Source: a virus. Taken from it: DNA of 40,101 bases. Under the pieces are notes generated by a model. That model searched no databases. It was not told the origin of the DNA and was given only the letters and a program-made list of their open reading frames with translations. Of this stretch, positions 1 through 40,101 are shown piece after piece (within the stretch, counting starts at the first letter, position 1; every line of letters starts with the position of its first letter). The stretch covers positions 1 to 40,101 of the IMG/VR virus record IMGVR_UViG_3300016457_000312; one strand, 5' to 3'. A program made the translations under genes and the position numbers.

Positions 1-91
1 AGCTTGCCGTGTTGGCGTCTACGGTAACGATTGCCGACAACGAGAACACAAATGAAACCAACGCTGTTGTGTTTTTGCCCAACGGTGACCT
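1..91. repeat. Left copy of the 91-bp direct terminal repeat (contig overlap)
   Basis: These 91 bases are identical to 40011-40101. Joining the two copies keeps the tail fibre reading frame open across the junction. The simplest reading is an assembly overlap of one k-mer length from a circular or circularly permuted genome. It could instead be a true short terminal redundancy. The unique genome length is then 40,010 bp. Confidence 0.95.
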
Positions 92-1256
92 CAATGGTGG
101 CGATCTTGCACTGGAAAGTGACGGCGATTTTTGCTACAACCCGTCAACTGGCAGGATATCGGTTACAGGTGTGAATATCGGGATGCTGGACGCATTGGGT
201 GCGACTATCGGTATAGGGGATGACGACGAAACGATAATTATCAACTCAAGCGATTGGGATGTATCCGCAAGTGGTATAGTCTCGGGTTTGGGGGATGTAA
301 CCTCCGATGGGACCATCAACTGTGATTCGCTTAATGCAACCAAATACACCGATGGCTCTATTGACAAACCCGACTTGGCCGTTGACGTTGTTGACTCAAC
401 AAAGGTGGTTACCAACAGCCTGTCGATGTCGGCTGATATGCACGCCTTCACCTCGGCCAGCTTGCTTGGCAAGTTGAGTGACGAAACGGGATCAGGTTTA
501 GCGGTGTTCGGGACAAACCCAACATTTGCTGATTCGGGCCACTTTGCGGACGATCTTAGTGTTGGGGATGATCTCTACGTTGGCGGTGATATTGATATCA
601 CTGGTGTAATTACCGGTAGCGGCTCCTACACGGAAATCACCGACTCCCTTATTACCCCTACGGTACGGGCAAGTGCGAGAGTTATTGCTGACTCTATGAG
701 TGCAAATCATATTGTGGCTGACGTCCAAATGAGAGCAAATTGTGATTTACACACCGAGGGGAATCTTCATATCAACAAGGATTCGACCGCCGCCGATGCT
801 GTGGTCTACTTCGGTGACGATGATGAGGTGGCGAGCATCCATTTTGACGATGCAAATGACAGGTTTGAGTTGAGCAAAAAAATACATACTGCTGATACTT
901 TGTATTATGCCTTCAACTTGTTTGATCCTGATGCCCTTTACACTGGCGACCACGAAATACTGATCCCGAGAAAAGATCAAACGGAAGCGATTACCATTGT
1001 CAGCATAAAGGTAGAACTGGATGCCGACCCGACAACCGAATTAGAGTTCAGCTTGAAGTTTGCTGACGCTTTTATCGGCCTCGCCAATGCAACGGTGATT
1101 GACGATAGTGCAACGGTGGCTGGGGTAGCTACGATAACAGGCGATTTCGGAGACGCTACTGTTCCCGCCAACAAAGTTTTATATTGGTTATTTGATGCTG
1201 ATCCCGATGATGCAATTACTCAAGCTGGAGTCACAATAGGATATACGGTGGATTAA
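1..1256 (+). CDS. Tail fibre / tailspike, C-terminal part (continues from 36359-40101)
   Basis: This is the distal third of the gene that starts at 36359. The frame enters at base 3 and is open upstream across the circular junction, so a GTG at base 9 is not a real start. The part encodes about 418 residues of the 1635-residue whole and stops at TAA 1254-1256. It is rich in Gly, Asp, Ser and Thr with short beta-strand-like stretches such as DDLYVGGDIDITGV, typical of phage fibre shafts. The last 110 residues, from about LFDPDAL onward, look like a separate beta-rich terminal domain and could be the receptor-binding tip. No catalytic motif is visible here. It is followed after one base by the secreted repeat protein at 1258. 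The fibre role is inferred from composition, position and the N-terminal half. Confidence 0.8.
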   Translation, partial: LAVLASTVTIADNENTNETNAVVFLPNGDLNGGDLALESDGDFCYNPSTGRISVTGVNIGMLDALGATIGIGDDDETIIINSSDWDVSASGIVSGLGDVTSDGTINCDSLNATKYTDGSIDKPDLAVDVVDSTKVVTNSLSMSADMHAFTSASLLGKLSDETGSGLAVFGTNPTFADSGHFADDLSVGDDLYVGGDIDITGVITGSGSYTEITDSLITPTVRASARVIADSMSANHIVADVQMRANCDLHTEGNLHINKDSTAADAVVYFGDDDEVASIHFDDANDRFELSKKIHTADTLYYAFNLFDPDALYTGDHEILIPRKDQTEAITIVSIKVELDADPTTELEFSLKFADAFIGLANATVIDDSATVAGVATITGDFGDATVPANKVLYWLFDADPDDAITQAGVTIGYTVD

Positions 1257-1257
1257 G

Positions 1258-2274
1258 ATGATTAAAATACTTTGCATATTGTTGCTTTTAATTTTTCCAA
1301 ACAGTCTTTTTGCTTACGACATGGATTTGAATACGGGATTAGTAGCACCTGGAACTTGTACCAATGTAGATGATTTCACTAACCCTGATAATGCTAAGAT
1401 TTCGGATGACGCTTATGCTGACGGCTACAATGCTTTTGTTGGCAAGCCAACGCTGAGGTGTTCTAATTTTGGGTTTACTATCCCAACAGGTGCTACAATA
1501 GACTCTGTCCTTGTTTATGTCGAAGGTCATGGTGGTGATGGTGCTTCCTGCCAATTATTGGATGCTACGGGAGCTATTACGGGTGACAAGGTTGCATACA
1601 GTCTTCCAACCCACGATGATAGCGAGGTAACTGTACGGGGTACCACTAATGAATTGTGGAATGCTACGTGGACGGCAGCGGATATAAATGATTCGGATTT
1701 TGGTGTCCAACTAACGTGTCTTGGTGGTACTCATTTATATATTGATCTTGTTAGGATACAGATTTATTATTCAACATACCCCAGTGGTAACACGGGATTA
1801 GTAGCACCGGGAACTTGCACCAATGTAGCAGATTTCCCTAATCCAGATAATGCTAAAGTCTCAGATGACGTTTATACTAAAGGTTACGGTTTACTTATTC
1901 CGTCATTAGATTGCCAGAATTTTGGGTTCACGATACCGGCAGGTGCTACAATAGAGTTTGTTTTTGTTTATGTCGAAGGTTATGGTGGTACAAATGAATC
2001 TTGCAAATTATTGAATGCCAGTGGTGACGTAGTGGGCGAAACTGTTAGTTTCGAGGCAGGGGCCTCAGATAACGATACCGATGTCAGGGTGAGAGGTACC
2101 ACTAATGAATTGTGGAATGCTACGTGGACGGCAGCGGATATAAATGATTCAGATTTTGGTGTTAGGGTGGCCACTGGTGCATCCGACACCCTGTTTGTCG
2201 ATCTTGTCAGAATGCAAATTTATTATGATCCGCCCCATTCCGGTGGCCAAATCATTATGATAACGGGAGATTAA
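1258..2274 (+). CDS. Secreted two-repeat beta-sandwich-like protein
   Basis: The 338-residue protein begins with a clear Sec signal peptide: a Lys, a Leu/Ile-rich core and a probable cut after NSLFA. The rest consists of two tandem copies of a domain of about 150 residues, roughly residues 26-175 and 179-330. Each starts with TGLVAPGTCTNV, contains GFTIP(T/A)GATI, carries the shared block RGTTNELWNATWTAADINDS, and ends in VDLVR(I/M)QIYY. The terminal LVR-QIYY strand and the IP-GATI turn resemble beta-sandwich modules common in secreted and adhesive proteins. I do not recognise a named family. The gene follows the tail fibre by one base and is followed by the protease gene at 2276 after one base, so the genes are probably co-translated. 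A virion surface adhesin or a secreted host-surface-binding protein is possible; the function is unknown. Confidence 0.75.
   Translation: MIKILCILLLLIFPNSLFAYDMDLNTGLVAPGTCTNVDDFTNPDNAKISDDAYADGYNAFVGKPTLRCSNFGFTIPTGATIDSVLVYVEGHGGDGASCQLLDATGAITGDKVAYSLPTHDDSEVTVRGTTNELWNATWTAADINDSDFGVQLTCLGGTHLYIDLVRIQIYYSTYPSGNTGLVAPGTCTNVADFPNPDNAKVSDDVYTKGYGLLIPSLDCQNFGFTIPAGATIEFVFVYVEGYGGTNESCKLLNASGDVVGETVSFEAGASDNDTDVRVRGTTNELWNATWTAADINDSDFGVRVATGASDTLFVDLVRMQIYYDPPHSGGQIIMITGD
1333..2235 (+). repeat. Tandem intragenic duplication, about 459-bp unit
   Basis: The segment starting at 1333 (ACGGGATTAGTAGCACC) recurs at 1792 with few changes. A second block starting GGTACCACTAATGAATTG at 1639 recurs at 2095 and stays nearly identical for over 60 bases. 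The middle of each unit has diverged more. This indicates a duplication of a whole domain, with the conserved blocks kept by selection or gene conversion. Confidence 0.85.
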
Positions 2275-2275
2275 T

Positions 2276-3187
2276 GTGAAACAATTGATTTTATTATCAT
2301 TGTTGTTTACCACCCCTTCTTTAGCAATAGCTCAGGACGGACATAGGCCCGACAGCTGTAAATATGAATATGAACTGCGTTCAGACTACGAGGCCGACAG
2401 TCTAAGCGATGTCGTTATGGACACAATTTATGTGTTTGTCCATTCCTGTTTGAACGATGACAGCAGTGATGTTAACGGCCATTCCCTAAACGATTCGGCG
2501 ATTCAATTAACTTTTGATTCTATTAATGTTCATTTGCATGATGTTTATTTGCACATGAAGCACACTGTGATTATTCGTCGCAACACGGCTCTGTCTGAGT
2601 ATTTGGGGATACACGATGATGTTAATTACTATAAAACAACTGGGCGTATGATTGCCCTTTCCCCTGATTCCGTGTTTCAATTTTTGATTGGAGGGACGAC
2701 GGCTTCGACGCCGTTCCCCACAGACCCTGACACGAACGCACCATGGCAATACTACTTTGATTCTTTCGGGGGTAACTACAACACAAACATCCACGAATTT
2801 GGCCACGTTATGGATTTTAGGCACGTGAGTTGGGGTATAGTTAATGAACCCGCTTGTGCTGGATATTGGCGTGATTGCGATCACGAGCTACGTGAAGACC
2901 CGCACTGGTGGCAATCCCCAGATAGTCTGTCAAACTATAGGGGGGATATGTTGTCGTCGACTCCGGCGTGTCCTGGTTACAAGACCTCCGATAGGAGCCT
3001 TTGCGTTGCAACGGATACTATGTGTACGGATAGTGCTTTTCATGGTACAACATTGACTAATTATATGGTTGCCAGCCCCATTACGTCTGGGACGAATTTG
3101 GAGTTTACTCATCAACAATTAGCACAAATCAGGTGTAAGTTTTCCAACAATGTTTTGCTCTATAGGTTCGTAAGATGGTTCGAATAA
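2276..3187 (+). CDS. Secreted metzincin-like metalloprotease (M43 pappalysin-like)
   Basis: The 303-residue protein starts at GTG with a signal peptide (MKQLILLSLLF..., probable cut after SLAIA). It contains HEFGHVMDFRH at residues 173-183, giving the three histidines and catalytic Glu174 of the metzincin pattern HExxHxxGxxH, with Asp180 in place of the usual Gly. About 80 residues later NYM (262-264) fits the metzincin Met-turn, followed by EFTHQQLAQIR, which matches the FT-x-x-Q-x-x-x-(M/I)R ending of family M43. Cysteines between the two motifs also suit M43. The enzyme would be exported and cut proteins outside the cytoplasm, perhaps host surface proteins or a virion component. The last 13 bases overlap the next gene. 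The Gly-to-Asp change could mean altered or lost activity. Family assignment is by motif only. Confidence 0.65.
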   Translation: MKQLILLSLLFTTPSLAIAQDGHRPDSCKYEYELRSDYEADSLSDVVMDTIYVFVHSCLNDDSSDVNGHSLNDSAIQLTFDSINVHLHDVYLHMKHTVIIRRNTALSEYLGIHDDVNYYKTTGRMIALSPDSVFQFLIGGTTASTPFPTDPDTNAPWQYYFDSFGGNYNTNIHEFGHVMDFRHVSWGIVNEPACAGYWRDCDHELREDPHWWQSPDSLSNYRGDMLSSTPACPGYKTSDRSLCVATDTMCTDSAFHGTTLTNYMVASPITSGTNLEFTHQQLAQIRCKFSNNVLLYRFVRWFE

Positions 3188-3966
3188 TTGTTGTGGTAGT
3201 TGTTCTATGCCTGACGGCTCTATCTGTCTGTGGCGATGAAGTCAATCTGCAGAGGGGGGTAAGTATTTATGGATCAACCGAGGGTGCATGGTTAGTTGAG
3301 GGAATTAGTGATTGGGGGTTTGGCAAGGCTGGCATCTATGGGGTCAATAATGCCGACACAGTAAAGCGTGAGACCTTCATACTACGGTGGGATAGTTTGT
3401 CTAATGCTATTCCTGGTGGCGTGGTAATAACCCACGCCGAGTTGAAGTTGAAAACCTTTATGCCCAGTACCGGACATCCATTATTGGCGTGGAGTAGTTG
3501 TGAATCTCTTTTTGTAGCACCAATAGAACAGGATTGGCTTTTTGCAGATTCATCCGCTTGGCATGGAAACGATGGTGGCCCAACCTGGACAGGCAGGGAT
3601 ACTGCGTGGAACATTGTAGGCGAAGAATACTCCTTCAAGGGAGGGAAGCAATGGACCACGCCCGGAGTTTATCCATTGTCGGCTGACAGCAATGTTGGGG
3701 CCACTGAGATAGGGAGTGAGTCAAATAAGTGGTATACGATTACGCTTGATCCTGATGTTGTACAGAGATACATTGATGGAGACAATTATGGATTGGTTTG
3801 TTATATGGGGCAAACGGAGGATGCGTGGGAGGACGGGGACGCCCATCGGCGATGTTTTTATAGTCCCTATCACGACACTGTGGCTTGGCGACCAATTTTG
3901 ATATTAGAGTATTATATGCCTGGTGCAATGAAGGGTGTTACAATTTCGGGGGCTACAAAACAATGA
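3175..3966 (+). CDS. Secreted DNRLRE/CBM96-like beta-sandwich protein
   Basis: The 263-residue protein has a very hydrophobic N-terminus (MVRIIVVVVVLCLTALSVC); the Cys could suggest a lipoprotein, but LSVC is a poor lipobox, so cleavage type is uncertain. The mature part follows the pattern of DNRLRE-type domains: ILRWDSL with IPGGVVITHAELKLKTF (residues about 70-98), a Trp-rich middle with SSAWHGNDGGPTW, then WYTITLDPDVVQRYIDGDNYGLVCY and a final RPILILEYY strand. Such domains occur in secreted surface proteins and include carbohydrate-binding modules. Here it may bind host surface glycans. The gene overlaps the protease upstream by 13 bases and the next begins 7 bases downstream. The fold assignment is a pattern match and the ligand is unknown. 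Confidence 0.6.
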   Translation: MVRIIVVVVVLCLTALSVCGDEVNLQRGVSIYGSTEGAWLVEGISDWGFGKAGIYGVNNADTVKRETFILRWDSLSNAIPGGVVITHAELKLKTFMPSTGHPLLAWSSCESLFVAPIEQDWLFADSSAWHGNDGGPTWTGRDTAWNIVGEEYSFKGGKQWTTPGVYPLSADSNVGATEIGSESNKWYTITLDPDVVQRYIDGDNYGLVCYMGQTEDAWEDGDAHRRCFYSPYHDTVAWRPILILEYYMPGAMKGVTISGATKQ

Positions 3967-3973
3967 GGATATT

Positions 3974-4675
3974 ATGAAACTACACGAGAAAATACTAATT
4001 GTGCTGGCTGTGATTGTTGCGGTGTTCTGCATAGTTGCACCCAAGCTGTTTGCCGGTGATGCTGGGTGGGGGCAATCGTGGGATAAGGTCTATTGGCCCA
4101 TAAGCTACTGGAACCAGGGTGCGGAGTGTGATAGTGGAAAAGCGTACCTTGGGTATCCAAGCTCCTCGAATTATTACGATACAGTCGATCTGGCTCCCTA
4201 CACTTACGATAGCACGATTCTCTACTATGATAGTCTGTATTTGGACTCGACGGGCGTTCATAGGACTATGATTGTTTTCTACGAGCGGGGGGTCGCTACG
4301 CCGGATACGGTATATGGGGCATGGAATAATGCCGTTGCGTGGGATCGTCCCGCTCCACCGGCAAACGGGACGGCAAATATCTGTCGAGTCTTTGGTTATT
4401 TAGTCGACCTTGGGGCTGAATGGGTGGAACACGCAACGGTCGAAGCAACGTTGGGTAAGAAGGGGATTATTGACACTTGTGCAAATACGTTGGTTTTTGA
4501 TCGAACGGTAGCTGGTCCCACAAGCGGAGTGGGGGGGTATTTCTACATTGACCTGATCTATTCCAGTTGTATTGGCGGTGAGAAGTATAAGCTCACGGTT
4601 TCTAAGTACGGCGTTGGCGAGGAGAGTGTGAATATCGAAGTACCTGACCAAGATACATTGAGGGTGACGTGGTGA
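3974..4675 (+). CDS. Secreted protein of unknown function, beta-rich
   Basis: I choose the ATG at 3974, preceded by GAGGAT, over an upstream in-frame start inside the previous gene, because it directly begins a signal peptide (MKLHEKILIVLAVIVAVF, probable cut after PKLFA). The protein is 233 residues. The mature part is rich in Asp, Tyr and Thr, with segments such as YYDTVDLAPYTYDSTILYY. The last 100 residues (VFGYLVDLGAEWVEHATVEATL through KYKLTVSKYG) resemble a carboxypeptidase-regulatory or other Ig-like beta-sandwich. No enzyme motif is visible. The stop overlaps the start of the endolysin gene by one base (TGATG), so it sits at the end of the secreted cassette and just before lysis. It could be a virion appendage or a secreted factor. 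Confidence 0.65.
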   Translation: MKLHEKILIVLAVIVAVFCIVAPKLFAGDAGWGQSWDKVYWPISYWNQGAECDSGKAYLGYPSSSNYYDTVDLAPYTYDSTILYYDSLYLDSTGVHRTMIVFYERGVATPDTVYGAWNNAVAWDRPAPPANGTANICRVFGYLVDLGAEWVEHATVEATLGKKGIIDTCANTLVFDRTVAGPTSGVGGYFYIDLIYSSCIGGEKYKLTVSKYGVGEESVNIEVPDQDTLRVTW

Positions 4676-5100
4676 TGGACAAGCAGAACGCAAAATACTG
4701 GTTTTTACAAACAGCCTTATCATTCCAGAACACTCTTTATCGTTGGGGCGGTGACGATCCGAGCGGTCTGGACTGTTCCGGCCTTGTTGTCGAATGTCTG
4801 AAGTCTGTTGGTCTTATGAGAAATAAAGCCGATGCTACGGCTAACCAATTATTTCTACAACATAAAGCCAATGAGGTAACAAAACCCACCGAGGGTTGTT
4901 TAGCCTTTTGGTTCGACGGTGCGACCGATCTTGTTACCCATGTCGCTGTTTGTCTCGATGAGGATGTTTGTCTTACAGCTGGTGGCGGTGGATCGCATAT
5001 TTACACAAGGGAGGATGCAATCAGACAAAATGCCTTTGTGAAGATTCGCCCGATAGATCACCGACGATCAAAACCGAAGTATATAGACTTGTTTCAATAA
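4675..5100 (+). CDS. NlpC/P60-type cell-wall peptidase (endolysin)
   Basis: The 141-residue protein starts at ATG 4675, overlapping the previous stop. It has the NlpC/P60 signature: YRWGGDDPSGLDCSGLV at residues 22-38 with the catalytic Cys34 in DCSG, and THVAVCL with the catalytic His89. This family cuts peptide links in murein, usually D-gamma-Glu to diaminopimelate. The protein is close to the size of a single catalytic domain, with no signal peptide and no separate cell-wall-binding domain, which fits a holin-released endolysin of a Gram-negative phage. A tail-associated hydrolase is the alternative, but the next gene looks like a holin, so lysis is the better reading. The gene is followed after 20 bases by the holin candidate. 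Confidence 0.85.
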   Translation: MDKQNAKYWFLQTALSFQNTLYRWGGDDPSGLDCSGLVVECLKSVGLMRNKADATANQLFLQHKANEVTKPTEGCLAFWFDGATDLVTHVAVCLDEDVCLTAGGGGSHIYTREDAIRQNAFVKIRPIDHRRSKPKYIDLFQ

Positions 5101-5120
5101 GGTGAAAGAGAAATATATAT

Positions 5121-5414
5121 ATGAACATTTTTCACAAAATAGCGGGGGCCGTTATCGGTCCCATTATCCGAAAGGAGATAATGAAAGTGATAAAAGAATT
5201 TATTCAACCCATTCTGGACCTGATTAAAACCCTGGTTCAACCAGAAAAGGGGACCAAGTTCCTGATTACTCTGGCTGTTGTCGGTAGTGTGGCCTATCTC
5301 CACAAAGCCGGTATAGCCACAACCTCAAGCGATCTCGGACTGGTAGCACTTGCCATTGCCTACTACGGCTTTGACACTTTTCACAAACTCAAAAAAGACG
5401 GCGGTGGAAAATGA
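5121..5414 (+). CDS. Holin candidate with possible dual start
   Basis: The 97-residue protein has two hydrophobic segments, about 46-60 (FLITLAVVGSVAYL) and 70-86 (SDLGLVALAIAYYGF), and a short lysine-rich C-terminus (HKLKKDGGGK). Size, two membrane segments, charged tail and position between endolysin and the next lysis-region gene fit a small holin. A second in-frame ATG at 5181 is preceded by AAAGGAGATA, a better ribosome binding site than that of the first ATG although close to the codon. It would give a 77-residue form lacking the semi-hydrophobic first 20 residues. Dual starts that make holin and antiholin are known in other phages. The stop overlaps the next start (ATGA). Confidence 0.6.
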   Translation: MNIFHKIAGAVIGPIIRKEIMKVIKEFIQPILDLIKTLVQPEKGTKFLITLAVVGSVAYLHKAGIATTSSDLGLVALAIAYYGFDTFHKLKKDGGGK

Positions 5415-5866
5415 AGGCAATATCTATTCTTTTGGTTCTGTTGCTGGCGACCGGAGTGACGGCTCAAGATGAGCAGGTGAACACGGCGGCCTTTGCTGGT
5501 GGCCAATATGACAACGATGAAGGCTGGTCGGTTACTTATGGCAGTGGTTATCGGCTTTCCGGCCCGCTGTGGACTATTACCCGCCTGACAGCAGGATCGT
5601 TTAGTGCCGTAGAAGTTGATATCGCGGCTGTGACGGGGCTTGGCGATTTCATGTTAGGCGTTGTCGGCGGCCCCAATGTGGACTGGTCCGGCGGGGAAGA
5701 TGTCGTGACCTACCTTGTCGGTGGTGTTGGCGGAATCGCCGGATGGGAGCACGTCCCCTCCGGTCTCAGTATAGTCTTTGGAGCTAAGTACAAGTTCTCC
5801 TTTGAGGGGGATAATTACTACAAAGACGGCTGGCAGACAGGTCTTTGGCTGGCCAAGGGGCTGTAA
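5411..5866 (+). CDS. Small exported beta-barrel-like protein (outer membrane?)
   Basis: The 151-residue protein has a signal peptide (MKAISILLVLLLATGVTA then QDEQ). The mature part alternates polar and hydrophobic residues with many Gly, Tyr and Trp, in strand-like pieces: GWSVTYGSGYRL, LWTITRLTAGSF, AVEVDIAAVTGL, FMLGVVGGPNVDW, VTYLVGGVGGIAGWEHV, LSIVFGAKYKFSF and GWQTGLWLA. This is the texture of a small outer-membrane beta-barrel. It starts inside the holin stop (ATGA) and is the last gene of the late arm. Roles to consider are outer-membrane disruption at lysis in place of spanins, which I do not see in the window, or a superinfection-blocking surface protein. No lipobox is present. The function is an inference from position. 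Confidence 0.6.
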   Translation: MKAISILLVLLLATGVTAQDEQVNTAAFAGGQYDNDEGWSVTYGSGYRLSGPLWTITRLTAGSFSAVEVDIAAVTGLGDFMLGVVGGPNVDWSGGEDVVTYLVGGVGGIAGWEHVPSGLSIVFGAKYKFSFEGDNYYKDGWQTGLWLAKGL

Positions 5867-5879
5867 TATCACATATACG

Positions 5880-5919
5880 GAGAATATGGGTTAGACCACA
5901 ACGGGGGATGCCCATTCTC
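5880..5919 (+). other. Hairpin after the last late gene
   Basis: GAGAAT at 5880 pairs with ATTCTC at 5914-5919, and the adjoining GGG and CCC add to the stem after a small bulge. The loop is C/A/G-rich. It lies 13 bases beyond the stop of the beta-barrel gene and ahead of the stronger terminator hairpin. It may protect the 3' end of the late transcript. There is no T run of its own. Confidence 0.4.
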
Positions 5920-5980
5920 GGCCGCCTCGCTATCACTGTGAGCCATTTAGCCTCGTAGTGGTATATCGGGGCGGCCTTTT
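5920..5980 (+). terminator. Terminator of the late arm in the convergent gap
   Basis: GGCCGCCTCG at 5920-5929 pairs with CGGGGCGGCC at 5967-5976 (one G-T pair), immediately followed by TTTT at 5977-5980. The stem can be extended inward by TATCACT with AGTGGTA. It lies between the last rightward gene (ending 5866) and the last leftward gene (ending 6022), so it is where the two arms meet. The T run favours stopping rightward transcription. Confidence 0.65.
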
Positions 5981-6021
5981 CGTAAGTGTCCCTTAGAAGC
6001 CAACTCTCATTGAATTGCTAT

Positions 6022-6231
6022 TTACCTGTGTTTATATGTCCTGCGATGGTCGACACAGTTTTTCGCCCTCGGTATCTCGCTCAGATATGCGCACCTGGTA
6101 CGCCAAACCTTGAGACAGGCGAGACATTGGATCAGGCTATCTTTGCGCCGAATCTCTAAAACTCGCCAAGGCCTGTCCCCGGCCGATAACTTCGAGGCCG
6201 CGCAACCGCAACCCTGTCTACGTCCAACCAT
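6022..6231 (-). CDS. Small Cys-rich, probably zinc-binding protein
   Basis: From ATG 6231 the product is 69 residues; a GTG at 6252, directly after the upstream stop, would add seven. I prefer the ATG because AAGGGAAGAG precedes it at a usable distance. The protein has CGC near the start, then IQCLACLKVWRTRCAYLSEIP with C-x2-C and further Cys, a pattern like the short zinc-ribbon proteins frequent in phages. It is basic and could bind nucleic acid. It is the last gene of the early arm and ends about 40 bases from the terminator region. No named family is recognised. Confidence 0.55.
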   Translation of the reverse strand: MVGRRQGCGCAASKLSAGDRPWRVLEIRRKDSLIQCLACLKVWRTRCAYLSEIPRAKNCVDHRRTYKHR

Positions 6232-6252
6232 GATACTCTTCCCTTTCCGCAC

Positions 6253-6435
6253 TCATCTCAGGTGTCTGCAATAAAATAGTTTCGAAATTCGCTCATTGAG
6301 CTTATCTAATCTCATTTTTAGTTCTTTGGCCTGCTTTCTATCGAGCGGGTGGTTGCTGTCCTTGACATTCTCGAACCACTTCCGCGTTGCGTCTCTACGC
6401 TTACGGGCTTCCTTCAATTCGTCATTTATGTTCAT
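6253..6435 (-). CDS. Short charged helical protein
   Basis: The 60-residue protein is almost wholly Lys/Arg/Glu/Asp-rich (KEARKRRDATRKWFENV, AKELKMRLDKLNERISKLF) with heptad-like Leu spacing, so it is likely an alpha-helical coiled coil. The start at 6435 has a purine-rich site (GGAAAGGG) upstream. It ends directly before the next gene. No family is recognised; a small regulatory or DNA-binding role would be a guess. Confidence 0.55.
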   Translation of the reverse strand: MNINDELKEARKRRDATRKWFENVKDSNHPLDRKQAKELKMRLDKLNERISKLFYCRHLR

Positions 6436-6453
6436 CGGTCATCACCCTTTCCT

Positions 6454-6660
6454 TTATTTGCCCTTGTAGCAAAACCAGCATCGAGGCGCAAACGGCGGTC
6501 TACGGTTGAGTAATTCTAATCGGGGCGAATCGGAGCATTGCACAAACTCCCGCCCGCATACCGTTGTGTATACTACGTCTTGCAAACGTGGGCTTTGCCA
6601 CACCGACTTGATCCGGTGGAGCATTCCCGACTTTGTGCGCAAATGTTTAGAGTCTGTCAT
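6454..6660 (-). CDS. Small phage protein with Cys pairs
   Basis: The 68-residue protein starts MTDSKHLRTK and contains VVYTTVCGREF in the middle and a C-terminal CWFC motif (APRCWFCYKGK). The two Cys clusters suggest one zinc site. An AGAGG site lies four bases before the ATG. The first 16 bases of the coding sequence nearly match those of the next gene upstream (6981), both giving MTD-(S/P)-K. The function is unknown. Confidence 0.55.
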   Translation of the reverse strand: MTDSKHLRTKSGMLHRIKSVWQSPRLQDVVYTTVCGREFVQCSDSPRLELLNRRPPFAPRCWFCYKGK

Positions 6661-6681
6661 TCTGCCTCTTCTTTCTTCAAC

Positions 6682-6981
6682 TCAGATTCTATGCCGTCCA
6701 AAAAACAAATGGAGTGGATCAAGGGCCATTGGGCTTTGCGGAACAGTCCCGTCACTAAGCACGTCAACCGCCTTAATCAGCAAAAGCCCGAAGTGGGTTG
6801 CGAGAGCCGTCCCCCTCAAGGCTTGGGTTTGCTCATCGTCTTTTTGCGCTGGCCGTGTCCTGATTAGATAGCAGAAGTCCGCAAGCGAATGACTTAATGC
6901 GTGGGCTTCCTCTTTCGAGAACCTGACCGTTACAGATTGATCGCTTTTGTTGATATGGGTTTGCCATTTAGGGTCTGTCAT
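6682..6981 (-). CDS. Hypothetical early protein
   Basis: The 99-residue protein starts MTDPKWQTHINK, with AAGGAC upstream of the ATG. The segment SVTVRFSKEEAHALSHSLADFCYLI looks like a strand followed by a helix, as in small phage regulatory proteins, and the rest is mostly helical (THFGLLLIKAVDVL). No Cys pair, membrane segment or signal peptide is visible. It lies 9 bases downstream of the nucleotidyltransferase gene in the same operon. I do not recognise the family. Confidence 0.55.
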   Translation of the reverse strand: MTDPKWQTHINKSDQSVTVRFSKEEAHALSHSLADFCYLIRTRPAQKDDEQTQALRGTALATHFGLLLIKAVDVLSDGTVPQSPMALDPLHLFFGRHRI

Positions 6982-6990
6982 TTTTTGTCC

Positions 6991-8082
6991 TTAAAATGGT
7001 TTCCGGCGAAACGATTTTCCGCCACTGTTTTTAGCTCCTACCACTGTCTCTCTCGGCAGGCGCATCCGCCCGATTCCGCAGATTGGGCATTTGATTGATT
7101 TCTTGACCAGATCGCCCGGCCCGACCTTAATGATCTTGGTCGCCGGACACCGGGCGCAATAGTATTTTAATGTTGGCATTTTGCTATCCCTTCCGCACTT
7201 GTGACTTATTTTTTTGATTATTCCATTTCCCAGTCTGACGGATTCACCAGCTTCGCCGCCGATGTGTCCGATGATGTCCTCGTCTCCTAAACTTGGTCTT
7301 CCTTGAAAGCTGTAGAACATCTCTAATAATAATTTATTTATCGCTTCCATATCTGGCGTGTCTGGAAGGGGGGACGTTTCCATGGCCTCCGCCGCCGCCT
7401 CAAAAAGTGCGTTGGCCTCACGTTTAACCTTTTCCATGCTCCACTTACCTTGCTTTATGTCCCGTAGCTCATCAGCATCATCGGTTCGGAACACTGTAAG
7501 TTCTCCTGTGTTCAAAAACTCAACACCCATCCTCAATAACCGGATCAAATGAGACGCGTTTTTTGTATCGTAACCATAATTATCCACCAATAGCTTGCGC
7601 TTGGTCCCCATATACCCCTGATACTTTTGCGCGGTCATCTTCTTTAATTGACTCTTGGCGTAACCAACAAATGAAGGATATGCCAGCTTAGTGGCAAATA
7701 AATGCCTATTGTTTATCAATAATTGGCCCTCGATTCTTATCGTTTCCATCATTTTTGGTATATTCCACAAAAAACCAAGCACATTGGGGTTGGCCTTTGT
7801 TAGCAATCGGACGAATTTCCTTAATTCATAAAATACAATGTCGTGATCTCGACCTTCGACTTTCTCCCAATACTCCATACCCTCGAAATGATCCAACCCG
7901 AAATAACAAGTTAGCGGGGCGACACATACCCCCATAAGATCAACGTCATCCGTACCCATCAGACTGTCTGGATGTATATACAGACCATGAGCAATGCTCC
8001 CCCTGTATCCATAGAGGATGGCACTGTTACGAGGCCGGAAACTAACCATAGAAGGTGAATTGTGACTTGTTTTTTTGCTCAT
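6991..8082 (-). CDS. RlaP-type (COG3541) nucleotidyltransferase with C-terminal zinc ribbon
   Basis: The 363-residue protein has the polymerase-beta-like nucleotidyltransferase core near its start: YGYRGSIAHGLY (residues 24-35, with G28-S29) and GTDDVDLMGV (43-52), whose Asp46 and Asp48 would bind metal. The following text (YELRKFVRLLTKANPNVLGFLW) matches the predicted nucleotidyltransferases of COG3541, the RNA-repair-associated DNA polymerase beta family RlaP. The last 60 residues add a zinc ribbon with Cys309/Cys312 and Cys332/Cys335 and a basic tail, which I do not expect in the plain family. It may add nucleotides to RNA ends, for example to mend tRNA cut by host defences, but the substrate is not known. 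The ATG overlaps the previous stop (ATGA) and has AAGGAG eight bases ahead. Confidence 0.75.
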   Translation of the reverse strand: MSKKTSHNSPSMVSFRPRNSAILYGYRGSIAHGLYIHPDSLMGTDDVDLMGVCVAPLTCYFGLDHFEGMEYWEKVEGRDHDIVFYELRKFVRLLTKANPNVLGFLWNIPKMMETIRIEGQLLINNRHLFATKLAYPSFVGYAKSQLKKMTAQKYQGYMGTKRKLLVDNYGYDTKNASHLIRLLRMGVEFLNTGELTVFRTDDADELRDIKQGKWSMEKVKREANALFEAAAEAMETSPLPDTPDMEAINKLLLEMFYSFQGRPSLGDEDIIGHIGGEAGESVRLGNGIIKKISHKCGRDSKMPTLKYYCARCPATKIIKVGPGDLVKKSIKCPICGIGRMRLPRETVVGAKNSGGKSFRRKPF

Positions 8083-8327
8083 AGAGACATCTCCTTCTGC
8101 GAGTCCCGCACTAGGCGATACCAGCTATGCCTGACGCCGTAAATGTTTGCGGTCTTATTCTCGATAACGTGGCCCATCCCCCGCAACTCCCATATCCTGG
8201 CGTTGTACTGCCCGATAAACGTCCCCGGCCCTTGTGCCTGAATGATAGCGGGCAGCCTGACCCAATCCCCTGAGGCCTTAGTCAGCACCCGAAGTATGGC
8301 GTCAACTTGTAATTCGTGTTTGCTCAA
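8079..8327 (-). CDS. Winged-helix-like small protein
   Basis: The 82-residue protein starts at TTG 8327, supported by GGGAGGAG seven bases upstream. The order of elements fits a winged helix-turn-helix: helix (ELQVDAILRVLTKAS), WVRLPAIIQAQG, then FIGQYNARIWELRGMGHVIENK as recognition helix and wing, ending in RHSWYRLV. Proteins of this shape are common in phage early operons and are assumed to bind DNA. Its stop overlaps the nucleotidyltransferase start (ATGA), so the two may be coupled. The target is unknown. Confidence 0.6.
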   Translation of the reverse strand: MSKHELQVDAILRVLTKASGDWVRLPAIIQAQGPGTFIGQYNARIWELRGMGHVIENKTANIYGVRHSWYRLVRDSQKEMSL

Positions 8328-8372
8328 AATAACTCCTCCCGTCTCAATCTATCTTCTGCGATCAGAAAGTCA

Positions 8373-8561
8373 TCAGGCCAGTTCATCGGGATTCACCTCC
8401 ACAAGTTCGTAGACGACAAGGTCTTTTCCATCATCCTCAACAGTCACCATCAAGCGTTGCCGTAATGATTCTGTGTTCTCTAAGGACGACATGTTAAAAC
8501 TCCACCAAAGGTCGTCTCCGTTGGTCTTATACCCCACAACGTAGCGTTTACTTTTTGGCAT
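8373..8561 (-). CDS. Hypothetical early protein
   Basis: From ATG 8561 the protein has 62 residues; an upstream ATG at 8582 overlapping the previous stop would add seven. AAGGAG lies nine bases before 8561, which decides for the shorter form. The sequence KRYVVGYKTNGDDLWWSFNMSSLENTESLRQRLMVTVEDDGKDLVVYELVEV suggests a small alpha/beta fold. No motif is recognised. Confidence 0.5.
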   Translation of the reverse strand: MPKSKRYVVGYKTNGDDLWWSFNMSSLENTESLRQRLMVTVEDDGKDLVVYELVEVNPDELA

Positions 8562-8578
8562 TGCGCTGTTCTCCTTCA

Positions 8579-8926
8579 TCATTCCACCTCAATTTCATTT
8601 ATTGTTTTTATGATGTTGACAACAGAAACAATTGACTCCTCCTCGTGAAACTCAGGGCCACTTCCCAAATCCACTCTGTGCGTCCGTATTTTTGTTATTT
8701 TATAGTTCATCACCAACGCCCCCGCGATCCGCTTATTGTACTCAACCAAGTGGCGATTGATAATTTCTTCGAGATGAAACCCAACGCGAATATCTATTGC
8801 CCCACAATCAATGTCAGCAAAATAATCGTTATCATCAGCCTCTCCACACTCATGCTCAAGCGGTGCCCACACATCAGCACCCAATTCAACAATCTCCTCC
8901 GCCACTCTCCTTGCAAATTCACTCAT
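8579..8926 (-). CDS. Hypothetical acidic early protein
   Basis: The 115-residue protein starts at ATG 8926, with GGAGG six bases upstream inside the end of the preceding gene. It is acidic, with a helical start (SEFARRVAEEIVELGADVW), a Cys/Asp-rich middle (HECGEADDNDYFADIDCGAIDI) and a C-terminal region of strands with Glu runs. It overlaps genes on both sides by a few bases. No family is recognised. Confidence 0.55.
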   Translation of the reverse strand: MSEFARRVAEEIVELGADVWAPLEHECGEADDNDYFADIDCGAIDIRVGFHLEEIINRHLVEYNKRIAGALVMNYKITKIRTHRVDLGSGPEFHEEESIVSVVNIIKTINEIEVE

Positions 8927-9227
8927 CAATAGCCTCCAAACTTTGTTTGCTGGACGTTTCTTGGTTAATATATGCGATCAGCTCGTCAACTGACTCAACC
9001 GCATCACATTTGCCGGCCTTAATATCTGCTATAGCCTGTGCGAGCCTCGCGTCTGACTTCAATGATTTGGGTAGGGCGTATTTTACTAATCGCCCATTTG
9101 GGTTTGTTGGGTGGGGAATTATTTCGGGCCAATCTTTGACAATACCGGGTGCAAAAGCCCTTTCTTGAGCTATGTAACACCACTCCGACTCTTCGGGAGC
9201 GTCTTTCAGGTCTTTAATTCTTGCCAT
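8919..9227 (-). CDS. Hypothetical early protein with IKDL-x-DAP N-terminus
   Basis: The 102-residue protein begins MARIKDLKDAPEESEW. The same IKDL-x-DAP start, also conserved at DNA level (24 of 30 bases), begins the Trp-Gly repeat protein at 15587. The middle (EIIPHPTNPNGRLVKYALPKSLKSD) and the C-terminal helix (ARLAQAIADIKAG, VDELIAYINQETSSK) give no known motif. The ATG follows the upstream TAA directly (TAAATG), with AGAGGAG within the stop region. The function is unknown. Confidence 0.55.
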   Translation of the reverse strand: MARIKDLKDAPEESEWCYIAQERAFAPGIVKDWPEIIPHPTNPNGRLVKYALPKSLKSDARLAQAIADIKAGKCDAVESVDELIAYINQETSSKQSLEAIDE

Positions 9228-9551
9228 TTACTCCTCTCTCTTTCCACCACAACGGTAGTACATCCCATAGCAAAAATCAGCACGAAGCAAATCACCAGCA
9301 AGGTCAAGGGGGCAGAAATACGGGCCATTTACCCCAAGCATATAAATATATGTAGAGAAGGAATCAACTAAGATATTACCCATCTTATTCTCGATTTGAT
9401 ATGATATTAAACGACGATCTAACAGACGCTTCACGCTATAACATAAGCCCCATCTGGTTAGTAACCTTTGCAATTCGCTCCGCTCTTCTCGCGGAGTAGC
9501 ATATGCCCTCGCCATCGTCAACCATGCTTGTTGTTCACTTAGTTTCTTCAT
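9228..9551 (-). CDS. Hypothetical early protein
   Basis: The product from ATG 9551 is 107 residues. I prefer this start to an in-frame one at 9596 because the 34-codon gene upstream ends inside it with an ATGA overlap. The N-terminus (MKKLSEQQAWLTMARAYATPREERSELQRLLTRWGLCYSV) is helical with an R/E-rich stretch, and the C-terminal half is richer in Tyr, Cys and Gly (LRADFCYGMYYRCGGKREE). It resembles short phage proteins of unknown function; no family is assigned. Confidence 0.55.
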   Translation of the reverse strand: MKKLSEQQAWLTMARAYATPREERSELQRLLTRWGLCYSVKRLLDRRLISYQIENKMGNILVDSFSTYIYMLGVNGPYFCPLDLAGDLLRADFCYGMYYRCGGKREE

Positions 9552-9652
9552 CTTTGCCCCAATCTTGTTATCCAATAGAACATCCAGACAGCCCAAGTGA
9601 GCACCGTCACTACGGCAAGCGAGTTACATATCCAACGTTTTGATTTTATCAT
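9548..9652 (-). CDS. 34-residue single-span membrane peptide
   Basis: This short gene encodes 34 residues. It has a basic start (MIKSKRWICN), one membrane span (SLAVVTVLTWAVWMFYWI) and a short basic tail (TRLGQR). A strong site, AAGGAGG, lies seven bases before the ATG. Its stop overlaps the start of the next gene (ATGA), and its own start overlaps the stop of a 15-codon ORF upstream, so it lies in a translationally coupled chain. The function is unknown; similar small spans occur among phage early genes that act on the host membrane. Confidence 0.6.
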   Translation of the reverse strand: MIKSKRWICNSLAVVTVLTWAVWMFYWITRLGQR

Positions 9653-9696
9653 TGTCCGGCCTCCTTAATTTCTAAAACCCTATATTCGTTAAACAT
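9649..9696 (-). CDS. 15-residue mini-ORF downstream of the helicase
   Basis: The reading frame starts at ATG 9696 directly after the helicase stop, with GGAGG eight bases ahead, and encodes MFNEYRVLEIKEAGQ. It ends in an ATGA overlap with the membrane peptide gene. Ribosome site and overlap are good, but with 15 codons it may only serve to lead ribosomes to the next start. Confidence 0.35.
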   Translation of the reverse strand: MFNEYRVLEIKEAGQ

Positions 9697-11007
9697 TTAG
9701 ACCTCCGCTATTTCGTGCCATTGGCCGTAATTAAAGTTCATTTCGATCTTACCACCAAACTCACCCTCGCGGTTCTTGGCGATAATCAGATAGTGATGAT
9801 TGGGTTGCCCAAACGTGTGGTGGCAGAATATGACAATGTCGCTGTCCTGCTCAATCGACCCTGATTCCCGCAAGTGCGACAATTGTGGGGGATTGTCCGA
9901 TCTCGTGGCCTCCCGATTCAACTGGCTTAGTTGGATTACAACAATTTCAGGAATCGCCATAGCGAGGGTTTTGAGGCTACGGCTGATAGACGCCACTTCG
10001 CGCTCACGGCTCTTATTGCCGACCGCCGCTTCCATGAGTTGGAGGTAGTCGACAATAACCAGTCCCAACAACGGGTCTTTTGCTTTCAAGGCCCGGACAT
10101 TCGCCAGTAGTCTCTGTGGGGTTACGCTTGGGTTGGTGTCAACATACAGTCTGTATTGTGAGGTCCGGTGTGTGGCTCTGGTGAGTTTGTCGTATTCATC
10201 ATCCGACAACCGCCCCTTGCGTTTCATTTTCATCGAATCGACATTAGCCTCTACGCAGTGAAGCCGTTCGCTTAAGGACATCTTGGGCATCTCAAGAGAC
10301 AATAGAGCTACGGACTTACCAGACATAGCCACTCGCTGGCCTATCTGCAGGGCAAGCTGACTTTTCCCAAAGGACGGTCGGGCCGCAATCGTACATACCG
10401 CCCCGTAAGGGATGCCGAGGATTTTCCTATCTAATCCGCCAAAACCGGTTCTCAGGCAATGTTTCCAGTATTCTCCCGACTGATAATCTCCTACACGCTC
10501 AAGAAAGGGGACGTTGTATTTTGATATCAGCTCAAAACCGCCACTATATTCGCTCCGCCCGATGTCAAAAGCCGCCTGTTGCCAGTCGTCTATTATTTTC
10601 GATGTGGACAACTCCATAGCGTAGGCCGACGATATGGTCTCGGTGCAAATAGAAATCAACCTTCGCAATCTATAGCGATCCTCGACAATCTTGGCGTATC
10701 GGAGGACATTGGCTGTTGACGCCACACTTTCAATCAATTCAGCCAGATAAACCCGCCCGCCGACCTCTATAAGATCACCCAGCTTTTGCAAATAACTAAT
10801 TATAGAGATGAGATCGGTCGGTTCTGATTTTCTATGTAAGTCAAGCATGGCCTCATATATTATGCGGTGTTTTGGCGCGTAGAAACACATATTCTCGGCC
10901 AAATAGGGGATTATTCCTTCTAATACATCGGGGTTCTTCAGGATTGACCCCAGAACGGCGCGCTCGGCCTCAATCGCCTGTGGTGGCTGTAATCTATCTT
11001 GGGACAC
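9697..11007 (-). CDS. dnaB: Replicative DNA helicase, DnaB family
   Basis: The 436-residue protein matches full-length DnaB. The N-terminal domain (EAERAVLGSILKNPDVL, residues 13-29) is followed by a linker and the RecA-like motor. The Walker A is ARPSFGKSQ at about 208-216, the Walker B is LGLVIVDYLQLM, and the C-terminal LSHLRESGSIEQDSDIVIF is the DnaB H4/arginine-finger region. It unwinds the phage genome at forks as a hexamer. It lies directly behind the replisome organiser, overlapping it by 14 bases and starting at GTG, the usual loader-helicase pairing. No polymerase or primase gene is seen, so it probably joins the host replisome. Confidence 0.95.
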   Translation of the reverse strand: MSQDRLQPPQAIEAERAVLGSILKNPDVLEGIIPYLAENMCFYAPKHRIIYEAMLDLHRKSEPTDLISIISYLQKLGDLIEVGGRVYLAELIESVASTANVLRYAKIVEDRYRLRRLISICTETISSAYAMELSTSKIIDDWQQAAFDIGRSEYSGGFELISKYNVPFLERVGDYQSGEYWKHCLRTGFGGLDRKILGIPYGAVCTIAARPSFGKSQLALQIGQRVAMSGKSVALLSLEMPKMSLSERLHCVEANVDSMKMKRKGRLSDDEYDKLTRATHRTSQYRLYVDTNPSVTPQRLLANVRALKAKDPLLGLVIVDYLQLMEAAVGNKSREREVASISRSLKTLAMAIPEIVVIQLSQLNREATRSDNPPQLSHLRESGSIEQDSDIVIFCHHTFGQPNHHYLIIAKNREGEFGGKIEMNFNYGQWHEIAEV

Positions 11008-11875
11008 TATCGTTTTCCAGGTCTATGCCAACTATCATTTTCTCATTCCGATAGCCTTCAAACAAGTTTGAGTAAAGCGTAGTGGGCCTTAGGTATAGCT
11101 CCCTTTCGGGATCGTTAAGCCACTTCCTTGCTTTTACTTCGTGAACATACTTGAAATCTTCTAACCTAAACCCTTCTTTCCACCGTGCTTTAATCATTGA
11201 CCTGGTTACTTCGGTTTGAGGTCGGTAGTTCTTTCCCGTTATTTGATTTAAGTGGGAAATTATTTCCTTGTACGGGATTGCATCGTCGGGCTTGCCCGAC
11301 AATACTCTTTCTTTTTCTTTAGGAAGAGGAAGAGGAAGAGGAAGAGGAAGAGGAAGAGGGGCATCAAGTAAGTCCTTGTCCCCCTTGGCCCTTTTCAGTT
11401 CAACGACTTTTTTACTTTTTCCTAAGTCAGTTATATTTTTCTCTCCTCCTTTCGGGTTGGGAGCATAGGCCCCGCATTGCTGATTAGGCTTTTCCGCATA
11501 CTGTAAGTCCTTGTCCCCCTTGGCCCATCTCACTTCGGCGGCTTTTCTGCTTTTTTCGGAACGCTCCGGCCCAAAAAACAAAAACCCGTTATGGGTGCGC
11601 CAGTCGTGCACGACAAGTAATCCGTTCCCATGTTTGTCAAGCAATCTGATGCTTAATAGGGTCTCCACGAGGGCACCTTGTTCGCCGTGCCACTTGGCCG
11701 CTCTTTCAACGTCAACGGTATTCATTCCGGTCAACTTACCCTTCGGTCGATATTTTCCCGTAAATGCCAATAACCTCAAGTGGGACAGTACGGCATCGGC
11801 CCCAAGTTCGGCCAATAAAGCCTGAACCTTAAAGTGGTCGAAATAATCAAAGGCCAACCTAAAATCATTAGCCAT
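10994..11875 (-). CDS. DnaD-like replisome organiser / helicase loader
   Basis: From ATG 11875 the product is 293 residues; an in-frame start at 11902 adds nine. The N-terminal part (ANDFRLAFDYFDHFKVQALLAELGADAV through LLVVHDWRTHNGF) resembles the winged-helix start of phage replisome organisers. The C-terminal part, about residues 200-285 (IPYKEIISHLNQITGKNYRP, IKARWKEGFRLEDFKYV, YLRPTTLYSNLFEGY), closely follows the conserved phage C-terminal domain TIGR02220/PF09524. Such proteins bind the origin and bring the helicase. The two are joined by a low-complexity linker with six Leu-Pro pairs and a repeated AKGDKDL segment. The downstream overlap with dnaB supports a joint role. Confidence 0.8.
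   Translation of the reverse strand: MANDFRLAFDYFDHFKVQALLAELGADAVLSHLRLLAFTGKYRPKGKLTGMNTVDVERAAKWHGEQGALVETLLSIRLLDKHGNGLLVVHDWRTHNGFLFFGPERSEKSRKAAEVRWAKGDKDLQYAEKPNQQCGAYAPNPKGGEKNITDLGKSKKVVELKRAKGDKDLLDAPLPLPLPLPLPLPKEKERVLSGKPDDAIPYKEIISHLNQITGKNYRPQTEVTRSMIKARWKEGFRLEDFKYVHEVKARKWLNDPERELYLRPTTLYSNLFEGYRNEKMIVGIDLENDSVPR
11322..11359 (-). repeat. Hexanucleotide tandem repeat encoding (Leu-Pro)n
   Basis: On the plus strand the unit is GGAAGA, about six copies. On the coding strand it gives alternating Leu and Pro in the linker of the replisome organiser. Because the unit is six bases, slippage changes linker length by two residues without a frameshift. Confidence 0.9.
11368..11526 (-). 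repeat. 24-bp perfect direct repeat in the organiser linker
   Basis: The 24 bases at 11368-11391 are identical to 11503-11526, an offset of 135 bases or 45 codons. Flanking text is also similar (KSRKAAEVRWAKGDKDL versus KSKKVVELKRAKGDKDL), so a segment of about 20 residues was duplicated in frame. Confidence 0.85.
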
Positions 11876-12014
11876 ACTACCTCCGAATAAACGCCCCCAC
11901 ATGGAGGTCGTGAACCACGTGGGCGGAATACGCCCGACAATCCACGCAGGGGCTTTCTATTATGTCTGATTAGCATAGTTCACGTTCTCATTATGCCATT
12001 TTCAACAACACAAG
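11876..12014 (-). promoter_or_regulatory. 139-base leader between the ATPase and organiser genes
   Basis: Genes in this arm otherwise touch or overlap, so a 139-base gap is notable. It holds GGGCG (11921-11925) pairing with CGCCC (11931-11935), and CCCAC/GTGGG arms further on, just ahead of the organiser start. A 66-codon ORF crosses it, but most of that ORF lies in the wrong frame of the organiser. A leader with an internal promoter or attenuator for the replication genes is possible. I see no clear promoter boxes. Confidence 0.3.
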
Positions 12015-13268
12015 TCAAGAGGTTTCTTTAGAGGCCTCACCTTTCATTTTAGCCGTTTCAACCTGGGCACGGTATTTCTCAACAACGTGGTCTCTGTATG
12101 CGGTGAGCTTTTCCAGCCCTGCCGATACAATATCTTCGGTAAAGTCGTCACCCAAATACTTGCCTCGCGCGGACACTATTACCTTCTTTTGCTGGTAAAC
12201 GTGTTCTTCCCCGCCAAGTATTTTCTTAACCACCGGCACGATTTCGACTAAACGCCGGTTTCCCTCCTCAAGTTGTTCGATTGTCATTTCGGTAACAGCC
12301 GTGTCCGACGTTTCGCCGTAGTAGGCGTGTTTCATCAAAGACAGTCTCATGGCTTTCGCGTCTTTGGTGGTTCCGGCGGCAATCTCATCCAGTAAAGCCT
12401 TGTTGCGCTCAAGCACTATCTCCCGCTGTTTCCGGTCAGACCGCCTATCCTCGTCCGCCTCAATCCCGTCAAAGTCGCTCTGGGCATTGGATTCACCCGG
12501 TTCGACAACATCGGTCAACAAAAGTTCCACCACGGGGCGGAAGTCCTCGTAGGTTGGGTTGCGAAACGTTCGACCGTCGATTAGGTTGGCGCGATCTTTA
12601 ATCACAGTAGCCTCGCGCCAAATCTCTTTTTTCTCTCGGTTCAAGATTTCCTCAAACCGCTCCATGCGAATTAGTACGTCGGGTTCATAGGCCGTATCCC
12701 CCTCGACCTTCATTTTGACCCCGGTTTTGATTAATTCTTTTTTACCGGTAGCCTCGTTTACCTCGTGGTCGTAGACAAAGCCCTCTCTGCCGGTGAATAG
12801 GATATGGTAACGCCCCATAACCAAACGGTTTGAATACTCACGTTTCCAATAAGGTTTGATAAACCCCCAATCCTGAAATTGGAGATAGTTGCGACCCTTC
12901 TTTTGCTGGTAGGCATTAAGGAACTCTTCCCATACGTGAGTGATTGAGTCAATGAAAAGAATGTCCGACTCGCCAGAATCGCAGAAGTCCATAGTCTGCG
13001 TCAAGTCAACCAGAGACCGGCTGTCTTTCAGCAGGACCTTGATGCCCCTTTGTCGAAAAAACGGTTTTAGGAACTTGGCCGACCTTTCCGTGTCGTAGAT
13101 AACGATGGGCTTAGATGAGCCGATATGTTCATACAGGCCCACCGCGAGCAATGCGAGGGTATAGCTTTTCCCCGAACCGGCGGCTCCCTCCGCCGCCATC
13201 TTAAAAAACGGCGTAGTATTTTCCAAATCCGTGAAAAACTCCTTATTCATTTGGTTGTGTCCCGGCAT
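12015..13268 (-). CDS. RecA-fold AAA ATPase (AAA_24 / Sak4-like)
   Basis: The 417-residue protein has Walker A EGAAGSGKS at residues 27-35 and Walker B ILFID at 103-107 followed by SITHVWEE, the layout of phage AAA_24 ATPases related to the Sak4 recombinases. After the core, residues 120-260 include YHILFTGREG and VIKDRANLIDGRTFRNPTYEDF. The C-terminal 170 residues are helical and acidic with no motif I know, making the protein longer than minimal Sak4. Single-strand annealing or recombination in replication is the likely role. The start at 13268 has AAGGAG seven bases ahead; a later ATG at 13250 overlaps the upstream stop but lacks such a site. Neighbouring zinc-ribbon genes may be partners. 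Confidence 0.7.
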   Translation of the reverse strand: MPGHNQMNKEFFTDLENTTPFFKMAAEGAAGSGKSYTLALLAVGLYEHIGSSKPIVIYDTERSAKFLKPFFRQRGIKVLLKDSRSLVDLTQTMDFCDSGESDILFIDSITHVWEEFLNAYQQKKGRNYLQFQDWGFIKPYWKREYSNRLVMGRYHILFTGREGFVYDHEVNEATGKKELIKTGVKMKVEGDTAYEPDVLIRMERFEEILNREKKEIWREATVIKDRANLIDGRTFRNPTYEDFRPVVELLLTDVVEPGESNAQSDFDGIEADEDRRSDRKQREIVLERNKALLDEIAAGTTKDAKAMRLSLMKHAYYGETSDTAVTEMTIEQLEEGNRRLVEIVPVVKKILGGEEHVYQQKKVIVSARGKYLGDDFTEDIVSAGLEKLTAYRDHVVEKYRAQVETAKMKGEASKETS

Positions 13269-13471
13269 TCAATAACTCCTTTATCAATAAGTTTCAATTC
13301 TTCCCTACAAAGGGGGCAAACCTCTCGCCCGTTGGCTTCCCTGCCATTGTCCGTGTTCCATCCTGGCGGGTACAGCGTCCTATTGCCACACCTACCACAA
13401 ACGAGAGGCTCAACTCCCATCGACATTATTTCTCGTGTGGTCTGATCTATGATTTCCCGATCAAACTCCAC
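13247..13471 (-). CDS. Zinc-ribbon protein
   Basis: The 74-residue protein has VCGRCGNRTLYPPGW and VCPLCREELKLI, a C-x2-C pair and a second C-x2-C pair about 24 residues later. This is a one-zinc ribbon. It starts at GTG inside the end of the upstream gene, with AAGGGG ahead, and overlaps the ATPase gene by 22 bases. A nucleic-acid or protein-binding role beside the recombination ATPase is plausible. Confidence 0.6.
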   Translation of the reverse strand: MEFDREIIDQTTREIMSMGVEPLVCGRCGNRTLYPPGWNTDNGREANGREVCPLCREELKLIDKGVIECRDTTK

Positions 13472-13838
13472 TCAAGTCCCCTTCAGCTATGGCATCGAGT
13501 TTCTTGGTGGCCCGCACTCGCTTGGAGGCGTTACGGAGGGTGTCCGTGTTTGTTTGTAAATGTCTAATGAGGACCTTCTTAGCCTGCGAGAAACTTTTGA
13601 ATATCATCTTGTTGGTAAGAGTTTGGTCGCCCCTGAACACGGGGATCAAGGCACTATATCCGCCATCGTGTTTTACGTACCACCCAAGAATGGTGCTGAC
13701 AATAGTCTTCTCATATTCCTCGTACAGTTTGTCTTTATCTTCGCCGGTTAGCAATTTGCCAGCCACCCGAACGTGGTAGGCTTTAAGTTCATCCGAGAAC
13801 TTAACTTCAGCCGAAAACTTGTCTTTGAGCGCACTCAT
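13461..13838 (-). CDS. Hypothetical early protein
   Basis: The 125-residue basic protein starts at ATG 13838 with AAAGGA upstream. It begins SALKDKFSAEVKFSDELKAYHVRVAGKLLTGEDKDKLYEEYE and ends with a Lys/Arg-rich helix (ASKRVRATKKLDAIAEG). No motif is recognised. It is the first gene after a structured 114-base gap and overlaps the zinc-ribbon gene, so it may belong with the recombination set (zinc ribbon and ATPase). Confidence 0.55.
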   Translation of the reverse strand: MSALKDKFSAEVKFSDELKAYHVRVAGKLLTGEDKDKLYEEYEKTIVSTILGWYVKHDGGYSALIPVFRGDQTLTNKMIFKSFSQAKKVLIRHLQTNTDTLRNASKRVRATKKLDAIAEGDLSGV

Positions 13839-13870
13839 AATACTTTCCTTTGTTGTGTCGTTTTGTTTGA

Positions 13871-13942
13871 GTCGGGCGGTGTCTCTTTCGAACGGAGGCT
13901 AATCCTTTCGCTTTTGACGTTTGGCTTATTGCCCCGCCCGAC
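13871..13942 (-). promoter_or_regulatory. 9-bp inverted repeat in the leader of the 13838 gene
   Basis: GTCGGGCGG at 13871-13879 is the exact reverse complement of CCGCCCGAC at 13934-13942. The arms are 54 bases apart and nearly fill the 114-base gap between 13838 and 13953. In the leftward transcript they would form a stem closing a large loop ahead of the gene. No T run follows, so it is not a typical terminator. Confidence 0.45.
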
Positions 13943-13952
13943 CCAGTGATAA

Positions 13953-14195
13953 TCAGACAGGGCAATCATCCTTTTCAACCACCACAGGCCCGATTCCACC
14001 TTTGCGATATATTTCCTCGGCTACATCGCATATCCCCCGTATGGAGTCGAAGGCGATAGACATTCCCGCTTCGTTATGGGGGTTGGCTCTGATGGAATCT
14101 GACGCCAAAGTTCCGACGGCCCTCATCAGGGGTTGGAGGTGTTTGTTTACTTCATACATTCTTGCGGTTGAGGCGGGGCTTGTTGCACTGAACAT
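13953..14195 (-). CDS. Hypothetical helical early protein
   Basis: The 80-residue protein (MFSATSPASTARMYEVNKHLQPLMRAVGTL ... EEIYRKGG ... EKDDCPV) is mostly helical. The ATG at 14195 has AAAGGAG seven bases upstream. No motif is recognised. It ends before the structured gap at 13839-13952. Confidence 0.55.
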   Translation of the reverse strand: MFSATSPASTARMYEVNKHLQPLMRAVGTLASDSIRANPHNEAGMSIAFDSIRGICDVAEEIYRKGGIGPVVVEKDDCPV

Positions 14196-14237
14196 AATTA
14201 ATCTCCTTTGGCTGGTATCAGCCGATAGTTAGTTAAA

Positions 14238-14354
14238 TTACCGATGTTGCGGATGGATATATTCCCATTGACTGTCGGGGTTCCTTTTTGTGTCTTTGTC
14301 CTGGCGTTGCACCCAGAACCCGTCCAGTAACCGATCAAAATCACCTAAGGTCAT
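14238..14354 (-). CDS. 38-residue hypothetical protein
   Basis: The frame from ATG 14354 to TAA at 14238 gives a compact protein beginning MTLGDFDRLLDGFWVQRQDK and ending in EYIHPQHR. Its start overlaps the stop of the membrane peptide gene upstream (ATGA). The helical first half with spaced Leu, Phe and Trp looks like a real protein rather than chance. No family is recognised. Confidence 0.5.
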   Translation of the reverse strand: MTLGDFDRLLDGFWVQRQDKDTKRNPDSQWEYIHPQHR

Positions 14355-14461
14355 AGTGCACCCATCAATGCCACTAAAGCTATTAGTAATATGCCAGCAA
14401 CAATCGTAAACGAGCAGGCTACGATCATCGCCCAGACAAAGAATGGTTTAGAGTTTTTCAT
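14351..14461 (-). CDS. 36-residue single-span membrane peptide
   Basis: The frame encodes 36 residues: a short basic start (MKNSKPFFVW) and one long membrane span (AMIVACSFTIVAGILLIALVA) to the end. GAGGTGG precedes the ATG, within the end of the upstream gene. Both ends overlap neighbouring genes, with an ATGA at the 3' end. It resembles the 34-residue membrane peptide at 9548-9652 in size and shape but not in sequence. Confidence 0.6.
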   Translation of the reverse strand: MKNSKPFFVWAMIVACSFTIVAGILLIALVALMGAL

Positions 14462-14600
14462 TTTCCACCTCAATCTGGTCATTGACCCCCTCGTTGTTTA
14501 GCTCGTTGCAGTGGTCACACCAGCCAGAACCGTCAAGCTCATCCTCGGCGTACCATTTGTGGCAGATCAAACATTGGACGTTTTCACGATCTTCCGTCAT
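14448..14600 (-). CDS. 50-residue zinc-ribbon protein
   Basis: The frame starts at ATG 14600, with GAAAGGAAAG ahead, and encodes 50 residues. Two C-x2-C pairs, CLICHKWY and WCDHCNEL, are 15 residues apart and would hold one zinc. The last 15 residues are acidic. It overlaps the membrane peptide gene by 14 bases. It is one of several small zinc-binding proteins in this arm. Confidence 0.6.
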   Translation of the reverse strand: MTEDRENVQCLICHKWYAEDELDGSGWCDHCNELNNEGVNDQIEVENEKL

Positions 14601-14629
14601 TGTACTTTCCTTTCGTTATACAGGACGCC

Positions 14630-14717
14630 CCCCGCCAGAGGATAAGGAGGTGCGGTGCGGCGGGGTTTGCCCTGGGTTTGGACTGGCGGCCCCCACCCGG
14701 CTTGTGCTCAGGGGGCC
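14630..14717 (-). other. GC-rich gap with two strong hairpins
   Basis: The gap 14601-14747 is much richer in G and C than its surroundings. CCCCGCC (14630-14636) pairs with GGCGGGG (14659-14665), and GGCCCCC (14688-14694) pairs with GGGGGCC (14711-14717). No T run follows either stem. It may be a structured leader for the genes below 14600, a processing site after the Trp-Gly repeat gene, or a small RNA. Confidence 0.4.
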
Positions 14718-14747
14718 GAGTGGACACAGGTGGGCCGACAGCGTAAT

Positions 14748-15587
14748 TTAGAAATTTTCATTTTTTACCTTACTTGTCTTCGGTTCATAGAATGGCCAAT
14801 CAATCTTACGGAAGATTCCGCCTTTGATGCGAGCTTTTTGACCGTCACAGTCCAGTAAATCTTCACGTTTAAACTTCACTTCCCACAGTTGGGCTGTTGG
14901 GCTTACACCAAAGTAAATCAGAGCTTGAGCTTGGGTTGTGACGTGGATGCCTTTGACACAGGTCCCTAACCCTGACTGTGGTAAATTCTCTTCGCGATAT
15001 TCTCCTTCTGGTTGGGTGAACTTAGAGTTGTGTCTCCCCTTGCCGTTTTCCTGTGTTGATCTATAAGCTGTTGCGAACCCATCTTCGCCAAAGGTAATCC
15101 CAATAGCGGATGCCATAAACAAGAGTCGGTTGTTTGTTTTGTCTTGCCAGTCGCCACGATACCAGGTGCCGTTGTGCCAGACGCCACCAAGCCAGACGCC
15201 ACTGCGCCAGATGCCACCTTGCCAGATGCCACCTTGCCAGACGCCCCCACGCCATATTCCGTCATGCCAGCGACCACCACGCCATATTCCGTCAATCCAA
15301 ACACCGTCGCGCCATTCCCCGCCGTACCAGGTGCCATTGCACCAGCCACCACCGTGCCAGTGACCATTGTACCAGTGACCATCGTACCAGCCACCACCGC
15401 GCCAGAGGCCATCATGCCAGGTGCCACCAAGCCAGATTCCATCATGCCAAACACCGTCGCGCCATTCCCCGCCGTGCCAGACGCCACTGTGCCAGATCAC
15501 TTTACCGTCAACGACCGAAACCTCTTCGTTGCTCACTTTGGCTTCCCTCAGCCAGTCGGGAGCGTCGGTTAGGTCTTTAATTTTCAT
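14748..15587 (-). CDS. Trp-Gly pentad-repeat protein
   Basis: From ATG 15587 the product is 279 residues; an ATG two codons earlier has too short a spacing to GGAG. It begins KIKDLTDAPDWLREAK. Residues about 30-150 are 24 tandem pentads of the form x-W-x-x-G (for example VWHGG, EWRDG, VWHDG, IWLGG), which should stack into an elongated beta structure. The C-terminal 130 residues form a separate domain (GIHVTTQAQALIYFGVSPTAQLWEVKF, KARIKGGIF) of a kind attached to such repeats in phage proteins of unknown function. Its place near the start of the early arm, not among virion genes, suggests an intracellular role, possibly binding or blocking a host factor. Confidence 0.65.
   Translation of the reverse strand: MKIKDLTDAPDWLREAKVSNEEVSVVDGKVIWHSGVWHGGEWRDGVWHDGIWLGGTWHDGLWRGGGWYDGHWYNGHWHGGGWCNGTWYGGEWRDGVWIDGIWRGGRWHDGIWRGGVWQGGIWQGGIWRSGVWLGGVWHNGTWYRGDWQDKTNNRLLFMASAIGITFGEDGFATAYRSTQENGKGRHNSKFTQPEGEYREENLPQSGLGTCVKGIHVTTQAQALIYFGVSPTAQLWEVKFKREDLLDCDGQKARIKGGIFRKIDWPFYEPKTSKVKNENF
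15147..15503 (-). repeat. 15-bp imperfect tandem repeats coding for the Trp-Gly pentads
   Basis: About 24 units of 15 bases in phase with the gene. On the plus strand each contains a CCA (Trp on the coding strand) at the same phase, with variations of GCCAGACGCC-like text. The array leaves several other frames open, which creates false ORFs on the plus strand. Confidence 0.9.
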
Positions 15588-15675
15588 CGTCATTTCTCCA
15601 GATATAAGGTCTCAACATCATCCACAAAAAGGCCAAGAACAGCCCGAACCAGATTCCACCGATAAAAACCAGCAT
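15577..15675 (-). CDS. 32-residue single-span membrane peptide
   Basis: From ATG 15675, with GAGG eight bases ahead, the product is 32 residues: one membrane span (MLVFIGGIWFGLFLAFLWM) followed by a tail RPYIWRNDDEN. A longer in-frame reading from 15765 runs through the gene at 15677-15850 in another frame and is not supported. The 3' end overlaps the start of the Trp-Gly repeat gene by 11 bases. Confidence 0.6.
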   Translation of the reverse strand: MLVFIGGIWFGLFLAFLWMMLRPYIWRNDDEN

Positions 15676-15676
15676 A

Positions 15677-15850
15677 TTAGTCCTCGTTTCGTATATCCTT
15701 AGCCAGCCGATCAAGCCCCGATGCCGTTGGTTTGACTTCGACAATTTGTGGGTAAACGCCTTCACCGTGACATTTGGGACAGTCAGGGAAGAGCATCGGT
15801 GCCCTGCGGTTGACGCAAGTGCATGGCAGATTGCGGTAGCGATGTGTCAT
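15677..15850 (-). CDS. 57-residue zinc-ribbon protein, first gene of the early arm
   Basis: The frame from ATG 15850 encodes 57 residues, with AGGAG seven bases upstream. CTC and CPKC, 12 residues apart (MTHRYRNLPCTCVNRR, DCPKCHGEGVYPQI), suggest a treble-clef or ribbon zinc site like the DnaJ-type CxxCxGxG. It ends one base before the next start (TAATATG). As the first leftward gene it is probably made earliest. Its ribosome site lies directly beside one arm of the inverted repeat 15862-15983. Confidence 0.65.
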   Translation of the reverse strand: MTHRYRNLPCTCVNRRAPMLFPDCPKCHGEGVYPQIVEVKPTASGLDRLAKDIRNED

Positions 15851-15861
15851 GGTTTTGCTCC

Positions 15862-15983
15862 TGTGTTAAGCATTTACGATTTCCATCTTGCCCTAATTAA
15901 CGGCATTAAATAAACCCCGTCCACCGAAACGGGGGAATAATATGACTTATTTGTAAGCCGATACCCCGCACTTGCTTAACACA
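15862..15983 (-). promoter_or_regulatory. 11-bp perfect inverted repeat framing the early leader
   Basis: TGTGTTAAGCA at 15862-15872 and TGCTTAACACA at 15973-15983 are exact reverse complements, 100 bases apart, with a CCCCGT hairpin between them. In the leftward transcript the second arm runs straight into the ribosome site of the first early gene (AACACAGGAGC). Pairing could therefore control its translation; two operator half-sites for a repressor are the alternative. Confidence 0.5.
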
Positions 15984-16037
15984 ATAAAACGCTCGGCCCG
16001 AGTGACTCGATACCCGACCGAAACGGGGAAATAAAAA

Positions 16038-16070
16038 CCCCTTGGCGTTAAGTCTTTAGCATCCAAGGGG
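16038..16070 (-). terminator. Leftward terminator/attenuator-like hairpin ahead of the early arm
   Basis: CCCCTTGG (16038-16045) pairs perfectly with CCAAGGGG (16063-16070). Read leftward, the stem is followed by TTTTTATTT, an ideal intrinsic terminator. Since no gene lies to its right on the minus strand before 16194, it would act on transcripts started at 16071-16193 or on antisense transcripts from the terminase gene. Either insulation or attenuation of the early operon fits. Confidence 0.6.
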
Positions 16071-16193
16071 CTGTGGCTACGTTTTTGTTGTGAGTGGCGT
16101 TCCTTTAAGAAATAACTTGATATTTCCCTTGCTTTTTATGAAAAAAATGTCTATAGGTTTATTGAGCCTGAGCCTGAAAGGAGTTAAGTCGCT

Positions 16194-16709
16194 ATGGGTA
16201 AGCAACTAACGGCAAAGCAGACAAAGGATAAGGACGATCAGATTGAGGCAGGTTCTATTCCTAAACTTGCCGAGATACTCTCGATGGTTGCCGATGTTAA
16301 TACTACCCCCCAGCGTCGCGCGATATTAGCTACAAAATGCCTGCCCCAAGCGGCGGGGTGGAGTCAATTACGAAAATCCGAATATGCGGGAGTCTGCACA
16401 CACACATGGTACAATGCGGAGCGCGATCCGAAGTTTAGAAAGCTATGCTTAGACTTTGTTAGAGACCGGCTGGGGACTTATTTGCCCGAATTGTGGCAAC
16501 GCTACGTTCAGTTGGCCCTCGACGGTGACCGCCAGGCACTTGAGCGCATATTCCAACAACTCGGCGTTATTGACAAACCGGAGAAAAACGACACCAACGT
16601 CACGGTTGTTGTGAGTGTGGAAGAAAGACAGAAACTGGAGCGAGCACGGGTTGCCAATCAGCGTAAGGGGTTAGAGTCTCTTGGTCTATTTTTGCCTTCT
16701 GATGGTTAG
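16194..16709 (+). CDS. Terminase small subunit
   Basis: The 171-residue protein starts at ATG 16194 with GGAG well placed. The middle contains a helix-turn-helix-like piece (YAGVCTHTWYNAERDPKFRKL, residues about 64-84), as in small subunits that bind packaging sites, then an oligomerising helix (YVQLALDGDRQALERIFQQLGVID), and a polar tail. It directly precedes and overlaps the large subunit gene, the standard order. It would recognise phage DNA and bring it to the motor. No further family detail is certain. Confidence 0.8.
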   Translation: MGKQLTAKQTKDKDDQIEAGSIPKLAEILSMVADVNTTPQRRAILATKCLPQAAGWSQLRKSEYAGVCTHTWYNAERDPKFRKLCLDFVRDRLGTYLPELWQRYVQLALDGDRQALERIFQQLGVIDKPEKNDTNVTVVVSVEERQKLERARVANQRKGLESLGLFLPSDG

Positions 16710-18150
16710 CATTATGGGTTTACAGCCTGCAATAAACAACCGATCATTACAAATCAACCCGTTTGAGTTGTTTATGGCGACTTATCTACCTCATTACTTG
16801 GAACTCAAGTCGGCGCCGTTTCACCATGAATGGGCCAATGCTTTCTGTGACGATTCCGAACAATATCTCGTTATCGAGACAACCAGGGGCGGTGGTAAAA
16901 CGACGTGGGGCGCCAAGGCGTTCGGGCTTTACACGATCTGTACCGGTAGCGATCCGGAGATGCAGATTGTGTCACGTTCCGGCGGGGCAACTGGTACAGC
17001 GCAGAAAATTATGCAGGCAATTATTCGGGAACTCGAACATAACCGGCTAATGATTACCGACTACGCCCTCACGAAAGGCGATTCGTGGGGGAAGGAACAT
17101 ATCCAGGTGGTTCGCGGTGACGGACATGTCGTAGACCTCTACTGCGTTGGGAAACACTCCTCAATTCGCGGCGCACGCGGTACTACCTGGATAGATGATC
17201 CCCAAGACGCGAAGGATTGTCGATCTGAGGTTGTTTTACAAGCCGATGAGGAATGGTTCTTTACTGATGTTTTGCCTGTTATGTTGCAGAATCAACGCAT
17301 GATTGCGATTGGTACGCCTATTAGCCCCTTGTCGCTGATGTCAAAGCTCAAGCAAGTTGAGGGGTTCAAGGTTATGTCGCACCCGATTGAGGACCCACCG
17401 TATAGCGGTAAGTCAGTTTGGCCAGAGCAATACTCTGACGAAAAGCTCCGGTTCCTCAAGGAAACAATGGGACTTGATCGCTATGCTGGTGAATATCTTT
17501 GTGATCCCAAAGTTTCTGGCAATCCCCTATTCAGGTCTGAATGGTTTCCTGATTACGACCCCAAATCTGAGGCGTTTCAGCGGGTTAAGCATAACGGGCT
17601 AAGGGTGGTTGTTGGTATGGATTGCGCCGAGTCTCAATCGTCCCAGGCTGATTATACGGCGATTATTACTCTCGGAGCTACACCTGGGGCTAATCCCGAT
17701 ATTTACGTATTGGACGTGCGCAGGCATCATTGGACAACAAGAGAGGGTGCGGAGCAGGTGTTTTTAGTCTATCGAGACTGGAAGCAGAACGCAACACAGG
17801 TTGAGAGCCGAGTTAAGGAAGAGCACGGCGGGGACGCCATGATCCAAGAGATTCGGAAGCTCGAGACTATGTACTCTCAGTTCGTGAACCTACATCCAAT
17901 CAAACCAACCTCCGACAAGGTGACGCGAGCGGCCCAAGTGCAATCAACCTGTCAGCAGGGGAGGGTGTACGTGAACAGGCGAGACCCGCAGACTCAGGCG
18001 TTCATGTCCGAACTTACGATGTTCACCGGATCGCAGAACTACCACGACGATATGGTTGATGCTTTCGCTCATGCGATGGCTGAGGTGCAGAAGATTAGTA
18101 AGAGCAGTAAGACTCAAATCAAATCAGGTTTAGCTGGAGCGTGGGCATGA
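16702..18150 (+). CDS. Terminase large subunit (ATPase/nuclease)
   Basis: The protein is about 482 residues. The frame is open from TTG 16681 (with AAGGGG ten bases ahead); ATGs at 16702 and 16714 are alternatives, and I list the middle one. The ATPase part has Walker A TTRGGGKTTW (about 16879-16908) and Walker B TWIDDPQ (about 17185-17205). The RNase H-like nuclease shows VGMDCAESQ at about 17611 with its first Asp, and the closing acidic pair in NYHDDMVDAFAHAM at about 18040. These are the core motifs of packaging motors. It pumps DNA into the prohead through the portal and cuts it. The stop overlaps a 22-codon ORF (ATGA). Confidence 0.95.
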   Translation: MVSIMGLQPAINNRSLQINPFELFMATYLPHYLELKSAPFHHEWANAFCDDSEQYLVIETTRGGGKTTWGAKAFGLYTICTGSDPEMQIVSRSGGATGTAQKIMQAIIRELEHNRLMITDYALTKGDSWGKEHIQVVRGDGHVVDLYCVGKHSSIRGARGTTWIDDPQDAKDCRSEVVLQADEEWFFTDVLPVMLQNQRMIAIGTPISPLSLMSKLKQVEGFKVMSHPIEDPPYSGKSVWPEQYSDEKLRFLKETMGLDRYAGEYLCDPKVSGNPLFRSEWFPDYDPKSEAFQRVKHNGLRVVVGMDCAESQSSQADYTAIITLGATPGANPDIYVLDVRRHHWTTREGAEQVFLVYRDWKQNATQVESRVKEEHGGDAMIQEIRKLETMYSQFVNLHPIKPTSDKVTRAAQVQSTCQQGRVYVNRRDPQTQAFMSELTMFTGSQNYHDDMVDAFAHAMAEVQKISKSSKTQIKSGLAGAWA

Positions 18151-18215
18151 AGATTCTGAATGTTTGCTTCCCGAAATGGACGGTGAGTTGGATTTATCGC
18201 GGAGAGGCAACATGA
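18147..18215 (+). CDS. 22-residue coupled mini-ORF
   Basis: The frame starts at ATG 18147 within the terminase stop (ATGA), with GGAG seven bases upstream, and encodes MKILNVCFPKWTVSWIYRGE plus two residues. It ends in another ATGA overlap with the next gene at 18212. Ribosome site and both overlaps suggest it is translated. It may work as a peptide or only to carry ribosomes onward. Confidence 0.45.
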   Translation: MKILNVCFPKWTVSWIYRGEAT

Positions 18216-18508
18216 CAACAGAAGAACTGAAAAAGGCGAGGTTGTCGTGGGTTAAGTTCGAGTCAGTTAATCCCCATGGTGGATGGGCGCGATTTGTCGC
18301 AAAGGACAAGCCGAACCCCGAATCCCCTTGGGATGGTTTTGCGACAACTGCCAAAAGGATGATATGTGAAGCTGAGCGTATAGTTCCCCCCGAGTATCGT
18401 AATCGGTTGACGTATCAGTTCAAGCCGGAGTTTCCGGGTAGTGGCAGTGGTATGTTTTGGTTTATGGGCTGGCAATATCGGCCAGAGGAGATAGGCGATG
18501 AGGAATGA
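18212..18508 (+). CDS. Hypothetical protein between terminase and portal
   Basis: From ATG 18212, with GGAGAGG ahead, the protein has 98 residues; an in-frame upstream start would add 16 but lacks support. Pieces are TTEELKKARLSWVKFESVNPHGGWARFV and YRNRLTYQFKPEFPGSGSGMFWFMGWQYRP, rich in aromatics with a Gly/Ser turn. No motif is recognised. It overlaps genes at both ends. Confidence 0.6.
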   Translation: MTTEELKKARLSWVKFESVNPHGGWARFVAKDKPNPESPWDGFATTAKRMICEAERIVPPEYRNRLTYQFKPEFPGSGSGMFWFMGWQYRPEEIGDEE

Positions 18509-18587
18509 CATTCTTTTTATCACTCGTCTTCAAGTGGGGTGGCTCAATGAGAAAGCCAGCGCCCCAGGGAGGGCGATATTGAGATGA
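18498..18587 (+). CDS. 29-residue coupled small protein
   Basis: The frame from ATG 18498 encodes MRNDILFITRLQVGWLNEKA plus nine residues. GAGGAG lies seven bases upstream, an excellent site. It overlaps the end of the previous gene, and its stop forms an ATGA with an in-frame ATG of the next gene at 18584. The N-terminal half is partly hydrophobic. The function is unknown. Confidence 0.5.
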   Translation: MRNDILFITRLQVGWLNEKASAPGRAILR

Positions 18588-18625
18588 ACAACAAGACAAC
18601 AAAAACGTACAACGGGAGACTGATA

Positions 18626-19747
18626 ATGAAGAACGTTAGAGCACCTTTAACAGCTTTGGTTGTACTGGCAGTGGTCGGGGCAATCTGGGCTGTGGCAATA
18701 GCGGGTGATATTAGACAGGACCGATTGACGCTGGCCCACGTTATAGATCAAACTGGGGATTCGGCAAACATCTTGAAGTTGAATGTCTTATCGGCATTGG
18801 ACAGTTTTACCTATGTTGACTCAATTTGGTTTGAGACGGACACTACTATCGTCACGTGGACCTCACACCCAACGACCCGGCGGTTAGTCTTGACTCTCGA
18901 CACAACGGAGACTTACTGTTGTTCGGTCGATTGCGGCACGAACATCTACGGGTTTGAGTTCGTTTGCCCCAACGGGGCCACTTACGATGCTGATAGTTTG
19001 GCCGATGACTTGGTGGATTCGTTCACCAACGTAGCAGGGATGAAGGATACTGTATTAGCTGAGGATTCGTCCTCTTATCTCAAGATTGTTTCAAAAATAG
19101 CTCAGATAGATTTAGAGGGTGACGCCCGTTGGACGTTGAAGGTTGATCCGGTGGCTGAGATCGCTGAAGCTGACTCAACCTTCACCACTAAGGCGATGCT
19201 TTGTGATTCGTTGGCGGCCGCATTTAACGGTGAGGCAACGTTGGCTGATATGCTGGTTGCCGCTAATAGCGGGGATACGGTTATCACTTTGACGGGCAGG
19301 TCTGGGTGGAAGGTGAACATCTTCGTCGGGGACACAGCCCAAACCGCCACTGAAACTCAGGCGGAGAAAGCATCTAAGTCTCGGTTCGCCGACACGTTCC
19401 CGATATTCCCGATGCTTACGGATGGTTTCAATACGCTTCAGGGGACAGTGATCCTTCGGGCGTCGGGATACACTGGGGCGGGGTATGGGTTATCGGACTC
19501 CGGCATGGTTAAATTGATGAGTCGTGTGGGGCCGTATGACGGCACGCCTACTGGTGGGACATGGACCTTGATAGATTCCGACACCTCGGCGGGTCTGCCT
19601 ACGACCCTTACGGTTGCAGTTGAAGATAGTGCTACATATTTTGGTGAGATGCTATATCTGGTTGTCTCGGTCATAGATACAGCAACCGACACCGCTGTTA
19701 CGGCCAATCACGATATCGACTATTGGTTTATGAGGGTAGAGGACTGA
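18626..19747 (+). CDS. Exported protein of unknown function before the portal gene
   Basis: I choose ATG 18626, with GGGAG seven bases ahead, over the in-frame ATG 18584. The 373-residue product then begins with a signal peptide (MKNVRAPLTALVVLAVVGA..., probable cut after AVAIA). The mature part is Asp/Thr/Ser-rich with strand-like pieces (SFTYVDSIWFETDTTIVTW, TTRRLVLTLDTTETYCC, YDADSLADDLVDSFTNVAG) and a C-terminal beta-rich region ending DIDYWFMRVED. Paired Cys (CCSVDCG) fit an oxidising compartment. It sits between terminase and portal, where head decoration or fibre-like proteins can occur. No family is recognised. Confidence 0.65.
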   Translation: MKNVRAPLTALVVLAVVGAIWAVAIAGDIRQDRLTLAHVIDQTGDSANILKLNVLSALDSFTYVDSIWFETDTTIVTWTSHPTTRRLVLTLDTTETYCCSVDCGTNIYGFEFVCPNGATYDADSLADDLVDSFTNVAGMKDTVLAEDSSSYLKIVSKIAQIDLEGDARWTLKVDPVAEIAEADSTFTTKAMLCDSLAAAFNGEATLADMLVAANSGDTVITLTGRSGWKVNIFVGDTAQTATETQAEKASKSRFADTFPIFPMLTDGFNTLQGTVILRASGYTGAGYGLSDSGMVKLMSRVGPYDGTPTGGTWTLIDSDTSAGLPTTLTVAVEDSATYFGEMLYLVVSVIDTATDTAVTANHDIDYWFMRVED

Positions 19748-19748
19748 G

Positions 19749-21758
19749 ATGTCTGGGCCTCAAGAACAATACGCGGTTGAGCCGAAGCAACAAGACGACG
19801 ATTCGTATGAGCAGAAGATGCTTAAGCGGGTCAATGACGATATGTCTACGGCGGAGCAGTTTAGGTCTACCCGGCAAAAGATTGTGGACGAGTATCGCAA
19901 GCAATACCGAAACTCACAGTATTATGAGGAGTTCAGGGCGATCAAAGAACAGCCGTTACCAATAGCCCAACAACTTGTTGACCAGTTCGTAGCGTTGCAA
20001 CAAGACAAGATCGGGTTTAATAACCAACCGGCTCGCGCGGTTGGAACACCCGGCACTGACCCGGCGGAGGTCGATGCTATTCAAAGCATGACTGATTGGC
20101 AGGATTACCGCGACGGGATTATCGGTAAATTGGGCGATGCCCTAAACTCTTGCGCGGTTGACGGTCATTGTGTCGCTCAGGTGGATTTTCTTGAGACTAA
20201 GAAGTGGCGTTGGCGAGTGGTCAATGATGAGTTTGGACCCGACCAATGGCAACGAGTTGAGGAAATCGACTACATTGGGCCGGTAGTTAAGATGATAGAT
20301 TCCAACAGCCTATACTATTCCGGAGACAAAAAGAATTTGGCTGACCCTTTTCCCTTGATGGTTAAGTCACCCCAGGCACGAGAGTTCTTTGACTCAAAAC
20401 CGTATTTCTTCAATCAGACATTACTTGACGATGAAGAACAGTCAACCTCGACAAAGACAACCGACTCGGCGGATATACCGAACGTCACGGAAGAAAGGAT
20501 CAGCTTCACAAACGTTACGGGGCGGATACATGATTACGTTGAATGGCAAGCGCCGGTCAACAAGGCCGAATTATATGAGTTCATGGTCTCGAAGGGGATG
20601 GAAGACCAAGTTATGTCGCCGGAAGGCGAGATGCCTCAAGTTGATCCGGCTGAGACAACCTGGGCGATTATTGGCGTGGCGGATAAGAAGACGGTTGTGC
20701 GATTACAGGAAGCGCCGTTTGGCTTGAATCGGCCTAACATTCTGGTTGGTTGCATTCAGAAAGACGGAAGCGTATTTCGTGGGATAGGGTTACTCGACTT
20801 GATCTTCTCACTGTGTCGCGGTGCCGACCAGGCCGCCGGTATGATGATTGAAAATGTCGTGCAGTCGATTGATTCCGGTTGGGGCTTGGATCGAGAGAGG
20901 GTGCACGGGGCAACCCCAGTGATAAATAGTCGGAATTTCATTTTTGAGTGTGACGGCAACCCTAATGAAGTTTTGAAGCGCCTTGACCAACCGAACCTGT
21001 CTGATCCACTGGCGGCGTTGATCGAGTTTTATTTCACCAAGGCCAAGGAAGCGGCTAAATTGCCGGATGTGACGCTGGGGCGTGGCGACAAGAACGCTGA
21101 AACTCTCGGTGAGAATGCGATGGCCGAGTCTCACGCGACGGTTGGTTTGTCTGAATATCTTCGCGTATTTGAGGAAACTTTCCTTCGACCGCTCTATCAG
21201 ATGCGGAACGAGATCAGCGTTGAGCTGATAGATCAGGAGTTTGTTTACGGGGTTATTGGTGACGGTGCGGTTCATTGGAGTAAGCCGATGCAACCTTCGG
21301 CAGTCCGAGCGTCAGTTGACTTTATTTGCGAGTCTTCCACGAGGGAAACCAATAAGGCCGTTACAACGTCACAGATGACGGCGTTCTTGGACATGGCTCC
21401 CAATTTGGTCGCCGCAGGCACTCCCGTTGGCATAGGAGCAATAGCTAAGATACTGGCCCAGAATGGGTTTAGTATGTCACAAGAGACAATTGATACAATT
21501 CTGCCGTTGGAAAAATTAGCGAAAGAACAAGAGATTGATGTCGGGGCGCTGATAGCTCAGACGGCATTGGACAAATTACAGGCCGAGGCGATTTTGGCTA
21601 AAATCCAACTGGATTCCATCCTCGCCGGTCAGATACCAGGGCAGGGGGTGCCCGATGATCCGGGAGGTGGTGCAGGTGGCCCTACTGCACAACCGATGAC
21701 AGGTGCCGAGGCTGAACAGAACGTGAACCAAGAGAATCAGGTAACTTTAAGGGAATAG
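19749..21758 (+). CDS. Portal protein (P22-like podovirus type)
   Basis: The 669-residue protein starts at ATG one base after the previous stop, with GAGG ahead. Its N-terminal 160 residues follow P22-like portals: a helical start (AEQFRSTRQKIVDEYRKQYRN), PLPIAQQLVDQFVALQQDKIGFN, and a helix ending ALNSCAVDGHCVAQVDF before a strand-rich part. Further on, FRGIGLLDLIFSLCRGADQAAGMMIENV and the C-terminal helical stem agree with portal folds. Size and position after terminase and before scaffold and capsid support this. Twelve copies would form the DNA gate at the head vertex and bind terminase. The last 60 residues are Gly/Pro/Gln-rich. Confidence 0.8.
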   Translation: MSGPQEQYAVEPKQQDDDSYEQKMLKRVNDDMSTAEQFRSTRQKIVDEYRKQYRNSQYYEEFRAIKEQPLPIAQQLVDQFVALQQDKIGFNNQPARAVGTPGTDPAEVDAIQSMTDWQDYRDGIIGKLGDALNSCAVDGHCVAQVDFLETKKWRWRVVNDEFGPDQWQRVEEIDYIGPVVKMIDSNSLYYSGDKKNLADPFPLMVKSPQAREFFDSKPYFFNQTLLDDEEQSTSTKTTDSADIPNVTEERISFTNVTGRIHDYVEWQAPVNKAELYEFMVSKGMEDQVMSPEGEMPQVDPAETTWAIIGVADKKTVVRLQEAPFGLNRPNILVGCIQKDGSVFRGIGLLDLIFSLCRGADQAAGMMIENVVQSIDSGWGLDRERVHGATPVINSRNFIFECDGNPNEVLKRLDQPNLSDPLAALIEFYFTKAKEAAKLPDVTLGRGDKNAETLGENAMAESHATVGLSEYLRVFEETFLRPLYQMRNEISVELIDQEFVYGVIGDGAVHWSKPMQPSAVRASVDFICESSTRETNKAVTTSQMTAFLDMAPNLVAAGTPVGIGAIAKILAQNGFSMSQETIDTILPLEKLAKEQEIDVGALIAQTALDKLQAEAILAKIQLDSILAGQIPGQGVPDDPGGGAGGPTAQPMTGAEAEQNVNQENQVTLRE

Positions 21759-21772
21759 TGTAGGAAGTAGAA

Positions 21773-22264
21773 ATGCCCAGAAAATCCGATATCGCAAACG
21801 CCGCGAACAGGGAGTGGCGAAGAGAAAATAACCTGGTTGGTGTCCGACTGGACGTTCATCAAAGGCGTACTTTGGGTGCGTTTGTAGAGCAACGTTGGCA
21901 GGAGGCTAAAGATAACCCCTTAGCGCCTGTTGCGTCGGTTGACCCCGGTCTTAAACCAACTGGTGAGAGGCGGCCATGTACGGCCGATATTGAAACGATT
22001 GGAACTAGGAGCAGGACGAGGACGGTCTTACGGGAAGTCGAAACTGGGCGCAATGATCGCGGACCAATTACCACGATGAAGAACGTTCGGGAAAACTACA
22101 TCGAAATAAGTGGTTTGTTGACGGCCGAGGAAGCCGATACGCTTGGCACTCAGGAATGGTGCTCGCAAGGTGACAAGTCCGGCACATATACCTGTGTAAT
22201 AGACGGTCGCAGATTTAAGTTAAGTCAGGAGGATTACGTCAAATTATGCGAATTGCAAAGCTAA
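21773..22264 (+). CDS. Hypothetical head-region protein
   Basis: The 163-residue protein starts at ATG 21773 with TAGGAAG ahead. It is basic at first (ANREWRRENNLVGVRLDVHQRRTL) and later shows NYIEISGLLTAEEADTLGTQEW and YTCVIDGRRFKLSQEDYVKL, which look like a small alpha/beta unit. It lies between portal and scaffold genes, where head accessory proteins are common. No family is recognised. Confidence 0.6.
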   Translation: MPRKSDIANAANREWRRENNLVGVRLDVHQRRTLGAFVEQRWQEAKDNPLAPVASVDPGLKPTGERRPCTADIETIGTRSRTRTVLREVETGRNDRGPITTMKNVRENYIEISGLLTAEEADTLGTQEWCSQGDKSGTYTCVIDGRRFKLSQEDYVKLCELQS

Positions 22265-22527
22265 CACATCCGGTTAAGAATGATGAGTTTGTGTCTTGGC
22301 TGAGATCGGTGGCGGGGCAGCATTTTATGGGGTTGTTGGTGGCATACCACCGACAGGAACTTGAGATGCTTCAGGCTCAGGCTTTGCGAAAAGGTGATAC
22401 CGAATGCTTAAAGGGTGAGGTCATGGGCCTTGCTCGATTTTTGAAACCATTTGATTTTCTGGCTGACACGGCAACAGAAACAGACGACAAGTCTGACACG
22501 GCAACGGGAACAGCTAAGGAGTTATAG
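22246..22527 (+). CDS. Hypothetical head-region protein with scaffold-like tail
   Basis: The 93-residue protein starts at ATG 22246, overlapping the previous gene by 19 bases. The first 65 residues are helical (VKNDEFVSWLRSVAGQHFMGLLVAYHRQELEMLQAQAL). The C-terminal tail contains ETDDKSDT, the same eight residues found in the N-terminal part of the scaffold protein that follows. The stop TAG shares a base with the scaffold GTG start (TAGTG). It may be a small partner of the scaffold. Confidence 0.6.
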   Translation: MRIAKLTHPVKNDEFVSWLRSVAGQHFMGLLVAYHRQELEMLQAQALRKGDTECLKGEVMGLARFLKPFDFLADTATETDDKSDTATGTAKEL

Positions 22528-22738
22528 TGACTGAGAAGGTAAATGACAGCCCAGATGTAGACGCGACCCCCGAACCTACGGGTGTTGAGGATGCAATGGT
22601 GGGTGACTTGGAAAAGGTTGTTTTTGACGATCCGATGGCGGATGAGCCAATAACCCTTGACGGGGTGGATGACCAAACCAAGGACGTTGGAGAAGACGCT
22701 CCTGACACAACGCCAGAAACAGACGATAAGTCTGACAC
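22476..22738 (+). repeat. 24-bp direct repeat shared by two adjacent head genes
   Basis: AGAAACAGACGACAAGTCTG at 22476 (24 bases to 22499) recurs at 22715-22738 with one change. Both copies are in the same phase and give ETDDKSDT, one at the end of the 22246 gene and one in the scaffold N-terminal region. Confidence 0.85.
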
Positions 22739-23480
22739 AAAGGCTGATACAGGTGTTGATCCGCTTTCTACGTTGATGGAAGAGACAGGTCTGATGGCCA
22801 AGTATGGCACGTCGGAGAAGGCTTTAAGGGCTTTGTCTGATGCTCAGACTGAACTCGAAAGACGAGGACAAGAGGCTAAACAGTATCAGCAGGTGAACGC
22901 GCAATTAACTGAAATGATTCGCAACATTCGCCCGCCGGCACCAGCCGAGGTTGGATTAACACAAGACGATCTGGACCAGTTTATGGTGGACCCTACGCCA
23001 GAGGCTTTCCAGTCTCTTTCAGCTAAGGCAGGTTACGTGCAAAAGTCTGAGTTTGATAATGGGATGCAGGCGATACAACGACTGCATAACACTATGGAGA
23101 ACCAGGCATTGGCGGACGACTTTAATGACCACGAAGATTTTAGAGACGTTGGCAGATACGTTCGGACACATAACGACTTACCACCCGCAGGTCTCAATCC
23201 CCAATGGGATAAGATTATGGGGATGGTTAAGAAGTTTCCAACTCTGAGCAAGGTATCGATCAACGAACTAATCGGTGCGTTTCACCAGCCGGGATCAAAA
23301 TCGTCTAAACCTGATGTGCCCCTTGTTCCGCCACACAAGAAGGTGGCCGCCACCACAACGTCTGCTGACCGGACCCCCGGCAATAGCGGCGTTCGTGCTG
23401 ATGGGCTACCTATCAACTTTGACAGTTTATCGGTGGAACAACAGGAAAATGTACTTACAAAGATGGGATATTTTGGATGA
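22527..23480 (+). CDS. Scaffolding protein
   Basis: The 317-residue protein starts at GTG 22527. The first 85 residues are very acidic and disordered (DATPEPTGVEDAMVGDLEKVV, DKSDTKADTG). The middle is a coiled-coil (ALRALSDAQTELERRGQEAKQYQQVNAQLTEM), followed by a Pro-rich stretch and a helical C-terminal part. This build, with the gene right before the capsid gene, is standard for phage scaffolds that guide prohead assembly and then leave. The C-terminal helix region (about 190-245) probably contacts the capsid protein. There is no protease motif. Confidence 0.75.
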   Translation: MTEKVNDSPDVDATPEPTGVEDAMVGDLEKVVFDDPMADEPITLDGVDDQTKDVGEDAPDTTPETDDKSDTKADTGVDPLSTLMEETGLMAKYGTSEKALRALSDAQTELERRGQEAKQYQQVNAQLTEMIRNIRPPAPAEVGLTQDDLDQFMVDPTPEAFQSLSAKAGYVQKSEFDNGMQAIQRLHNTMENQALADDFNDHEDFRDVGRYVRTHNDLPPAGLNPQWDKIMGMVKKFPTLSKVSINELIGAFHQPGSKSSKPDVPLVPPHKKVAATTTSADRTPGNSGVRADGLPINFDSLSVEQQENVLTKMGYFG

Positions 23481-23521
23481 TAGTATGATTCTTGTCTGGT
23501 CCGCCAGACGAGGATTATATT

Positions 23522-24799
23522 TTGGCTAACTTTGCAGATGGTCTTGCGGACGCGACTTACGCGACCACGACCTCAACGATGGATGCTGGTGTCCCCTCAA
23601 CGTTTTGGAGCAAAAGGTTCCTGTCGTTGTTGACGCAACAGATGGTCCTTCACCAATTCGCTCAGTTGAAACCGTTACCAGAGGGTAATGGTACTACGGT
23701 TGAGTTTAGCAGACCCCGCCCTCTCGATGCCGCTATGACAGCGCTGACTGAGGGCCAACACCCGAACGCTTCAGAAGTTCTCTGGCAGAAGGTCACGGCG
23801 ACTCTGGCCGAGTATGGCGATTTCGGGCAAATCACGTCGTTATTGTCTCAGGCTCACTTAAACCAGGAATTGCTCGGCGCTGTCGAGATATTCGCGGATC
23901 AGGCTGGTCAGACAATGAATCAGCTCTTATTGCGGGAAATAGTAGCTAATGGTAGTTATCACATTCCCGCTGACCTTTCGGCTACGTCGCAGTACAACGG
24001 GACGTTCACTACGGTTACGAGTAAGACGGAGTTGAAGTCAGCTGGTCTGGCGGCAAATTCCAACTACGGTGATGCCAATGATGACCTCAACGAGTCGGTT
24101 ATTACGATTCTTGATGGTCCGGCGGCTGGCGAGTCCAGACCTATCACCGATTATGTCACCTCTGATGGTGTAATGACGGTGCCAACGCTTGATATGTTGC
24201 CGGAAGCCGGTGACGCTTTCCACGTTTCGACCCCTGACGAGATTACCACTGGCGATGACTTGTCCTGGGCTAACGTCAAAAAGGCTCGCGCAATTCTCAA
24301 GACGAGATTGGCGAAGCCGTTTGCCGGTGGCTATCTTGTGATGGTTGTCGGCCCGGAAGAAGCTGCTGGCCTCATGGATGATGCTGTTTGGAAGAACTTG
24401 CAGTATTACAAGGATTCCGCTAAGGGTGGCTTCACAGGTGAACTTGGCAAGTACGCAGGTTTCCGTGTGGTTGAGCATACTACGCCATTCCAGTTCAACC
24501 TGTCGGCCTCACGAGGCACCGCGGGGTCTGGTGGTGTCCAAGCCGCAGGGGCTGGTTACGTTTCGGGGGGTGCCGTATCGTGCGTTCCTTGTTTCGGAAA
24601 GAACGCCTTTGCTTCAACCACCTTCAAGAAGAAGGGGAAGCAGGGGATGAAACCACCCGTCATCGTGAAACAGCCCAACAAGTACGATACGAGCAATCCG
24701 TTAAATCGGTATGCGACTGCTGGTTGGGTTATCGAGACGGTCAAGAAGTCGCTACGTGGCGATCATGTTGTTTGTATCAACGTGGACTCTACGCAGTAA
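23522..24799 (+). CDS. Major capsid protein, N4 gp56 family
   Basis: The frame is open from TTG 23492; I prefer TTG 23522, with GAGG eight bases ahead, giving 425 residues beginning ANFADGLADATYATTTSTMD. The text VPSTFWSKRFLSLLTQQMVLHQFAQLKPLPEGNGTTVEFSRPRPL followed by LTEGQHP and LAEYGDFGQIT is the typical N-terminal half of N4 gp56-family capsid proteins (TIGR04387), and RYATAGWVIETVKKSLRGDHVVCINV matches the family's end. The fold is HK97-like. A middle insertion (about residues 160-240, DGPAAGESRPITDYVT) may be a surface domain. A hairpin follows the stop. Confidence 0.9.
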   Translation: MANFADGLADATYATTTSTMDAGVPSTFWSKRFLSLLTQQMVLHQFAQLKPLPEGNGTTVEFSRPRPLDAAMTALTEGQHPNASEVLWQKVTATLAEYGDFGQITSLLSQAHLNQELLGAVEIFADQAGQTMNQLLLREIVANGSYHIPADLSATSQYNGTFTTVTSKTELKSAGLAANSNYGDANDDLNESVITILDGPAAGESRPITDYVTSDGVMTVPTLDMLPEAGDAFHVSTPDEITTGDDLSWANVKKARAILKTRLAKPFAGGYLVMVVGPEEAAGLMDDAVWKNLQYYKDSAKGGFTGELGKYAGFRVVEHTTPFQFNLSASRGTAGSGGVQAAGAGYVSGGAVSCVPCFGKNAFASTTFKKKGKQGMKPPVIVKQPNKYDTSNPLNRYATAGWVIETVKKSLRGDHVVCINVDSTQ

Positions 24800-24808
24800 C
24801 TACGATTT

Positions 24809-24830
24809 GGGAGCGGGGCAACTCGCTCCC
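24809..24830 (+). other. Hairpin after the capsid gene
   Basis: GGGAGCG (24809-24815) pairs perfectly with CGCTCCC (24824-24830) with an eight-base loop. No T run follows, so it is not a full intrinsic terminator. It could protect capsid mRNA or partly reduce transcription of the tail genes. Confidence 0.5.
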
Positions 24831-24848
24831 ATCTCCAAAGGGTGAATT

Positions 24849-25118
24849 ATGGATGGCATGAAAATCAATCCGAACTTACGGGTGTATTTACATCGGTGTA
24901 CCGGTTGTGATAAGATAGAGACCCTGACGACATTACCGGCTTTTGGTAAAGCGTCTCGGACGTGTTCTTGTGGTGGGACATTGCTGTTTTCTGAGATTGT
25001 ACCCCAAAAACCGCGTGAAGGGATGGCTTACCCGTCGGTGAACTTCAATCACTGGCGACCCGACTATACGCAAATGGATGCTGAGAAAGAGGCCACCGCG
25101 GCGGGGATGTACGAGTGA
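24849..25118 (+). CDS. Zinc-ribbon-like protein after capsid
   Basis: The 89-residue protein starts at ATG 24849 with AGGGTG ahead. It has CTGC near residue 17 and CSC about 20 residues later (HRCTGCDKIETL, TCSCGGTLLF), a C-x2-C plus C-x-C set for one zinc, then a Pro/Tyr-rich tail (VNFNHWRPDYTQMDAEKEA). It overlaps the adaptor gene by four bases. A small structural or assembly role at the head is possible. Confidence 0.6.
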   Translation: MDGMKINPNLRVYLHRCTGCDKIETLTTLPAFGKASRTCSCGGTLLFSEIVPQKPREGMAYPSVNFNHWRPDYTQMDAEKEATAAGMYE

Positions 25119-25783
25119 CAAAGGGAAACCTCAAGAAAGATTTGCTGTACTTGGCAAGACAGACCGATATGGCCGAGGATGATCTTGATGCTCATGTTGA
25201 GTTTTGCATTGAACGTGGGCTGAACAGTTTCTGGAACGCTCATGGCTGGACGTGGAGTACGCGGCCGTATTCTCTGAGTATATCGAGCGAAGCGGCCGCT
25301 TACGAGCTACCAGAAGACTTCAGGGGTATCAGGGCGGTTAGAGAGAAAGATAGCTCCTATGGTGGGGCAATAATCTACGTCCCGAAAGAGCGGTTCGACA
25401 GGGAGTACCCGTACCCTACCGCATCGACAAGCGGGCGACCGAGGGTCTGTACGGTCTACTACGACCGGGAAGAAGCCCTGAATTATATACAATTCTTTCC
25501 TGTGCCTGAATCCGGGGATACAATCTATATTGAGATGTACACGACTGTCGGCAATGTGGATAGTGTGCCTCATGGTTTTGAGTCGGGGTTGATGGCTGAC
25601 GTTGAGAGATTTCTTTACAAATTAGGAACGCCCGCCAGATTTTCAGCGCAACAATCGTTTGATACCGAGTTGAGGCGAATGATTCGTCTGGACGGTCCGT
25701 TTAAGGGCAAGCTAATAGAAATAATTACAGGATCAGTCGGCCCAACCAGGGGCCAATCGTTCGGGGAGTATTTTAGCGGATGA
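25115..25783 (+). CDS. Head-tail adaptor (tail tubular protein A-like)
   Basis: The 222-residue protein starts at GTG 25115 in the previous stop. A helical start (EDDLDAHVEFCIERGLNSFWNAHGWTW) is followed by YSLSISSEAAAYELPEDFRGIRAV and YIQFFPVPESGDTIYIEMYTTVG, the strand pair typical of tail tubular A/adaptor proteins of short-tailed phages, then a helical end. These proteins sit in a ring under the portal. No signal peptide is present, unlike in the next two genes. Confidence 0.65.
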   Translation: MTKGNLKKDLLYLARQTDMAEDDLDAHVEFCIERGLNSFWNAHGWTWSTRPYSLSISSEAAAYELPEDFRGIRAVREKDSSYGGAIIYVPKERFDREYPYPTASTSGRPRVCTVYYDREEALNYIQFFPVPESGDTIYIEMYTTVGNVDSVPHGFESGLMADVERFLYKLGTPARFSAQQSFDTELRRMIRLDGPFKGKLIEIITGSVGPTRGQSFGEYFSG

Positions 25784-26445
25784 GAATACTACAATTCATT
25801 CTGTGTTTGACGTTGGTGGTTGGTTCTATCGGTGCCCAGACGGCCCCGGAGCTTGACTCTATTGCGGCGGCGGTAGTGGAACAAGTTGGGGCCGTGACCG
25901 GCTCGACCGTTACACACGAGATCAACCGGGCGTACTTACAAGTGACGACTTCTTACCCCGCCTATGAGGTTGTTGACACCGTGACTATCGACAGCGCGTC
26001 GGGGCGAGTAGCGTTGCCCGCTGATTACGACCGCATGATAGCCGTCGATCTCATAGCCGCCGACGAGGAAGATGACAAGGCGCGGGTGCCGTTACGTAAG
26101 GTGCCAACTGACACTACTTCGGCCAGTATTATCAGGGCAAGCATGGTTGTTTCTAATGAGGCGGATCAAAAGTATTATCAGGTGACGGCGCGGTATCTTT
26201 ACACCTATCCCCGCTGGGTCAGGTCCGATACGGCGACATTTGAAGTCCGGTATTATGCTGTCGGTGCGAAATTGACATCAGGGGCAGACACGATTATGGT
26301 GGCCTTTGCTTATCGAAATGCCGTGTTCTACTTGGCGTGCGCCGAGTATCAGGCGCGGCGCGGTCAGTTTAACGACGCTCGGTTTTACACGGCTCTTTGT
26401 GAACAGCGTTACGGTCCCCTGCAACGCCGGAGAGATGAAGAATGA
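25780..26445 (+). CDS. Second adaptor-like protein with Sec signal peptide
   Basis: The 221-residue protein starts with MRILQFILCLTLVVGSIGA then QTAP, a convincing signal peptide. The mature part repeats the order of the adaptor family: helix (EINRAYLQVTTSYPAYEVVDT), RVALPADYDRMIAVDLI, a strand pair near TARYLYTYPRWVRSDTATFEVRYY, and helices with YRNAVFYLACAEYQARRGQFNDARFY. It may be a duplicated adaptor or a tail ring protein. ATGA overlaps link it to both neighbours. An exported head-tail connector is unexpected. Confidence 0.6.
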   Translation: MRILQFILCLTLVVGSIGAQTAPELDSIAAAVVEQVGAVTGSTVTHEINRAYLQVTTSYPAYEVVDTVTIDSASGRVALPADYDRMIAVDLIAADEEDDKARVPLRKVPTDTTSASIIRASMVVSNEADQKYYQVTARYLYTYPRWVRSDTATFEVRYYAVGAKLTSGADTIMVAFAYRNAVFYLACAEYQARRGQFNDARFYTALCEQRYGPLQRRRDEE

Positions 26446-29159
26446 GGGTTTTACTACTATTCATATTGCTGTTAGCTGGTGGCGTCTACGCCCAAGAGGC
26501 TCCAGATATTCAGCTTTTGCGAATTGAGAAGTTCTTAGGTCTCAATACGGCCGATGTGCGCCCGCCTGAAGGTGCGGCTGTGGTCGCGCACAATGTAGAC
26601 CTGTCTCGCAATAAGGTTGGGACGGTGGCGAAGCGGTACGGTTTCGATAAGATTGATTCCCTGACAAGCATTGACGGCATTGTGTTACTTGAGGCGTTGC
26701 AGTTCAACGACGGCAGTAAGTATATGATGGTCATTGGTAAAGACCCCGACAGCGGATGGGGTCGCATTTATGTCAGCAATGAAGGATCAGAGAACTTTGA
26801 GCAAGATTCATTGACCTTGTTGTATTCCAGGGTAGTCATTACGGGGGTTTGGTCGGTAGCAAAATTACGAGATCAGTTCTATGTGACGACGAGTGAGGGG
26901 CGTGGAATTATAATAGGGAAGAACGCCAACGGTTTTTATGCTCGCCCATTCCCGGTGCTGGCTCCGGGTGAACCTCTAATTGTTCCTTTTGATACTATAG
27001 CTGGTGAGAACAATGCCTATAAGTTGAATGGGACGTATAGGTATGCTTTCAAATTAAACCGTCCGAGTAATCCGACTTATGACGGGTTCTCGTATATTAG
27101 TCCCCCGATAAAGGTTGATAATGGCAGGGTTTACCTTCGAGATTTTCAATGGATGTCGGCGGATACCGGCGACACGAGAGATACAACTACGGTAGCTATT
27201 TTTCGTACTCGCGGGGATGTCGGAGCAATAGACGCCAGCGATTCCGCCTTTTTTGTCCCATCGTTATATGGAGAGCATACTGGAGTATATCCAGATGGTG
27301 CTGACTCTTTGGCAAATTGGGTTGTTATTGACAGTATGCCCGACATCTACCTATCGGCGGCTACAACAACACCCTTGATTGATGACGACTTGACAGGGTT
27401 TGATGAAAACACCCCCGCAGACTTTACGCGCCGGTATGGTGCGCCGGGATATATTACAAGGACAGCGTGGGTTGCGGGTGATACTGCCGCCGACGGATCG
27501 CCTCACGGTGTCTATGGTGGTTGGCCCTCTCCTGAAGGTGTATTGTTGGCTCAGGGGGTCGCCTATGCGTGTACTTACATAGATACCTTGAGTGGTCAAG
27601 AGTCACCTCTTGGTGCCGCCCATATTATTGAGAGGGACCAAAGCGATACGGTGATGTCTTATACACTATCCATCCCCCGTCCATCGACGGGGGTGTCAGG
27701 TATAGCCGTCAACCTATATCGGGCGGCGGTACGGGTAACACAAAACGAGATCAATGGTTGTGGAATTGCTATTTGGAATTTTGGCGAAAAGCCTGATTCT
27801 TGGGGTGGAATAATTGAACGGCTTGGTGAGATTAAGCAAAATTTCTGTGGCGATGAATTGAAGGCTTTGATTAGTGACTATGGTGTACCATCTACAGTTA
27901 TCATGGACCCGGTACTGTCGGTGGAAGGGTTTCATCCGGTATTCAACACTGTAAACTGGCGAGACCTGATTATTACCGATACGGTTTATGTTGAGCAATA
28001 TAAGTTGGTTGAGCAGATTTCGGATACATCTACGACATACACCGACACCCTGAGATACGACAGCCTGTCCACCCATCGGCCATACCAAGAGAATCACGTT
28101 CCGCCATTTCTAAAATCCACCTTTGCGTTCAACGCTCGCCTTTATGGGGTCGATGGTAACAACCTCTATCGTTCCAACGTATCCGATCCTGATTCCTGGG
28201 GTCTGTTTGATTTTATTGAGGTCAATCCGGGTTTCGACCAGTTGACGGTAGCGTGGCCCGGTCAGTACGCCATTAGGGCAATGAAGGCGCTATCAAACTA
28301 TAACATTGATTGGCGTATTTTTGTTGAGCCGGAGATTGTCGGTCATTGGGGTTGTATCGCGCCCAAGTCTTTTGCACTATCACCGGCCGGGCCTATTTAC
28401 CTTAGTGATGCGGGGGTTGTTCTTGAGAGGGGGGGGGAATACTTAGAACGAGAAGTTGTACCGGGGATCATCTCAAACACTTTGAGCAATTTCAATGATA
28501 TGGACCCATTGACTCGCAAGGATGCGCGTGGTGCCTGGTTACCGCGTGAACAGCAGTATTGGTTATGCGTCAATGATACAACTTTCATTTGGGATTGGCA
28601 GGCGACTAAGCGACTTGGGGAGAATGTCTGGACCACTTCAAGTATTACGTTTGCTGGTGGGACGCTTTACGATACCGATGATGAGTTTGCAGTCGTACCT
28701 GGTCGGTCGTTTTACTTTTGGAAAGAGGACGATAACCGGATATATCGGTACGGTCAGGGAATCACGAAAGAGGAGTATGATTACGATTACAAGGGCACCG
28801 ATACGGCTTACGATCATATAGTGATGACTTACACGACAGGGCCGTTATTGTGGAACAGGGAAAAGTCACAAATACGAGGGTTTGGGTTGTTGACAGATTA
28901 TGACGGAGGCAGGCAGGCCGAGATATTGTATGTGAACCCTCTTAATGAGTCTGGGGCAGCCCTTGCCGGTGCGGTCGGGTTTCATACTTTGTCTGCTCGA
29001 TTTATCAAGCAGAGAACCGTAGTTACGCCAGCACTGTATTATCAGATAGAAATTAAGTCGTCGACGTTGACACCTTTCGCCCTGACAACGGGGCTGGCTA
29101 TTGAGGCACTTGACGTATATTACATCCCCAATGCGGAAAGAATACCGTTTAATCAATAG
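26442..29159 (+). CDS. Tail nozzle (tail tubular protein B-like) with Sec signal peptide
   Basis: The 905-residue protein begins with MRVLLLFILLLAGGVYA then QEAPD, a clear signal peptide. The next 60 residues (FLGLNTADVRPPEGAAVVAHNVDL, KVGTVAKRYGF) match the start of nozzle/tail tubular B and similar beta-rich tail proteins. The rest is strand-rich with Ig-like and propeller-like texture (RNHVPPFLKS-type loops, FAFNARLYGVDGNNLYRSNV, FDQLTVAWPGQYAIRAM). Length and order after the adaptors support a nozzle forming the lower short tail. Codon use and composition match its neighbours, so the signal peptide was not obviously added recently. Confidence 0.65.
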   Translation: MRVLLLFILLLAGGVYAQEAPDIQLLRIEKFLGLNTADVRPPEGAAVVAHNVDLSRNKVGTVAKRYGFDKIDSLTSIDGIVLLEALQFNDGSKYMMVIGKDPDSGWGRIYVSNEGSENFEQDSLTLLYSRVVITGVWSVAKLRDQFYVTTSEGRGIIIGKNANGFYARPFPVLAPGEPLIVPFDTIAGENNAYKLNGTYRYAFKLNRPSNPTYDGFSYISPPIKVDNGRVYLRDFQWMSADTGDTRDTTTVAIFRTRGDVGAIDASDSAFFVPSLYGEHTGVYPDGADSLANWVVIDSMPDIYLSAATTTPLIDDDLTGFDENTPADFTRRYGAPGYITRTAWVAGDTAADGSPHGVYGGWPSPEGVLLAQGVAYACTYIDTLSGQESPLGAAHIIERDQSDTVMSYTLSIPRPSTGVSGIAVNLYRAAVRVTQNEINGCGIAIWNFGEKPDSWGGIIERLGEIKQNFCGDELKALISDYGVPSTVIMDPVLSVEGFHPVFNTVNWRDLIITDTVYVEQYKLVEQISDTSTTYTDTLRYDSLSTHRPYQENHVPPFLKSTFAFNARLYGVDGNNLYRSNVSDPDSWGLFDFIEVNPGFDQLTVAWPGQYAIRAMKALSNYNIDWRIFVEPEIVGHWGCIAPKSFALSPAGPIYLSDAGVVLERGGEYLEREVVPGIISNTLSNFNDMDPLTRKDARGAWLPREQQYWLCVNDTTFIWDWQATKRLGENVWTTSSITFAGGTLYDTDDEFAVVPGRSFYFWKEDDNRIYRYGQGITKEEYDYDYKGTDTAYDHIVMTYTTGPLLWNREKSQIRGFGLLTDYDGGRQAEILYVNPLNESGAALAGAVGFHTLSARFIKQRTVVTPALYYQIEIKSSTLTPFALTTGLAIEALDVYYIPNAERIPFNQ

Positions 29160-29168
29160 GAGTATAAG

Positions 29169-29576
29169 ATGGTAGACCCAGGTACAGCATATTTGTTAGC
29201 ACAGGGCGGAAAGACGGGACTTGACCTGATAGGCTCCCTGCTTGGTATGGGGGGCAAGAAGAAAGCCCAGGGGCTGTTTGATATGTCTCTTGCGGAATTG
29301 GAGGCATTACAAGGCAAGTCGGTTTTAGACGTTGGAAAGATTCGGACCACCAACCGAGCGGCGATGCTCCCCCGCGCTAAGGAGCTTGGGGATCAAATGT
29401 CTCGCCGGTTCAATATGGATCAACCACGAGCGCAGAAGTATTTTACGGATCAGTTGTTCGATGAGGAAGCAAAACAGTTGCCTGGTCTGATGGAGCGTAA
29501 CCAACGGGCCACTTCGTTACGTGATCTTGATATCCGAAAGGCGTTAATGCGGGCGCGGGCATCGCAGTTAGGGTGA
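29169..29576 (+). CDS. Small internal virion protein candidate
   Basis: The 135-residue protein has AGGAG six bases before its ATG. It begins with a Gly-rich amphipathic part (AYLLAQGGKTGLDLIGSLLGMGGKKKAQ) and continues in basic helices (AMLPRAKELGDQMSRRFNMD, RDLDIRKALMRARASQLG). Such proteins after the nozzle gene in podoviruses are often internal or ejection proteins. No family is recognised. Confidence 0.5.
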   Translation: MVDPGTAYLLAQGGKTGLDLIGSLLGMGGKKKAQGLFDMSLAELEALQGKSVLDVGKIRTTNRAAMLPRAKELGDQMSRRFNMDQPRAQKYFTDQLFDEEAKQLPGLMERNQRATSLRDLDIRKALMRARASQLG

Positions 29577-29580
29577 TATT

Positions 29581-30597
29581 ATGGGGCGAGTAACCACAGG
29601 CGGGACAATTGGTGATGTGCTGAAGCGGACGGGACAAGACTTGCCCCGCCTGGCTATGACGCTGGCTGATTTGCAGTACAGGAAAGAACAGCAGGAGCGT
29701 CAGGGTACTCTTGACACTCAGAACTTGGAACATCAGGGGGTGATGGAGCAACAGGGACAGGAACGCAACGACTTGGCGGCTCAAGGTGCAAAGATAGCGC
29801 AACAGAACGCCGACCTGAGGTTTGCTCAAGCGCAGAAGCAGATGCTTGGCGCAATGGGGGGACAACCACAAGAAACGCAACAGTTCGAGAATGAAAAAGA
29901 TTACAACCTCTATTTACGGCTTAATCGCCCCGATCAGTATTGGAGTGATAAGGAACGAGAGGCCAGTATTAAGCGAGGGGCAGGTAAAACAACCAAGCCT
30001 GCCAGCGTTGTTCCTGACATTGAGAAGTTCAGGGGTCAAGAGGCTGAGATAGAGAAGAATATCCAGAACTATCTTGGTGGCCCCAACGTAACGAGTGTCG
30101 ACGCCCAAGGTCAGCCGATTCCCGTCTATCGAGAAGATTCTCCGTTACAGGCGATTGACGACTACGGTCAGCCCCGATGGAAAGAAGAGCCGCCGACATT
30201 AGAGAATTATCTTGGTCGGCAGGCGGCCGATACGAGCATATTCCTACGCCAAACAGCGGGACAGCCACCAGAGGCGAAAACTCGGTACGGTGAGGCTCTC
30301 AGTGAGGCTATGCCTGGCATGGAACCTTGGATTCGGGAATACTTGTACGGAGAGGAACCTGAGCCAACTCAACCAACTCGACAAGAAATAGGCAGGGAGC
30401 AAGCGGGGACTGACGCCAGATCAGCGGTCGAATGGCAACGAGGGCAACAGGGGCCAACGCCCCTTGCTCCAGCTTGGCAAGATTGGGGTTTCAATTCAAA
30501 AGAGGAAGCTATAGCGGATTTGGAGGCGAGTTACAAGGCTGGTGAGATCCCCAAGATTCAATATGAACAATACCTGAAGATGCTCGGAGTGCAATAG
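29581..30597 (+). CDS. Gln-rich internal virion protein candidate
   Basis: The 338-residue protein is helical and rich in Gln, Arg and Glu (LADLQYRKEQQERQGTLDTQ, RFAQAQKQMLGAMGG), a coiled-coil stretch at about residues 25-95, followed by Pro-rich, likely disordered segments. The position between a small internal protein and the 1835-residue protein fits an ejection-core component. Its stop shares a base with the next GTG (TAGTG), suggesting coupled, stoichiometric synthesis. Confidence 0.5.
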   Translation: MGRVTTGGTIGDVLKRTGQDLPRLAMTLADLQYRKEQQERQGTLDTQNLEHQGVMEQQGQERNDLAAQGAKIAQQNADLRFAQAQKQMLGAMGGQPQETQQFENEKDYNLYLRLNRPDQYWSDKEREASIKRGAGKTTKPASVVPDIEKFRGQEAEIEKNIQNYLGGPNVTSVDAQGQPIPVYREDSPLQAIDDYGQPRWKEEPPTLENYLGRQAADTSIFLRQTAGQPPEAKTRYGEALSEAMPGMEPWIREYLYGEEPEPTQPTRQEIGREQAGTDARSAVEWQRGQQGPTPLAPAWQDWGFNSKEEAIADLEASYKAGEIPKIQYEQYLKMLGVQ

Positions 30598-33500
30598 TGC
30601 CGAGTCCTCCGTGGCGACAACCTCAACAGGCACGGCCAACCCCGCCGTGGCGACAAACGGGGCCTGATGCGCCCAATGGCAGGTCATTGGAACAGATACA
30701 GCCTGATATTCAGTCTGTTTCACAAGGGGGCGGATCCGGTTATCAACACCCGGCATTTGAAGCAAGGAAGCCCTTTCTCCCTGAGTCCATAGGTACGGGT
30801 TACCCTATAGCCAATCTACTCTGGTCAAAGGTTCTCCGTCCCGGCGCGTCCCATATTTCCGAAAAAGTTGGTGACGCTATTTCTCGTATGCGTGAGGGCG
30901 GGGCATCCCTTTCAAGGCGTTTCTCTGATGCGGGGAAAGCCGCCAACCTTTTCGTGGAAAACGAAATAACGGGTGTACCCCGACCTGAGGCTGAAATATC
31001 CGAGGGGCCAGGTATAATGCGTCAGACCCGTATGGGTGATCCGGCAACCGGAATGGATGTCGGCCCGGTCCCCTGGTCTAAAGCTGAACTGAAATATCGA
31101 GACCTAAAGGAAAACTCGCCCACCGGTGTTGCTGAGTTAATGCAAGTACCCCGATATATGACTCGGCGGACAACTATAGCCCCACAGTTCTTTGGACACT
31201 TTGCCGCGACGGCGTTAGAACCCGAACATGGCAGGACACCGGAAGAACAGGCCGGAGGGTGGTCTGGCAATATCGGTAGTGCTATGGGTGAAGAAGTCAA
31301 GGGTCTTGGTGGAATGGCCACCGCTATTCCGGCAACAGCAATCACCGCAATGGCTAATCTGAGCGGCGAATCCGTGATGGATCGGTTCAGACGCTATCAA
31401 TCCGGTGAAGTTGGTGGTGAAATTGAGGGTGACTTTGAGCGCACGAAGCGTTGGTACAAGTGGCTAACGGGCAATGAACTGACCGAACAAGAGTTTGCCA
31501 ACATGGTCGCTGGCGTGTACGAGGCACCCGAAACGGCTGAGTTTGCCTTACGTATGGGGGGTGAAGCGTTCGGTGGCGCGGTTAAAGGCGGTCGCTCACT
31601 CGCTGGTATAATGAGGAAGAAACCGCCAAAGATGCCGCCAAACGTACCGCCAAAGATGCCGTTAGGTGAACCTAAAGCTCCAAAGCCTGTCGTTAAACCC
31701 CCGATTTCACGGGAAACTGGCAAGAAACCGGCTAAAAGTGCGGTTGTTTTGCAGTCTCCCAAACAAATAGCTAATGGGCTTGGTGTCAAGATTACCGGCA
31801 AACAAGAAGATTTTGTCAAGCCAAACGGTAAGATCATCAAGGGACATTATGAGATATATGATCCTAAGACTGGGGGCAATTACAACGTCAAGGATATTGG
31901 CGAGTTGTCGACTAAGGTGGCCGAGAAACGCATTGAGTTCGATAAGGGCAGTACAATCGCCGAGAAGGGCGAGACCAAGTACCAATATGGTAATAGCCAG
32001 GCCACGATCCCGAAGGAGACCGAGGCCGCCCAAGGACTGAAGGGTGCTCGCTCCAAGATTGCCCAGAAAGATCATATGGCCCAGGGGACCGACGTCGGCG
32101 GGGACCATGTGACCGTTCGCTACGGCATCAAGGGCGACAACACGGCCGGTATTCGGAAGTATCTGGAGGAGCAATCGCCATTCCAGGTGACGCTCCGCTC
32201 ATCAAAGAAATTCGAGCCGAGCGAGTCCAGCGACAACGCGGCGGTCATCTATGCTCCAGCCGAATCCGCTGATCTGAGCCGCCTAAACGTTGAGCTGGAA
32301 AGTCACGGCGATTTCATTCCACCGACTCAAGGTAAGTATAAGCCCCATGCGACCATAGCCTATGTCAAGCCGGAAGCCGCAGACAAGTATGTCGGTATGA
32401 GCGAGACCGAAGGCAAATCGTTCACGGTTGACCGGATTGTCATCTCAAAGGCGGATGGGACTAAGGAGGCTATCAAGCTGGCGAGCGCAAAGCCGCCCGT
32501 CACGCCCGAACCAGAGGCCAAGCCGCCGACTACTAAGCTAAAGGCAAGGCCAACTGTTGCAAAAACTGCAACGGTTCATCCAACTGTCAAGAAATCGTTG
32601 ACGGTTGAGGGCAAGCAACACGCTCCCCACGATATGCCTAAGGGATGGACGGTCCGCGTTCAATCTAACTGGCGCAAATCCCCAGGGTGGAAGGCCGAAG
32701 TTGATTGGCGGGAAAAACAAATTGTTTTTGAAACGAAAGCTGATGCCGCAAATCCCAGTATTGTGAACCATGAAATAGCACACATATTAATTGAAGATAA
32801 ACTTCTGGATGTTGGTTACGGGATTCAAGAAATGTCTGAAAGCAAAAGCTCGTTCTTAAACGAGTATGCTAAGACTACAAACCATATGGGTTCACCACCT
32901 AATTTTGTAAAAGAACTAATGGCTATGGATTATGGTAATTATTTATCTGACCCAACTTCTGTTACACCTAAGGTGGCTGATGTTTTTAATAAATATATGA
33001 CCAAACCCATTGCCAAGACGCAAAAAGAAGCGGCTGTTGACGTTGCCCGAAAGCGGGCGGAACGCAAGGCCAGGTCCACCGCCAAGACGCCGAAGAAGAT
33101 AGCTAAAGGCATCGCTGGCGCAACAGGTATCGCTGGAGCGTTAAAGCGAGACAAGCCGACCTCAAAAGTCAAAACCGCTCCGAAGGTTCCGACCCCTCCG
33201 CCGAAACCTCCCACAGTCAAGGGGTTACCAAGCAAGCCACATCAAATAGTTGGCTTAAGCAAGGTTGAAAACGCCGAAGTCCGCCGCCGCTATGGATTGG
33301 ATAAGTTACCGAAAGACAGGGTTGAGTCGTTTACTTATTCGGCGTCTGAGGCGAAATTGAGGGGATTGGATAAGTCGGCCATTGAAACGGCTCGTGAAGT
33401 TCTGAAGTCAAAAAGACCCTTATCAGCGACTGAGCGTGCGGGGATGAACCTTAAGGCGGCGGAACTTATTCGGGAATATGAAAAGACGGAAGCCGATGTT

Positions 33501-36104
33501 TCAAGGTTGATCGAAGAGGGGCAGATAAATAAGGCGTCACGGGCGAGAATCAGGGCTGAGGCCATATTAGACAATCTTGAGCTTTTGACCGAGGGATCGG
33601 ATGTCGGGGGCAGGGAGCTTGGAAGAGGTATGTCTATCGGTCGTATGCTGATAGACTCCGAGAGCATGGACTTGGCCTCTGTTATGCGAAGATATCGAGT
33701 GGCCAAGACGAAGCCAGCAACGGACAAGGAGATCACTCAGCAGAAAGAGCTTGTCAGGAAATATGAAGAGGCTACGGAAGAACTTGAGCGGGCCAGGGCT
33801 GAAAATAACAGGTTGATCGCTGAGAGAGAAAAGGCAATCGCCGAGCGAATCGCCGCCATTGAAACTAAGAAATCTAAAATATCGTCTCGCGCGGCCAAGT
33901 CCCGCTCTAAGATACTCACAGAGCGTGCGGACATTCAAAAACAGTTACAGGGCTTAGGGTTTAGGCGTAACGACATAACGGGCGTATCCGCAGAGGGATC
34001 GTACCTGATCGGACGGTTGGCCTTAAATTATATTCGTGAGGGCGTTGTTACATTAGATGAAGTTGTCCGTAAGGTGATCGCCGATTTTCCCGACATAACT
34101 GAACGTGATGTGTGGCGTGCCCTGAATGAGCGAGACCCCAAACGCCAACGCAAGCTACAAAGTGAAGCCCAAAGGCAAGAGAGGTTTCTGAAAAGGCAGG
34201 CCCGACTTTTAGAAAACATAGCAAAGGCGGAAGAAGGGATTTTCCACAAGCCCAAAAAGAGAGCGGAAGCTACGGCCGAGATTAAAGCCTTACAGAAAAA
34301 ATACAGACAGTTGCGGCGTGACGCTTACAAAAAAGGAAACAACGACATTCAGGCCGACCTGTTGGAACGCACCTTGTTACGTATTAGTGAAGCTACGGAG
34401 CAATTAGAGGGCCAGTATCGCTCTGTTCGTAAGGGTAAGACTATTCCATCTGAGGAAGTCGCCTCGGCTCGTGCTAAATTAAAAGAAATTCGGACTACAA
34501 TGCGGACCCAAGACAGGTTAGCCGATTTACAGGAACAGCTTCGCACCGGTGATTTTAAGGACACAAAACCCGCGCCGGCGAAAAGTGAGTCTCGTAAATT
34601 GACCAAGGCTCGCATTGATGTTAAGCGTGCCCGCAGAGCGATACAGCAAGCGAAAGAGGATGCTCGGCCCTGGGGTGTTGGCAAGGTGTGGGGTGAGCTT
34701 ATTCACACGCAGAGAACCGCTAAGGCCACAGGGGACGTGTCTTTTACCTTTAGACAGTTAATCCTCCCCGTATTAGCTCATCCCTTTGTGGCGGCGAAAG
34801 TTTCAGTCAAGGCCCTTCAAGCCATGTTCCATAGCTATACGTGTGAAAAGATAAACACATTCTTGCGGGACGGCCCGGATTCGTATATTTACGATGTCGC
34901 GGGGGTGAAGATATTAGACTCCAGTTCTCCAGTGATGTCTCAGCGGGCCGACATTTTTAGGGCGAGATTGCTTGAAAAAATCCCCGTCCTCGGTCATATT
35001 ATTAGGGGGTCGAATCGTCATGCCACAACACTTGGGAACCTTTTCCGCACATATTTATTTGATCGCTGGTACAAACAGAATCCCAATGCCACCGTTCCCG
35101 AAATGAGGGCCTACGGGGATGTTGTCAATGTGTTCACGGGCATTGGCGATCTAAGTAAACTCGGCCCGACGACTCGCAAGATTTTATCGGCTGGTTTGTG
35201 GTCTCCCGAATTAACGACCAGCAGATTCCAGGCTCCGTATATGATATGGAAGTACCGGAAGATGCCTCGCGTGCGCAAACAGATAGCGATGGAATACGCA
35301 AGGGCCATTGGAACGGGAATGACGCTCATGGCCATAGCCAAGCTCTATTGGCCAGAAGCCGATATAGGCACAAATCCCGAAGACGCCGACTTCGGGAAGA
35401 TCGTATATAAAAACTCCCATATTGATATTTGGGGTGGATTTCAACAACCGATTCGATTGATGTTGCGGGGCTTACTTATCGGGACGGATTTAGCGGGAGT
35501 TACCGGACGTGAGTTAGAGACGCGGAAAAGAGAAAAAGACTACTATAAGATTTTGTCTCAATATCTTTCATACAAGGTGTCCCCCATTGTGGGGCTTGCC
35601 CGTGAAATAACCACCGGAAAGACGGCGGTCGGGGAGAAAATATCTATCCCCGAAGCTCTAAAAGGTTCCGTCACCCCGTTTACCATACAGGATATTAAAG
35701 ACGCGAACAAGATAGAGGGTGTCGGTTGGGTTGTCGCTGGCGGGATGGCTCTTACTGGAGTTGGAATTGGTACTTATGAGCGTAAGTATGACAGGCTGGA
35801 CGCTCTCGTTGAACTCAAGAAAACTAATTACAGTGAGTACGTTAAGTCTCGGTTGGCGTGGAATAAGGCTAACCCAACGAGGAAGATCACACCCGAAGCC
35901 GTAACCAAGCACGGTAAATGGGATACGGTTGTGGCCAAACGGACGCGCAGGGAAAGTCGTATCGGTCGGTTATTGAAGTCGGGCCAGCGTGAAGAAGCGA
36001 TGAAAGCTCTGAAAGAGTGGAACGCTCGATATCCCAAGTCCACGATAACTTTGCCCTTGCAATCAACATCGAAAACACGTAAAAAAAGTAGGCCAAAAAG
36101 ATAA
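30597..36104 (+). CDS. Giant multidomain internal/ejected virion protein (1835 aa)
   Basis: The start is GTG 30597. The Pro-rich N-terminal region is followed by a Gly/Ala-rich part with hydrophobic helices (residues 230-340). A 2H-phosphoesterase-like domain at about 480-625 has HVTV (His504) and HATI (His584), two HxT motifs 80 residues apart. A zincin-like domain at about 685-800 has HEIAH (725-729). Residues 1000-1340 are mainly charged coiled coil. The C-terminal part, about 1355-1735 (FTFRQLILPVLAHPFVAAKV, NRHATTLGNLFRTYLFD, ILSAGLWSPELTTSRFQ), resembles the large module found at the end of phage polyvalent/internal proteins. It probably enters the cell with the DNA and may counter host defence early. 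The 2H region is GC-rich, the zincin region AT-rich, so modules were likely gained separately. Confidence 0.7.
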   Translation: MPSPPWRQPQQARPTPPWRQTGPDAPNGRSLEQIQPDIQSVSQGGGSGYQHPAFEARKPFLPESIGTGYPIANLLWSKVLRPGASHISEKVGDAISRMREGGASLSRRFSDAGKAANLFVENEITGVPRPEAEISEGPGIMRQTRMGDPATGMDVGPVPWSKAELKYRDLKENSPTGVAELMQVPRYMTRRTTIAPQFFGHFAATALEPEHGRTPEEQAGGWSGNIGSAMGEEVKGLGGMATAIPATAITAMANLSGESVMDRFRRYQSGEVGGEIEGDFERTKRWYKWLTGNELTEQEFANMVAGVYEAPETAEFALRMGGEAFGGAVKGGRSLAGIMRKKPPKMPPNVPPKMPLGEPKAPKPVVKPPISRETGKKPAKSAVVLQSPKQIANGLGVKITGKQEDFVKPNGKIIKGHYEIYDPKTGGNYNVKDIGELSTKVAEKRIEFDKGSTIAEKGETKYQYGNSQATIPKETEAAQGLKGARSKIAQKDHMAQGTDVGGDHVTVRYGIKGDNTAGIRKYLEEQSPFQVTLRSSKKFEPSESSDNAAVIYAPAESADLSRLNVELESHGDFIPPTQGKYKPHATIAYVKPEAADKYVGMSETEGKSFTVDRIVISKADGTKEAIKLASAKPPVTPEPEAKPPTTKLKARPTVAKTATVHPTVKKSLTVEGKQHAPHDMPKGWTVRVQSNWRKSPGWKAEVDWREKQIVFETKADAANPSIVNHEIAHILIEDKLLDVGYGIQEMSESKSSFLNEYAKTTNHMGSPPNFVKELMAMDYGNYLSDPTSVTPKVADVFNKYMTKPIAKTQKEAAVDVARKRAERKARSTAKTPKKIAKGIAGATGIAGALKRDKPTSKVKTAPKVPTPPPKPPTVKGLPSKPHQIVGLSKVENAEVRRRYGLDKLPKDRVESFTYSASEAKLRGLDKSAIETAREVLKSKRPLSATERAGMNLKAAELIREYEKTEADVSRLIEEGQINKASRARIRAEAILDNLELLTEGSDVGGRELGRGMSIGRMLIDSESMDLASVMRRYRVAKTKPATDKEITQQKELVRKYEEATEELERARAENNRLIAEREKAIAERIAAIETKKSKISSRAAKSRSKILTERADIQKQLQGLGFRRNDITGVSAEGSYLIGRLALNYIREGVVTLDEVVRKVIADFPDITERDVWRALNERDPKRQRKLQSEAQRQERFLKRQARLLENIAKAEEGIFHKPKKRAEATAEIKALQKKYRQLRRDAYKKGNNDIQADLLERTLLRISEATEQLEGQYRSVRKGKTIPSEEVASARAKLKEIRTTMRTQDRLADLQEQLRTGDFKDTKPAPAKSESRKLTKARIDVKRARRAIQQAKEDARPWGVGKVWGELIHTQRTAKATGDVSFTFRQLILPVLAHPFVAAKVSVKALQAMFHSYTCEKINTFLRDGPDSYIYDVAGVKILDSSSPVMSQRADIFRARLLEKIPVLGHIIRGSNRHATTLGNLFRTYLFDRWYKQNPNATVPEMRAYGDVVNVFTGIGDLSKLGPTTRKILSAGLWSPELTTSRFQAPYMIWKYRKMPRVRKQIAMEYARAIGTGMTLMAIAKLYWPEADIGTNPEDADFGKIVYKNSHIDIWGGFQQPIRLMLRGLLIGTDLAGVTGRELETRKREKDYYKILSQYLSYKVSPIVGLAREITTGKTAVGEKISIPEALKGSVTPFTIQDIKDANKIEGVGWVVAGGMALTGVGIGTYERKYDRLDALVELKKTNYSEYVKSRLAWNKANPTRKITPEAVTKHGKWDTVVAKRTRRESRIGRLLKSGQREEAMKALKEWNARYPKSTITLPLQSTSKTRKKSRPKR

Positions 36105-36362
36105 ATGGAAAGCACTCGCATGGATCGTCGAATACAATACGAAGCCGAAGTTAAGAACCTCAGCGACCGAGAGATTAGAGAGCGGACGTGGGTTGCGTTG
36201 CGTGTTTTGGACTATTACGTCACAGCGGAAATCAACGGTAAGGTCAAAGTCTTGTGGGGTGACAGGTTTAGGCGATTGGCCGTGTGGCGAGTGACTAAGA
36301 TTGTTGGCGGGGTTATAGCCGGTATTGGTTCCCTTATTATTGCGGGATGGAAATTATTATGA
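36105..36362 (+). CDS. Small protein with C-terminal membrane span
   Basis: The 85-residue protein starts directly after the giant gene's stop (TAAATG); an ATG at 36120 is an alternative. The first 60 residues are charged and helical (RIQYEAEVKNLSDREIRERTWVALRVLDYYV); the end is one membrane span (IVGGVIAGIGSLIIAGWKLL). Its stop overlaps the tail fibre start (ATGA). It could be a membrane-facing ejection accessory or a holin-like protein. Confidence 0.55.
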   Translation: MESTRMDRRIQYEAEVKNLSDREIRERTWVALRVLDYYVTAEINGKVKVLWGDRFRRLAVWRVTKIVGGVIAGIGSLIIAGWKLL

Positions 36363-39300
36363 AAATCACACGAGGCTTTTTTGTCGCCCTGATTGTCCTC
36401 TTGGCGTTACCCCTGTCGCTGTTCGCTCAGTTTCAGAGTGAACCCGTTTACAGTGGTGTCAACATCATGGACTATCATGCGGCTAACGATTCAACTGGCG
36501 GGGCCGCTAATAACTATGCGTTCAGCAGGGCGGTTGCCGCCGCTGGCGTTGGTGGGTCGGTTATTATCCCTGCTGGCCAATATCTTTTCGACTCAACCAT
36601 CACCATAAGTACGAGCAAGCTGACTATCGAATGTTCTGATGGTGCTTGGCTGTATTTCCCGATTGAGGCGCAGGAATCCTATTGCCGGAACGGTATTGCT
36701 TTCGATAGCGTTTCCTACGTCACGTGGTCAGGCGGACATATTGTCGGTGACGCTGATTCGTTGGCTTTGGTGGTCAATCACCCACTAAGGGCTAATGGGT
36801 TTTATCTAACAAGGTGCTATGCGGTTAAGATCGTTGGCGTTGAGGTCTATGGCTTTGAGTACGGAATCAGGATGGCTGGTAATACCAATTACGCTGGTGG
36901 CGGACAGACCTTGCACTCCATTGTACGAGACTGTAAAGTTCACCACAATCAACGGGATAATATCATTCTGAGTAACTGTTCCTACAATACAATCGTTGGC
37001 AACCAATCCTACGAGTCGGGTTACTTAGATTATGGCCCCGATACGGCTTATGCGAGTTGGGATAAATCCTCCGGTGATGTTGGTTCAGGTATAACTATCA
37101 GGCAGTATGACTTTGGCGGAAACGAGGATACTTGTTGGTGTAACACGATTAAAAACAATGAGGTTTGGAATTGTCGTGGTCAGGGGATCATGCTGATAAA
37201 GTTGGACAGTCTTGCGCCGGATATGCGCCATACTAAAATATCCAACAATACGGTTCACGATATTCGCAACACTGGGATAATGGTTGCTTCCGCACCGAAC
37301 ACGGTAGTCGAGAATAACTACGTTTGGGATTGCAACAGGCCTAACAACTTTGCTGGTAATTGGTGTTCTCCTGCGACTTTTAGCAGGGTTGGCATCCAGC
37401 TTGAAACGGGATCGCATAAATCTATCGTTCGAGGTAATGTGATATTTGACACCCAAACATACGATACAGCCTCGCCCGGTGGGGCTATAATGTATGCGGG
37501 GATCAACGCTGGTGATGGTTCGCCTAAAGTGGATTCGGTGTCCGAATCTACGGCTGAACCTGCCCCCGACAGCGTAGTTATTATAGACAATGTGGTGTTC
37601 AATACTAAGCGGTATCAAAAAGCTGTGCTGGATTCATCCGGTGGTGCTGATTACTTTACCCACAGGCAAATTGACGGTTATGTGGTTAACGGGATTCCCC
37701 CGTCCGATACTCTCTGGCGCACCGATATTCTGATGTACCGTGACGGTCGAGACAATATCGCTCTTGACAGTTTTGTGCTGGCTACTGCGGTGGTTGAGGG
37801 AAACAAATACATAGCCTCGCCCTACTACGACATCGCAAGATTCCCGATTGCGGGCACGCCTACGGCAGATTATGTGCTCAAGCTGGCCGTTTCCGGTAAT
37901 GACACAACGCTCACCTGGAGCACCGGTGGTAGCGGGGGGACCAACGCCGACTCACTTGTGCATATCCCCCTGCAAGATACAACGGGGAACATTTCCGATA
38001 ATTATGTTTATGTCTATAATGCGGCGGCGAATCGAATGGATTGGGAGGCGCAGGCTGGTGCTGGTGGCGGAGAGACCAACGTGCTTGTGGCTGTTGGCGA
38101 AACGGTTGGCGATAGTCTGCCGTCAACCAAGTCCGGTTCTGAGTTGCGGATCAAGAGTCTCATAGCGGGGGACAATCTGACCGCAACAGTTACGGACTCC
38201 ACAGTTGAGTTCGATGTTGCGATCTCCAGTGATTTAGCGATGGGAACTCACAACATTACGGGGGTGGGGGCCATTACCTCATCCGGTGCCATCCATGGTG
38301 GCAGTCATTTACAGGCCGACGGCAATATCTACATAAATTACGATGGGAGTTCCCAAGGTGGCTATCTTTACTTTGCCGACGAGCCTGGCCCCAATGGGGC
38401 GTATCTGTCTTATGATACGTTAAGCGACTGCTTCATCCTTTCCGCCCCATTGTGGGTGTCCCAAATTGATGGTAATGGTGCGACTGGTTTGGATTACGGT
38501 AGTGTCGATGTGACTGATCATACTTTTGTCACAGACGGTACGGGGACGGCAGAGATTGTGCTACCAGCGGGATCAGTCGACGGGACGGAGATACTTGACC
38601 AGGCGATCAAGGGTGATGACATAGATTCCACCTCTGAGAACTTTGTGTTCTCTGGTGCCTACAAAGGAACCTCGGCTGTGGAAGACTCGGCCTTAATGAC
38701 CAAGAAATACGTTGACGACCACGCTGGCACTGGTTTTAATTGGGCCGATTCAGCTGGTGAGCCTCCGTTCTGGGTGGACAGTGCAAAGTATGCTACGGAT
38801 GTTTCCGATGATGCCATAACGGATGTTTCCAACTATGGACTCTCGCCAATGATTATTACTGGCGGGGTGGTCAGTGCCGGCACAAATGCGGGGACATTCA
38901 AGGTCTCTGCTTTGACGGCATATCTGAGAACTACCGATAGCAGAACTGGTGATCTCGAATACGTGACTCTCTCCGAACAAGACAATGAGACGATAGCGGT
39001 AGCCAATACAACCTATTTTGTGTCACTCAACTACAACGGCGGGTCGCCTACAATAACGACTGTTGCATCAGACCCATATGCTGCCGACAAGAGAAACATC
39101 CAAATCGGCAAGGTTATGAAAGATGGTTCTGATGATGTTCATTTCATATCTGGCGGGTATAGATTTCAGGATGGAGTCGAGAAACTACACAAACGAGCTA
39201 AGATGTTGCGGGCATTAGAGCTGGCTTCAGGCGGGACTTTGGCTTATACGGGCACAAATCAGTTTACGCATGAGGAGGCGAAGTCATTAGGCGGACTAAA

Positions 39301-40101
39301 CTCTTTTACTACGGCGGCCTACAATTCATCTGTTACTAATTTCACGCCGGTATATTCGGATGGTGTTGGTGGTTGGACTTACGGCACTCCGACAGGGACA
39401 ATAGATTTTGCTCACTATGACGATGGTGACGGAACGCTTGGAGTCGTAGACAACAATAAGTATTCGACTTTTTGGGTCTATGTTCACATTGACGATGATG
39501 ACGTTTACGTGCGGTATGGCGAGGTAAACGATGCTCTGGCGGTGGCGGAACTTGAGTGTGAACCGGAAAAGCCTACGCACTTGACCGATTTTGGGCTGTT
39601 GCTTGGCAAGATTATTTGTCCGCAGTCGGGCGGTAGTTTTACTTCAATTCAAATGGTAACGGAAAAGTTCTTTACTGGCACATCGGTCTCAGATCATGGC
39701 AATTTAACTGGGCTTGAGGATGACGACCATCCCCAGTATCTCAAGGAATCAGATACAGCGGCCTATGCTACGGATATAGACGGAAGACACGACAACTTCA
39801 CAGAGTTCACGGAGCAAACAGCCTTTAGGGTATTCTACTCCAATACCAGCGGTGACGTAACGGAGCTGGCTCTTGGTGCTGATGGTACGTATCTGAAATC
39901 TAATGGTGCGGCGGCTAATCCATCTTTCGCTACGCCCCCTGGCAGTGGCTGGAATTGGGCTGATTCAGCTGGTGAACCGCCTTATTGGGTGGATAGTGCA
40001 AAGTATGCAGAGCTTGCCGTGTTGGCGTCTACGGTAACGATTGCCGACAACGAGAACACAAATGAAACCAACGCTGTTGTGTTTTTGCCCAACGGTGACC
40101 T
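36359..40101 (+). CDS. Tail fibre / tailspike with beta-helix, N-terminal part (continues at base 1)
   Basis: The frame is open from ATG 36359 to the contig end; I read it codon by codon without finding a stop. Joined through the 91-bp overlap to 1-1256 it encodes 1635 residues. It begins with a signal peptide (MKITRGFFVALIVLLALPLS, probable cut after LFA). Residues about 35-480 match the pectate-lyase-like right-handed beta-helix: NNYAFSRAVAAAGVGGSVIIPAGQYLF at the start, then many coils with stacked Asn and Val (IVRDCKVHHNQRDNIILSNC, TKISNNTVHDIRNTGIMVAS). Such helices in tailspikes bind or cut surface sugars. The later part has a collar-like motif (LTGLEDDDHPQYL), TKKYVDDHA and two copies of WADSAGEPP. 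Confidence 0.85.
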   Translation, partial: MKITRGFFVALIVLLALPLSLFAQFQSEPVYSGVNIMDYHAANDSTGGAANNYAFSRAVAAAGVGGSVIIPAGQYLFDSTITISTSKLTIECSDGAWLYFPIEAQESYCRNGIAFDSVSYVTWSGGHIVGDADSLALVVNHPLRANGFYLTRCYAVKIVGVEVYGFEYGIRMAGNTNYAGGGQTLHSIVRDCKVHHNQRDNIILSNCSYNTIVGNQSYESGYLDYGPDTAYASWDKSSGDVGSGITIRQYDFGGNEDTCWCNTIKNNEVWNCRGQGIMLIKLDSLAPDMRHTKISNNTVHDIRNTGIMVASAPNTVVENNYVWDCNRPNNFAGNWCSPATFSRVGIQLETGSHKSIVRGNVIFDTQTYDTASPGGAIMYAGINAGDGSPKVDSVSESTAEPAPDSVVIIDNVVFNTKRYQKAVLDSSGGADYFTHRQIDGYVVNGIPPSDTLWRTDILMYRDGRDNIALDSFVLATAVVEGNKYIASPYYDIARFPIAGTPTADYVLKLAVSGNDTTLTWSTGGSGGTNADSLVHIPLQDTTGNISDNYVYVYNAAANRMDWEAQAGAGGGETNVLVAVGETVGDSLPSTKSGSELRIKSLIAGDNLTATVTDSTVEFDVAISSDLAMGTHNITGVGAITSSGAIHGGSHLQADGNIYINYDGSSQGGYLYFADEPGPNGAYLSYDTLSDCFILSAPLWVSQIDGNGATGLDYGSVDVTDHTFVTDGTGTAEIVLPAGSVDGTEILDQAIKGDDIDSTSENFVFSGAYKGTSAVEDSALMTKKYVDDHAGTGFNWADSAGEPPFWVDSAKYATDVSDDAITDVSNYGLSPMIITGGVVSAGTNAGTFKVSALTAYLRTTDSRTGDLEYVTLSEQDNETIAVANTTYFVSLNYNGGSPTITTVASDPYAADKRNIQIGKVMKDGSDDVHFISGGYRFQDGVEKLHKRAKMLRALELASGGTLAYTGTNQFTHEEAKSLGGLNSFTTAAYNSSVTNFTPVYSDGVGGWTYGTPTGTIDFAHYDDGDGTLGVVDNNKYSTFWVYVHIDDDDVYVRYGEVNDALAVAELECEPEKPTHLTDFGLLLGKIICPQSGGSFTSIQMVTEKFFTGTSVSDHGNLTGLEDDDHPQYLKESDTAAYATDIDGRHDNFTEFTEQTAFRVFYSNTSGDVTELALGADGTYLKSNGAAANPSFATPPGSGWNWADSAGEPPYWVDSAKYAELAVLASTVTIADNENTNETNAVVFLPNGD
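38738..40008 (+). repeat. Two 56-bp direct repeats in the tail fibre gene
   Basis: 38738-38793 and 39953-40008 match at 49 of 56 bases and encode NWADSAGEPP(F/Y)WVDSAKYA. Most differences are silent. The second copy ends two bases before the contig overlap. The unit probably marks the start of a repeated fibre module. Confidence 0.85.
40011..40101. repeat. Right copy of the 91-bp terminal repeat
   Basis: Identical to 1-91. It lies within the tail fibre reading frame in the same phase, which supports the circular join. Confidence 0.95.

Follow-up and report, generated by a model that had tools for sequence, protein, structure and literature searches.

A probable exported, pappalysin-like metzincin encoded among fibre-associated and lysis genes of an IMG/VR virus

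Mirolysin of Tannerella forsythia is a pappalysin (family M43) with a signal peptide and a cysteine soon after it. Its zinc motif, HExGHxxDxRH, has Asp231 in place of the canonical Gly; in the zymogen, this Asp contacts Trp46 of the pro-segment, and it forms a pair with Arg233 once the enzyme is activated (PDB 6r7v, 6r7w; PMC6949598). The Met-turn of mirolysin is NYM, and the enzyme also has an FTxxQ helix. In the M43 enzymes ulilysin, PAPP-A and PAPP-A2, a conserved Asp belongs to the pocket that gives Lys/Arg specificity. Textbook phage lysis is carried out by holins, peptidoglycan hydrolases and spanins, and a secreted protease encoded with the lysis genes would add a step to it. In Listeria, the phage-derived secreted metzincin Mtz of the Mtz-Tim pair acts through a TIMP-like lipoprotein; cleavage of this partner raised lysis sensitivity and virion yield, and virion release rose about fivefold (PMC8235301). 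In the present study, we analysed a viral gene whose predicted product resembles Mtz as a phage-encoded, secreted metzincin, but no TIMP-like partner was recognised in its virus. A literature search, with most subscription journals outside its coverage, found no paper on phage pappalysins.

The window, that is, the whole stretch of 40,101 nucleotides that was analysed, is the IMG/VR virus record IMGVR_UViG_3300016457_000312. It carries an exact 91-base terminal repeat (window 1-91 and 40011-40101); a full genome of about 40.0 kb is therefore probable, and the fibre pieces at the two ends belong to a single gene. An ORF at 2276-3187 encodes 303 aa; its GTG start follows the stop of the upstream gene by one base. 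The codon-usage score per codon was +0.07 in this frame and between -0.27 and -0.63 in the five other frames; the other late genes scored +0.08 to +0.20. Because the codon usage was frame-specific, the ORF was taken as a real gene. The ORF, signal peptide, HEFGHVMDFRH, NYM and FTHQQLAQIR described in an earlier note on this DNA were all present in the protein. The features of the gene and its product are as follows.

2265-2269, plus strand: probable ribosome-binding site GGGAG, 6 bases before the GTG (sequence)
2276-3187, plus strand: gene for a predicted exported pappalysin-like metzincin, 303 aa (ORF, motifs, codon usage, profile and fold comparisons)
2276-2332, plus strand: predicted Sec signal peptide, residues 1-19, MKQLILLSLLFTTPSLAIA, with cleavage between AIA and Q20 (crude heuristic scan of the sequence)
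2357-2359, plus strand: Cys28 (DSC), candidate cysteine switch (QDSC in the matching position of many phage M43 proteins; pappalysin mechanism, PMC6949598)
2792-2824, plus strand: zinc-binding motif HEFGHVMDFRH, residues 173-183, with mirolysin-type D180-x-R182 (compare HEVGHWLDLRH of Tannerella forsythia locus L269)
2945-2962, plus strand: D224-MLSS-T229, equivalent of the mirolysin calcium ligands Asp247 and Thr252 (alignment A2; PMC6949598)
3059-3067, plus strand: Met-turn N262-Y-M264 (sequence)
3104-3133, plus strand: C-terminal M43-type hallmark FTHQQLAQIR, residues 277-286 (sequence)

The zinc motif H173EFGHVMDFRH183 matches the metzincin consensus HExxHxxGxxH/D in the Asp variant known from mirolysin, and downstream of it lie the Met-turn and a helix of the M43 type, FTxxQxx(R)(M/I). 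In alignment A2, C201, C243 and C250 matched M43 cysteine positions of the lower sub-domain, with the fourth Cys of the two M43 disulfides missing, and the beta-1 His and D-x4-TP also matched. D224 and T229 lined up with ligands of the double calcium site of M43. Other pappalysin features were absent from the protein in this alignment. In the predicted mature chain, Cys28 is the ninth residue, but Lys comes next, and the Cys-Gly dipeptide of pappalysins is lacking. The Tyr-switch two residues after the Met (Tyr286 in mirolysin) is replaced by Ala266, and the Asp of DTP is missing. The S1' Asp that gives Lys/Arg specificity (Asp289 in mirolysin) is likewise absent, with no Asp between M264 and F277. 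Identity was about 17-21% to mirolysin, from which the protein also differs by a long insert before the Met-turn, and 13-20% to ulilysin, PAPP-A and PAPP-A2. The loss of the Tyr-switch and the pocket Asp would suit an exported protein that has ceased to be a protease and retains the fold as a binding or blocking protein, but the window protein has kept every zinc ligand, the catalytic Glu and the Met-turn, and matrix metalloproteinases are active without a Tyr-switch. We consider such a loss of function highly improbable. The protein is probably a real, exported and active metzincin, and by its sequence it would be a far outlier of the pappalysins, without the specificity-setting pocket residue. 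Without the Asp of the basic pocket of pappalysins, the protein is predicted to prefer residues other than Lys/Arg at P1'.

The Asp180 that had been singled out as an oddity proved to be an ordinary variant. Mirolysin has been described with Asp instead of Gly (PMC6949598), and many M43s share this substitution: HExGHxxDLRH was found in many M43 and archaemetzincin loci, and an M43 protein of a viral contig (L213, Pfam E 3e-17) has HEIGHALDLYH. The idea that Asp180 marks a new kind of site was rejected, since Asp occupies this position in mirolysin and in many other metzincins. Both Asp180 and Arg182 are retained in the window protein, and the counterpart of mirolysin Arg302 is Gln284.

No match to the protein was found in Pfam, PHROG, NCBIfam or PDB sequences, and the Pfam M43 model (PF05572) gave none at E values up to 10. 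Neither the viral and genome contigs nor the cultured phages yielded a relative, and there were no real homologues in 82 genomes of the KSB1 locus phylum or 64 of the Latescibacteria locus phylum. By these searches, the protein is an orphan. Metzincins were then collected by DNA patterns and built into family profiles; the initial pattern scans may have picked up some cellular contigs or frames open by chance. The M43 profile (39 domains) gave a score of 59.6 (P 1.9e-8) over 158 columns reaching the C-terminal helix. For the five other groups (matrixins with Asp, matrixins with Gly, archaemetzincins and two further groups), the alignments covered 16-29 columns around the zinc motif only. Thus, in the comparison with M43 and other metzincins that had been proposed as a check, only our own M43 profile, out of six, aligned beyond the motif. 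When the sequence was shuffled with the motif kept, the mean score was 45.4 and the maximum of 100 was 55.0, versus 59.6 observed; when the motif was masked, the score dropped to 18.1, inside the shuffle range. These results suggested that most of the M43 sequence signal comes from the zinc motif itself. The C-terminal hallmark (N/H-x-M, 8-14 residues, F/Y-T/S-x-x-Q-x-x-x-M/I) turned up in 6 of 300,000 sequences made by shuffling the C-terminal part, with a spacing that was set with the window protein in view; this ending is not put down to chance.

Other metzincin families were considered and rejected. For matrixins (M10), there was no Pfam match, the alignment spanned 29 columns, and the Met lies 81 residues after the third His rather than soon after it. 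The archaemetzincin (M54) pattern HCx4CxM...CxxC was absent, with H183-V-S-W instead, and the alignment was limited to 18 columns. The two further groups aligned within the zinc motif alone. A closer kinship to the phage M43 clade described below found no clear support, as the score of 32.3 compared with a shuffle maximum of 31.4 and no closeness was seen beyond the motif. A metzincin of an undescribed family, resembling M43 through the shared clan motif and a similar C-terminal helix, would agree with the motif-masked score, the missing pappalysin features and the orphan status in all collections searched. The NxM...FTxxQ...I hallmark, the three cysteines at M43 positions, D-x4-TP, and the profile and fold rankings speak against this explanation, which we regard as unlikely. 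M43 is the best reading among metzincins, although its strength in sequence is modest. The earlier proposal of an exported M43-like metzincin therefore holds as the best reading, with several M43 features missing. Because there was no Pfam M43 match, no Tyr-switch and no S1' Asp, we call the protein pappalysin-like and do not file it as an M43 member.

To model the fold, single-sequence prediction was unusable (pLDDT 29), and a model built on alignment A2 reached a mean pLDDT of 55 and a pTM of 0.61. It was best at beta-1, the backing helix, beta-2, the active-site helix and the C-terminal helix. Foldseek placed PAPP-A and PAPP-A2 first, one of them at E below 0.001, and promirolysin eleventh. 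VIA-align returned 17 pappalysin entries with Z of 9.7-12.0, followed by ADAM-type enzymes at up to 7.7. The model thus ranked PAPP-A, mirolysin and ulilysin at the top. Since alignment A2 consists of M43 domains, which leans the model that way, the ranking serves as a consistency check and not as independent proof of a metzincin fold. The structure prediction suggested by the earlier note agrees with that fold at this level of confidence.

Pappalysins had been supposed to be rare in phages, but an M43 clade turned out to be carried by at least 61 IMG/VR contigs, while being almost absent from cultured phages, in which a single fragmentary match was found. In L163, a Pfam M43 gene is flanked by the genes of a virion structural protein (phrog_10356) and of a portal (phrog_33693), and another lies upstream of a terminase in L140. 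A scan with an alignment of these two enzymes yielded the 61 contigs with an exported Pfam-M43 pappalysin (L364-L424), comprising 29 distinct proteins at 90% identity. Of the 61 loci, 59 encode the Met-turn NHMDYY, FTxGQ and a zinc motif in which position 8 is Gly or Ser. All 53 proteins with a long enough N-terminus had a hydrophobic leader, and a crude pattern found a Cys a few residues behind it in 44 of them, typically as QDSC. A TerL of phrog_6681 was detected in 14 of the 18 M43-bearing records searched, so the contigs of this clade, to which the TerL test applies, were taken as tailed phages. The M43 gene often closes the structural module. It is preceded by proteins of about 2,400 aa and about 142 aa and sometimes also by a 95-aa protein with one TM plus an exported protein of 104-106 aa, and it is followed by a DUF5675 protein or convergent genes. 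The window protein resembles this clade as the product of a phage gene with a signal peptide and a Cys soon after it, in a late module near small membrane-protein genes. The clade differs in its clear Pfam M43 match, position 8, dockerin-like tail and phrog_6681 TerL. Dockerin-like C-termini were noted in the clade, to which L163 and L140 also belong, and the exported 104-106-aa neighbour is conserved in several contigs. These results suggested that phages probably secrete pappalysin-type proteases around the time of cell exit. A different kind of metzincin also recurs in viral contigs: matrixin-like proteins of about 150-185 aa with HEFGHxxDxPH (L057, L059-L061, L065-L068, L073, L076, L077, L080), of which the two tested match Pfam M10. 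L066 and L067 (HEFGHVxDLPH) have a zinc motif with Asp nearly identical to that of the window protein but match Pfam M10, and their Met-turn follows the motif by about 10 residues versus about 80.

The genes around the protease were examined for its likely role.

36347-40101, plus strand: tail fibre or spike with a right-handed beta-helix and a signal peptide, continuing at 1-1256 across the terminal repeat
1258-2274, plus strand: exported 338-aa protein, between fibre and protease
3175-3966, plus strand: exported 263-aa protein, overlapping the 3' end of the protease gene by 13 bases
3974-4675, plus strand: exported protein with a homologue in the relative virus G001 at 27% identity
4669-5100, plus strand: NlpC/P60 hydrolase, probable endolysin (Pfam E 6.6e-11)
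5121-5414, plus strand: 97-aa membrane protein, holin-like by sequence and position, with no family match

Genes overlap from the fibre region through NlpC/P60 to the holin-like gene, after which a further exported protein begins at 5411. The protease had been described as lying directly downstream of the tail fibre; a separate gene, for the 338-aa protein, stands between them. That protein contains two tandem domain copies with near-identical DNA stretches. The place near the fibre holds roughly, but the slot is not conserved. In G001, the only close relative virus (terminase identity 56%), fibre, exported proteins and holin-like gene follow one another as in the window. The protease slot there holds a protein with a CBM96 domain, and neither a protease nor an NlpC/P60 gene was detected in this single, possibly incomplete record. 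A terminase alignment gave only distant further relatives, and no cultured phage had the 905-aa tail-type protein. Since G001 keeps the gene order without the protease, the protease is an accessory gene of the window lineage. Absence from close relatives had been named as grounds for doubting the protease. Such an absence was seen in the single relative, where it points to an accessory gene and not to a false protease, and we rejected it as a refutation, as G001 is one record with 56% terminase identity that may be incomplete.

Export of virion proteins is not expected in tailed phages, and eight other gene products of the window, including homologues of structural proteins, show apparent signal peptides. 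Apparent Sec signal peptides occur on structural or tail homologues and the fibre (25780-26445, 26442-29159, 36347-40101 and 18584-19747) and on the G001 (L354) counterparts at 10245-10940 and 10937-13906. A signal peptide therefore does not exclude a virion part, and the protease could sit on the virion near the fibre and clear host surface or matrix proteins at adsorption, with the beta-helix fibre clearing polysaccharide. The position of the gene behind the fibre and amid exported proteins is compatible with such an entry enzyme. We consider it doubtful: the protein is a lone catalytic domain in which no structural or docking domain was recognised, and the nearest relative keeps the fibre without a protease homologue. 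The abundance of signal peptides would also accommodate a maturation protease that trims the exported proteins of the phage (the fibre, the tail-type proteins and the products of 1258, 3175 and 3974) in the periplasm. Because G001 exports similar structural proteins and has no detectable protease homologue, maturation seems independent of the protease in this group, and this role appears improbable.

We propose, with a probability of about 0.5, that the gene encodes an exported late zinc metallopeptidase of pappalysin-like (mirolysin) type that cleaves proteins in the envelope or at the surface of the dying cell and helps lysis and virion exit. Judging from the gene order, the protease would be made late, in one run with the fibre-associated and lysis genes, and would leave the cytoplasm through Sec. 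H173, H177 and H183 would bind zinc, E174 would act as general base, M264 would lie in the Met-turn, and D180 would pair with R182 as in mirolysin. Cys28 may impose latency that ends with cleavage of the pro-segment. Outside the inner membrane, the protease would most likely cut envelope or surface proteins, helping the holin and endolysin to open the cell and the virions to leave. The phage M43 enzymes, which are exported and whose genes come after the structural module, next to DUF5675 genes and genes for small membrane proteins, are consistent with a late exported role, and the Listeria Mtz is a precedent for a phage-derived secreted metzincin that increases virion release. G001 manages without the protease gene. 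A broader and more tentative suggestion is that exported pappalysins form a recurrent late module of uncultured phages beside holin, endolysin and spanin, attacking host envelope proteins for lysis and release. Such a module would have been gained more than once, in the L364-L424 clade and separately in the window virus. The clade makes the question testable, as its proteins are clear M43 members with intact sites. It is the more general result, and the single window gene is of moderate interest.

Three further loci of the window were noted. The 1835-aa protein at 30597-36104 contains a 2H phosphoesterase-type domain (PF13563, E 3.2e-9, residues 504-621) and a HEIAH motif at residues 725-729. 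At 14748-15593, a 281-aa ORF has a long run of WxxGxWxxG-type repeats, inside which an overlapping frame of 173 aa is open. An RlaP-family nucleotidyltransferase (PF10127, E 2.5e-19) is encoded at 6991-8082 on the opposite strand, near the replication genes.

Follow-up and report, generated by a model that had tools for sequence, protein, structure and literature searches.

A 2H phosphoesterase domain with profile proximity to Acb1 as an exchangeable cassette in a giant, probable virion protein of a phage

That 2H phosphoesterase domains occur in polyvalent proteins injected by phages was already proposed in 2017 by Iyer et al., with the degradation of signals among the roles considered (PMC5512222). 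In the systems they described, the 2H domain is part of a huge phage protein encoded beside virion genes, it is accompanied by zincin, ART, MuF or portal partners, and a peptidase in the same protein may release the effectors. An RNase was their first option, since the RNase domain PBECR occurs in fusions with the same MuF or portal partners as 2H, and they found no association of the polyvalent 2H domains with RNA ligase (PMC5512222). Two further described enzymes are close to the domain reported here. Acb1 (T4 gp57B; FBB1, 7t26/7t27; BCSR5, 9q2g/9q2y; Pfam PF23474) is the anti-CBASS enzyme by which phages remove bacterial alarm signals, with 3'3' cyclic di- and trinucleotides as its substrates. 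It is usually a free protein of about 150 amino acids, in which Tyr12, Trp74, Phe107 and Trp147 stack onto the base and Glu141 contacts the adenine (PMC9117128). The RNA 2',3'-cyclic phosphodiesterase ThpR/LigT is a free cellular enzyme. Both share the 2H fold and the catalytic tetrad of two HxT motifs with our domain, which is embedded in a protein of 1835 residues.

The stretch of DNA analysed, hereafter the window, is a possibly incomplete virus record with a length of 40,101 bases. Its virion module starts with the gene for the terminase large subunit (16681..18150, plus strand; phrog_38, 234 bits), followed on the same strand by those for the major head protein (23492..24799; phrog_1357, 148.6 bits) and for two SU10-type adaptors of the short-tailed phage neck (25115..26445; PF24175, 43.3 and 36.3 bits). 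Downstream of these lies a giant open reading frame of 1835 codons with a GTG start (30597..36104, plus strand), which is thus flanked by the adaptor genes on one side and by a beta-helix fibre gene, located 3', on the other. SU10 is a short-tailed phage, the head of which releases five kinds of ejection proteins (PMC9509320). None of the PHROGs profiles matches the giant protein; by its place among virion genes it is probably a polyvalent virion or ejection protein, and it is likely to be packaged and ejected. At the left end of the window, behind five unassigned genes, a gene for an NlpC/P60 peptidase (4669-5100, plus strand; PF00877, 42.6 bits) is possibly part of a tail or lysis module.

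Residues 459 to 630, approximately, of the giant protein form a 2H phosphoesterase domain (31971..32486, plus strand). Pfam model PF13563 matches the whole protein with 37.4 bits (E 3e-9, cut-off 27) and the domain alone with 42.2 bits, and homologue alignments span residues 452-630. The AlphaFold2 model of the domain, calculated from an alignment of 67 sequences, has a pLDDT of 94.6 and contains the two-lobed 2H core; VIA-align superimposes it onto many 2H enzymes with Z-scores of 12-15 over 136-165 residues. A preliminary description, made from the sequence alone, had claimed a 2H domain with HVT and HAT motifs 80 residues apart at 32050-32490. Domain and motifs are confirmed by these results, and the extent overlaps the domain, but its start leaves out strand 1 and helix 1 and has been corrected to give 31971-32486. 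Strand 1 (GNSQAT, residues 465-470, 31989..32006, plus strand; DSSP of the model) contains a conserved Ser/Thr-Gln, with Gln468 present in 50 of 59 homologues, and as it is part of the domain, we place the domain start near residue 459 (31971).

The first catalytic motif, HVT (His504-Thr506, 32106..32114), and the second, HAT (His584-Thr586, 32346..32354), both on the plus strand, are exactly 80 residues apart, and each sits in a beta strand of the predicted model (residues 51-58 and 131-137 in its numbering). The match of the fold suggests that His504 and His584 face each other in a cleft. On its own, the motif pair carries little weight: when the giant protein is shuffled with its composition preserved, 6% of the shuffles contain an HxT pair spaced by 60-110 residues, and the protein itself has a second pair, to which an unrelated HPT (residue 661) contributes.

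Searches with a single sequence missed the relatives of the domain: phmmer against the PDB returned a spurious lysozyme-inhibitor match alone, and a scan of IMG/VR with the window domain gave zero relatives. Alignments were therefore needed. The window, phage Tunturi_5 and two standalone proteins of megaphages supplied four sequences; the profile of their alignment retrieved 342 relatives from IMG/VR, and loci were kept for the best 80 of these (68 distinct domain sequences). The domain resides in an open reading frame of at least 600 amino acids in 63 of these best 80, the median length over all 80 being 1776 amino acids; nine copies are near-standalone. Its partners in the reading frames of the clade are ART-PolyVal, GNAT, MuF, portal, SLT (transglycosylase), M15, LPD38 and ddrB-ParB domains. 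His504, Thr506, Gly510, His584, Thr586 and Tyr589 are invariant in 70 aligned sequences, and Gln468, Phe539, Lys591, Tyr598 and Gly606 are kept in 85-99% of them. The IMG/VR scan used patterns around both HxT motifs, so selection bias was checked. Sixteen of the 70 sequences show only the motif-1 pattern and 27 only the motif-2 pattern, and every one of them retains the other HxT; the invariance is thus more than an effect of selection. The phage 2H clade is far wider than a single phage. Among contigs of bacterial genomes, those with the closest copies come from Acidobacteria metagenome-assembled genomes, where the domain is again part of giant reading frames. A literature search returned neither an assay nor virion proteomics for any member of the clade.

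The nearest isolate phage is Tunturi_5, which infects Tunturiibacter, a genus of the Acidobacteriota; for the window phage, too, a host from this group is plausible. Tunturi_5 gp321 (XOB77764) is a polyvalent protein of 1362 amino acids with a 2H domain 40% identical to ours and a SprT-like zincin. It differs from the window protein in having ART-PolyVal copies and a GNAT domain, and a homologue of the window C-terminal domain was not detected in it. The gp321 gene (3561-7649 of its locus, L002) is labelled as a MutT/NUDIX hydrolase; Pfam finds SprT-like, 2H, GNAT and ART-PolyVal domains there, and NUDIX is absent.

As to which 2H enzyme the domain resembles most, the structural comparison leaves several candidates about level. 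The highest Z-scores are those of ThpR-type structures (1iuh, 15.4; 5h7e, 15.1; range for ThpR/LigT 13-15), followed by human Usb1 (14.1), YjcG (14.0), another Usb1 structure (13.9), Acb1 (7t26, 12.6 over 136 of 137 residues) and the penguinpox cGAMP phosphodiesterase (12.3). With scores so nearly tied, the fold alone has no power to separate ThpR, Usb1, YjcG, AKAP18, Acb1 and the cGAMP phosphodiesterase.

Sequence profiles discriminate in part, and by this measure Acb1 enzymes are the nearest solved relatives; the comparison with Acb1 made in the preliminary description is thus better founded than the sequence alone could show. In a search of the PDB with the clade profile, Acb1 of Burkholderia phage BCSR5 came out on top (9q2g, E 1.5e-8; 9q2y, E 2e-6); FBB1 Acb1 (7t26, E 1.1e-4) came next, level with plant CPDase and YjcG, and ThpR-type 5h7e had an E-value of 0.17. 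A comparison by hhalign, limited to Acb1 and ThpR alignments, gave the clade a score of 82 (E 7e-13) with a profile of ten Acb1 sequences and of 52 (E 1e-7) with one of six ThpR sequences. Against single sequences, the scores were 35.7 for T4 Acb1, 59.6 for the BCSR5-type relative from BcepSauron and 24.0 for E. coli ThpR. In a tree rooted on ThpR, the 70 phage 2H domains form a clade of their own beside ten Acb1 sequences, with a support of 0.76 from a short alignment. The Pfam Acb1 model PF23474 recognises 63 of 70 clade members at E<=0.01, L005 being just over the cut-off; it gives no match to the window copy at E<=1, nor at E<=10 in a search of the record. The ThpR/LigT equivalog TIGR02258 scores 21.2 bits for the window, below its cut-off of 65.7. 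The profiles thus place the clade nearer to Acb1 than to ThpR.

Within the domain, the HxT/HxT tetrad falls into register with that of Acb1 in both hmmsearch and hhalign; in the hmmsearch alignments, the second HxT matches that of 7t26 and both HxT regions match those of 9q2g. The second motif has the Acb1 form YxPHxTxxY, reading YxPHxTxAY in the window, where ThpR has PHxTLxR. Phe539 (32211..32213, plus strand), a phenylalanine in 69 of 70 sequences, aligns with Trp74 of T4 Acb1 and would be a pocket aromatic. At the place of Phe107 the window has Gln578, the residue being Phe, His or Tyr in 60 of 70 sequences, and Asn466 occupies that of Tyr12, an assignment made by register and less certain than the other two. 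One of the three aromatics Tyr12, Trp74 and Phe107 is therefore kept in the window, as judged from sequence alignment. The C-terminal parts, including the lid region with Glu141 and Trp147, could not be aligned with Acb1 by hhalign, and the text EYxExLxLDW was not found in the window domain, which has a conserved tail of its own (Lys591, Tyr598, Gly606). The domain thus appears to have the anatomy of a 2H phosphodiesterase and part of the Acb1 pocket. Its assignment as Acb1 proper was rejected, given that PF23474 misses it, that it belongs to a separate clade and that one of three base-stacking aromatics is kept. The earlier suggestion of a 2H domain in an ejected protein holds for the catalytic motifs and, very probably, for the virion or ejection nature of the protein that contains it; as to Acb1, the window copy misses the Pfam model and most of the base-binding residues.

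The reading that we favour, with a probability of about 0.45, is that the domain is a virion-delivered, metal-independent phosphodiesterase directed against oligonucleotide immune signals. The same fold could instead serve the healing of RNA ends, opening the RNA 2',3'-cyclic phosphates from host anticodon nucleases as ThpR/LigT and plant CPDase do. The ThpR-type structures at the head of the structural ranking agree with this, PF13563 is the best Pfam model, and the window genome carries a gene for RlaP, an RNA-repair-associated polymerase-beta nucleotidyltransferase (6991-8082, minus strand; PF10127, 70 bits). The closer profile match to Acb1 than to ThpR argues against it, as does the gene content of 50 domain-bearing contigs. 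RNA ligase models match only four of them, all longer than 92 kb, which agrees with Iyer et al. (PMC5512222), and the window is without an RNA ligase of the two families tested; this absence is soft evidence, because many of the 50 contigs may be fragments. RlaP was found in the window alone of the 50, so it is no recurrent partner of 2H, and it occurs in none of the 38 contigs with homologues of the C-terminal domain. A recurrent partnership of 2H with either RNA ligase or RlaP was rejected on these counts (4/50 and 1/50), and we consider RNA-end healing unlikely.

An RNase role, in which an effector delivered with the DNA would trim or cut host RNA in the manner of Usb1 and so hijack the cell, appears about equally improbable. 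It was the first option of Iyer et al. (PMC5512222), and Usb1 structures rank high in the structural comparison (Z 14.1 and 13.9); however, Usb1 is only 8% identical over 165 aligned residues and does not appear among the sequence-profile matches to solved structures.

Residues 1319-1727 of the giant protein (34551..35777, plus strand) form a conserved C-terminal domain with a homologue in MW202497 (27% identity, E 3e-18) and in 41 IMG/VR loci. Its AlphaFold2 model is mainly helical (pLDDT 81.7) and has no close fold in the PDB (best VIA Z 4.8); neither a recurrent Pfam family nor a PHROG match was found for its homologues. With about 400 residues and 41 homologues on viral contigs, it is a candidate new ejection-protein family, the role in ejection being suggested by gene context. 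The 905- and 338-residue proteins encoded upstream show no similarity to the proteins encoded before the homologue in MW202497, so synteny with that locus is positional only.

The C-terminal domain and the 2H domain largely occur apart. A search with PF13563 found 2H in none of the 38 tested contigs with C-terminal homologues, and the variable part of such proteins may hold other effectors, ART-PolyVal in L102 and a histidine phosphatase in L095. In the nearest full-length relatives, L087 and L088, which are about 33% identical over residues 850-1764, approximately, the 2H region is missing and the N-terminal half is unrelated. Conversely, loci recruited through 2H have just this domain in common with the window protein, in a few cases together with a short stretch before it. 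The exception is L054, which combines an M15 peptidase, 2H and the shared C-terminal part; L003 resembles the window protein in the C-terminal part and nowhere else. As the C-terminal homologues tested are without 2H, some having other effectors instead, 2H is a cassette that can be exchanged within a polyvalent, probably ejected protein. Behind it, residues 725-729 read HEIAH (32769..32783, plus strand), a putative zincin motif with a possible third ligand Glu in FVKELMAMDYGNYL; Pfam gives no match in this region. The order of the two resembles the polyvalent proteins of Iyer et al. (PMC5512222), and the window protein, like these, is large and built of dissimilar, shuffled domains: 2H by profile and fold, the C-terminal domain and, by motif only, HEIAH.

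The 2H domain of AKAP18 illustrates that this fold can work as a binding domain. A function of the window domain within the particle or its assembly, or in binding a ligand, away from the host cytoplasm, would suit a protein for which packaging and ejection are deduced from gene context only, and AKAP18 is among the VIA matches, but we hold it to be the least probable alternative, since both HxT motifs are fully conserved in 70 homologues, which favours catalysis, and since the ART and phosphatase cassettes in the same C-terminal family fit effectors and not assembly parts.

A second instance of a 2H domain tied to a virion protein was noticed in Pseudomonas phage psageK9. Directly behind the terminase, in the position of the portal, this phage encodes a 600-residue protein (L135:5322-7124, equal to NC_074661.1 41321-43123) that is annotated as hypothetical and looks portal-like by eye. 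Its C-terminal Acb1-like 2H domain is 31.5% identical to T4 Acb1 (E 6e-5). This apparent portal-Acb1 fusion lends independent support to virion-linked delivery of Acb1-type enzymes.

If the domain is indeed a virion-delivered phosphodiesterase, the giant protein would be a polyvalent protein from inside the virion of a short-tailed phage, in which the conserved C-terminal part would belong to the ejection or packaging machinery and the N-terminal half would carry exchangeable effector cassettes, 2H and, behind it, a peptidase of putative zincin type. At infection, 2H would enter the cell with the DNA, possibly released by this peptidase. Its catalysis, which we infer along with its packaging, ejection and substrate, would be metal-independent and carried out by the tetrad of His504/Thr506 and His584/Thr586. 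The bonds cut would be phosphodiesters adjoining a 2'-hydroxyl in small cyclic or linear oligonucleotides, and the targets bacterial immune signals, of CBASS type or related, which would be cut ahead of phage gene expression. More tentatively, environmental phages of a widespread clade may package 2H enzymes that are related to Acb1 and distinct from it in giant ejected proteins, and so destroy immune nucleotide signals, perhaps Acb1-resistant ones, as soon as infection starts and ahead of phage transcription.

A system of this kind was predicted in 2017, with the same roles, from a domain census free of assays. Added here are the extent of one clade, a measure of how close it is to Acb1, and the exchange of the cassette, shown by its presence and absence, on a conserved C-terminal module. 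The clade is common, with 342 relatives in a single virus collection, and most of the best 80 are within giant virion-type proteins. With about 175 residues, the domain is compact, and the 2017 prediction can now be tested on it directly. If true, a relative of Acb1 delivered by the virion would explain how fast nucleotide signalling is neutralised ahead of phage expression.
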